A stretch of DNA of 42,618 nt, from positions 1-42,618 of the forward strand of contig JAJTED010000028.1 in NCBI GenBank assembly GCA_021300535.1. Direction: 5' to 3'. Below, one piece after another: positions 1 to 42,618 of this stretch. The notes under the pieces were generated by a model, which saw nothing but the letters and a program-made list of their open reading frames with translations, was not told where the DNA came from and made no database searches. A program made the translations under genes and the position numbers. This DNA comes from Planctomycetaceae bacterium. GTDB taxonomy: Bacteria > Planctomycetota > Planctomycetia > Pirellulales > UBA1268. Positions within the stretch are counted from its first letter, which is position 1, and each line of letters begins with the position of its first letter.

Positions 1-66
1 TGGCGCATGGCACCCGGGAAGGACCGCGACCCGGAGTCCCCCGGCTCCCGCCGGGGGCTTTTTGTG
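1..66 (+). repeat. Right half of the dispersed terminator repeat, cut by window edge
   Basis: Matches the right half of the 163-bp repeat seen whole at 30041-30201, including the conserved stretch before the hairpin. An 8-bp GC hairpin (38-45 with 50-57) is followed by C and five T (59-63), so it should terminate plus-strand transcripts entering from the left. It lies convergent to the sigma factor gene, whose stop is at 112. The left half is outside the window. Confidence 0.75.
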
Positions 67-111
67 TCAGTGGAGCAGGCGTAAATCCGTGGGCGTGATC
101 GTGCCTGCGGC

Positions 112-693
112 CTACCCCCCCGCCAGCCGCTCGCGAATCCGGGCCACACGCATCCGCAGCGCGCCGGCCGAGGTGCCGAACATCTCGGCGAGGTCATCGT
201 ACTCGTGCCCTTCGGCGAACTTCATCAGCACCAGCGCCCGATCCGCCTCGTCGAGGCCCTCGAGCAAACGGGCGACGTCGTGCGCGGCGTCCACCGCCTG
301 GGCCGCCGTGGCGCGGCCATCGGCCTGGGCCTGCACGGGTCGGGCCTCGTCGCCCGCGGCCGACTCCGGCGTTTCGCGCCGCCGCCGCCGCGACCGCGAC
401 CGGCGCAGCGTCAGGCAGGTGCGAATCGCCACGCCGTGAAGCCAGGTCGCGTAGCGGCTCCGCCCGGCGAACTTCCCGCGGTCGAAGAACAGGCGGACGA
501 ACACCTCCTGCGCGGCATCCTGGGCGTCGTGCTCGTTGCCCATCAGCCGCCAGCACACCCGCCACACTCGCTCCCGGAACCGCTCGACGAGCGCCGTGAA
601 CGCCACGCCGTCGGAGCCCTCGCGGGCCGCGAGCGCCGCGAGCTCCTCGTCGCTCGCCGTCGCCACGTCGCGGTCGCCGGCCGGTTCGGACAC
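112..693 (-). CDS. ECF-type RNA polymerase sigma factor
   Basis: A 193-residue sigma-70 family protein with only regions 2 and 4, the layout of extracytoplasmic-function sigma factors. Region 2 is visible as NEHDAQDAAQEVFVRLFFDR followed by GRSRYATWLHGVAIRTC. Region 4, the helix-turn-helix that reads the -35 element, is visible as LDEADRALVLMKFAEGH and then YDDLAEMFGTSAGALRMRV near the C-terminus. The linker is a basic run (RRSRSRRRRR) plus an Ala/Glu-rich stretch. The start chosen is GTG at 693, because no upstream ATG gives a sensible protein and a GGAG lies about 8 nt before it. The open frame continues upstream but is only a shadow of the pump gene. It sits 92 bp downstream of the RND pump on the same strand and may be co-transcribed. 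No anti-sigma gene is visible. Its target promoters cannot be inferred. Confidence 0.88.
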   Translation of the reverse strand: MSEPAGDRDVATASDEELAALAAREGSDGVAFTALVERFRERVWRVCWRLMGNEHDAQDAAQEVFVRLFFDRGKFAGRSRYATWLHGVAIRTCLTLRRSRSRRRRRETPESAAGDEARPVQAQADGRATAAQAVDAAHDVARLLEGLDEADRALVLMKFAEGHEYDDLAEMFGTSAGALRMRVARIRERLAGG

Positions 694-785
694 GCACCAC
701 TCTCCGTGCCGAGAGGATACGGGCGGCGGCCATTTCCGCCCAGCGGCAGTCCACGTCGGCCGCGGGCCTGCGGCGGCCTGCGGTC

Positions 786-3887
<3,102 letters not shown>

Positions 3888-4024
3888 GCGCCGTCCTTAG
3901 CCGCCTGCGGTGCGGATCATGAAACCGCCGCCGCGGGATGACGCGGGCGGCGGCAGCCGAAGCGGCCGTGGTCCTCGGGCCGGCCACGGCGAAAGCCGGG
4001 CGGGGCGGGCCGTGACCGCGGTCC

Positions 4025-5389
4025 TCATAAGGCGCCCTTTTCCATCCGCTCGAGAAGAATCTGGCTCTTGAGCACGTGGCTCCCGGCCGCCACGACGTGG
4101 GTGATTTGCGGATCGGTCGCCACGTCGTTGGCGATCTCGACGGCGTCGCCGATCCGCACGCCCGGCTCCACCGGGCGGGCCGTGAACGCGACTTCCCCGG
4201 CGGGCACGAAAACCACCCAGCGGCTCCCGTCCCATTGAACGCTCGTCCGCGGCACGACGACGGCGGTGCCGCGTCGGTCGATCTCGATCCGCCCGCTGCC
4301 GAAGGTGTGGGCCCGCAAGGCATGCCGCGTTTCGCCGTCAGCCGCGCCGGCCAGATTGTCGACCTCGGCCCGCACCTCGAGCGTGCGGGTCTCCTCGTTC
4401 ACCTCGGTGCTGATCCACGTGATCCGGCTGGTGAAGTCGGTCTCGGAGCCGTCGGGCCGGAACCGCACCGGCTGGCCGATCGCCACCTTGTCGGCGTCTT
4501 CCTTGCTCACGTTGAGCACCAGCAGCATCGTCGAGACGTCGGCGACCTCGAAGATCGGCTTCGCGGCCTCGATCACCTCGCCGACGACGGCCTCGCGGCC
4601 CACGACGATGCCGTTGAAGGGGGCGTAGAGCGGCAGCAGGTTCGACGTCACGAGGGCGGAATCGAGCCCGGCCACCATCGCCGGTGGCAGGCCGAGGGTG
4701 CGGATCCGCGCGGCGCGGGTGTCGTCGTCGAGCGTTTCGTATTCCTTGATTGTGACTTCGAAGCCGAGGTTCACCAGCGCCTGTTCGGCATTCGTCAGAT
4801 GGTTGCGGGCCTCGCGGAGCAGGGCCTTGGCCTCGCGGAGCTGGCGGCCCATGACCGCGCTTTTGACCTCCTCCAGAATCGCGTACTGCTCACGCCGCGA
4901 TTCGTACGCGACCAGGGCGTTGAGGAACTCCGCCTTCAGTCGGCCCACGTCTTGGCTGTCGATGACGAGCAGCACGTCCCCCTTGCGGACGTGGTCGCCG
5001 AGCCGCTTTTCCACCCGCCAGATGCTGCCCGGCACGCGGGTCGAAAGCTGGGCGATGCGGCGCTCGTCGTAGGCGACCACGCCGTTGCAGGCGAGCTCGC
5101 TGACGACGGGCCGCTTCTCGACCGGCACCACCTCGATGCCGGACCGTTCCAGCGCCTCCCGCGACGGAAACCGCACGGTGCCGTCGTCGGCGGATGCCGT
5201 CGCGGCGTCGTGATCGACCGCGGGCTGGGCAGCATGCTCCGCGTGGTGGGCATGATCGCCTCCGAACCCGAAGGTCCAGTGCGTGGCGTGGCCGTACCAG
5301 CCGACGACCGCGAGCGCGGAGGCCGTGGCAATCGAGAGGGCCCAGCCGCCGGCTGCCGCGAGCAACTGACGCCACTGGAACCAGGACAA
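4025..5389 (-). CDS. RND efflux periplasmic adaptor (HlyD/CzcB type membrane fusion protein)
   Basis: The periplasmic adaptor for the RND pump encoded just downstream. One N-terminal membrane segment (about residues 7-28) is followed by a short His-rich stretch (GDHAHHAEHAA) that could bind metal. The first half-lipoyl piece reads STRVPGSIWRVEKRLGDHVR, then KGDVLLVIDSQDVG. An alpha-helical hairpin follows (about 120-190), then the second lipoyl half (LYAPFNGIVVGREAVVGEVI), and beta-barrel and membrane-proximal domains. The start is uncertain: there is no ATG in frame before the membrane segment. TTG at 5389 is used here; another in-frame TTG lies at 5539. A strong GAGGAGG stands about 20 nt before the 5389 TTG, too far for an ideal site. 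The family call is firm; the N-terminus is not. Confidence 0.85.
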   Translation of the reverse strand: MSWFQWRQLLAAAGGWALSIATASALAVVGWYGHATHWTFGFGGDHAHHAEHAAQPAVDHDAATASADDGTVRFPSREALERSGIEVVPVEKRPVVSELACNGVVAYDERRIAQLSTRVPGSIWRVEKRLGDHVRKGDVLLVIDSQDVGRLKAEFLNALVAYESRREQYAILEEVKSAVMGRQLREAKALLREARNHLTNAEQALVNLGFEVTIKEYETLDDDTRAARIRTLGLPPAMVAGLDSALVTSNLLPLYAPFNGIVVGREAVVGEVIEAAKPIFEVADVSTMLLVLNVSKEDADKVAIGQPVRFRPDGSETDFTSRITWISTEVNEETRTLEVRAEVDNLAGAADGETRHALRAHTFGSGRIEIDRRGTAVVVPRTSVQWDGSRWVVFVPAGEVAFTARPVEPGVRIGDAVEIANDVATDPQITHVVAAGSHVLKSQILLERMEKGAL

Positions 5390-5576
5390 GAATCGGCGGG
5401 GCTTTGCAACCTCCTCGGCAGGCCTGCGATGCCGCAGGACCCAACGAAAATGTCGCCGACGTCCAGATTCGCCGGCAACGGTGATGAAAGTCAGGGAATT
5501 ATTCCACGCCGTCCGATCCTGTCCAGTTGGTCGACGCAAAACGCCGCCCCAGCCGCGGGGTCGGGCTCCGCGTCCG

Positions 5577-6953
5577 TCAGCCCGCGAGAGCCGCCGCCGC
5601 CCGCGCCAGGGCCGCATCGACGGCCGCCTCGTCTTCAGCCTCGGACACCAGCCGCACGATCGGCTCGGTGTTGCTCGACCGCACCAGCAGCCAGCCGCCG
5701 GGCCAGTCGAGCCGCAGGCCGTCGAGCCGGTCGGGCCGGGCCTCCGGAAACGCCGCCGCGATCCGGTCGAGCGCCGCTGCCAGCCCCGGGCCACGGATCG
5801 CCGGGGCGAGATCGACCTTCGTCTTCTTCATCACCAGCCGCGGCAACGCCGCCGCCAGGTCGGCGACGCTCGTCAGCGTCGGCCCGGCACACATCCGCTC
5901 GAGCACCAGGGCCATCGCCACGAAGCTGTCGCGGACGAGCACCACCCGCGGGTCGATCACGCCCCCGTTGCCCTCGCCGCCGAGCACCGCCCCCACGGCG
6001 AGCATCCGATCGACGACATTGGCCTCGCCCACCGCCGCGACGTGGCAGGGCACGCCGTGCCGGGCCGCGATCAGCGCGGTCATGCCGCTGGTGGAGCAGT
6101 TGACCACGACCGGGCCGGGCGTCTTCGCGAGCACGGCATCGACCGCCAACGCCAGCGTCGCTTCCTCGCCAAGGTAATGGCCGGCGGCCGTGGCGATCGC
6201 CAGGCGGTCGGCGTCGGGATCCTGGAAGAAACCGACGGCGGCGCCGGCCGCGGGGATCCGCGGCAGCATGCCCGCCAGGTTTGCGGCCGTGGGCTCGGGC
6301 TCGTGCGCGAACAGGCCGTCGGGAGTGCCGCCTTCGATCACGACCTCGCAGCCGAGGTGCTCGAGCAGCGGCCGGGCCACGCGGCTGCCCGCGCCATGGC
6401 AGGCGTCGAGCCAGACGCGGGGCCGGTGCCGACGGATCACGGCCACGTCCACCGTGGCGGCGACGAGCCGGACGTGGTCAGCGATGCCATCGTCGGCATG
6501 CACGCGGCCGCGCGGGCCGGTGCCGGCGACCACGGGGCCGCCGGCCTCGAAGCGGGCGAGCACGACGCGGCCCGCGGCCGCCGGGAGCACGCGGCCCTGC
6601 GCCGAGAAGAGCTTCAGGCCGTTGTAGCGGGCGGGGTTGTGGCTCGCCGAGAGTTGGATGCCGCCGGCCGCGGCTCGCTCGCGGACGACGACGCCGATGG
6701 TGGGCGTGGCGGCGGGGCCACAGTCGATCACGTCGCGGCCGGCCGCGGTGAGAAACTCGACGACCGCCGCCGCCAGCGGCGGACCGTTGGCCCGGCCGTC
6801 GCGGCCGATCACGACCGGCCCCGACGGCAGGCCCGCCACGAAGGCCGCCGCGTATCGCACGGCCACCTCCGGCGTGAGCGTTTGCCCGACGACGCCGCGC
6901 AGCCCCGACACGCTGACGATCAACGGCTCGGCGGTGGTGGCGGTGACGCTCAT
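5577..6953 (-). CDS. Phosphoglucosamine mutase / phosphomannomutase family enzyme
   Basis: A 458-residue alpha-D-phosphohexomutase. Visible hallmarks in order are the catalytic phosphoserine loop LSASHNP (Ser about 104), the metal loop QDPDADRL, the sugar-binding loop GGEGNGGVI, and the phosphate-binding loop RSSNTEPIVRL near the C-terminus. These enzymes move a phosphate between C6 and C1 of a hexose; for cell-wall synthesis the reaction is glucosamine-6-P to glucosamine-1-P. The GGEGNGG loop is closer to archaeal-type PMM/GlmM proteins than to classic bacterial GlmM, so specificity for glucosamine, mannose or glucose phosphate is open. The ATG at 6953 starts just before the first conserved strand. 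It diverges from another phosphohexomutase 67 bp away. GlmS, which makes its possible substrate, is about 28 kb away in this window. Confidence 0.87.
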   Translation of the reverse strand: MSVTATTAEPLIVSVSGLRGVVGQTLTPEVAVRYAAAFVAGLPSGPVVIGRDGRANGPPLAAAVVEFLTAAGRDVIDCGPAATPTIGVVVRERAAAGGIQLSASHNPARYNGLKLFSAQGRVLPAAAGRVVLARFEAGGPVVAGTGPRGRVHADDGIADHVRLVAATVDVAVIRRHRPRVWLDACHGAGSRVARPLLEHLGCEVVIEGGTPDGLFAHEPEPTAANLAGMLPRIPAAGAAVGFFQDPDADRLAIATAAGHYLGEEATLALAVDAVLAKTPGPVVVNCSTSGMTALIAARHGVPCHVAAVGEANVVDRMLAVGAVLGGEGNGGVIDPRVVLVRDSFVAMALVLERMCAGPTLTSVADLAAALPRLVMKKTKVDLAPAIRGPGLAAALDRIAAAFPEARPDRLDGLRLDWPGGWLLVRSSNTEPIVRLVSEAEDEAAVDAALARAAAALAG

Positions 6954-7020
6954 GGCGGGTGGAGTATAAAACGGCCGCGGCCGGCACCACACATCCCCCG
7001 CATCAGCCCAGGAATGTCTC

Positions 7021-8883
7021 ATGAGCACGCCCGCCGACCTCGCCCGCCGTCTCGACGCGATCGCCGCCGCCCGCGCCGCCGGCACGATCACGGAGCACTC
7101 GGCGGTCATGATGCGGGACTGGCTGACCGCCCCGCGGTACGCGGAGTTCGCCGGCGAGTTGGCGGCTCGCATCGACGCCGGCTCGTGGCGGGAGCTCGAC
7201 GACGTCTTCTGGACGGTGATCCCCTTCGGCACGGGCGGCCGCCGGGGCACGATGTTTCCCGTCGGCTCCAACGCCATCAACGATCGGACGATCGGCGAGA
7301 GCGCCCAGGGGCTGGCCGATTACGTCCGCAGCGTCGTGCCCGCCGGCGCGACGCCCACCTGCGCGATCGCCTACGACACCCGGCACCGCTCCGAGCACTT
7401 CGCCCGGCTGTGCACCGAGGTCCTGCTCGCGGCCGGATTCAAGGTCTTCTTCCTGCGCGGCTTCCGCAGCACCCCCGAGCTCTCGTTCGCCGTGCGGCAC
7501 ACTGGCAGCACCTGCGGCATCATGGTCACCGCCAGCCACAACCCGCCCAGTGACAACGCCGTGAAGGTCTACTGGGCCGGCGGCGTGCAGGTGCTCCCGC
7601 CGCACGACAAGGGAATCATCGACCGCGTGATGCGGGTCGAGACGGTACACCGCGCGAGCTTCGAAGCGGGTGTCGCGGAGGACCGCGTGCGGTTCGTGGA
7701 GCAGGAGATCGATCCCGCCTTCGTGGCGGCGGTGTGCGGGCAGTCGGCGCCGGGACCGCGGGACGTGTCGATCCTCTATTCGCCGCTCCACGGCGTGGGC
7801 GCCACGGCCGTGGTGCCCGTGCTCCGCGGCGCGGGCTTCGAGAAGCTCCGGGTGTACGGGCCCCACGAGGAGCCCAGTGGCGACTTTCCCAACGTGCCCG
7901 GCCACGTCGCCAACCCCGAGAATCCGGCGGTGCTCACCGGCCCGATCGCCGACGCGGCCGCGCGGGGCGACGACCTCGTGCTCGCCAGCGACCCCGACTG
8001 CGACCGGCTCGGCGCCGCCGCGCCGCTGACCCGCGCCGCCGGGGCGGAGTGGCGGCCGTTCACGGGCAACCAGCTCTGCGGCCTGCTCTGCGGCCAGGCG
8101 ATCGCCGGCCGGGCGGCCCGCGGTCAGGCCCGGTCCGGCGACTATGTCGTCACCACGCTCGTCACCAGCGGCCTCGTCCGCCGCCTGGCCGAGGCCCGCG
8201 GCCTGCAGGTGGACGACACGCAGCTCGTGGGCTTCAAGTGGATCTGCTCGGCCATCGACAAGCACGGCCCGGAGCATTTCGTGTTCGGCGCCGAGGAGTC
8301 GCACGGCTACCTGGCAGGCACGCACGTCCGCGACAAGGACGCCGCCGTCGCCGCGCTGCTGATGACGGAGCTCACCGCGCGGCTCAAGGCCGCGGGCCGC
8401 ACGCCCCACGAGGAGCTCGACGCCCTGTACGCCGCTCACGGCTGCCACCAGGAGCGGCAGATCAACGTCATGCTCCCCGGAGCCAGCGGCATGGAGCGGA
8501 TGCAGGAGATCATGGCCGCGCTGCGGGCGCGGCCGCCGCAGTCCTGCGGCGGCCTCGACGTGGTCCGCACCCGCGACCAGGCCCGCCTGACGACGTGGAC
8601 GCCCGGGGCCGCGGCCGAGTCGTACGCCGGCGTGAAGGGCGACCTCGTGATCTTCGACCTCGCCGGCCTGCCGGAGGCGGGCACGCGGCTGGCGGACGGC
8701 CGCTTTCCGCCGCTCGGCAACGCGGTCGCCGCCCGGCCGAGCGGCACCGAGCCCAAGATCAAGTTCTACCTGTTCGCCGTGGCTCCCCCCGGCCCCGCGG
8801 CCGCGCTGCCGGCGACAAAGCAGAGCCTTACGGCCCGCCTCGACGCGATCGAGCGCGACCTGCGGGCGCTGGTCGGGGTGTGA
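7021..8883 (+). CDS. Phospho-sugar mutase (phosphoglucomutase/phosphomannomutase)
   Basis: A 620-residue alpha-D-phosphohexomutase of the long type, about 560-620 residues. The catalytic loop GIMVTASHNPPSDN lies near residue 173, the metal loop LASDPDCDRLG near 324, the sugar loop FGAEESHGYLAGTHVRDKD follows, and the phosphate loop RPSGTEPKIKFYLF lies near 571. It most likely interconverts glucose-1-P and glucose-6-P, feeding glycogen or sugar-nucleotide synthesis, but mannose phosphates cannot be excluded. It is divergent from the shorter mutase at 5577-6953, so the 67-bp gap (6954-7020) must hold both promoters. The ATG at 7021 opens a helical N-terminal region typical of this subfamily. 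Nothing looks broken. Confidence 0.9.
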   Translation: MSTPADLARRLDAIAAARAAGTITEHSAVMMRDWLTAPRYAEFAGELAARIDAGSWRELDDVFWTVIPFGTGGRRGTMFPVGSNAINDRTIGESAQGLADYVRSVVPAGATPTCAIAYDTRHRSEHFARLCTEVLLAAGFKVFFLRGFRSTPELSFAVRHTGSTCGIMVTASHNPPSDNAVKVYWAGGVQVLPPHDKGIIDRVMRVETVHRASFEAGVAEDRVRFVEQEIDPAFVAAVCGQSAPGPRDVSILYSPLHGVGATAVVPVLRGAGFEKLRVYGPHEEPSGDFPNVPGHVANPENPAVLTGPIADAAARGDDLVLASDPDCDRLGAAAPLTRAAGAEWRPFTGNQLCGLLCGQAIAGRAARGQARSGDYVVTTLVTSGLVRRLAEARGLQVDDTQLVGFKWICSAIDKHGPEHFVFGAEESHGYLAGTHVRDKDAAVAALLMTELTARLKAAGRTPHEELDALYAAHGCHQERQINVMLPGASGMERMQEIMAALRARPPQSCGGLDVVRTRDQARLTTWTPGAAAESYAGVKGDLVIFDLAGLPEAGTRLADGRFPPLGNAVAARPSGTEPKIKFYLFAVAPPGPAAALPATKQSLTARLDAIERDLRALVGV

Positions 8884-8920
8884 CGGCCACGCTTTCAATC
8901 CGCAGTCGGTTGGGGTGGGT

Positions 8921-9078
8921 GGGGTTGCCCGTGCCCCGTCGCCGGACGTTCGCTGCGGACCTCCGGTCCTTCGCTCACTCGGAGGTGCCTGGCGCTTCGG
9001 CGGGCACCGATCCGACGCAGGCGGATTGGTCGGCCTGCGCTGGGCACCTACGCCGGCTCCCGGGGCATGGGCAACCCC
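8921..9078. repeat. Long imperfect inverted repeat in the pgm-msrB gap
   Basis: The 300-bp gap between the mutase and msrB has no gene. It contains 18-bp arms at 8921-8938 and 9061-9078 that are complementary with one mismatch, enclosing about 120 bp that has a shorter internal pairing (GGTGCC with GGCACC). It is unlike the terminator repeat found elsewhere. It could be a different non-autonomous repeat or a folded RNA at the end of the mutase message; no function is assigned. Confidence 0.55.
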
Positions 9079-9100
9079 GCCGCGGCTCGTGAATGCGATG

Positions 9101-9130
9101 TTCAACCGGAAGCCGAACGGGGCCTATACT
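9101..9130 (+). promoter_or_regulatory. Candidate sigma-70-like promoter for msrB-putA
   Basis: TATACT at 9125-9130 is a near-consensus -10. A weak -35-like TTCAAC stands at 9101-9106, 18 bp upstream. It is 55 bp before the msrB start. In this GC-rich background the AT-rich hexamer stands out, but the -35 match is poor. Confidence 0.3.
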
Positions 9131-9184
9131 TATTCGGAAGCCGACAGTCCGTGACCGCCGTTCAAGAGGAGGCTCGTTGCCACG

Positions 9185-9781
9185 ATGAAGAAACCGCGAC
9201 CGACGATGTGGATGCTTTCGCTGGCAACGGCCGCCTGCCTGCCGGCCTGCTCGTTCGCCGCCCCTCCCGCGCCCCAGGAACCAAAGCCCATGACCAAGCC
9301 CGACGACCGCGAGGCCGCCGACGCCGACAAGAACCCCGCGGTGAAGGGGCGGCTCGCCGACGACGCGGTCCCCAAGACCGAAGAGGAATGGCGGCAGCGG
9401 CTCACGAGCCATCAATACGAGATCATTCGCCGCAAGGGCACCGAGCGGGCGTTCACCGGCAAGTACACCGACACCGAGACCGCCGGCACCTACCGCTGCA
9501 TCGGCTGCGGCGAGCCGCTCTTTCGCTCCGGTGAGAAGTTCCACAGCGGCTGCGGCTGGCCGAGCTTCTTCGCGCCGATCGACGGCGTGAAGGGCAAGAC
9601 GATCGCCGAGCACCGCGACCTGTCGCACGGCATGGTGCGGACCGAGGTCACCTGCCGCCGCTGCGGCGGGCACCTCGGGCATGTCTTCAACGACGGCCCG
9701 CCGCCGACCGGCCTGCGGTACTGCATCAATTCCGCCTCCATCATCCTCGACGAGGCCAAGGCCGGGGACAAGCCGAAGTAG
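9185..9781 (+). CDS. msrB: Exported peptide-methionine (R)-S-oxide reductase
   Basis: A 198-residue protein whose last 130 residues are a complete MsrB domain, which reduces the R form of methionine sulfoxide. Two CxxC zinc motifs are visible (CIGC and CRRC), together with HSGCGWPSF, the segment [20 protein letters not shown] and the catalytic Cys in RYCINSASI (about residue 180). The first 25 residues form a signal peptide. It contains LPAC, a near-lipobox, so the enzyme may be a lipoprotein; otherwise it is periplasmic. A GAGGAGG lies about 10 nt before the ATG. putA starts 7 nt after the stop, so the two are probably co-transcribed. The export signal means it repairs envelope rather than cytosolic proteins (inference). 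Confidence 0.93.
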
Positions 9782-9788
9782 GACGCCG

Positions 9789-12700
9789 ATGACCGCCGTG
9801 ACGGGATCTGCCGCGGTCGTTCCGCCGACGAGGCTCACGTCGGCCGATCTGGCGGCGATCGAGACCCGCGTGCAGGAGATCGGCCGCCGGCTGCTCGAGC
9901 GGGCGCTGGCCGCGCAGCCGGGCATGGCCTCCACCGAGTGGTGGGCCCAGCAGGCGGGCGAGTGGGCCACGCACGACGACGAGTTGAAGGTCCGGCTCTT
10001 CCGGCTCGTCGACTGCATGCCGATGCTCGACGATCCGGTCGCCCTTGATCGGCACGTCCGCGAGTATCTCGACGACGACGTGGTGGCCCGGCTGCCGAAT
10101 CCGCTCCGGGCGGCGCTGCAGGCGGCCCGGTCCGGCCTCCTCGCCCCGTTCGCGGCCCGGGCCGTGCGGGCGGCGACGCTCGCCCAGGCCCGCCGCTTCA
10201 TCGCCGGCACCACGCCCGACGAGGCGGCGGCGGCGGCCCTCGCGCAGCGGCGCAAGCACCGGGCCTTTACGCTCGACCTGCTCGGCGAGGCGGTGATCAG
10301 CGACACCGAGGCCGACGACTACGCGGCGGCCTACGCCCGACTGCTCGCGGAACTGCCGCCGCTGGCCGCCCGCTGGCCCGGCGATCGGCTCGTGGACGAC
10401 GGGCCGGGAGGAACGCCCCTGCCGCGGGTCAACGTCTCGCTGAAATTGTCGGCGCTCGACGGCCGCTTCGACGCCATCGATCCCGCCGGCACGACGGAGC
10501 GGGTGCTGGCCCGGCTGCGGCCCTTGTGGCGGGCGGCCCGCGACCATGGCGGGCAGGTCCACGTCGACATGGAGAGCCACGCCACGAAGGACCTGGCGCT
10601 GGCGATCTTCAAGCGCATCGCGATGGAGGAGGAGTTTCGCGACTGGCCGCACTGCGGGATCGTGATCCAGTGCTACCTGCGGGATGCGCTCCGGGATCTC
10701 GCCGACCTCGCCGCCTGGGCCGAGCGGCGCGGCACGCCCGTGTGGGTGCGGCTCGTCAAGGGCGCCTATTGGGACCACGAGACAATCCACGCCCGGGCCG
10801 CCGGCTGGCCGGTGCCGGTGTGGGAGCGGAAGTGGGAGACCGACCGCTGCTACGAGGCGGCGACGACCTTCGTGATGGAGCATGCCCAGGTGCTCAGGCC
10901 GGCGCTCGGCAGCCACAACCTCCGCTCGCTGGCCCACGGCATGGCCGTCGCCGAGCACCTCGGGCTCGACCGCCGCGCGGTGGAGATGCAGATGCTCTTC
11001 GGCATGGCCGACCCGGAGAAGGAGGCCGTCACGGCCGAGGGCTGGCGGCTGCGGGTCTACATGCCCTACGGGCAGCTCGTGCCCGGCATGGCCTATCTCG
11101 TCCGGCGGCTGTTGGAGAACTCGTCGAACGACTCGTTCCTGCGGGCGGGCTTCGTGCAGCACGTGCCGCCGGCCACGCTCCTGGCGCCGCCCGGCCCGCC
11201 GGCGGTGGCGGCGCGACGCGGCCCGGAACAAGACGACCAGTCCGCGGCGGACGCCGTCGAGTTTCGCAACGAGCCGCTCACCGACTTCGCGTTGGAGCCG
11301 GCCCGCCGGAGCATGCAGGAGGCGGTCGACCGACTTCGCGCCCGGTTCGACGGCGGCCCGCCCGAGGTCGTGCCCGTGGTGATCGGCGGCCGGCGCGAGG
11401 AACGCGGCGAGCGGTTTCCACGGCACGATCCCGCCGATCACGCGCGGCTCGTCGCGCAGGTCTCGGCGGCCACGCCGGGGGATGCCGACCGCGCCGTGGC
11501 CGCCTGCCATGCGGCGCTGCCGGGCTGGCGCGACGCGGGCGTGGAGCGGCGGGCGGCGGTGCTGCGGGCGGCGGCGGCGGAGATGCGCCGGCGCCGGTTC
11601 GAGCTCGCGGCACTGCAGGTGTTCGAGGTCGGCAAGCCCTGGCGGGAGGCCGACGCCGACGTGGCCGAGGCCATCGACTTCTGTGAGTATTACGCCCGCG
11701 AGGCGGTGCGGCTGGGCCAGCCCCGCCGCGTGGACGTGCCGGGCGAGGAGAACACGACCGGCTTTCTGCCCCGCGGCGTGACCGTGGTGATCGCGCCCTG
11801 GAACTTTCCCCTCGCGATCCTCACGGGGATGACGACCGCGGCGCTCGTCACGGGCAACCCGGTGGTCATGAAGCCCGCCGAGCAGTCGTCGCTCACGGCC
11901 TTGCGGCTCCACGAAATCCTCCTCGCAGCGGGCGTGCCGCCCGGCGGGCTGGCGCTGCTCCCCGGCCGCGGGGAGCAGGTCGGGCCGCCGCTGGTGACGC
12001 ATCCCGACGTGGCCACGATCGCCTTCACCGGCTCGCGGGCCGTGGGCCTGGCGATCAACGCCCAGGCCGCTGCGGCGAGTGCCACGCCGGGCGCGCGGCT
12101 CGTGAAGCGGGTGATCGCGGAGATGGGGGGCAAGAACGCGATCATCGTCGACGACGACGCCGACCTCGACGAGGCGGTGGCCGCGGTCGTTCGCAGCGGC
12201 TTCGGCTTCCAGGGGCAGAAGTGCTCCGCCTGCTCCCGCGCGATCGTCCTGGCGAGCGTGCACGATGCCTTCGCCACCCGGCTGGCCGGCGCGATCCGCA
12301 GCCTGGCGGTGGGGCCGGCCGCCGACCCGGGCACGCAGGTCGGCCCGCTCGTGGACCGGGAGGCGTTCGAGCGGGTGCGGTCGTTCGTCGATCTCGGCCG
12401 GCGGACCGCCCGCACGCTCGCGGCCGTGGACGTGGGGCCGCTCGCCGACCGCGGCTGGTTCGTGGGGCCGCACGCGTTCGCAGGCGTCGATCCCGCCGGG
12501 CCGCTCGGGCAGGAGGAGATCTTCGGGCCGGTGCTCGCCGTCATTCCCGCCCGCGACTTCGATCACGCGCTCGAGATCGCCAACGGCACCGCCTACGCCC
12601 TCACCGCCGGCATCTGTTCCCGCAGTCCGTCGCGGCTGGAGCGGGCGCGGCAGGCGCTGGCGGCGGGCAACGTCTATCTCAACCGCGGGATCACGGGCGC

Positions 12701-12869
12701 CTTCGTGCACCGGCAGCCGTTCGGCGGCTATCGGATGTCGGGCATCGGCAGCAAGGCGGGAGGGAGCGACTACTTGCTGCAGTTCGTGACGCCGCGAACC
12801 GTGACGGAGAACACCGTCCGCCGCGGGTTCGCACCCGAGCGAAAGGCGGGAGATCGGCCCGGCCCTTGA
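9789..12869 (+). CDS. putA: Bifunctional proline dehydrogenase / L-glutamate gamma-semialdehyde dehydrogenase
   Basis: A 1026-residue fusion that oxidises proline to glutamate in two steps. The N-terminal half is an FAD-dependent proline dehydrogenase barrel: PRVNVSLKLSAL, VHVDMESHATKDLAL, VWVRLVKGAYWDHE and LGSHNLRSLAHG are visible. The C-terminal half is an NAD-dependent aldehyde dehydrogenase with VVIAPWNFPLAI, the NAD loop IAFTGSRAVGL, a catalytic Glu in EMGGKNAIIV, the nucleophile Cys about 812 in GFQGQKCSACSR, and EEIFGPVLAV. There is no N-terminal ribbon-helix-helix DNA-binding domain and no long C-terminal extension, so it is a compact PutA without the repressor function of E. coli PutA. 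The ATG at 9789 is chosen over upstream codons because those lie inside msrB in another frame. No separate proline permease is nearby. Confidence 0.95.
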   Translation: MTAVTGSAAVVPPTRLTSADLAAIETRVQEIGRRLLERALAAQPGMASTEWWAQQAGEWATHDDELKVRLFRLVDCMPMLDDPVALDRHVREYLDDDVVARLPNPLRAALQAARSGLLAPFAARAVRAATLAQARRFIAGTTPDEAAAAALAQRRKHRAFTLDLLGEAVISDTEADDYAAAYARLLAELPPLAARWPGDRLVDDGPGGTPLPRVNVSLKLSALDGRFDAIDPAGTTERVLARLRPLWRAARDHGGQVHVDMESHATKDLALAIFKRIAMEEEFRDWPHCGIVIQCYLRDALRDLADLAAWAERRGTPVWVRLVKGAYWDHETIHARAAGWPVPVWERKWETDRCYEAATTFVMEHAQVLRPALGSHNLRSLAHGMAVAEHLGLDRRAVEMQMLFGMADPEKEAVTAEGWRLRVYMPYGQLVPGMAYLVRRLLENSSNDSFLRAGFVQHVPPATLLAPPGPPAVAARRGPEQDDQSAADAVEFRNEPLTDFALEPARRSMQEAVDRLRARFDGGPPEVVPVVIGGRREERGERFPRHDPADHARLVAQVSAATPGDADRAVAACHAALPGWRDAGVERRAAVLRAAAAEMRRRRFELAALQVFEVGKPWREADADVAEAIDFCEYYAREAVRLGQPRRVDVPGEENTTGFLPRGVTVVIAPWNFPLAILTGMTTAALVTGNPVVMKPAEQSSLTALRLHEILLAAGVPPGGLALLPGRGEQVGPPLVTHPDVATIAFTGSRAVGLAINAQAAAASATPGARLVKRVIAEMGGKNAIIVDDDADLDEAVAAVVRSGFGFQGQKCSACSRAIVLASVHDAFATRLAGAIRSLAVGPAADPGTQVGPLVDREAFERVRSFVDLGRRTARTLAAVDVGPLADRGWFVGPHAFAGVDPAGPLGQEEIFGPVLAVIPARDFDHALEIANGTAYALTAGICSRSPSRLERARQALAAGNVYLNRGITGAFVHRQPFGGYRMSGIGSKAGGSDYLLQFVTPRTVTENTVRRGFAPERKAGDRPGP

Positions 12870-12881
12870 CGTTTTCCCGGG

Positions 12882-12924
12882 CTCGTACGACCCTCACGAA
12901 ACGCTCACAGTCGGCGGCTAGATA
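12882..12924 (+). promoter_or_regulatory. Candidate Pho box and -10 of the pst operon
   Basis: Three direct repeats with an exact 11-bp period, the spacing of Pho boxes: CTCGTAC at 12882, CTCACGA at 12893 and CTCACAG at 12904. A -10-like TAGATA at 12919-12924 starts 8 bp after the last repeat, as at PhoB-activated promoters where the box replaces the -35. The repeat sequence resembles the actinobacterial GTTCACC type more than the E. coli CTGTCAT type. The regulator gene is not in the window. Confidence 0.5.
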
Positions 12925-12958
12925 AAAGCCCCCGCGAGCAGCGATCGTCGCCGTCCGG

Positions 12959-12972
12959 GAAAACCGGTTTTC
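12959..12972. promoter_or_regulatory. 14-bp perfect palindrome before pstS
   Basis: GAAAACCGGTTTTC is a perfect palindrome lying between the candidate promoter and the pstS start, 14 bp before the ATG. It could be an operator or a small 5'-UTR hairpin. No binding protein is suggested by the sequence. Confidence 0.35.
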
Positions 12973-12986
12973 TTCAGGAAAAGCCC

Positions 12987-13976
12987 ATGCAGCGGATGAG
13001 CGGCAGTGGTTTCGTGGCGGCGGTGGTGGCTCTCGCCGCGTGCGTTTCCGCGACGTTCGGTCAGGACGTCGACCCGGCCCTCAAGCCGTACGAGCGGGTG
13101 GCCGGCGAGGTCAGCGGGTCGCTGAAGTTCGTCGGGTCCGACACCATGAACAATCTCGTGGCCCTGTGGGCCGAGGGGTTCAAGAAGTTCTACCCCGGCG
13201 TGAGCGAGGGGATCGAGGGCAAGGGGTCCGCATCGGCCCCCCCGGCCCTGACCGAGGGCACCTGTACGTTCGGCCCCATGAGCCGCGACTGGAAGCCGGG
13301 GGAGATCGACGCCTTCAAGGAGAAGCACGGCTACGCCCCCACGGCGATCCCCGCCGCCATCGACATGCTCGCCGTCTTCGTCCACAAGGACAATCCGCTG
13401 GCGGGGCTCTCGCTGCAGCAGGTCGACGCGATCTTCTCCAAGAACCGCAACGGCGGCGCCAACGCCGAGATTCGCACCTGGGGCGACCTCGGCCTCGGCG
13501 GCGAGTGGAAGGACAAGCCGATCAGCCTGTATGGCCGCAACGCCTCCAGCGGCACCTACGGCTACTTCAAGGAACACGCGCTCTTCAAGGGCGACTTCAA
13601 GCCCACCGTCAAGGAGCAGCCGGGGAGTTCGGCCGTCGTGCAGGCGGTCGCCAACGACAAGTTCGCGATCGGCTACAGCGGCATCGGCTATCGAACGGCC
13701 GGCGTGCGGGCCCTGCCGCTGGCGGCGAAGACCGGCGAGACCGCGGTGGCCCCCGAGCCCAAGGCTGCGTATGAAGGCGAGTATCCCCTCGCGCGGTTCC
13801 TCATCTTGAGCGTGAACTCCAAGCCCGGCAGCCAGCTCGATCCGCTGCGGCGCGAGTTCATCCGCTATGTGTTGAGCGCCACCGGCCAGGCCGACGTGAA
13901 GAAAGACGGCTATCTTCCCGTGACCGGGCAACTGGCCCGTGAGGCCCTCGGCCAGCTCGGCATCACCACGCCCTGA
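12987..13976 (+). CDS. pstS: Phosphate ABC transporter substrate-binding protein
   Basis: A 329-residue secreted phosphate-binding protein. A Sec signal peptide covers about residues 1-25 (cleavage near FGQD). The mature part opens with SLKFVGSDTMNNLVALWAEG, the Ser/Thr-containing anion site of PstS-like proteins. It later shows SRDWKPGEI, YGRNASSGTYGYFKEH and FAIGYSGIGYRT, the conserved periplasmic-binding fold loops that bind phosphate. It would capture phosphate outside the inner membrane and deliver it to PstC/PstA. An AGGA lies 7 nt before ATG 12987; ATG 12996 is an alternative start. First gene of a five-gene operon. The signal peptide has no lipobox near the cleavage site. Confidence 0.92.
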   Translation: MQRMSGSGFVAAVVALAACVSATFGQDVDPALKPYERVAGEVSGSLKFVGSDTMNNLVALWAEGFKKFYPGVSEGIEGKGSASAPPALTEGTCTFGPMSRDWKPGEIDAFKEKHGYAPTAIPAAIDMLAVFVHKDNPLAGLSLQQVDAIFSKNRNGGANAEIRTWGDLGLGGEWKDKPISLYGRNASSGTYGYFKEHALFKGDFKPTVKEQPGSSAVVQAVANDKFAIGYSGIGYRTAGVRALPLAAKTGETAVAPEPKAAYEGEYPLARFLILSVNSKPGSQLDPLRREFIRYVLSATGQADVKKDGYLPVTGQLAREALGQLGITTP

Positions 13977-14005
13977 CCGCCCGCCCGCACTCGCCCCCGC
14001 CGAAC

Positions 14006-16498
14006 ATGCCCCAGACGGCGACATTCACCGGGCGGTCGCGGCGTCGCCAGACCCATCCCTGGGTGCGGGCCGGCGACGCGGTTGCCCGGGCCGTGATCAC
14101 GCTCGGCGGCATCGGCACGATCGTGGCCGTGCTGCTGGTGGGCGTGTACCTGTTGGCGGTGGCCCTGCCCCTGTTTCGGCCCGCCCGGTCCAGTCGGATG
14201 GGCACGGACCTCGTGCACGCGGATCCGCTGCACATGGGCGTCGACGAGTCCGGGAGCGTGGCCTGGGTGCTCGACGGCGGCGACGGTGTCGCCGGTGCGG
14301 AACGTGTGAACGTGCTGGCGACGGCGACGGGCGACCGGCTGCTGTCCGTGCCGACGCGCGACTGCGGCCTGGAGGGCTGGTCGGCGTTGCGCACGGAGCC
14401 CGGCGGGCTGGCGGCCGCGGTCGGCTTCGCCGACGGGACGTTCCGCACCGGGCGGTTCGGGCTCCAGGCGGAGTTCATGGCCGCCGCGGACGCGCCGGCG
14501 GCGGTGCGGTCGACGCCGGTGGGGCACGCCGTCGCCGCCGACGGGATCGTCTTCGTGCACGGGGCCAACGACCGGTTCGCCCGCGTCCGGCTGGTAACGG
14601 AGCTCGGCCCCGCGTCGCAGCCGTTGGCCGGACCGATCACCGAAGTGGACGTGGTGCCACTCGGCGACGGCGCGCTCGTCGCCGCGCTCGACGACGCCGG
14701 CCGCGTGCGGGTCGAGCGGGCCGCGTCAAAGCGCAACATGCTCACCGGCAAGGTGACGGTGAAGACCACCGGGGCGACGATCGAGCCGGTGGCGGGATTC
14801 CGGCCGCGGTTCCTGCGGGTCAACGGCCTCGGCGACCAGCTGTTCCTGTTCGCGGCCGATGGCTCCGCGCGGCGGTACGTGATTCGCGATGCCACCAAGC
14901 CGGAGCTCATGGAGACCTTCGACGCCGCGGCCGGCGCCGCGGACGTGGCGACGGTGGAGCGGCTCTTCGGCGGCGCGACCCTGGCCGTCGCCGACACCGC
15001 CGGAGTGGTTCGGCTGTTCTTCATGGCTCGTCAGGACGACGCGGTGGCGGCCGACGGCCTGACGACCGTGGCCGCGCGGACGATCACCGGAAACGGCACC
15101 CGGGTGGACGCGATCGCCGCCTCGCCCCGGTCGCGGCTGTTCGCCGTCGCGGAGTCGCGGGCGGGGCTCGACGCCGGCGTGCGGCTCCTCCAGGCGACGA
15201 CGGGCGCCGAGGTGCTGCGGCTCGCAGCCGGCGGTGGCGGCACGCATCCGACCCGCACGATGTGCATCGCTCCCCGGGAGAACCGCCTCCTCGCCGGCAA
15301 CGATGAGGCGATCGCGGCCTGGGCGATCGACGCCGGCCATGCCGACGTTGCCGTCGGCACGCTCCTCCGGCCGGTGTGGTACGAGAACTATCCGCGGCCC
15401 GTGCACGCCTGGGAGACGACGGGGCACGAGGCCTTCGAGTCGAAGTTCGGCCTCGTGCCCCTGATCTTCGGCACGCTCAAGGCGAGCGTCGTGCTCGGGT
15501 TCGTGGCGGGGATCGTGTTGGCGCCGGTGATCGAGCGCGGCTTGATGCCCGTGATCACCGGCGTGTTCGTCGTGCCGCTCACGCTCCTGGCCGCGGCGCA
15601 CCTCTGGCAACTGCTGCCCGTGGGCACCCGCAGCCGTCTGGCGGCCTGGCGGTTTCCGCTGGTGGCCGTGGTCGCGCTGCCCATCGGCCTGCTGGCCGCG
15701 CGGGCCGCGGCTCCGGCGGTCGAGCGAATCTTGTTCGACGGCGACGTGCAGGCCTGGCTCGACGGCCGCGGCGGCCGCGGCGGCCGCGGCTTCGGCGGCT
15801 GGATGGTCGCCCTGCTGCCGCTCGCCGCGGTCGCGGCCGCGGCCCTGGTGGGTCGGCTCGTCAATCCGCTGCTGCGGCGGGCCGCGCGGGCATGGTCGCA
15901 GCCGCAGGCGGCACTGGCGTCGTTGGGCGTGTTCGCGGCCGGGCTCGTGGTCGCTGTGGCGCTCGCCGCCGCGGCCGCCGTGCTTCTGGACGCCCTGCGG
16001 CTCGACACGCGGGGCGGCCTGTTCGGCACCTACGTGCAGCGGAACGCCCTCGTCGTGGCCATCGGCATGAGCTTCGCCATCATTCCGCTGATCTTCACGA
16101 TCGCCGATGATGCCCTGTCGAGCGTGCCGGAGCACCTTCGCAGCGCCTCGCTCGGCGCGGGGGCCACGCCCTGGCAGACCGCCGTCCGCGTGATCGTGCC
16201 GGCGGCCGCGAGCGGCCTGTTCTCGGCGGTGATGATCGGCCTGGGCCGGGCCGTGGGCGAGACGATGATCGTGCTCATGGCGGCCGGTAACACGCCGCTC
16301 ATCGGCTGGAACGTGTTCAACGGCTTCCAGACGCTCTCGGCCGCCATCGCGACGGAATTGCCCGAGGCGGCTCGGGGCAGCACGCACTATCGGGTGCTGT
16401 TTCTCGCGGCACTGGCGCTGTTCGCCCTGACCTTCGTCCTCAACACGGTGGCCGAGCTGGTGCGGCAGCGGTTTCGGAGGCGGGCGCATGATCTCTGA
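14006..16498 (+). CDS. pstC: Phosphate ABC transporter permease PstC with giant extracytoplasmic domain
   Basis: An 830-residue permease, much longer than the roughly 310-residue classic PstC. TM1 is at about 30-52. Residues about 56-475 form a large soluble insertion rich in short beta strands with repeated small-residue turns, resembling a propeller-type fold (inference). The membrane part resumes at GLVPLIFGTLKASVVLGFV (about 480) and carries extra hydrophobic segments around 535-675. The coupling region reads DALSSVPEHLRSASLGAGAT followed by GLGRAVGETMIVLMAAGNTP, the PstC signature. The family resembles the long permease type grouped as COG4590. Three perfect 9-nt repeats (15764-15790) encode GRG units in a loop between membrane segments. 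It overlaps pstA by 11 nt, so translation is probably coupled. It starts 29 nt after pstS with no clear Shine-Dalgarno. Confidence 0.88.
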   Translation: MPQTATFTGRSRRRQTHPWVRAGDAVARAVITLGGIGTIVAVLLVGVYLLAVALPLFRPARSSRMGTDLVHADPLHMGVDESGSVAWVLDGGDGVAGAERVNVLATATGDRLLSVPTRDCGLEGWSALRTEPGGLAAAVGFADGTFRTGRFGLQAEFMAAADAPAAVRSTPVGHAVAADGIVFVHGANDRFARVRLVTELGPASQPLAGPITEVDVVPLGDGALVAALDDAGRVRVERAASKRNMLTGKVTVKTTGATIEPVAGFRPRFLRVNGLGDQLFLFAADGSARRYVIRDATKPELMETFDAAAGAADVATVERLFGGATLAVADTAGVVRLFFMARQDDAVAADGLTTVAARTITGNGTRVDAIAASPRSRLFAVAESRAGLDAGVRLLQATTGAEVLRLAAGGGGTHPTRTMCIAPRENRLLAGNDEAIAAWAIDAGHADVAVGTLLRPVWYENYPRPVHAWETTGHEAFESKFGLVPLIFGTLKASVVLGFVAGIVLAPVIERGLMPVITGVFVVPLTLLAAAHLWQLLPVGTRSRLAAWRFPLVAVVALPIGLLAARAAAPAVERILFDGDVQAWLDGRGGRGGRGFGGWMVALLPLAAVAAAALVGRLVNPLLRRAARAWSQPQAALASLGVFAAGLVVAVALAAAAAVLLDALRLDTRGGLFGTYVQRNALVVAIGMSFAIIPLIFTIADDALSSVPEHLRSASLGAGATPWQTAVRVIVPAAASGLFSAVMIGLGRAVGETMIVLMAAGNTPLIGWNVFNGFQTLSAAIATELPEAARGSTHYRVLFLAALALFALTFVLNTVAELVRQRFRRRAHDL

Positions 16499-18158
16499 AC
16501 GCTTCCCCGCCCGGCCGCGGCGGCTGCGCTCCGCCCACTCGAGCCTCGCCGCCCAGGGCGAGCCCTGGGTGTGGGTCACCGCGGGCTCGCTGGCGACCGC
16601 GATTGCGATGATCGTCGGCCTGCTGGGCTACATCGCCTGGCGGGGGGCGGGCACCTTCTGGCCGGTGCCGCTCGAGCTGGTGACGCTGCGGGCCGGCGGC
16701 GAGACACTCGGCGAGGTGGCCGACCGCGAGTCTGCCGATGACGACCAGCCGGCCCGCCGGCTCCTCCGCGTTGCCAACTTCGAGCTCAGCGGCAAGCACT
16801 TCGAGTGGTTCGACGAGCCGGCGATCACCGCCACGAGCCGGCCCGAGTGGGCAACGGCCGTGGAGCGACTGGAAGGGGGCCGGTTTCACGGCTTCCCCAC
16901 GCGGCTGCTGCACGGTGACGAGATCGTGGCCCAGGGGCCGGCGGCCGTCTGGCAGGCCTTCGAGCGCGAGCATCCGCGGGTCAGAAGCCGGTTCCGTCGG
17001 GCTCTGCGGCTCGACCGCGGCGATCGCGGGGATCTGCAAGGCGAACTGCGGGCCGCCCGCCTGGCGGTGGTGCAGGCCGGCCTCGACGCGCCCGCGGACA
17101 AGGCCCGCCAGGCTGCCGCCCGGGAGGCGGAGCAGCGGGTTGCCGCCCGCGTCGCAGCGGCCGCGGAGCGGATCGACGCGGAAACAACGCGGCTGCGGGG
17201 CGAGAACGCCGGCTGGGCGGTCGAGTTCCGCACCGCCGCCGACGAGACGGTCGTCATGCCCCTCGACCAGATCGTCCGCGCCTGGCAGCCGAACCGGCTG
17301 TCGCTCGCCGGCAAGTTCGGCGTCTACCTTTCACGGTGGGGCGAGTTCCTCGGCGACGATCCCCGCGAGGCAAACAGCGCCGGCGGCGTCTTCCCCGCCA
17401 TCTGGGGCACCGTGGCGATGACGCTCATCATGGCCCTGCTCGTGGCCCCGTTCGGCGTCCTCGCGGCGCTGTACCTCAAGGAATATGCCGGCCGCGGCCC
17501 GATCACCACGGCCGTCCGCGTGGCGATCAACAACCTCGCCGGCGTGCCGAGCATCGTCTACGGCGCCTTCGGTCTCGGGTTCTTCTGCTACGGTGTCGGC
17601 GCCGGCATCGACGAGCTGTTCTTCAAGGCCAGCCTCGTCGCCGACAGCCAGCCGACCTTCGGCACCGGTGGTCTGCTCTGGGCGGCGCTCACGCTCGCCT
17701 TGCTCACGCTCCCGGTGGTGATCGTGGCCACGGAAGAGGCGCTCGCCGCGGTGCCCAACTCGATGCGCGAGGGCTCCTACGCCTGCGGCGCCGGCAAGTG
17801 GCAGACGATCCGGCGGATCGTGCTTCCCCGGGCGCTGCCCGGCATCATGACGGGGCTGATCCTGGCGATGGCCCGCGGGGCGGGGGAGGTGGCCCCGCTG
17901 ATGCTCGTGGGCGTGAAGAAGCTGGCCCTCGACCTGCCGATCGACGGCAGCTTCCCGTTCGTTCATCCCGAGCGGGAGTTCATGCACCTCGCCTACCTGA
18001 TCTACGACGTCGGCTTCCAGAGCCCCAACGCCCAGGCCGCCCAGCCCATGGTGTTCACGATCACCTTCCTGCTGGTAACGATCATCGCCCTGCTGAACGT
18101 GACCGCGATCTGGATCCGCTCCCGGCTGCGGAAACGCTTCGTGGCGCAGCAGTTCTGA
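16488..18158 (+). CDS. pstA: Phosphate ABC transporter permease PstA with large periplasmic insertion
   Basis: A 556-residue permease, against about 280-300 for classic PstA. TM1 is at about 30-50. Residues about 55-285 are soluble and include a predicted coiled coil around 180-245 (GELRAARLAVV, AREAEQRVAARV and EAETTRLRGEN-like heptads). The membrane domain resumes at GTVAMTLIMALLVAPFGVLA and includes YLKEYAGRG and NNLAGVPSIVYGAFGLGFF, the PstA signature. The ATPase coupling loop reads AVPNSMREGSYACGAGKWQT, and GAGEVAPLMLVG follows. It overlaps the end of pstC by 11 nt. The paired enlargement of both permeases suggests that the two external domains work together, perhaps docking PstS or envelope partners (inference). 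Confidence 0.9.
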   Translation: MISERFPARPRRLRSAHSSLAAQGEPWVWVTAGSLATAIAMIVGLLGYIAWRGAGTFWPVPLELVTLRAGGETLGEVADRESADDDQPARRLLRVANFELSGKHFEWFDEPAITATSRPEWATAVERLEGGRFHGFPTRLLHGDEIVAQGPAAVWQAFEREHPRVRSRFRRALRLDRGDRGDLQGELRAARLAVVQAGLDAPADKARQAAAREAEQRVAARVAAAAERIDAETTRLRGENAGWAVEFRTAADETVVMPLDQIVRAWQPNRLSLAGKFGVYLSRWGEFLGDDPREANSAGGVFPAIWGTVAMTLIMALLVAPFGVLAALYLKEYAGRGPITTAVRVAINNLAGVPSIVYGAFGLGFFCYGVGAGIDELFFKASLVADSQPTFGTGGLLWAALTLALLTLPVVIVATEEALAAVPNSMREGSYACGAGKWQTIRRIVLPRALPGIMTGLILAMARGAGEVAPLMLVGVKKLALDLPIDGSFPFVHPEREFMHLAYLIYDVGFQSPNAQAAQPMVFTITFLLVTIIALLNVTAIWIRSRLRKRFVAQQF

Positions 18159-18196
18159 TCCGTCCCAGGTAGGATGTTTTCGGAGGAGCCCCGCCG

Positions 18197-19096
18197 ATGC
18201 AGGCCCGGACCGAACCACACCGCGACGACCCCGCCACCGGACGCCCGGGGGACCAGCGGCATGCCGCCCCCGCCGACCGGCTGTTGGCCGTCGCCGCCGG
18301 CCAGGACGTGCCGGCCGAGGTGCATGCCGTCGTGCTCCAGGAGGTGCCCGTCCTGGAGATTGATCGCTTCAACCTGTGGTACGGAGCCAAGCAGGCCCTG
18401 CACCGGATCACGATGCCGATCCCGCACAACAAGGTCACGGCCCTCGTCGGCCCCAGCGGCTGCGGCAAGTCGACGCTGCTGCGGAGCGTGAACCGGCTCA
18501 ACGACCTCGTGCAGAGCGTGCGGATCACCGGCGACATGCGGCTCAACGGCGACTCGATCTACGATCCGCGGATGGACGTCATCGACCTGCGAAAACGGAT
18601 GGGCATGGTGTTCCAGAAGCCCAATCCGTTCCCGATGAGCATCTACGAGAACGTCGTGTATTCGCTGCGGATCGACGGCGAGAACTCCCGGCCGGTGCTC
18701 GACGAGGTGTGCGAATTGAGCCTCCGCGGGGCCGCCCTGTGGGACGAGGTCAAGGATCGGCTCCACGACAGCGCCCTGGGGCTCTCGGGCGGCCAGCAGC
18801 AGCGGCTGTGCATCGCCCGGGCCATCGCCGCCGAGCCGGAGGTGCTGCTCCTCGACGAGCCCTGCTCGGCCCTCGACCCGATCGCCACCGGCAAGGTCGA
18901 GGACCTGATCCAGGAGCTGCGCGGCCGCTATTCCGTGCTCATCGTGACCCACAACATGCAGCAGGCCAGCCGCACCAGCGACTACACGGCCTTCATGTAC
19001 CTCGGCCGGCTCATCGAGTATGGCCCGACGACCGATATCTTTACGAAGCCGGTCCTGCGGGAAACGGAGGCCTACGTGACCGGCCGCTTCGGGTGA
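18197..19096 (+). CDS. pstB: Phosphate ABC transporter ATP-binding protein
   Basis: A 299-residue ABC ATPase that powers phosphate import. Walker A is GPSGCGKST (85-93), the Q loop [15 protein letters not shown] is PstB-specific, the signature is LSGGQQQRL, Walker B is [13 protein letters not shown], and the switch His is in [10 protein letters not shown]. The C-terminus ends VTGRFG, as in PstB. About 50 residues before [12 protein letters not shown] exceed the family norm and look unstructured. The start at 18197 has GGAGGAG upstream, so the extension is probably real, although a later start is possible. It lies 38 nt after pstA and 4 nt before phoU. Confidence 0.96.
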
Positions 19097-19100
19097 GACC

Positions 19101-19760
19101 ATGACCAAGCACATCGAACGCCAGATCGACGCCCTCAAGGAGCGGATCCTCAAGGTGGGCACCCTCGTCGAGGAGGCGATCTCGAAGTCGATCACCGCCC
19201 TCATCAACCGCGACGCCCCCCTCGCCCAGCGGGTGATCGCCAACGACGAGGAGATCGACCGCATGGAGGTGGAGGTCGAGGAGGAGTGCCTCAAGATCCT
19301 GGCCCTCTACCAGCCGGTGGCCGCCGACCTGCGGTTCGTGGTGGCGGTGCTGAAGATCAACAACGACCTGGAGCGGATGGGCGACCTGGCCCGCAACATC
19401 GCCAAGCGGGTGGCCCAGCTCTCCAACGGCAGGCCCTACACGCTGCCGCCCGAGATTCGCACGATGGCCATGCAGGCCCAGGAGATGGTCAAGCAGTGCC
19501 TCGACGCGGTGGTCAACGGCGATCCGTCGCTGGCCCGGCAGATCCGCGAGGAGGACGACGCCGTCGACGATGCGCGGCTGCAGATCCGGCAGCGGGTGTT
19601 GCGCGGCATCAAGGACGATCCCGAGGAGGTGGAGAACCTGCTGCGGATCAACTCGGTGTCGAAGCACATCGAACGGATCGCGGACATGGCGACGAACATC
19701 GCCGAGGACGTGATCTACATGGTGGAGGGGGAGATCGTCCGCCACCGCATGTCGGATTGA
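19101..19760 (+). CDS. phoU: Phosphate signalling regulator PhoU
   Basis: A 219-residue all-helical protein made of two PhoU repeats. The repeats are recognised by the metal-binding helix motifs KINNDLERMGDLARNIAKRV (about 91-110) and SVSKHIERIADMATNIAEDV. PhoU sits between the Pst transporter and the PhoR kinase and keeps the Pho response off when phosphate is plentiful; it also limits uptake. The gene follows pstB by 4 nt and closes the operon, with a strong intrinsic terminator about 190 bp downstream inside a dispersed repeat. No PhoR or PhoB gene is in the window, so the signalling partner must be elsewhere. Confidence 0.96.
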   Translation: MTKHIERQIDALKERILKVGTLVEEAISKSITALINRDAPLAQRVIANDEEIDRMEVEVEEECLKILALYQPVAADLRFVVAVLKINNDLERMGDLARNIAKRVAQLSNGRPYTLPPEIRTMAMQAQEMVKQCLDAVVNGDPSLARQIREEDDAVDDARLQIRQRVLRGIKDDPEEVENLLRINSVSKHIERIADMATNIAEDVIYMVEGEIVRHRMSD

Positions 19761-19812
19761 CGCTGTGATTGTGAGCCTTGTGCGGACGGCCCGTTGAACG
19801 GGGAGCAGTCCT

Positions 19813-19974
19813 CCAAAAAGCCCCGGGTGGAAACCCGGGGACACCGGGATTGAAGGCCGCCCCGCCGTTCATGCCGCACGACGGCAGGTGATTCTCGCGC
19901 CCAAAACCACATCGCATGGCACGCGGGAAGGCATGCCACCCGGAGTCCCCCGGCTTCCGCCGGGGGCTTTTTGT
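19813..19974 (+). repeat. Near-complete 162-bp dispersed repeat unit
   Basis: Full unit in the orientation left hairpin, core, right hairpin. The left hairpin (19821-19828 with 19833-19840, loop GGAA) is preceded by AAAAAG; on the minus strand this is a hairpin followed by CTTTTT. The right hairpin is 19947-19954 with 19959-19966 (loop TTCC) followed by CTTTTTGTG. The two ends are imperfect inverted repeats of about 36 bp. It lies between convergent phoU and the WD40 gene. Confidence 0.8.
19947..19972 (+). terminator. Intrinsic terminator of the pst-phoU operon
   Basis: An 8-bp perfect GC stem with a TTCC loop is followed directly by C and five T. It is the right end of the dispersed repeat and faces out of the operon, 187 bp after the phoU stop. 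Confidence 0.8.
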
Positions 19975-19991
19975 GGGTGTGGCGTGCAGGC

Positions 19992-20050
19992 CCAAGAAGC
20001 CCCGGGTGGAAACCCGGGGACACCGGGATTGAAGGCCGCCCCGCCGTCAT
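19992..20050 (-). repeat. Second left-half repeat, terminator for the WD40 gene
   Basis: A second copy of the left half, nearly identical to 19814-19872. The stem 20000-20007 / 20012-20019 followed on the minus strand by CTTCTTGG would terminate the minus-strand gene that stops at 20068. Together with 19947-19972 it makes the phoU/WD40 convergent gap a two-way terminator. Confidence 0.65.
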
Positions 20051-20067
20051 TTCGCTTGATCACCCGG

Positions 20068-21720
20068 CTATTTGGCGGGGGGGTGCCCGCGGGAGAACTC
20101 GGCTTCGGCCTTCCAGCGCTCCACGGCCTGGGCCGCATCGGCTTCGCGGGCCTTCGCGGCCTCGAACTCGGCGGTCGCCTCGTCGGCTGCCTTGCGGGCT
20201 GCGACCATCTGCGACTCCGCCGCTGCCAACGCGTCGGCGGCGGCCTTCGCCTTCTCGGCCGCGGTCTGCCCCGTGGCGGCCACCTCCGCGAGCACCTTTT
20301 CCGCGGCGCGGAGCCGGGACTCGATCTTCGGCGGATTCGTGTCGATCGTGCCTGCCGGCTTGCCGTCGGCCGCGGTGAACACGGTCAGGCCGCCTCCCCA
20401 GTCGCCGGCCAGAATCCGCGTGCCGTCGGCGGTTGCCGCCACGCGGGTGCCGACCTCCGGGAGGGCAGCCATTTCCCGCTCCAGCTGCCCGTCGGCCTTC
20501 CAGAGTTTCGCCCGCTTGTCGCGGCCCGTCGTCGCCAGTCGCCCGTCGGCCAGCCAGGTGACCGCCTCCGCGCCGCCGGCGTGCGCCGCCCAGGTCTTCA
20601 CCTGCTTCGCCTCCTTCGGATCCCAAAGCCGCACCGAGCCGTCGCCCGATGTGCTCGCGAGCACGGCGCCGTCGGGCCGCCACGCGACCGCCGTGATCAG
20701 CCCCGTGTGACCCTTGAGGGCGCCGGCGTCGCGGGTGCCACGGGTTTCCCACAGGTGCAGGTTGCCCGCCCGGTCGCCGGTGGCGAGGAGGGTCCCGTCG
20801 GGCGAGAACTCGAGGGCCGTGATCCAATCGGTGTGGCGGCGGATCTCCCCCGCCACGGCCCCGTCGGCCGTTGCCAGCAGCCGCACCACCTTCGCTGGTC
20901 CGCCGAGCGCCACGATCCGCTGGTCGGGCGAGATGTCGGCGGCCAAGACCTCGTCGAACTCGTCGCCCACTTCGGCGACGCGGGCCGCCGTGGCCATGTC
21001 CCAGACGACCACCCGGCCGCTCTTCGCCGCCACTCCACCGGCCGCGAGCAGCAGCTTCCCGCTGCGCGTGAAGCGAACGGCCTTCACGACACCCTCGGGA
21101 AACGGCAGCACGCCGAGGAAGTCGAGGCTGCCAGTGTGATAGAGCAGCACCTGCTTCCGGCCGCCGAGGGCGGCCGCCGCGCCGTGAGGCGAGGCGGCCA
21201 GGGCCGTGACGGTCGTCGGCCTGCGGCCCTGGGTCACGACATCGAGCGGCAGGCGGGGCGGCATCACGGGCGGCCCCTCGGGGACGGCCACGGCGCCGGC
21301 CGCAAGAGCGATGGCGGAGGTTTTCCGAGCCACGGGCTGGCCGCCCGCCTTCTCGATCGCCCCCGCCGCGATCCAGCGGCTGATTGCGTCAAGCGCCGCG
21401 TCGGGCAGCTTGTCGGACTCCGGCGGCATCTTCGGCTCGGAGGCATGCGTCACCAGCTGCCAGAGATAGGACCCGTCGGGATCGCCGGCCGCGATCACCG
21501 CGCCCGAACTGCCACCGGCCAGCGCCTGCCCGTGGCTGGTGAGGTCGAGCCCACCCTTCTTCTTGTCGGCGTTGTGGCAGCTGCAGCACTTCTCGCGGAA
21601 GATCGGCAGCACGTCGGCTTCGAACGTCGGTGGTGCGGCGGCGGCCGCGACCGTGGTCATCGTCAGCCAGAGGGCCATTGCCGGCCCAAATCGGCTCGCG
21701 GGCGGTGAGCGGTGCGACAT
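20068..21720 (-). CDS. Secreted planctomycete cytochrome-type (PSCyt1-like) WD40-repeat protein
   Basis: A 550-residue protein with a signal peptide ending near TVAAAAAPPTF. A c-type haem motif follows in REKCCSCHNADKKKGGLDL (CxxCH), and the segment up to SDKLPDAALDAISRWIAAGA is the planctomycete cytochrome-C-like domain. Residues about 150-430 hold WD40 repeats (TDWITALEFSPDGTLLATGD, GLITAVAWRPDGAVLAS, GSVRLWDPKEAKQVKTWAAH). The C-terminal 100 residues are an Ala/Glu-rich coiled coil. The frame is open upstream to 21840, but that part encodes only intergenic-repeat sequence, so ATG 21720 is used; ATG 21741 is an alternative inside the repeat. It is the last gene of the minus-strand block; 118 bp separate it from the DUF1553 gene. 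Haem attachment is inferred. The exact role of this family is not established. Confidence 0.82.
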   Translation of the reverse strand: MSHRSPPASRFGPAMALWLTMTTVAAAAAPPTFEADVLPIFREKCCSCHNADKKKGGLDLTSHGQALAGGSSGAVIAAGDPDGSYLWQLVTHASEPKMPPESDKLPDAALDAISRWIAAGAIEKAGGQPVARKTSAIALAAGAVAVPEGPPVMPPRLPLDVVTQGRRPTTVTALAASPHGAAAALGGRKQVLLYHTGSLDFLGVLPFPEGVVKAVRFTRSGKLLLAAGGVAAKSGRVVVWDMATAARVAEVGDEFDEVLAADISPDQRIVALGGPAKVVRLLATADGAVAGEIRRHTDWITALEFSPDGTLLATGDRAGNLHLWETRGTRDAGALKGHTGLITAVAWRPDGAVLASTSGDGSVRLWDPKEAKQVKTWAAHAGGAEAVTWLADGRLATTGRDKRAKLWKADGQLEREMAALPEVGTRVAATADGTRILAGDWGGGLTVFTAADGKPAGTIDTNPPKIESRLRAAEKVLAEVAATGQTAAEKAKAAADALAAAESQMVAARKAADEATAEFEAAKAREADAAQAVERWKAEAEFSRGHPPAK

Positions 21721-21840
21721 GGATGGCGGGGTGGTGTTCATGGCCGGAGTCCCCGGGCTTCCGCCCGGGGCTTGTTGAGAGAGGGATGCGTCATGTCGGC
21801 CAAGAAGCACCCGGCGGAAGCCGGGAGACACCGGGTGCAA
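21719..21840. repeat. Two half copies of the dispersed repeat, tail to tail
   Basis: A plus-oriented half unit (21719-21777, hairpin around GGGCTTCCGCCC, then CTTGTTG) is followed by a diverged minus-oriented half (about 21800-21838). The latter has a stem 21810-21815 / 21820-21825 followed on the minus strand by CTTCTTGG, a plausible terminator for the DUF1553 gene stopping at 21841. This fills the whole gap between the two minus-strand genes. Confidence 0.65.
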
Positions 21841-24324
21841 TCAGTGATTGAAGATGAACTCGGGGGAGTTGAGCAGGGCCCAGAAGACGTCTTCCAGGGC
21901 CTGTTTGCGATCGGTGCTGTCGAGGACGGTGAGCAGCGTCTCGATCCGCTCCCGCTCCGTCGGCATGCGGCCGTTGCACCGCAAGAACAGCTCGTCGATG
22001 ATCGCGCCCGGCGTGCGGCCCTCCGCAAGCCGCCGCCCGACGAGCCCTCCCTGCCGGATTCGCTCATTGGCCACGTCGCCGTTGAGCAGATGGAGCGCCT
22101 GCGACAGGCTCGGGTCCATGCGGACGGCGCAGCTACAGACATCTTCGCGGGTGGCGCGACCGAAGGTGGTGAGGAAGTAGTTCGTCGTCCGGCCGTCGGC
22201 CATCTGCACCGCACGGGCGCCCAGTGGCAGCCCGGGGAACTTGTTCTTCGTGTCCGTCACCTGGGCGAGGGTGTCCAGCAGCACCTCCGCCCGCTGGCGG
22301 CGGATGGCGGCGTGGGAGAAGTTCGTCTCGTCGAGCCGGTTGGTGTCGTTGGTCGCGAAGGACCGCTGGTAGGTGCGCGACGTGACGATGTCGCGAACGA
22401 GGCCGCGGAAGTCCCAGCCGGAGGTGGCGAACCGCCGTCCGAGTTCCTCCAGCAGCGGGCCGTTGACCGGCGGGTTGCTGATGCGGGCGTCGTCGGGCTC
22501 GTGCACGATGCCGCGGCCGAAGAAGTGCGTCCAGGCGATGTTGGCGACGTGCTTCGCGAAGAACGGGTTGTCGGCGGACGTGATCCAGGCCGCCAGCGCC
22601 TCGCGGCGGTCGCGGTTGGCCACCTTCGGCGTCTCGCCGCCGAGGAACTTGGGCACCGCAGGCTTGCCCTTGACCGGATGCTGCATCTCGCCGCCGCCCG
22701 AGTCGAACACGATCTGCTCCCGCGGGTCGGCACCCTTCTTGCGGCCGATCTGGGCGAAGAAGGCGGCGAAGCCGTAGTAGTCGTCCATCGTCCAGCGGTC
22801 GAAGGGGTGGTTGTGGCACTGGGCGCACTGGATGCGCATGCCGAGGAAGGCCTGGGCCACGTTCTCCGCGATCTTGAGCGTGTTGCGCTCGAGCTGGAAG
22901 TAGTTGGTGGGCGGGTTGTCGAACGTGCCGCCGGTGGCCGTGAGCAGGTCGCGAACCATGCGGTCGATCGGCTCGTTGGCCGCGATCCGCCGGTCGAGCC
23001 ACTGGTGGTAGAGGAGCGCCGCTTTGGGACTCACATCGTTGCCCTGGGATCGGATCTGGAGGATCTCGGCCCAGCGCATGACCCACAACTCGACGAACTC
23101 CTTGCGGGCCATCAGCTCGTCGATCGCCCGCCGGCGCTTGTCGGGGGCGGAGTCGGCGAGGAACCGGGCCCGCTCATCGGGCGTGGGGAGGAGCCCGACG
23201 AGGTCGAGAGTGACCCGGCGCAGGAAGGCCTCGTCGTCGCAGACCGGCGACGGGGCGATCCGCAGACTGGCGAGCTTGGCGTTGACGAGGCTGTCGATCG
23301 TCCTGGCGCCCTCCGTCGCCCCGGGGAGGTCGTGCTCCGTGGGAAATTGGAAGGCGAGGTCCTTGGGAATGACCACCATCGGCACGCCCACGGTGATCGT
23401 GTCGTAGCGGGCCATGAGAAAGGCCTCGCCGCGGACGCCGCTCGTGACCGTCCCCGCAGGCGAGACCTTTGCCGACCGGTCGTTGTTGGTGCCGTACCAG
23501 GCGAGGTCGGTGACGTCGCGGTCGGTGCCGTCGCTGAACCGGGCCACCGCCACGACCTGCTGTGTCGCGGCCTCACCCTCGATCAAGGCGGATGGCGGAT
23601 AGAGGTCGAGGCCCACCAGTTGCGGCACGCTGACGGCGGGGTCGGGGCCGGGATCGTCGGCCGCGCCGGCCGCGATCCAGCGGACGAGCCGGTCGGCGAG
23701 GTCGTCGTCCGCGGCGAACCGCTTGCCGCCGGTGTGCGGCACGCCGCCGGTGGCCTTGAGCAACAGCAGGCTCTCCTCCGGGTGCGCCAGGTCGATCCGC
23801 CGGCCGGGCAGTTCGCGGGTGATGCGGTGGTGGTCGCCGGACGGGTCGAAGCCGAAGAGCGAGAGGCGGAAGCCGTCCTTGCCGCGGGCGGCACCGTGAC
23901 AGCTGCCCATGTTGCAGCCCGCGCGGGCGAAGACCGGCATCACGTCGAGGCGGAACGACAGCGGCGGATCGGACGAGGCCGAGACCACCCGCAGCGGCAA
24001 CTCGCGGACGTGTCCGGCCACGGCGACCCGCAGCGTCGCGTCGCCGTCGGCGAGCGGGCGGAGGACGACGCGGGCGCCATCGCGGTCGATCGCGGCGAAC
24101 GTCGCGTCGCTTGCGGCGACCTCCGCCGTCGCGGTGACGTCGAACGTCCGCCCGTCGGCGGCCCGGCCCTGCACGATGAGCCGCTGGCGGTCGCGGGCCG
24201 AGTCGAGCCGGACCTGCGGAGGATAGACCTCGATGTTCACCAGGTCCGCCGCATCGGACGCCGCCGCCAGCGTCAGCCAGCCGACTGCCACGGCCTGCAA
24301 GATCGTGCGTGCGGTCCGACTCAT
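21841..24324 (-). CDS. Planctomycete DUF1549/DUF1553 (PSD1-type) secreted protein with cytochrome motifs
   Basis: An 827-residue secreted protein of a family greatly expanded in Planctomycetes. A signal peptide ends near AAASDAADL. A bacterial-Ig-like segment follows. Then comes the planctomycete cytochrome-like motif GCNMGSCHGAARGKDGFRLS, a second Ig-like segment (VVAVARFSDGTDRDVTDLAW), the DUF1549 domain (DEAFLRRVTLDLVGLLPTPD) ending in RIQCAQCHNHPFDRW with another CxxCH, and the DUF1553 domain to the C-terminus (NIAWTHFFGRGIVHEPDD, RQRAEVLLDTLAQVT, LLNSPEFIFNH). Its ATG overlaps the stop of the upstream PPC gene by 4 nt, so the two are translationally coupled. Haem binding and a role in breaking down polymers are often proposed for the family but not shown here. 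Confidence 0.9.
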   Translation of the reverse strand: MSRTARTILQAVAVGWLTLAAASDAADLVNIEVYPPQVRLDSARDRQRLIVQGRAADGRTFDVTATAEVAASDATFAAIDRDGARVVLRPLADGDATLRVAVAGHVRELPLRVVSASSDPPLSFRLDVMPVFARAGCNMGSCHGAARGKDGFRLSLFGFDPSGDHHRITRELPGRRIDLAHPEESLLLLKATGGVPHTGGKRFAADDDLADRLVRWIAAGAADDPGPDPAVSVPQLVGLDLYPPSALIEGEAATQQVVAVARFSDGTDRDVTDLAWYGTNNDRSAKVSPAGTVTSGVRGEAFLMARYDTITVGVPMVVIPKDLAFQFPTEHDLPGATEGARTIDSLVNAKLASLRIAPSPVCDDEAFLRRVTLDLVGLLPTPDERARFLADSAPDKRRRAIDELMARKEFVELWVMRWAEILQIRSQGNDVSPKAALLYHQWLDRRIAANEPIDRMVRDLLTATGGTFDNPPTNYFQLERNTLKIAENVAQAFLGMRIQCAQCHNHPFDRWTMDDYYGFAAFFAQIGRKKGADPREQIVFDSGGGEMQHPVKGKPAVPKFLGGETPKVANRDRREALAAWITSADNPFFAKHVANIAWTHFFGRGIVHEPDDARISNPPVNGPLLEELGRRFATSGWDFRGLVRDIVTSRTYQRSFATNDTNRLDETNFSHAAIRRQRAEVLLDTLAQVTDTKNKFPGLPLGARAVQMADGRTTNYFLTTFGRATREDVCSCAVRMDPSLSQALHLLNGDVANERIRQGGLVGRRLAEGRTPGAIIDELFLRCNGRMPTERERIETLLTVLDSTDRKQALEDVFWALLNSPEFIFNH

Positions 24325-26711
24325 GGCGGTGCTTCCTTGTCGGGCAGCGGCTTGTCGATCCGCAGCTGCGTGGGCGGCATGTTGTGCACCATCCAGGCAT
24401 CGCCCTGCGGGATCTGCACCTGGCAGAACACGTTCGCGTGCTGGCCCGGCGGCGCGTCGCCCCCGACCTTCACGGGAAACACGAGTTGGGTGGCGTCGGC
24501 CGTCAGTTCGAGTTCCGGCGACTCCGTCTTCGCCGGCAGGCCGAGCAGTTTTGCCTTGGCCACGCCGCTGAACGTGGCCGGTTTCTTCACCGTCCACACG
24601 AGCCGTATTTCCTGGCCCTGCTCCGCCGTCGCCTTGTCCGCCGCCATTTCGACGACCGGCTCCGCGACCTGCAATCGCACGAGCCGGCTCGAGACCCAGG
24701 TCGTCTCGTCGTCTCGAGCCCGGCGGTTGCCCTGCGACGCTGCGTCACCGTTGTCGAGTCCCGTCGCCGTGACCACCACCTGCCAATCGGCGATGGGGGC
24801 GTCGGGCGTGGCGCTCACTTGGTAGACGGCCTCCGCCTGATCGGCGGGAACCTCGACATTCACCGCCGCGTTGACTCCGGGCGGCTTGAAGGGAAACGCG
24901 AGCCGCACCCGGCCCGTGAATCCGTCGCGCCGCTCGACCCGCACCCTGAGGTCCAGCACACCGCGCCGGACCAGCGGCACCGGCGGCGGCTCCACCTCGA
25001 TGCGAACGGGAGCCTCCTCGACGACGGCGACGGGCAGCCGATCACTGGTGCTCGTGCGGTAGGCGGTGTTGTTCGGCGGGCCGAGGACGACCTCCGTCCG
25101 TTGTCGCAGCGTTCCCAGTGGCCGGCCTCCCTCCGCCGCGAGGAGCAGCACTTCCGCGCAACTCGTGGCGGGATCCGCATCGGTGGCGGCGGTGAAGACC
25201 GCCATGGTGCCGGGGGCATTGGGGGCCGCGATCGGCGCCTCGGCCGACACACCGGCCGGGAGCCCGGCGAAGGCCAGCTTCACGGGACCGTCGAACTCGG
25301 ATCGGGCCGTGTTGAACACGAGCGCCGCCCGCCCGCCCCGGGGCACTGCGGCGACGAGCCGCTCCTGCGAGTTGGCCCGCGCCGGGGGCACCGCGGCGGT
25401 CACCTCCGCCGCGGCCGGCTCGATCTCCAGCCAGTAGCCGTATTCCGGTCCCGCGCGGCGCAGGTGCTCGTGGACGCGGAGCAGGAACGTGCCCTGCTCG
25501 GGGGTCGTCACGCGGAGCAGGCTGTCGGGGCCTTCGGCATCGTCGTTGCCCGTAAGCCGCTCGCGCTTGTCGTCGTCGCGGTAAGCGTTGACAACCACGT
25601 CGATCGGCGAACCGAGCTGCCGCGCCCAGGCGCGGACGTTCCACACGCTCCCCTTGGCGGCCGCCACGCGGATCCAGTCCACGTCCGCGGCGGTGTTCAT
25701 GCGGCCGAGCACGCCGGCGGGGGCCGCGACGGGCGCGGCTTTGGCAGGCGCGTCGTTCGGCTCTGCCTCGTCGGTTCTCGGCAGCGGAGTCAGTCGCAGG
25801 GGCACCGTCACGGGTGAAGCCGCGCCGTTCCGCATTGGCGTCATCTCCGCGATCCCGGCCAGCGGCACGTTCATGGGCAGTGTGATCGTCTGGCGGAACG
25901 GTCCGGCGGGGTCGCCCAGCCATTCGACCTCCAGCTGCGTGCCCGGCCGGCCCGCCGGCGGCCAGGCGAGGTGCGGCACGGGAAAGTCGCCGACATGGAG
26001 TCGATAGACGCAGTCATCGTTGCCGCCGAACGCGGTTTCCCGCACGCGGACGACGTAGTCTCCGGCGGCGGGCACCACCGTGGAGAGCATCGCGTCCTGC
26101 CCGAGCAGCGGATGGTCATCGCAGGCCGCGACCACGAAGCCCTTGGCGTCGACGATCTCCAGGTGCGGGTCGAACATCGTCTGATCGAGCCGAATCGCCT
26201 CGATGGCGACGGAGAGCCGGCCGCCCGCCGGCAGGGCGACCCTGAAGCAATCGACGTCCTCGGCCGTGACGACGCCCGTGACCGTGCCGGCGAGCGTCAC
26301 CGGGTGGGCCGTGGCGAAGTCGTTGTTGGGCTCGGCCTCCGCCACCTGGGCGAAGCCGCCGACACGGAACGTGCGCAGTTCGGAGAGCCCAGCGGCCGTG
26401 CGGATCCGCACGCGGTGGCCGCCCAGCGGGCAGTCGGCGGGAATCCGCAGCGTGGCCTTCACGATTCCCGGCCCGACCTGCTCGAGGGCGGCGACGGGGA
26501 TCGCGCCGTCCTCGAAGCACACCTCCCGGGTCGCGGCGAGATCGCGGCCGCGAAACTCGACCGCGAGTTCGGCCCCGCGCGGGCCGCCGGGCGGCTGGAT
26601 GCGATCGATCACCGGCGCGGCGGCCGCGGGCGCGACTGCTGCGAGCGCGACGATCAGCCAGCCGCCGGCGCGGCGTCGGCACGGAGGCTGGGTGGCGGGG
26701 TGCATGGGCAT
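24321..26711 (-). CDS. Secreted PPC-domain protein
   Basis: A 796-residue exported protein with no catalytic domain that I recognise. The signal peptide covers about residues 1-32. An IPT/TIG-like beta domain follows (PVIDRIQPPGGPRGAELAVE). Two pre-peptidase C-terminal (PPC) domains are marked by the motif EAEPNNDFATAHPV with DVDCFRVALPAGGRLSV (about 125-240) and by DEAEPNDAPAKAA with DVDWIRVAAAKGS (about 315-440). The rest is beta-rich, with Ig-like segments. Such proteins usually accompany DUF1501 and DUF1553 genes in Planctomycetes, as here. It starts 31 bp after the DUF1501 gene and overlaps the next gene by 4 nt. Probably an extracellular or surface binding protein (inference). Confidence 0.82.
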   Translation of the reverse strand: MPMHPATQPPCRRRAGGWLIVALAAVAPAAAAPVIDRIQPPGGPRGAELAVEFRGRDLAATREVCFEDGAIPVAALEQVGPGIVKATLRIPADCPLGGHRVRIRTAAGLSELRTFRVGGFAQVAEAEPNNDFATAHPVTLAGTVTGVVTAEDVDCFRVALPAGGRLSVAIEAIRLDQTMFDPHLEIVDAKGFVVAACDDHPLLGQDAMLSTVVPAAGDYVVRVRETAFGGNDDCVYRLHVGDFPVPHLAWPPAGRPGTQLEVEWLGDPAGPFRQTITLPMNVPLAGIAEMTPMRNGAASPVTVPLRLTPLPRTDEAEPNDAPAKAAPVAAPAGVLGRMNTAADVDWIRVAAAKGSVWNVRAWARQLGSPIDVVVNAYRDDDKRERLTGNDDAEGPDSLLRVTTPEQGTFLLRVHEHLRRAGPEYGYWLEIEPAAAEVTAAVPPARANSQERLVAAVPRGGRAALVFNTARSEFDGPVKLAFAGLPAGVSAEAPIAAPNAPGTMAVFTAATDADPATSCAEVLLLAAEGGRPLGTLRQRTEVVLGPPNNTAYRTSTSDRLPVAVVEEAPVRIEVEPPPVPLVRRGVLDLRVRVERRDGFTGRVRLAFPFKPPGVNAAVNVEVPADQAEAVYQVSATPDAPIADWQVVVTATGLDNGDAASQGNRRARDDETTWVSSRLVRLQVAEPVVEMAADKATAEQGQEIRLVWTVKKPATFSGVAKAKLLGLPAKTESPELELTADATQLVFPVKVGGDAPPGQHANVFCQVQIPQGDAWMVHNMPPTQLRIDKPLPDKEAPP

Positions 26712-26742
26712 GACGAAACCGCTGGGCTCGGGGAACGTCGCA

Positions 26743-28050
26743 TCAGGCCAGCAGGTCCTTCCGCACGGTGCCGTCGTCGACGATCTCCACCGGACGGTTG
26801 CCCGGGGCCATCAGTTCCTTGTCGGCGACGATCCCGAGGCAGTGGTAGACGGTGGTGGCGAGGTCGGCGACGGAGAGCGGACTGTCCGCCGGCTCGGCCG
26901 CGATCGTGTCGGACGCGCCGTAGACCTGCCCGCGCTTGATGCCGCCGCCGGCGAGCACCACGCTGAAGACCTTCGGCCAGTGGTCGCGGCCGGCGTCGGC
27001 GTTGATCCGTGGCGTGCGGCCGAACTCGCTCGACGCCATGACGAGCGTCGAGTCGAGGAGCCCGCGGCGATCGAGGTCGGTGATCAGCGCGGCGAACGCC
27101 TGGTCGAACGGCGGGAGCGTGTTCGTGATCCCGTCGCGGATTTTGCCGTGCATGTCCCAGCCGCCGTAGGAGAGCGTCACGAACCGCACGCCCGCCTCCA
27201 CGAGCCGTCGCGCCAGGAGCATCCGCTGCCCGGCCTGGTTCCGGCCGTACTCGTCCTTGATGGCATCGGGCTCGGCCTTGATGTCGAAGGCGGCCCGGGC
27301 CTCGGCCGAACTGACCAGCGCGTAGGCCCGCTCGTAGAACGCGTCCATCGCCGCCACGGCGCCGGCGTCCTCGAGCCGTTGGAAGTGGCGGCCCACCGCC
27401 TCGCGGAGCTGTTGCCGCTTGGCGAACCGTTCGGCGTCCACGCCGCCGGGCAGGGCGAGATCGCGGACCGTAAAGCCGCCGTCGGCAGGGTCGGAGCCAA
27501 GCACGAAGGGCCCGAACGCGCTGCCCAGATAGCCGGCCCCCGCATCCGGGGCCGGGAGGGTCGGCACGCATACGTACGGCGGCAGGTTGGCCCGCGGCCC
27601 GAGTTCGTGCGCCACCACGCTGCCAAAGCTGGGGAATGTGAGGGCCGGGCTCGGTCGGTAGCCCGTGAACATGTTGTGGGTGCCGCGCTCGTGGGCCGCC
27701 TCTCCGTGGGTCATCGACCGCACGACCGTGATCTTGTCGGCGACCTGCGCCGTCTTCACGAGCTTCTCGCTGAACTGCACGCCCGTCAGCTTCGTGTCGA
27801 TCGCTGACAAGTCGCCGCGATACTCGACCGGCACCAGTGGCTTGGGGTCGAACGTCTCCTGCTGGGCCCAGCCGCCGGGGAGCCAGATGTGGATCACGCT
27901 CTTCGCGGTGCCGACAAAGTGGTCAAACGATTTCAGGTCTGCCCGCGCCGCCTGGAGGCGAAACAGGCCGCCGAGCGAGAGGCCGAGGCCGGTGAGCGAG
28001 CCGACGTGCAGGAACTCACGCCGCGACGAGAACCCCAAGGCGTGTGGCAT
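26743..28050 (-). CDS. DUF1501 family protein with Tat-type signal
   Basis: A 435-residue DUF1501 protein, a sulfatase/alkaline-phosphatase-fold relative abundant in Planctomycetes. The N-terminus SSRREFLHVGSLTGLGLSLG carries a twin-arginine motif followed by a hydrophobic stretch, so export by Tat is likely. Family landmarks are SVIHIWLPGGWAQQETFDPK, VVRSMTHGEAAHERGTHNMF, YGGWDMHGKIRDG and SEFGRTPRINADAGRDHW. It is the first gene of the four-gene minus-strand block, so the promoter should lie in 28051-28230. The substrate and reaction are unknown for this family. Confidence 0.9.
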   Translation of the reverse strand: MPHALGFSSRREFLHVGSLTGLGLSLGGLFRLQAARADLKSFDHFVGTAKSVIHIWLPGGWAQQETFDPKPLVPVEYRGDLSAIDTKLTGVQFSEKLVKTAQVADKITVVRSMTHGEAAHERGTHNMFTGYRPSPALTFPSFGSVVAHELGPRANLPPYVCVPTLPAPDAGAGYLGSAFGPFVLGSDPADGGFTVRDLALPGGVDAERFAKRQQLREAVGRHFQRLEDAGAVAAMDAFYERAYALVSSAEARAAFDIKAEPDAIKDEYGRNQAGQRMLLARRLVEAGVRFVTLSYGGWDMHGKIRDGITNTLPPFDQAFAALITDLDRRGLLDSTLVMASSEFGRTPRINADAGRDHWPKVFSVVLAGGGIKRGQVYGASDTIAAEPADSPLSVADLATTVYHCLGIVADKELMAPGNRPVEIVDDGTVRKDLLA

Positions 28051-28233
28051 GGCAAAACCTTTCGGGAACGGCCGAGGTGGAGAATACCGCCTGACCGGCC
28101 TGCCCCGCCACCACCAGGGTTTTCGTGGGTCGCGGGCATCCTACGCGGATCTTCTTCCCCCGAAGTGCCCGGCAGGCGGTTTTTGATGGTGCGCGTTCTC
28201 CAGTCTTGCTCTCAGGGTGACACGCTCGAACGG

Positions 28234-28397
28234 CACAAGAAGCCCCCGGCGGAAGCCGGGGGACTCCGGGTCGCATGCCTTCCCGGGTGCCATGCGATGG
28301 GGGGTTCGAGCCGGCAAATCATGCGCATTCATCCGGCATGGACGGCGGGGTGGTTCTCATGCCCGGAGTCCCCGGGTTTCCACCCGGAGCTTCTTGG
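28234..28397 (-). repeat. Complete 164-bp dispersed repeat unit
   Basis: The only notable content of the 460-bp gap between DUF1501 and uvrC. Left hairpin 28243-28250 / 28255-28262 with CTTCTT on its minus-strand side; right hairpin CCCCGGGT/ACCCGG followed by CTTCTTGG on the plus strand. The core includes GGTTCGAGCC. ACGG stands on both flanks (28229-28232 region and 28398 region), a possible 4-bp target duplication not seen at other copies. The left hairpin could end uvrC transcripts. Confidence 0.75.
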
Positions 28398-28510
28398 ACG
28401 GGTGGCGACACCGATTCCCAATGCGAAGGATCTGCAACAAACGTTCGCAAGCGGATTCCCGGAGCGGCGACGCTCTGCCGAGCCACTCTGCGCACTAGCA
28501 AAACAGGCGG

Positions 28511-29887
28511 TCATTCCTCGAACGTGCGGCGGCCCCGGAGGAGGTGGTGATAGTGCTGGGCGAAGCGATGGGCCTCGTCGCGGACGTATTCAAGGAGCCG
28601 CAAGGAATAGGAGTCGCGCGAGAGCCGCAGCGGCTCGCTCTTGCCCGGCAGGAAGACCTCCTCCTCCCGTTTTGCCAGCGAGATCACGCACGGGGCCGCG
28701 ATCCCCAGGCTCTCCAGCGCGTCGAGGGCGGCCGACAGCTGGCCCTTGCCGCCGTCCACCAGGAACACGTCGGGCAGCGCGGCCCCCTCGCGGACCAGGC
28801 GGGCGAACCGCCGCGACACGACCTCGTGGATGCTCTTGAAATCGTCGATGCCGTCCACCGTCTTGATGCGGTACCGCTTGTAGCCCGGCTTGAAGGGCAG
28901 GCCGTCGATGAACTGCACGAGGCTGGCGACGGTCTCGTTGCCGGCGAGGTGGGCGATGTCCACGCCCTCGATGACCCGCGGCGGCTTCGCCAGCCCGAGC
29001 ACCTTCTCCAGCCCCGCGAGCCCCTTCTTGGGATCGACGAGAAACACCTCCGGCTGGACGTGCTCCTCGAGGTCGCCGCGGTCGCCCAGCGTCTCCAGGA
29101 GCCGGATCTCGTCCCGCAGCCGGGCCGCCTTTTCGAACTCCAGCCGCCCGCTCGCCTCCAGCATCTCCTGTCGCATCTCGTCGAGCAGCCGCCGCTTGCC
29201 GCCTTCGAGGAACGTCTTCAGCCGGGCGATGTCCTTGCGGTACTCCTCCTTGGAGATCCGCAGGTTGCAGGGGGCCGTGCACTGGTCGATCGACGCCAGC
29301 AGGCAGGGCCGGAACCAGCGCCACTGCTCGTCGTCGGCGTCGATGTCGAGCGTGCAGGTGCGAAACTTGAAGATCCGCTGCAGGATGACGATCGCCCCGC
29401 GGAGGCTGCCCGCGCTCGTGAAGGGGCCGTAGAGCTTCACCCCCTTGTGCCGCGGCGTGCGGGTGAACTCGACCCGCGGAAAATCCTCGTGGGTCGTGAT
29501 CTGCAGGTACGGAAAGGTCTTGTCGTCCTTGAGGTCGCTGTTGAACCGCGGCTGCACGTCCTTGACGAGCCGGCTCTCGAGGAGCAGTGCGTCGACCTCG
29601 CTCTCCGCCTCCAGGTAGTCGATGTCGCGGATCTCGCGGACCAGGTCGGCGGTGCGGCGGTCCTCGGCGGCCGCCTTGAGGAAGTAAGAGCCGGCCCGGG
29701 CCCGCAGGTTCTTCGCCTTGCCGACGTAGATCACACGGCCCGCGGCGTCCTTCATCAGGTAGACGCCGGGGGTCTGCGGGAACGACCGCACCTTCTCCGC
29801 GGCGGCGGAGCGGTCGCGGGCGGCGGCGGCCGCGTCGGTGTCGGCGGGCAGCGTTTCGGCGGCGGGGGGCGGGTCACGGGCGTCCAT
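28511..29887 (-). CDS. uvrC: Excinuclease ABC subunit C, short form
   Basis: A 458-residue UvrC; E. coli UvrC is 610. The N-terminal GIY-YIG nuclease reads TPGVYLMKDAAGRVIYVGKA followed by KNLRARAGSYF. A four-Cys cluster follows (FRTCTLD ... RPCLLASIDQCTAPCNLRIS), then the UVR motif that binds UvrB (QEMLEASGRLEFEKAARLRD). The RNase H-like second nuclease has GVDIAHLAGNETVAS, PDVFLVDGGKGQL and RDEAHRFAQHYHH. The protein stops at RGRRTFEE, directly after that domain, so the tandem helix-hairpin-helix DNA-binding domain is absent. The end is clean with an ordinary stop and no HhH-like frame beyond, and the gene body is intact, so this looks like a natural short form. ATG 29887 was chosen; the frame upstream is non-homologous. 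Confidence 0.92.
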   Translation of the reverse strand: MDARDPPPAAETLPADTDAAAAARDRSAAAEKVRSFPQTPGVYLMKDAAGRVIYVGKAKNLRARAGSYFLKAAAEDRRTADLVREIRDIDYLEAESEVDALLLESRLVKDVQPRFNSDLKDDKTFPYLQITTHEDFPRVEFTRTPRHKGVKLYGPFTSAGSLRGAIVILQRIFKFRTCTLDIDADDEQWRWFRPCLLASIDQCTAPCNLRISKEEYRKDIARLKTFLEGGKRRLLDEMRQEMLEASGRLEFEKAARLRDEIRLLETLGDRGDLEEHVQPEVFLVDPKKGLAGLEKVLGLAKPPRVIEGVDIAHLAGNETVASLVQFIDGLPFKPGYKRYRIKTVDGIDDFKSIHEVVSRRFARLVREGAALPDVFLVDGGKGQLSAALDALESLGIAAPCVISLAKREEEVFLPGKSEPLRLSRDSYSLRLLEYVRDEAHRFAQHYHHLLRGRRTFEE

Positions 29888-30040
29888 GACCCGACATTCT
29901 ACGATCCTGCGGCCGAGGCCCCGGCGTTCGCCGTGTGGCATTGGGCGGAGGAGTTCAACAGAGCGTTGCCGTTGCATGGATCCAGCCGCGAATCGGGTTT
30001 TGCCCACCCGTGAACAGGGGTTCGGTCCTGTCACTGGTCC

Positions 30041-30201
30041 GAGAGTCCCCGGGCGGGAGCCCGGGGACTCCGGGCACGACAACCAGCCCGCCGCTCATGC
30101 CGGATGCATGCGGGTGGTTTGCTGGCTCGAGCCCCCATCGCATGGCACCCGGGAAGGCATGCGACCCGGAGTCCCCCGGCTTCCGCCGGGGGCTTCTTGT
30201 G
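30041..30201 (+). repeat. Near-complete 161-bp dispersed repeat unit
   Basis: Lies in the 405-bp gap between divergent uvrC and the exporter gene. The left end is a 10-bp stem (GTCCCCGGGC/GCCCGGGGAC) but lacks a clean T-tract. The right hairpin (about 30172-30191) is followed by CTTCTTGTG on the plus strand. The core matches the other units, including CATGGCACCCGGGAAGGCA. The rest of the gap shows no gene. Confidence 0.75.
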
Positions 30202-30292
30202 CCGTTCACGCGTGTCAAGCCGAGCGCAAGAATGGGGAGCGCGCAGCACCAAAATGGGAGCCCGGACCTCGCTTCCGGGGCGGCGACCGGTT

Positions 30293-32614
30293 ATGACAGC
30301 CCCGTCCCAGGACCGACCGATGCCCCCGCCAGCACACGCGCAGCGACGGCCCGCCTGGCGGGGCGGCCCCTGGTCCGACCCGTCGGCCGCGCGGCTGTTC
30401 CGCACGAGCATCGTCGCCTGCCTGCTCCTGGCCGCCGCCATGCCGTTCGTGGCGCGGACGGCGATCAGGATGCTCACCGCCGAATCGACGATCCCGTTCG
30501 ACTGGGTGCCGGCCGCGTTTCCCGCCCGCCGCGACTATGCCCGCTTCACCGCGGACTTCGGCAGCGGCGACATGGTCGTGGCGTCGTGGCCGGAATGCAC
30601 GCTCGACGCCTCGGCCGCCGACCGGTTCGCAGCCCGCGCCACCGGCCCGACCGCGCCACGGGATGCCGTCGGCCGGCCGTGGTTCGACGCCGTGACCACG
30701 GGCCGCACGGCGCTCGAGCGGCTGGTGGCGCCGCCGCTGGCGCTCGATCGCGCGGAGGCCGTGGATCGGCTGCGGGGCGTGGTCGTGGGGCCCGACGGCG
30801 AGCGGACCTGCGTGATCGTCGGCTTCACCGCGGCGGGCCTCGCCGATCGCCGCCGGTCGGTCGCCTGGATCCGCGACACGCTGCATGACATGGCCGGCGT
30901 CGCGGCCGACGACCTGCATCTGGGCGGCACGGTGATCGACAACGTGGCCGTGGACGCGGCCAGCGGCGAGAGCCTGCAGGTCTACGGCGGACCGGCGGCG
31001 GCGATCATCTTCGTGCTCACCTGGCTCGCCCTCCGCTCGCTGCGGTATGCGATCGTCGTGTTTCTGCTGGCGGTGACCTGCGTCGGGATCTCGTTCGCGT
31101 CGCTCGCGACCTGGGGCGATCGAATGAATCCGGTGCTCATCGTGATGCCGCTGCTCGTGCTCACGCTCGGCGTCTCCGGCGGAATCCATCTGGTGAACTA
31201 CCTCGTCGAGGAGTACCGCCGTGGCCCGGCCCGCGGCGCCGCCTGGCGGGCGGTGCGGGTGGCGTGGCTGCCGTGCAGCCTGTCGGCCGGCACGACGGCG
31301 GTGGGCCTCGGGTCGCTGGTCGTCAGCGAGCTGGAGCCGATCCGCACGTTCGGATTTCATGCGGCAGTCGGCGTGCTCGGCACGCTCATCGTGCTGTTTC
31401 TCGTGCTCCCCGGGATCTTCGCCCGCTGGCCCATCCGCCGGCGGCTCGACGTGGTCGCGGGGCCGGGGCCGGTGGAGCCGTGGGCCCGGGCGACGACGGG
31501 CCACGCCGCGGCGATCACCGGCGTGGCGATCGTGGCCCTGGCCGGCGCCGGGCTCGGCGTGCCCGGCATCCGCACGTCGGTCGGCATCGACACGCTGTTC
31601 ACGCCCGCCAGTCGGTTGATTCGCGACTACGCCTGGCTGGAACGCGAGATCGGTCCGCTCGTGCCGGTGGAGGTGATCCTGCGGTTTTCCGGCGACTCGG
31701 GCCTGCGGGCGGTGGAGCGGCTCGACGTCGTCAACGAGGTCGGCGCGGCGCTCCGCGGCCTGCCCCCCGTGGCCGGGGTCACGTCGGCGGCGTTGTTCGT
31801 GCCCGACAGGGACGACGCAACGGGGTTTCGAGCCGCGGCCCGCAAGGCCGTGATCGCCCGGAAGTTGGCAGCCAGCCTCTCGCAGCTCGCCGACATGCGG
31901 CTCGTGCGCATGGAAGGGGACGACCAGTTGTGGCGGGTCACGGCCCGCGTCTCCGCGCTCGCCGGCCTCGACTACGGCCGGGTGCTCGCGGAGGTCCGCG
32001 GCGTCGTGGAGCCGGTCGTGGCTCGCCACGGCGGCGGTGGCCGGGGGATCACGGCGGCCTACACCGGTGCCATGCCGCTCATCAACGCCATCCAGACCAC
32101 GCTCCTCCGCGACCTGTTCACCAGTTTTCTGTCGGCGCTCGGCGTGATCACGCTCGTCATGATGGTGGTCGAAGGGGGCGTGATGGCGGGGCTCGTGGCG
32201 ATGATCCCCAACATCTTCCCGATGGTGCTGCTCTTCGGGATCCTGGGCTGGACGCAGGCGGCCCTCGACATCGGCAGCGTGATGACGGCTTCGGTGGCCC
32301 TGGGCATGGCGGTGGACGGCACCTTCCACTTCCTCACGTTCTTCCGCCACGCGCTCCACGGCCGCGGCGGGCGGGCCGCGGCCGTCCGCGACGCCTATCG
32401 CCACTCGGCCGGGGCCCTCGTGCAAAGCGCGTTGGTTTGCGGGATCGGCATCCTGGCGTTCGCGGCCAGCCCGTTCGCGCCCACGCGGCGGTTCGCCTGG
32501 ATGCTGTCGCTGCTTGTGGTCGCGGCGCTCGTGGGCGACCTCGTCGTGCTGCCGGCCCTGCTCACCACCCGCGCCGGCCGGTGGTTTCGCCCCGCGCGGC
32601 GACCGCAGTCATGA
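30293..32614 (+). CDS. MMPL/RND-superfamily membrane exporter
   Basis: A 773-residue transporter with the duplicated RND-like layout. Half one has TM1 (about 40-60), an external loop of roughly 180 residues, then five membrane segments including VLTLGVSGGIHLVNYLVEEY. Half two repeats this, ending in MTASVALGMAVDGTFHFLTF, the TM4-like motif with an Asp. Total length and the Gly/Asp/His pattern fit MMPL-type and sterol-sensing-like RND proteins, which move lipids or hydrophobic compounds and usually need no adaptor. Substrate unknown. ATG 30293 is used because the open frame upstream to 30104 is repeat-derived; ATG 30320 is an alternative. It is not in an operon with neighbours. A GC hairpin follows it at 32687-32705. 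Confidence 0.85.
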   Translation: MTAPSQDRPMPPPAHAQRRPAWRGGPWSDPSAARLFRTSIVACLLLAAAMPFVARTAIRMLTAESTIPFDWVPAAFPARRDYARFTADFGSGDMVVASWPECTLDASAADRFAARATGPTAPRDAVGRPWFDAVTTGRTALERLVAPPLALDRAEAVDRLRGVVVGPDGERTCVIVGFTAAGLADRRRSVAWIRDTLHDMAGVAADDLHLGGTVIDNVAVDAASGESLQVYGGPAAAIIFVLTWLALRSLRYAIVVFLLAVTCVGISFASLATWGDRMNPVLIVMPLLVLTLGVSGGIHLVNYLVEEYRRGPARGAAWRAVRVAWLPCSLSAGTTAVGLGSLVVSELEPIRTFGFHAAVGVLGTLIVLFLVLPGIFARWPIRRRLDVVAGPGPVEPWARATTGHAAAITGVAIVALAGAGLGVPGIRTSVGIDTLFTPASRLIRDYAWLEREIGPLVPVEVILRFSGDSGLRAVERLDVVNEVGAALRGLPPVAGVTSAALFVPDRDDATGFRAAARKAVIARKLAASLSQLADMRLVRMEGDDQLWRVTARVSALAGLDYGRVLAEVRGVVEPVVARHGGGGRGITAAYTGAMPLINAIQTTLLRDLFTSFLSALGVITLVMMVVEGGVMAGLVAMIPNIFPMVLLFGILGWTQAALDIGSVMTASVALGMAVDGTFHFLTFFRHALHGRGGRAAAVRDAYRHSAGALVQSALVCGIGILAFAASPFAPTRRFAWMLSLLVVAALVGDLVVLPALLTTRAGRWFRPARRPQS

Positions 32615-32686
32615 GCCGCACCGCGTGCTCGAGCGAATCCGACTTTCGTGGACCACCGGCTCCGGGGGCGGCAAAAGTCTTCTCGC

Positions 32687-32705
32687 TGTGGCCGCGGCGG
32701 CCACA
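32687..32705. terminator. GC hairpin after the exporter gene
   Basis: TGTGGCCGC and GCGGCCACA form a 9-bp stem around one base, 73 bp after the exporter stop. No T-tract follows, so termination is only a possibility. The rest of 32615-32811 is GC-rich with a TAGAAT (-10-like) and no gene. Confidence 0.3.
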
Positions 32706-32811
32706 CGCTCGTCGAGCGTTCGCCGACCCCCTCGCCTCCCCGGCCCAATTTTCCCGGCAACGCTACATGGATGGAAAAAATCCCTAGAATGATCGGCGGA
32801 GGCACTGTGAC

Positions 32812-33711
32812 ATGAAGATCTTGATCGGCGTGGACGGCTCGGCGGCATCCCTCGACGCGGCCCGCCTCGCGGCGGCACTCGTCAACCCGGCCACCGACGG
32901 CGTGGCCGTGTACTTCTCGCCGTTGGAGCTGGAGAAGCGGCTGCCGGGCAGGAAGCGGGAGGTGGTGGATGGCGCCGCCGCCGCCCTGTTCGAAGAGATC
33001 TGCGGCCTGCTTCCCCGGGGCTGCGTCCGGCAGCCGGAGATGATCTGCAGCTCGAAGTCGGCGGCCGTCGGGATCCTGGAGTCGGCCGCCGAGTGGAAGG
33101 CCGACCTGGTCGTCGTCGGCGCCCGGGGGCACGGCTCGCTGGAGCGGCTCTTCCTCGGCAGCGTGTCGCGGGCGGTGGTGCATGGCGCGAATCTCCCCGT
33201 GCTCGTGGTCCGCGCGGCTCCGCCGGACGACCGTGGCCTGCGGGTGCTCGCCTGTCACCATCCAGCCAGCGCCGCCGCCATCGCCCGCGTCGCCGGCCAC
33301 CTTACCTGGCCGGGGAATGCCGTAGGGCAGGTGATCGCCGTGACCGAATCGATGCTGGCCGGGCCCGTGCCGGAATGGGTGCGGAATCGAGTCCGCGACC
33401 CCGCCGTCGCCGCGATGGCCGGGGCCTGGCAGGAGGAGCACGACGCCGAGGTGGCCGCGGTCGGCGGCCACCTGGAGGCCTTTCAAAAGACGCTGCCTGC
33501 CGGCTTTCAAAAGACCGCGCCGATCATCGCCGAGGGGAACCCCGGCGACCGCATCCTGGAGCGGGTCAAGGCCGACGGCATCGACCTCGTCGTGCTCGGC
33601 CGCACGCCCACCGATGCCCTCTCGCGGTGGCTGCTGGGCAGCACCTCCGAGGCCGTCCTCACCAACGCCCCCTGCAGCGTGCTGCTGGTGCCGGTGGAAA
33701 AGCCCGTCTGA
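32812..33711 (+). CDS. Tandem-domain universal stress protein
   Basis: A 299-residue protein of two fused Usp domains. Domain 1 starts MKILIGVDGSAASLDAARLA and has the ATP-binding loop VVVGARGHGSLERLFLGSVS (G-x2-G-x9-G-S), so it probably binds ATP. Domain 2 has LGRTPTDALSRWLLGSTSEA, which resembles the loop but lacks the second glycine, so nucleotide binding there is uncertain. A GGAGG stands 9 nt before the ATG. The gene is alone on this strand between the exporter and the repeat cluster at 33.7 kb. The role is stress-linked and not specific. Confidence 0.9.
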   Translation: MKILIGVDGSAASLDAARLAAALVNPATDGVAVYFSPLELEKRLPGRKREVVDGAAAALFEEICGLLPRGCVRQPEMICSSKSAAVGILESAAEWKADLVVVGARGHGSLERLFLGSVSRAVVHGANLPVLVVRAAPPDDRGLRVLACHHPASAAAIARVAGHLTWPGNAVGQVIAVTESMLAGPVPEWVRNRVRDPAVAAMAGAWQEEHDAEVAAVGGHLEAFQKTLPAGFQKTAPIIAEGNPGDRILERVKADGIDLVVLGRTPTDALSRWLLGSTSEAVLTNAPCSVLLVPVEKPV

Positions 33712-33712
33712 T

Positions 33713-33731
33713 CACCCGGGGCTTCTCGGGC
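33713..33731 (+). repeat. Short 3' fragment of the dispersed repeat
   Basis: CACCCGGGGCTTCTCGGG directly after the uspA stop codon matches the right end of the left-type arm (CACCCGGGGCTTCTTGG) with small changes. It lies immediately upstream of a full unit, so two copies sit in tandem here. Confidence 0.5.
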
Positions 33732-33734
33732 GCC

Positions 33735-33897
33735 CACAAGAAGCCCCCGGCGGAAGCCGGGGGACACCGGGTCACTCACCTCCCCGCTCACCATGCGGTG
33801 CGGTTTCGAACCGGGGAGTCACGTGCCGTCTTGCGGCGTGGATGGCGGGATGGTTTTCGTACCCGGAGTCCCCGGGTTTCCACCCGGGGCTTCTTGG
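33735..33897 (-). repeat. Complete 163-bp dispersed repeat unit
   Basis: Same arrangement as 28234-28397. Left hairpin follows CACAAGAAG; right hairpin 33870-33877 / 33882-33889 with loop TTCC is followed by CTTCTTGG and would terminate uspA transcripts. The core has GGTTTCGAACC. It fills most of the 222-bp convergent gap between uspA and kdsB. Confidence 0.8.
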
Positions 33898-33917
33898 ACC
33901 ACGTGCGCCATTCGCAC

Positions 33918-33947
33918 AAAAAGCCCCCGGCGGTCAGATGCCGCCGG
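33918..33947 (-). terminator. kdsB terminator built from gene end plus half a repeat
   Basis: On the minus strand a 7-bp stem (CCGGCGG at 33941-33947 with CCGCCGG at 33927-33933) encloses a 7-nt loop CATCTGA and is followed by GGGCTTTTT. The upstream arm is kdsB coding sequence and the loop contains the kdsB stop codon; the downstream arm and T-tract belong to a truncated copy of the dispersed repeat. Confidence 0.7.
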
Positions 33948-34734
33948 TCCCGGAACCGCGGCAGCGTTCCACGAAGGCGGCGTAGTCTCGCGGCGTGTCG
34001 ATGCCGCGGGCCGCATGGTCGATCGCGCCGGCCACGATCGGGATGCCGGCCTCCACCACCCGCAACTGCTCGAGGCTTTCGAGCGCCGCCAGCCGCGACT
34101 CGGGCAGGGCGTTCCAGCCTTCGAGCACGCCGCGCCGATAGGCGTAGAGGCCGACGTGCTGCCAGTAGAGCGGCGGCTCGGCCTGAAGCAGGGCCGGCGA
34201 CCAGTCGCGGGCCGCGGGCACGGCGGCCCGGCTGAAGTAGACCGCCCGCCAGGCATTCGCCACCGGGCCGCCCTCCGCGTGCCAGGGCGTGAGCACCGCC
34301 TTCACGGCGGCGGGATCGTGCAGATCCTCGTCACGCCGTAGGGGCGTGACGAGCGTGGCCACGCCGGCCTCGGGGCAGCGGTCGAGAAGGTCGATGGCCG
34401 CATCGATGGCCGATGCCGCGAGCTCCGGCTCGTCTCCCTGCACGTTGACGACGATGTCGGCCGCGGGCAGGCCGGGCAATGCTTCCACGATCCGGGCGGT
34501 GCCGCTGGTGCAATCCGGCGAGGTCATCACCGCGTGTCCGCCGCAGGCCTGCACCGCCGCGGCGATCTCCGCGCTGTCGGTGACCACGGCCACGTGGGTC
34601 GCCCGGCGGGCGCCGCGGGCGGCCCGCCAGGTGTGCTCGATCAGCGGCCGGCCCGTCTCGGCGAGCAGCATCTTGCGGGGCAGCCGCTGGCTGGAAAGGC
34701 GGGCGGGAATCGCGATCACGGCAGTGTCGGGCAT
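33934..34734 (-). CDS. kdsB: 3-deoxy-manno-octulosonate cytidylyltransferase
   Basis: A 266-residue enzyme that activates KDO as CMP-KDO for lipopolysaccharide core synthesis. The N-terminus VIAIPARLSSQRLPRKML is the CTP-binding signature. Later motifs are EHTWRAARGA, DIVVNVQGDEPELAAS (metal and CTP binding), VYFSRAAVPAARD, WQHVGLYAYRRGVLEGW and LESLEQLRVVEAGIPI. Length is close to E. coli KdsB (248). ATG 34734 precedes the first strand directly. It diverges from glmS across 81 bp. Its presence implies an outer membrane with KDO-containing LPS. Its stop codon lies in a terminator loop. Confidence 0.95.
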   Translation of the reverse strand: MPDTAVIAIPARLSSQRLPRKMLLAETGRPLIEHTWRAARGARRATHVAVVTDSAEIAAAVQACGGHAVMTSPDCTSGTARIVEALPGLPAADIVVNVQGDEPELAASAIDAAIDLLDRCPEAGVATLVTPLRRDEDLHDPAAVKAVLTPWHAEGGPVANAWRAVYFSRAAVPAARDWSPALLQAEPPLYWQHVGLYAYRRGVLEGWNALPESRLAALESLEQLRVVEAGIPIVAGAIDHAARGIDTPRDYAAFVERCRGSGTGGI

Positions 34735-34815
34735 GAGAGTCACCGGTGACGGAGCAGGAAAAGGTCGGTAGGATGATGATGGCGCGGCCGGTCGGATCAC
34801 GGAGGAGTTTTCCAC

Positions 34816-36708
34816 ATGTGCGGCATCGTGGGCTACGTCGGTTTTCGGGAGGCGACGGGGCTGATCGTCGAGGGGCTGCGGCGGCTGGAGTACCGCGGCT
34901 ATGACTCGGCGGGAATCGCCACCCTCGACGACGACGGCGGCATCCGGGTACGGAAGGCGGCCGGCCGGCTCGCCCGCCTGGAGGCGCTCGTCCGGGAAGA
35001 CGCCAGCGACGCGTCGATCGGCGTCGGCCACACCCGCTGGGCCACGCACGGCGCGCCCACCGACGGCAACGCCCATCCGCACCTCGGCTGTCCGACGGCG
35101 GCCGCGACGCCGACCGTGGCGGTCGTGCACAACGGCGTGATCGAGAACTTCCGCGGGCTCAAGTCGAGATTGGAGGCGGAGGGCTACGCCTTTCGCTCGG
35201 AGACCGACACCGAGGTCATCGCCCACCTCGTCGATGCCGCCCTGCGGCGGCTGCTCGCGGCCGGTGCCCCGCGGGTCAGCGACGATCCCGCCGACACGCC
35301 CTGGGTGATGGCCGTCCGCGAGGCGATCGACCAGCTCCGCGGCACCTACGGCCTGCTCGTTCTCTTCGCCGGCCAGCCGGGGCTGCTCGTCGCGGCCCGC
35401 TGCGGCAGCCCGCTGGTGGTGGGCGTGGGCGACGGCGAGCATTTCGTCGCCAGCGACGCCAGCCCGCTGGCCGGCCACGCCGACCGGATCGTCTACCTGG
35501 CCGACCACGAGATCGCCGTGGTCACGCCCGACACGCTGCGGGTGGTCCACCGCGACGCGGGCCGCGTCGAGCCGTCGGTGCTGCCGCTGGAACTGACCGC
35601 GGCCGACGTGGGCATGGGCGGCTACGCCCACTACATGCTCAAGGAGATCCACGAGCAGCCCGAGACGATCCGGGCCGCGATGCGGGGCCGCCTCTCGCGG
35701 GACGACGCCACGGCGGTGTTCGGCGGGCTGAATCTCACGCCCCGCCGGCTGCAGCACGTCAACCGGATCGTGCTTACCGGCTGCGGCACGAGCTGGCACG
35801 CCGCGCTCGTAGGCGAATACCTGATCGAGGAGTTCGCCCGGCTGCCGGTCGAGGTGGAATACGCCAGCGAGCTCCGCTACCGCAATCCGCCGATCGACGA
35901 GGGCACGCTGCTGTTCGCGATCACGCAATCGGGCGAGACGGCCGACACGCTCGCCGCCCTCCGCGAGATGAAGCGCAAGGGCCATCCCACGCTCGCAATC
36001 TGCAACGTGGTCGGCAGCTCGATCGCCACGGAGGCCGACGGCGGCGTGTACCTGCACGCCGGCCCCGAGATCGGCGTGGCCAGCACGAAGGCGTTCACGA
36101 GCCAGTGCGTGGTCCTCGCCCTCCTGGCCCTGTACTTCGGCCGCCTCCGGCACATGGGCTACGAGCAGGGCCTGCGGTACATCGCCGACCTGGAGCGGCT
36201 GCCCGACCTCGTGGCCGCCGCCCTGGAGGCCGACGGGGCGATCCGCCGCATCGCCGCCAAGTACCAAGACGCCTCGACCTTCCTCTACCTGGGGCGGCAG
36301 TACAACTTCCCGGTGGCCCTGGAAGGGGCGTTGAAGCTCAAGGAAATCAGCTACATCCACGCCGAGGGCTACCCGGCGGCGGAGATGAAGCACGGGCCGA
36401 TCGCCCTGGTCGACCAGGCCACGCCGAGCGTGTTCCTGATCCCGCAGGGGGCGGTGTACGACAAGGTGCTGCTGAACGTCGAGGAGATCAAGGCCCGCAA
36501 GGGGCCGGTGATCGCGATCTCCAGCCCCGGCGACGAACGGGTGCGGGAGCTGGTCGACGACGTGATCGAGCTGCCGGAGACCCCCGACTTCCTCCAGCCG
36601 ATCGTGGCCGCGATCCCGCTCCAGCTCCTCGCCTACCATATCGCGGTGCTGCGGGGCTGCGACGTGGACAAGCCGCGAAACCTGGCGAAAAGCGTCACGG
36701 TCGAGTGA
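34816..36708 (+). CDS. glmS: Glutamine-fructose-6-phosphate aminotransferase (isomerizing)
   Basis: A 630-residue GlmS, which makes glucosamine-6-phosphate from fructose-6-phosphate and glutamine, the first step to UDP-GlcNAc. Cys2 of MCGIVGYVG is the glutaminase nucleophile; GHTRWATHGAPTDGNAHPH follows. Two SIS sugar-binding domains carry LTGCGTSWHAALVGEYLIE and ITQSGETADTLAALREM. The C-terminus ends NLAKSVTVE as in the family. It is about 20 residues longer than E. coli GlmS. GGAGGAG stands before the ATG. No glmS ribozyme is recognisable in the 81-bp upstream gap. The product would feed the phosphohexomutase at 5577-6953 if that is GlmM. Confidence 0.97.
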   Translation: MCGIVGYVGFREATGLIVEGLRRLEYRGYDSAGIATLDDDGGIRVRKAAGRLARLEALVREDASDASIGVGHTRWATHGAPTDGNAHPHLGCPTAAATPTVAVVHNGVIENFRGLKSRLEAEGYAFRSETDTEVIAHLVDAALRRLLAAGAPRVSDDPADTPWVMAVREAIDQLRGTYGLLVLFAGQPGLLVAARCGSPLVVGVGDGEHFVASDASPLAGHADRIVYLADHEIAVVTPDTLRVVHRDAGRVEPSVLPLELTAADVGMGGYAHYMLKEIHEQPETIRAAMRGRLSRDDATAVFGGLNLTPRRLQHVNRIVLTGCGTSWHAALVGEYLIEEFARLPVEVEYASELRYRNPPIDEGTLLFAITQSGETADTLAALREMKRKGHPTLAICNVVGSSIATEADGGVYLHAGPEIGVASTKAFTSQCVVLALLALYFGRLRHMGYEQGLRYIADLERLPDLVAAALEADGAIRRIAAKYQDASTFLYLGRQYNFPVALEGALKLKEISYIHAEGYPAAEMKHGPIALVDQATPSVFLIPQGAVYDKVLLNVEEIKARKGPVIAISSPGDERVRELVDDVIELPETPDFLQPIVAAIPLQLLAYHIAVLRGCDVDKPRNLAKSVTVE

Positions 36709-36764
36709 CGGCGGCGTTGCTTGCGTGCCCCCGCGGCGCTGCTAGGATCAGCGGTCCACTCGCC

Positions 36765-36801
36765 CCGTTGGTCCTGGGTTCGAGTCCCAGCGGCCCCATT
36801 T
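36765..36801 (+). repeat. tRNA 3'-end fragment, copy 1
   Basis: A 34-nt match to the 3' part of a tRNA: end of the anticodon stem (CCGTTGGTC), T stem-loop CTGGG-TTCGAGT-CCCAG, and acceptor strand CGGCCCC with A, then TTT. It resembles tRNA-Lys types, but the anticodon is missing so identity is uncertain. No 5' half (GGGGCCG) lies upstream, so it is not a functional tRNA. The same 37 bases recur at 40175-40211 with one mismatch. Confidence 0.75.
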
Positions 36802-36857
36802 GGCGGAAGTGTCTGGCGGCAACTGGACTTCCGCGTTGCCGGGCCTCCGGCGCCGCG

Positions 36858-37273
36858 AAGCTCCGCAGGGGCTGTGAACGCCGGTTGAAAAGTGCAGCGC
36901 GGGGCGGCGTTGCGGCTGGCGGGTATGAGGCGGGCGAGCCTGCCACGGGAGGCTGCTGCGACGCGACTCACGCGACCCCAAAGCCTCGCTCGCGCGATAC
37001 GTCGCGGATCGCCTGGGCCCAGCGCATGGCGGGGGAGGAGTTTCCGCTCGAGTGTCCCACGTGCGGTGGTGCCATCCGGCTGATCGCGTTCCACCAAAGC
37101 CGGGGCCGATCCGGAAGATCCTTACGCATGTGGGAGAACCGCTCGAGCCGCCGCCGCTCGCGCCGGCCCGAGGCCCGCCCACCGACTGGGGTGAGCTCGT
37201 CCAGGAGCATGACGATCGCTATGCGGTCCAAACGTCGCCCGACGAGCTGCCCGCGATCGACACCCACAGCCTC
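36858..37273 (+). pseudogene. IS91-family transposase remnant, C-terminal part
   Basis: Translation in one frame gives ATGGCCDAT, RSRDTSRIAWAQRM and AGEEFPLECPTCGGAIRLIA, the zinc-finger-like C-terminal part of IS91-type (Transposase_32/Y2) transposases. Near 37095 the reading moves to another frame and continues as GPIRKILTHVGEPLEPPPLA, PARGPPTDWGELVQEHDDRY and finally PAIDTHSL, the usual end of the protein. Hence at least one frameshift, a small internal deletion after WAQRM, and no stop after HSL. The N-terminal and catalytic Tyr region is missing. Homology is judged from memory of the family. The sequence before 36858 is not recognisable. Confidence 0.8.
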
Positions 37274-37346
37274 GGACCGGTGCCGGACGCGAGGCACGCA
37301 TGTCGCCAGACGGCGAACTGGGAAGCGGTATGCGTAGACGCGAGAA

Positions 37347-37376
37347 AAACGCCACCGCAGGGGGTGCGGGGCGTTT
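37347..37376. other. Stable hairpin downstream of the transposase remnant
   Basis: Arms AAACGCC+CCGCA (37347-37359) and TGCGG+GGCGTTT (37365-37376) form a 12-bp stem with one bulged A and a 5-G loop, 74 bp after the transposase end. IS91-type elements carry a hairpin near their replication-origin end, so this may be the element terminus; it could equally be an unrelated terminator. The rest of 37274-37561 holds nothing I recognise. Confidence 0.45.
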
Positions 37377-37561
37377 CGAGAAACAGGCTCCGGACGGCCG
37401 CGAGGCCCGATCTCGCGGCTCAAGGGGCACCCGTCAGCCGGAAGACCGTCGTGGAAGTGCCGTTGACCGGGCTAGCCTCGGGCAGGCCCGCCCGGCCCGG
37501 GGGCCGGTTACACTACCGGGCCCGGCTGCTGGTGCAGCCCGTTTCGAGGCGGGGATCAGGG

Positions 37562-39475
37562 ATGCAGATCTCGGCGACGCGGCACCTCTGGGCGCCCAAT
37601 GTTTGGGCGGCGGTCGAAGTCTGCGTGGCGACCGTTCGGGTCGACCAGGCTGAACTGGCGGCACCGTCAACCGGCCGGCTCGACGCTGTCGATGCCGGCC
37701 TGGCCGAGCGGTCGGAGCTGTTCCCGCCGCCGGCCTCCGGTGCCGCAGGCCTCGTCGAACTGCTCGGACAGCTCGCCCTGACGCTGCAGGCGATCGCCCG
37801 CGGCCCGGCAGGCCGGTTCTTGCACGTGGGCGGCACGGCGCACAGCGACGTCTTCCAGCTCGCGGTCGAGGCCCGCGACCCGGTACTCGTCGTTGATTGC
37901 CTGAACGCGGCGGCCGAGCTGCTCGACACGATCCGGTCCGGCCGCCAGCCGGCGATCGACGACGTCCGCGCCCGGCTCGTCACCCGGGCCGACGACGTCT
38001 GCCTCGGCCCGAGCACGATGCTCATCGTGGAGGCTGCCGCCGCCCGTGGCATTCCCTGGCGCCGGCTCGGCGACCTGAGCCTCGTGCAGTTCGGCCACGG
38101 CCGGCGACAACGCCGGATCTGGACGGCCGAGACCGACCGGACGCCGGCGATCGCCGAGGCGATCTCGCGCAACAAGGAGTTGACCAGGCAGCTGCTCGCG
38201 GCCGCCGGCGTTCCCGTGCCGCGCGGCATGCTCGCCGAGTCGGCCGCGGAGGCCTGGCGGGCCGCCGAGACGCTCGGCCTTCCCGTCGTGGTCAAGCCCC
38301 TTCATGGCAACCACGGCCGCGGCGTCTTCCTCGAGCTCAGGGACCGGGCCGGAGTGGAGCAGGCGTTTTCGGAAGCGACCGCCGAATCTCGGCCCGGCGC
38401 GGCCGTGGTGGTGGAGGAGCATATTCCCGGTGTCGAGCACCGGCTGCTCGTTGTCGGGGAGCGGATGATCGCCTGTGCCCGGGGCGAGCATCTGCACGTC
38501 ACGGGGGACGGCCGGCGGACGATCGCCGCGCTGGTCGAGAAGCAGCTCAACACCGACCCCCGGCGCGGCCGCGCAGAAACGCTGCCCAACAAGACGATCG
38601 AGTTCGATCCCAGCGTGCGGGCTGAGCTCGCCCGGCAGGGGCTCGGTCCAGACTCGATCCCCGCGGACGGTCGCCGCGTGCTCGTGAAGCGGATCGGGTC
38701 CCACGGCCCCGACGTGACCGACCTCGTGCATCCGGAGATCGCCGGCATCGCCGTCCGCGCCGCCCGCACGCTCGGCCTCGACGTCGCCGGCATCGACCTC
38801 GTCGCCACCGACGTGGCGACGCCCCCCGGACCCCAGGGGGCGCGGATCTGCGAGGTCAACGCCGGTCCCCAGCTCCTGATCCACGCCCAGCCGAGCGCCG
38901 GCCCCCCGCGGCCCGTCGGCGCCGAGATCGTCGCCACGCTGTTCGCGGCCGGCGAAACGGGCCGGATCCCGCTCGTCGCCGTCGTCGGCTGCCGGGCGGC
39001 CGACCTGCCCGTCGCGGTCGCCCGCCGACTGGAGGGCGCCGGCCTGACGACGGCGGTCACCTGCAGGGCGGGCAAATGGGTCGCCGGCCGATGCTGCTCG
39101 ACCGCGGCGCACGCATCCCCGGCCGCCGCCCGGGATGCGCTCGTGGCTCCCGACATCGACCTCTTGGTCTGTGAGCTCGACTGGGAAAGCGTCGCCGCCG
39201 AGGGGCTGCCGACCGAACGGATCGACCTGCTCGTCCTCGGCCCACTGCCGGACCGGGACGCTGCCGCGGCCTGCGGAACCACGGTGGCGGATGTCGTCCG
39301 GCTGCTCGTGGCGGCGGTGCCGGCCGCCGGCACGATCGGCATCGACGGAGCCGCGCCGTGGACGGCCGACGCCGCCCGTCAGGGGGCGGCCAGCACGCTC
39401 GACGTCGCCACGTTGCCCGGCGCTGACGACGCCGCGGGACAGCTGGCGACGGTCCTCATTCCATCTCCTGGCTGA
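37562..39475 (+). CDS. Cyanophycin-synthetase-like ATP-grasp protein with degenerate Mur-ligase domain
   Basis: A 637-residue relative of CphA, which is usually about 870. An N-terminal domain (1-200) leads into a CphA-type ATP-grasp domain: SRNKELTRQLLAAAGVPVPR, LPVVVKPLHGNHGRGV (about 244-257), VVVEEHIPGVEHRLLVVGER, LHVTGDGRRTIAALVEKQLN, DVTDLVHPEIAGIAVRAART and ICEVNAGPQLLIHAQPS. After GRIPLVAVVG the Mur-ligase half begins, but the GTNGKTT P-loop is replaced by GCRAADLPVAV, and the chain ends about 165 residues later where CphA has some 400 more. One nucleotide site is therefore lost. The frame is fully open and highly coding-like, so it is probably expressed. It lies between two transposase remnants and ends 13 nt before a broken uxaC. 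Product may be another peptide-like polymer or ligated amino acid (inference). Confidence 0.82.
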   Translation: MQISATRHLWAPNVWAAVEVCVATVRVDQAELAAPSTGRLDAVDAGLAERSELFPPPASGAAGLVELLGQLALTLQAIARGPAGRFLHVGGTAHSDVFQLAVEARDPVLVVDCLNAAAELLDTIRSGRQPAIDDVRARLVTRADDVCLGPSTMLIVEAAAARGIPWRRLGDLSLVQFGHGRRQRRIWTAETDRTPAIAEAISRNKELTRQLLAAAGVPVPRGMLAESAAEAWRAAETLGLPVVVKPLHGNHGRGVFLELRDRAGVEQAFSEATAESRPGAAVVVEEHIPGVEHRLLVVGERMIACARGEHLHVTGDGRRTIAALVEKQLNTDPRRGRAETLPNKTIEFDPSVRAELARQGLGPDSIPADGRRVLVKRIGSHGPDVTDLVHPEIAGIAVRAARTLGLDVAGIDLVATDVATPPGPQGARICEVNAGPQLLIHAQPSAGPPRPVGAEIVATLFAAGETGRIPLVAVVGCRAADLPVAVARRLEGAGLTTAVTCRAGKWVAGRCCSTAAHASPAAARDALVAPDIDLLVCELDWESVAAEGLPTERIDLLVLGPLPDRDAAAACGTTVADVVRLLVAAVPAAGTIGIDGAAPWTADAARQGAASTLDVATLPGADDAAGQLATVLIPSPG

Positions 39476-39488
39476 ACGAGGAGACACC

Positions 39489-39713
39489 ATGCCGTTCTGC
39501 GACGAGTCCTTCCTACTCGCGACGCCGGTGGCGGTCGACCTCTACCAGCGGGTCGCGGCCCGGTAGCCGATCTTCGACTCAGACTGCCATCTCAGCCCGC
39601 GGGACATCGCCGAGGACCGCCGCTTCGAGAACCTGCACGCCGTCTGGCTCGACGGCGACCACTACAAGTGGCGGGCGATGCGGGCGGCAGGGGTCGACGA
39701 GGAGGCGATCACC
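39489..39713 (+). pseudogene. uxaC: Glucuronate isomerase gene fragment, disrupted
   Basis: Begins ATGCCGTTCTGCGACGAG, giving MPFCDESFLLATPVAVDLYQ, then an in-frame TAG at 39564-39566, then [40 protein letters not shown] and AGVDEE. This is the N-terminal part of UxaC (usually about 470 residues). The stop stands where Lys is common before PIFD, consistent with an AAG to TAG change. The metal-binding motif normally HCH reads DCH. Homology ends at about 39713, where transposase sequence begins. A GAGGAG ribosome site survives upstream. It once followed the CphA-like gene closely, perhaps in one transcript. Confidence 0.82.
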
Positions 39714-39715
39714 GC

Positions 39716-39910
39716 ACGCACCTGCTCGACGCCGCTGCCGCAGCCGACATGCTCGCCTGGGAGAACAGCGGGTTTTCCATCGACGCCAGTGTCCGGATCG
39801 CGGTCGTCGACCGCGATGTGCCGAGCTATTTCCAGAGCCTCGAACACCTGCTGCGGTATTGCGCCCGGCCACCCTTTGCGGTCGAGCGACTCTCTGTGAC
39901 CCGTGACGCT
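39716..39910 (+). pseudogene. IS91-family transposase remnant, central part
   Basis: One frame reads [40 protein letters not shown] and [20 protein letters not shown] before family similarity stops at VTRDA. This is the central part of the same IS91-type transposase family as the remnant at 36858-37273. Neither the N-terminus nor the C-terminus is attached. It joins the uxaC fragment within a few bases. Confidence 0.8.
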
Positions 39911-39980
39911 TTTCTGTCGCATCGCCCGTGTTCGCTAGGGAGGCCATCCGCATTCCCTCGACTCGCGCCGCGGGCGCTTC

Positions 39981-40060
39981 CGTGGCGCATGCCTCCAGGC
40001 ATGCGAATGGACGTCCACGCTTCCAAACCCGGATTCGCACGCCTGGAGGCGTACGCCACG
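39981..40060. repeat. 25-bp inverted repeat with short spacer
   Basis: Arms 39981-40005 and 40036-40060 are complementary at 22 of 25 positions around a 30-bp spacer. Each arm is itself close to palindromic (CGCATGCCT-CC-AGGCATGCG in the left arm). It occupies the otherwise gene-free 39911-40174 stretch downstream of the transposase remnant. It differs from the 163-bp repeat. Confidence 0.6.
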
Positions 40061-40174
40061 AGACCGGGCTTCAAGGAGCGGAACCGCCAAACCCGACAGA
40101 CCGGAAACGCAACACCAGTCCCAAGAGGCAGACTGGCTCAACGACGGGGCGAGAGGTGCGAGTCACGCCCTCAT

Positions 40175-40211
40175 CCGTTGGTCCTGGGTTCGAGCCCCAG
40201 CGGCCCCATTT
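40175..40211 (+). repeat. tRNA 3'-end fragment, copy 2
   Basis: Same 37 bases as 36765-36801 with one T-to-C change that still leaves a perfect T stem-loop (CTGGG-TTCGAGC-CCCAG). No matching 5' half precedes it. It ends 7 bp before the stop of the convergent btaA-like gene. The two copies are direct repeats 3410 bp apart. Confidence 0.75.
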
Positions 40212-40218
40212 CCGGCGG

Positions 40219-41406
40219 CTAAACCACCATCTCGGCGATGTGGAAGCTGCCGTAGGTGTGCACGCGGTCGAGCGGGTGCAGTCGGGCGGCGAGGTCGCGG
40301 TCGTAGGCGAGGATCTCGGCGGTGCCGCGGGAGCGGCCGTCGATCGTGACCCGCACGTCGTCGAGGAAGTCGGTGTTGAAGCCGCCGCTTCGCCAAATGA
40401 GCCGGGCCCGCGGCGCCGCCCGCTCCACGATCGCCTGCCACTCCGCCTCCAGCAGCGGAAAGAACCGGTCGCTCAACCAGTCCATGTGGTCGAGAAGCAC
40501 GAACCGCGACACCGGCTGATCGTGCCGCTCCAGGAATCCCTGCACGGAGTCGGTGTGGGTGGTGACCCGATCGACGAGGCCCGCCTTGAGTCGCGCGAAG
40601 TTCTCGGGGACGAGATACTCGGGGCAGCACTCGCGGGTGTATGACCCGGTCATGTACAGCCGCCAGAAGTAGTTGTCCTTCATGGGCAGCTTCACGAACA
40701 CGCCCTCCAGGCAGTCCTGGATGAACTGCGCCAGGTCGCCGGAGTAGGTGGCCTCGATCTGCCGCCGCTGAGCCCGCGGCACGCCGAGCATGGCCATGGT
40801 CGTGTCGCGGTTGAGGGCGAACCGCAGGGCCTTGCCGAACCTGTCGCGGATGTGATCGTCGTAGATTCGCCGCTGCTCGTCCACGTTCTCGGCGTCCAGC
40901 AGGCGGTCGAGATGCGGCCGGATCTTGATGATCTTGTCGGTGTAGACCTTCGCCAGCTTGGCGAAGAAGCCTGACGTGCCCCGGAAATAGAACGACCGCT
41001 TCGGGTCGTCGAACCACTTGATGTTGGCGTCCCAGAACGTCCGCGACCAGGCTGGCAGGCCGGCCCGCAGCTTCTGGTCATAGACCCGCCGCACGCCCGG
41101 CAGGCGGCCGTGGCCGAACATTCGGAAGAAGTCCTCGAACTCCAGCCCGCGGATGCCCGCCTTCTTGAGGTCGAGGAGGGCGTTCTGCCGCGGATTCATG
41201 TCGACCGCGTGGACGTGCCGCGGCCCGCAGAGCGCGTAGTCGAGGGCGTTGCAGCCCGCCGAGGTGATCACCAGGATCTCGTCGTCGGCGCCGATCCGCA
41301 GTGCCTCCCTGTCCAGCCTGGGGTCCTCCCAGCAGGTGTTGTAGACGAGGTTGTTGCGGTGCACCGCGTTGAAGACGCGGCGGCTGATCCAGTCGAAGAT
41401 TGGCAT
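40219..41406 (-). CDS. btaA: BtaA-type S-adenosylmethionine:diacylglycerol 3-amino-3-carboxypropyltransferase (DUF3419)
   Basis: A 395-residue DUF3419 protein. BtaA moves the 3-amino-3-carboxypropyl group of SAM to diacylglycerol, the first step of betaine lipid (DGTS) synthesis. Landmarks are NNLVYNTCWEDPRLD near the N-terminus, the SAM-binding strand EILVITSAGCNALDYAL, HVHAVDMNPRQNALLDLK, KDNYFWRLYMTGSY, PEYLVPENFARLK and SRFVLLDHMDWLSD. AGGA stands close before ATG 41406. The partner N-methyltransferase BtaB is not in the window. The 55-bp gap to selO suggests possible co-transcription. Phosphorus-free membrane lipids would make sense in an organism with a well-developed Pst system (inference). 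Confidence 0.88.
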   Translation of the reverse strand: MPIFDWISRRVFNAVHRNNLVYNTCWEDPRLDREALRIGADDEILVITSAGCNALDYALCGPRHVHAVDMNPRQNALLDLKKAGIRGLEFEDFFRMFGHGRLPGVRRVYDQKLRAGLPAWSRTFWDANIKWFDDPKRSFYFRGTSGFFAKLAKVYTDKIIKIRPHLDRLLDAENVDEQRRIYDDHIRDRFGKALRFALNRDTTMAMLGVPRAQRRQIEATYSGDLAQFIQDCLEGVFVKLPMKDNYFWRLYMTGSYTRECCPEYLVPENFARLKAGLVDRVTTHTDSVQGFLERHDQPVSRFVLLDHMDWLSDRFFPLLEAEWQAIVERAAPRARLIWRSGGFNTDFLDDVRVTIDGRSRGTAEILAYDRDLAARLHPLDRVHTYGSFHIAEMVV

Positions 41407-41461
41407 GATGTCCTGCGGGGCGTGCAGGATAGCCGGGGCGGCGCCGGATCCGCAATCTCCA

Positions 41462-42618
41462 TCAGGTGCCGCAGAAGGTGCGATAGGGCCCGCAGTTGGA
41501 CGGCGGGCCGCCGCGGTAGGGGGCGTTCGCAGGCGTGGTGGCGAACGGCTCCCGCAGGGCGGCGAGCAGGCGATGCAGGGGGGCGAGGTCGCCCGCTTCC
41601 GCCGCGGCGAGCGCCTCTTCCACGCGGTGATTGCGGGGAATCACCACCGGATTCACCCGCCGCATCCGGACGGCCGCGTCGGCCGGCGACCCCGGCTGCC
41701 GCGCGAGTCGGGCCCGCCAGGCCGGGAGCCAGTCGGCGAGCGTACGGGGCAGCGGGCCGGCCGCGTCCGGCGTCGCCTCGGCCAGCGCCGCCAGGCTCGC
41801 GAACGTGGCCGTGAAGTCGGCCCGGGTCTCGTGCATCCGCGTCAGCAAGCCGGCGAACAGGTCGGCATCGCCCGCCTCCTCGTTGGCCAGGCCGAGCTTG
41901 GCCCGTGCCTGCCGGAGGTGGCTGCGGGCATACCGCTCCGGAAACGTCGCCAGCGGCGCACGCACCGCGTCCACCGCCGCCGCCTCGTCGCCCGGCACCA
42001 GCGGCACCAGGCTCTCGGCGAGCCGGGCCAGGTTCCAGTGGGCGATCGCCGGCTGGTTGGCGTAGGCGTAGCGGCCGTCGCGGTCGATGGAGCTGAACAC
42101 CGTGCCCGGATCGTAGGTATCGAGAAACGCGCAGGGGCCGTAGTCGATCGTCTCGCCCGAGATCGCCATGTTGTCGGTGTTCATCACGCCGTGGACGAAG
42201 CCGACGAGCATCCAGCGGGCGACGAGGTCCGCCTGCCGCGCGACGACCGCGTCGAGGAAGGCCGCCGCGCGGTCGGCGGCCGCGGCCGCCTCCGGTGCAT
42301 GCCGCGCGATGGCGTGCTCGAGGAGAGCGGGCGGGAGCCGCGGGTCGCCGACGGCCGCGGCATATTGGAAGGTGCCCACGCGGATGTGGCTGGCGGCGAC
42401 GCGGACGAGCACGGCCCCCGGCAGCGGCACCGCCCGCAGCACCGCTTCCCCGGTCGTCGCCACCGCCAGGCTGCGGGTGGTGGGAACGCCCAGGGCGTGC
42501 ATCCCCTCGCTGACGATGTACTCGCGGAGCATCGGCCCGAGCGCCGCCCGGCCGTCGCCGCCGCGGGAGTAGCGGGTGCGGCCCGCCCCCTTGAGCTGGA
42601 TGTCGTGCCGGCGGCCAT
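41462..42618 (-). CDS. selO: Protein adenylyltransferase SelO (YdiU), 5' end outside window
   Basis: The C-terminal 384 residues of SelO, a pseudokinase-fold enzyme that transfers AMP to Ser/Thr/Tyr of target proteins. The visible start reads HDIQLKGAGRTRYSRGGDGR, followed by GPMLREYIVSEGMHALGVPT. The nucleotide/metal core is GFVHGVMNTDNMAISGETID with DYGPCAFLDTYDP. VNPVVIPRNHRVEEAL follows and the end is YRTFCGT, with the Cys at the position used by SelO C-termini. The frame continues to base 42616, so the gene runs off the window. An ATG-started frame from 42532 would omit conserved residues and is not the true start. It is upstream of the btaA-like gene on the same strand. Confidence 0.94.
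   Translation of the reverse strand, partial: GRRHDIQLKGAGRTRYSRGGDGRAALGPMLREYIVSEGMHALGVPTTRSLAVATTGEAVLRAVPLPGAVLVRVAASHIRVGTFQYAAAVGDPRLPPALLEHAIARHAPEAAAAADRAAAFLDAVVARQADLVARWMLVGFVHGVMNTDNMAISGETIDYGPCAFLDTYDPGTVFSSIDRDGRYAYANQPAIAHWNLARLAESLVPLVPGDEAAAVDAVRAPLATFPERYARSHLRQARAKLGLANEEAGDADLFAGLLTRMHETRADFTATFASLAALAEATPDAAGPLPRTLADWLPAWRARLARQPGSPADAAVRMRRVNPVVIPRNHRVEEALAAAEAGDLAPLHRLLAALREPFATTPANAPYRGGPPSNCGPYRTFCGT

Follow-up and report, generated by a model that had tools for sequence, protein, structure and literature searches.

The 42,618-nt stretch of planctomycete DNA analyzed here (the window) contains repeated units of about 163 bp whose ends look like outward-facing terminators. 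The locus raises the question of what kind of element these units are. The original prediction was that no named family has this layout, and our analysis does not support this view. The repeat matches what is expected of a REP/BIME family that has a class 3 TnpA of its own. Very probably, a class 3 TnpA_Y1 'REPtron' is involved, with the 163-bp unit as its REP dimer of the BIME/REPIN type.

Repeat units in the window and across the genome

Four units of 161–164 bp were found at the positions originally proposed. The A end consists of the hairpin CCCCGGGTTTCCACCCGGGG, most commonly followed by CTTCTTGG, and the B end of the hairpin CCCCCGGCTTCCGCCGGGGG, most commonly followed by CTTTTTGT. In each end, a foot (CGGAGT or CGGTGT) precedes the 20-nt GC-rich hairpin on the side facing the core, and a tail, in most cases CTTYTTG, lies on the side facing outward. 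The expected occurrence in both orientations was confirmed: there is one asymmetric unit, which reads A/B at two sites and B/A at two. All four are complete foot-inside dimers. The unit at 19813–19974 (plus strand; A left, B right) lies between the convergent genes 19101–19760 (+) and 20068–21678 (−), and the one at 28234–28397 (minus strand; B left, A right) between the tandem genes 26743–28050 (−) and 28511–29941 (−). The unit at 30041–30201 (plus strand; A left, B right), whose A end has no CTT tail and was missed by our search for the end pattern, lies between the divergent genes 28511–29941 (−) and 30320–32614 (+). The last, at 33735–33897 (minus strand; B left, A right), separates the convergent genes 32812–33711 (+) and 33934–36639 (−). 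A repeated module adjoins the outside of the B end in the second unit (28179–28233, minus strand, terminating in CGCACCATCAAAA) and in the third (30202–30255, plus strand, right edge approximate).

The window also contains partial copies and pairs of another type. A B-type half is present at the window start (1–66, plus strand, hairpin 38–60). An A-type half at 19992–20050 (minus strand) and the B end at 19947–19969 together make up a foot-outside pair and thus a short array. The copy at 21719–21840 (plus strand), between tandem genes, was mistakenly described as a half unit; it comprises an A hairpin (21751–21773, plus strand) and a B hairpin (21805–21827, minus strand) with feet outside, and is thus a different dimer type. 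Two further proposed half units exist as pieces, but each is a remnant located where one of two convergent genes ends: an A-type remnant at 33713–33731 (plus strand) directly past the stop of gene 32812–33711, and a B-type remnant at 33914–33933 (minus strand) abutting the stop codon of gene 33934–36639.

A degenerate foot-plus-hairpin pattern has 601 matches without mismatch in the organism's own 4.01-Mb assembly, which makes the repeat genome-wide; the reversed pattern has none. In a 1.10-Mb sample consisting of the window and 80 stretches of the same genome, nhmmer gave 349 matches that correspond to 178 places, 82 of them longer than 140 bp. Within 60 of the 80 stretches (773,000 bases; 59 picked by contig number and one, C19, aimed at a match), there are 79 places, 28 of them longer than 140 bp. 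This amounts to 102 per Mb and 1.1% of bases, a density that is probably too low because contigs known to be copy-rich were in the aimed set. The assertion that copies occur only between genes holds for most of them: based on gene calls from a simple custom gene finder, 163 of the 178 places are not mostly inside a called gene, and an extragenic location is characteristic of REPs, REPINs and BIMEs. The other 15 places (13 of the 79 in the 60-stretch set) are largely inside called genes, many of them at one of the gene's two ends.

Among 67 copies, conservation drops sharply at both edges (B edge, 1.70 bits inside and 0.35 bits outside; A edge, 1.89 and 0.66 bits), with several different sequences beyond. 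The idea of a dispersed, non-autonomous family of mobile type with shared boundaries is supported. In three relatives, the gap orthologous to that between genes 32812–33711 and 33934–36639 has no family match, and measures 13 bp (G018), −26 bp (G019) and −4 bp (G013), versus 223 bp here. For the genes of another locus (L136), the orthologous gap appears by eye to be roughly 130 bp versus 460 bp here, an observation that we did not use as evidence.

A Y1 transposase gene and the geometry of the dimer

A single Y1/HUH transposase gene (C177, 165 aa) was identified in the organism's assembly, where it is the one match to Y1_Tnp (PF01797, 27 bits, cut-off 23), and the repeat occurs to either side of it. 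Within this 3.5-kb locus (L010), four family hairpins lie on each side of tnpA. Such an arrangement, in which a cognate Y1 transposase gene lies between copies of the repeat, is a hallmark of REP, REPIN and BIME systems. The HUH motif reads THVH, and the tyrosine motif YVAELQ, with Y154 and Q159, has the Y----Q signature of class 3 TnpA; this combination of HUH and Y----Q is expected of class 3 TnpA_Y1. Among 14 aligned relatives, H97, Y154 and Q159 are invariant and H95 is nearly so. However, the first HUH residue is T rather than N, which we counted against the REPtron interpretation. Because a Y----Q TnpA gene of class 3 has copies on both sides, we interpret the repeat as a REP/BIME family whose unit is an inverted REP dimer.

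Against NCBIfam models, the protein scores 26.5 bits for IS200, where the cut-off is 55, and 18.9 bits for REP_Tyr, where it is 80; both scores are thus too low for a match. With an AlphaFold2 model (pLDDT 81.3, pTM 0.73) as query, all 24 Foldseek matches with E≤0.001 are IS200/IS605-type transposases (ISDra2, IS608 and others) or the E. coli RAYT 4ER8. In a tnpA tree, the gene groups with that of G029 (92/79), and eight genes of the same genus are placed apart, inside an 11-row group (95/75); these supports are below the tool's mark for strong support, and we did not use the grouping. The assembly is 86% complete, so a further transposase may be missing from the data.

Three further observations weigh against a REPtron. 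At only 10 of 93 tnpA loci does one perfect hairpin recur on both sides of the gene (two of the 10 are apparently duplicate records), compared with 0 of 93 with shuffled flanks. The genomes G028 and G044 have 88 and 44 pattern matches, respectively, and no tnpA match. A general rule that the hairpin flanking a class 3 gene is always dispersed fails for G037, where the hairpin around tnpA has 4 matches, all at the tnpA locus. Elsewhere in the genus, the exact pattern hardly occurs. To say that the repeat itself is absent there would be too strong, as a 162-bp DNA query matches short pieces, mostly the hairpin, in several genomes of the genus, including 12 each in G009 and G011, both of which have tnpA. 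Among the papers listed by our literature searches, we noticed none that deals with such repeats in the lineage.

The spacing of the ends distinguishes two kinds of pairs. Isolated foot-inside pairs are spaced 128–130 nt apart in 14 of 15 cases, and in another genus (G028 and G044) the corresponding spacing is 86–87 nt in 8 of 9 pairs. Identity to the consensus is highest for foot-inside pairs (0.90), lower for foot-outside pairs (0.83) and lowest for single ends (0.65), and a better conservation of inverted dimers than of singles is typical of REPs, REPINs and BIMEs. Also typical is a short palindrome kept as a hairpin in many copies. In the stems of the A and B ends, 99% of pair cells remain paired, and double changes affect one pair in A and two in B. 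Over the whole structure, 5 pairs show a double change, no more than the 5.0 obtained in shuffles, although double-changed cells do exceed the shuffles (18 versus 7.1). Among 294 ends, the foot is CGGAGT, of the CnGA type, in 153, CGGTGT in 69 and another sequence in 72; GTAG, GTGG and CGTC, which mark the GTAG and CGTC superfamilies, are not among the 14 commonest feet. Feet and tails do not co-vary in A ends (p=1.0). An uncorrected p=0.017 for B ends is not relied on.

It could be argued that what moves is instead a foot-outside dimer, the order classically described for REPINs, or some larger composite, in which case the 163-bp unit is a piece between array neighbors. This possibility, which is nested within the REP interpretation, is unlikely in our estimation. 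There are 16 isolated foot-outside pairs, and most of the 15 inspected appear by eye to share outer ends near GCATGG/CCATGC. Moreover, many copies are bordered by repeated flank modules, two of which end near CGCGCAnCAnCAAAA, and by a tandem module of 124 bp. Other repeated modules lie beside most of the 20 units that were used to look for target duplications, and the borders of the 163-bp unit may therefore be joints within a larger mosaic. However, the spacing of foot-outside pairs is variable (34–101 nt), whereas that of foot-inside pairs is nearly fixed in two genera, and foot-outside ends are further from the consensus (p=0.008).

We retain the foot-inside dimer (A-core-B, with fixed spacing) as the likeliest replicating unit. 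Under this model, TnpA would bind the hairpins while the DNA is single-stranded, using the foot as a guide, and would cut beside the hairpin; judging from the TnpA_REP of PMC8266576, the CT of the tail is the likely site. Copying or movement of the dimer would then take place in single-stranded form. Foot-outside pairs, tandem arrays and single REPs may be by-products or decay products.

Terminator-like ends, inverted repeats and structured RNA

The ends were originally described as terminators, and their shape is indeed appropriate: as in intrinsic (Rho-independent) terminators, a GC-rich stem with a 4-nt loop precedes a T-rich tail, and B ends have an 8-bp GC-rich stem with CTTTTTG as the commonest tail. 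It might seem that copies are retained since each end stops outgoing transcription and thereby insulates both neighbors, but we regard this proposal as quite improbable. In its favor, terminator-like calls at gene 3′ ends are found in 12 of 36 cases with a copy versus 3 of 435 without, and copies occupy few divergent gaps (4 of 94), compared with convergent (13 of 66; p=0.003) and tandem ones (16 of 189; p=0.23 versus divergent). However, the scarcity in divergent gaps is explained equally well by harm to promoters, and we infer that copies would survive mainly outside promoter gaps. T-tracts are not directed along the upstream gene, as those of terminators would be: in tandem gaps, 66 point along the genes and 70 against them (p=0.80). 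There is thus no sign that copies are kept as insulators. Full units have the B end downstream in 23 cases versus 15 (p=0.26). Nor is there a sign that the lineage relies on terminators of this kind: counting perfect stems only, terminators at gene ends without a copy number 11 of 247 versus 12 of 247 on the opposite strand, and 0 of 45 gene ends in loci of the same genus have one. Three orthologous convergent gene pairs have almost no gap. The ends also differ from intrinsic terminators in being repeated and dimeric, with a conserved foot. Copies may terminate transcription incidentally, and we regard their resemblance to terminators as no more than a side effect.

Another explanation, a DDE-type MITE moved by a conventional IS transposase through imperfect terminal inverted repeats, would account for the inverted ends, the sharp borders and the copies in both orientations. 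Yet the ends are themselves hairpins with double changes, an HUH Y1 gene sits among the copies, and duplications of at least 4 nt flank 3 of the 20 units without a family neighbor versus about 3.2 expected from a partner-shuffled control. We therefore rejected this very improbable explanation. For HUH enzymes, no target duplication is expected.

A structured RNA with a functional core, also raised in the original prediction, is scarcely credible: units are conserved (mean column identity 81%) and the consensus fold, which has no shuffle control, is predicted to be strong, but a long fold of this sort is a consequence of the ends being inverted, the inner hairpins of the core change little in a compensatory way (74% and 92% of cells paired, with 5 and 0 double-changed cells), and the window has no Rfam match at the gathering threshold.

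Relation to known REP systems

According to the relevant passages of PMC6006769, class 3 TnpA occurs mainly in Planctomycetes, Acidobacteria and Proteobacteria, and is flanked by high-copy hairpins with a CnGA foot. The sample on which the class was described there comprised 10 proteins, of which 5 lack conserved HUH or Y motifs, and was extended to 24 to build a profile. Its repeats were found by manual inspection only, and in the same passages the class is placed perhaps between insertion sequences and REP systems, and experiments are called for. The system described here agrees in its planctomycete host, the Y----Q motif, the flanking high-copy hairpins and, in CGGAGT copies, the CnGA-type foot. 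On the other hand, 69 of 222 CGGWGT feet read CGGT, and the HUH motif is THVH rather than NHVH. While the structures in that part of PMC6006769 are atypical, weaker and found by hand, those here have 8-bp GC-rich stems and two end types and, unlike them, form a nearly fixed 129-nt inward dimer with T-rich tails.

The GTAG-superfamily REPINs and BIMEs, as presented in portions of PMC3116915 and PMC3733652, are similar in having inverted REP dimers, heterodimers, tandem arrays, decayed singles, a mostly extragenic location and a dedicated Y1 transposase. However, the foot here is CGGWGT instead of the GTAG/GTGG or CGTC given for known REP superfamilies in those portions, and the 163-bp unit is longer than the 71-bp distance they report for P. 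fluorescens GI doublets. In addition, the fixed foot-inside (TT) and variable foot-outside (HH) spacings are the opposite of the rule of thumb in the pertinent section of PMC3733652.

A further idea is that hundreds of transposase-seeded, bidirectional terminator-shaped hairpins supply most intrinsic terminators and alter neighboring gene ends, in a lineage otherwise without sign of hairpin-plus-T terminators, and that the transposition unit has inward feet at a fixed distance; we consider this combined picture unlikely. The inward dimer with fixed spacing in two genera is a concrete departure from the REP-dimer rule as published in that section of PMC3733652. Because a single genome offers one class 3-type gene together with some 600 well-formed ends of two types and a dimer geometry that can be measured, the substrate, guide foot and replicating unit of a class 3 system become directly testable here.

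Extent and anatomy of the repeat family

The genome assembly, in which the window is contig C22, comprises 4,010,312 bases in 197 contigs and is 86% complete. An iterated profile search of 81 of its sequences (the window and 80 other stretches, 1.10 Mb) found 178 family places, 82 of them longer than 140 bp. Sixty of the stretches lay outside the set that had been aimed at copies; at least one place occurred in 31 of these 60, and their 79 places in 773,000 bases correspond to 102 per Mb, or 1.1% of bases. Extrapolation gives about 410 places genome-wide, which is probably too low, because contigs known to be copy-rich had gone to the aimed set. A pattern of foot, hairpin and CTT matched 601 times in this genome, and its reversed form had no matches there. 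The four units and smaller pieces of the original prediction lie where it placed them, except that 21719-21840, taken for a half unit, is a two-ended dimer with its feet outside.

Each end is a 20-nt hairpin of 8 pairs and a 4-nt loop. Among 294 ends the commonest feet are CGGAGT (153) and CGGTGT (69), and the tails include CTTTTTGT (102), CTTCTTGG (72) and CTTCTTGT (38), plus others. In 67 of the 71 foot-inside pairs spaced 110-140 nt, an A end is joined with a B end. In an alignment of 74 units, 99% of the pair cells in the A and B stems are still paired; double changes affect one A pair (8 cells) and two B pairs (3 and 2 cells). The inner hairpins retain 74% of pair cells in one case and 92% in the other, and they contain 5 and 0 cells with a double change. 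Taken over the whole structure, pairs with a double change are as many as in shuffled controls (5 versus 5.0), and double-changed cells are more numerous (18 versus 7.1).

The borders are abrupt: in 67 copies, conservation falls from 1.89 to 0.66 bits at the A edge and from 1.70 to 0.35 bits at the B edge. We sorted up to 155 unit flanks by single linkage. The largest group has 59 flanks, and the 14 members printed all run into a further family copy; the second (20 flanks, 14 printed) is a 124-bp module, groups of 18 and 11 are two other modules, and the remainder fall into 39 groups with no more than two members. On contig C145 (locus L067, about 7340-8720) a module of roughly 124 bp, the one adjoining those 20 flanks, is repeated in tandem over several successive periods, each with one family hairpin and further hairpins. 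Two other repeated modules beyond the A and B ends both end near CGCGCAnCAnCAAAA (window 28179-28233 and 30202-30255; also loci L080, L085 and L086), hinting at a larger composite element; 24 of the 30 occurrences of CGCGCAnCAnCAAAA have a family copy within 400 nt. Elsewhere in the window, a 37-nt direct repeat (36765-36801 and 40175-40211, 97% identical) may represent the 3' portions of two tRNA genes.

Insertion and possible transcription termination

We examined the gap between orthologues of the window genes at 32812-33711 and 33934-36639, which is 223 bp with its unit in the window. It is 13, -26 and -4 bp in genomes G018, G019 and G013, and 185, 130 and 162 bp, with no family match, in G008, G011 and G001. 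At E 0.01 no family match appeared in any of 35 same-genus loci, of which only seven had a second window gene next to the first. These are element-free gaps, not base-exact empty sites, and 20 units showed no target duplication above chance. The stop codons of both convergent genes abut REP remnants at 33711-33934, and the C-termini that the two proteins have today may therefore result from insertions.

The repeat had also been proposed to act as a terminator that insulates genes. By our codon model, whose gene calls are approximate, copies occupy 13/66 convergent, 16/189 tandem and 4/94 divergent gaps in the 60 stretches (23/91, 40/273 and 9/134 in all 81 sequences). Scoring perfect stems only, 15/34 gene ends with a copy are terminator-like; the figure is 11/247 without a copy, 12/247 on the opposite strand, 10/247 after shuffling and 0/45 in same-genus loci. 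At a strict setting the counts are 12/36 with and 3/435 without a copy. In this sample and at that setting, the repeats thus account for the majority of terminator-shaped hairpins found at gene ends. However, nothing points to selection for terminator use, and tails at tandem genes run 66 times along the genes and 70 times against them. Perfect hairpin-plus-T terminators are not in excess downstream of genes in this genome or in same-genus loci, suggesting that the lineage terminates transcripts by other means.

Transposase, dimers and known repeat systems

A single Y1_Tnp match was found in the assembly: a 165-aa open frame (tnpA) preceded by four family hairpins and followed by four more. 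Its motifs THVH and YVAELQ agree with class 3 (Y----Q) of the TnpA_Y1 proteins, although that class has N at the first HUH position, where ours has T (PMC6006769). The predicted structure resembles IS200/IS605-type TnpA and the E. coli RAYT; because query-normalised TM-scores are about 0.5, this supports the fold class and not its detail. No transposase turned up when solved structures were searched by sequence. Of the 79 genomes searched, 27 have a homologue, our own among them; within the same genus the count is 8 of 21. A public genome collection yielded 226 confirmed stretches, of which we kept 80; 78 of these records carry genus names that we take, partly on the basis of their lineages, to be planctomycetes, and two are titled only as 'bacterium', which bears out the phylum suggested in the original prediction.

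The foot, hairpin and CTT pattern recurs in another genus of the bacterial family (88, 44 and 9 matches in G028, G044 and G037). Among 21 same-genus genomes it has no match in 19 and one in each of two; with a 162-bp DNA query, short fragments were found in a larger number of them, G009 and G011 yielding 12 apiece. On G011 contig C259 (10-190), hairpin matches at a 36-bp period are single REPs in direct tandem.

Isolated foot-inside pairs are spaced 128-130 nt in 14 of 15 cases (one at 186), and foot-outside pairs 34-56 nt in 15 of 16 (one at 101); a further 3 pairs are head-to-tail, 31 ends stand alone and 50 groups are larger. In G028 and G044 stretches, foot-inside spacing is 86-87 nt in 8/9 and foot-outside spacing 37-71 nt; the commonest pairs in G028 are 14 head-to-tail at 156-158 nt. 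Over the 55-nt end, identity to the consensus is 0.902 for foot-inside ends (26), 0.839 for clusters (178), 0.825 for foot-outside ends (28) and 0.653 for single ends (23), with 51 ends close to stretch edges set aside and the comparison tilted towards units and clusters, which dominate the consensus. Bertels and Rainey argued in a similar way from doublets over singlets (PMC3116915).

We consider it very probable that the family consists of REP repeats with a class 3 transposase. Within that reading, the foot-inside A-core-B is the likeliest replicating unit, a choice we hold with somewhat better than even confidence. The putative class 3 membership draws on the motif, the host, the repeats on either side of the gene and the CGGA foot that some copies carry; by its foot, the family falls outside the GTAG and CGTC superfamilies. 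According to PMC3733652, foot-inside spacers of REP dimers are usually variable, whereas those of our family are fixed. Relative to the cited papers, this inward fixed-spacing dimer is new, as are strong stems carrying T-rich tails in a class 3 context, together with the family's size and anatomy as described here. The family works like a REP/BIME system and, by most tested criteria, is one.
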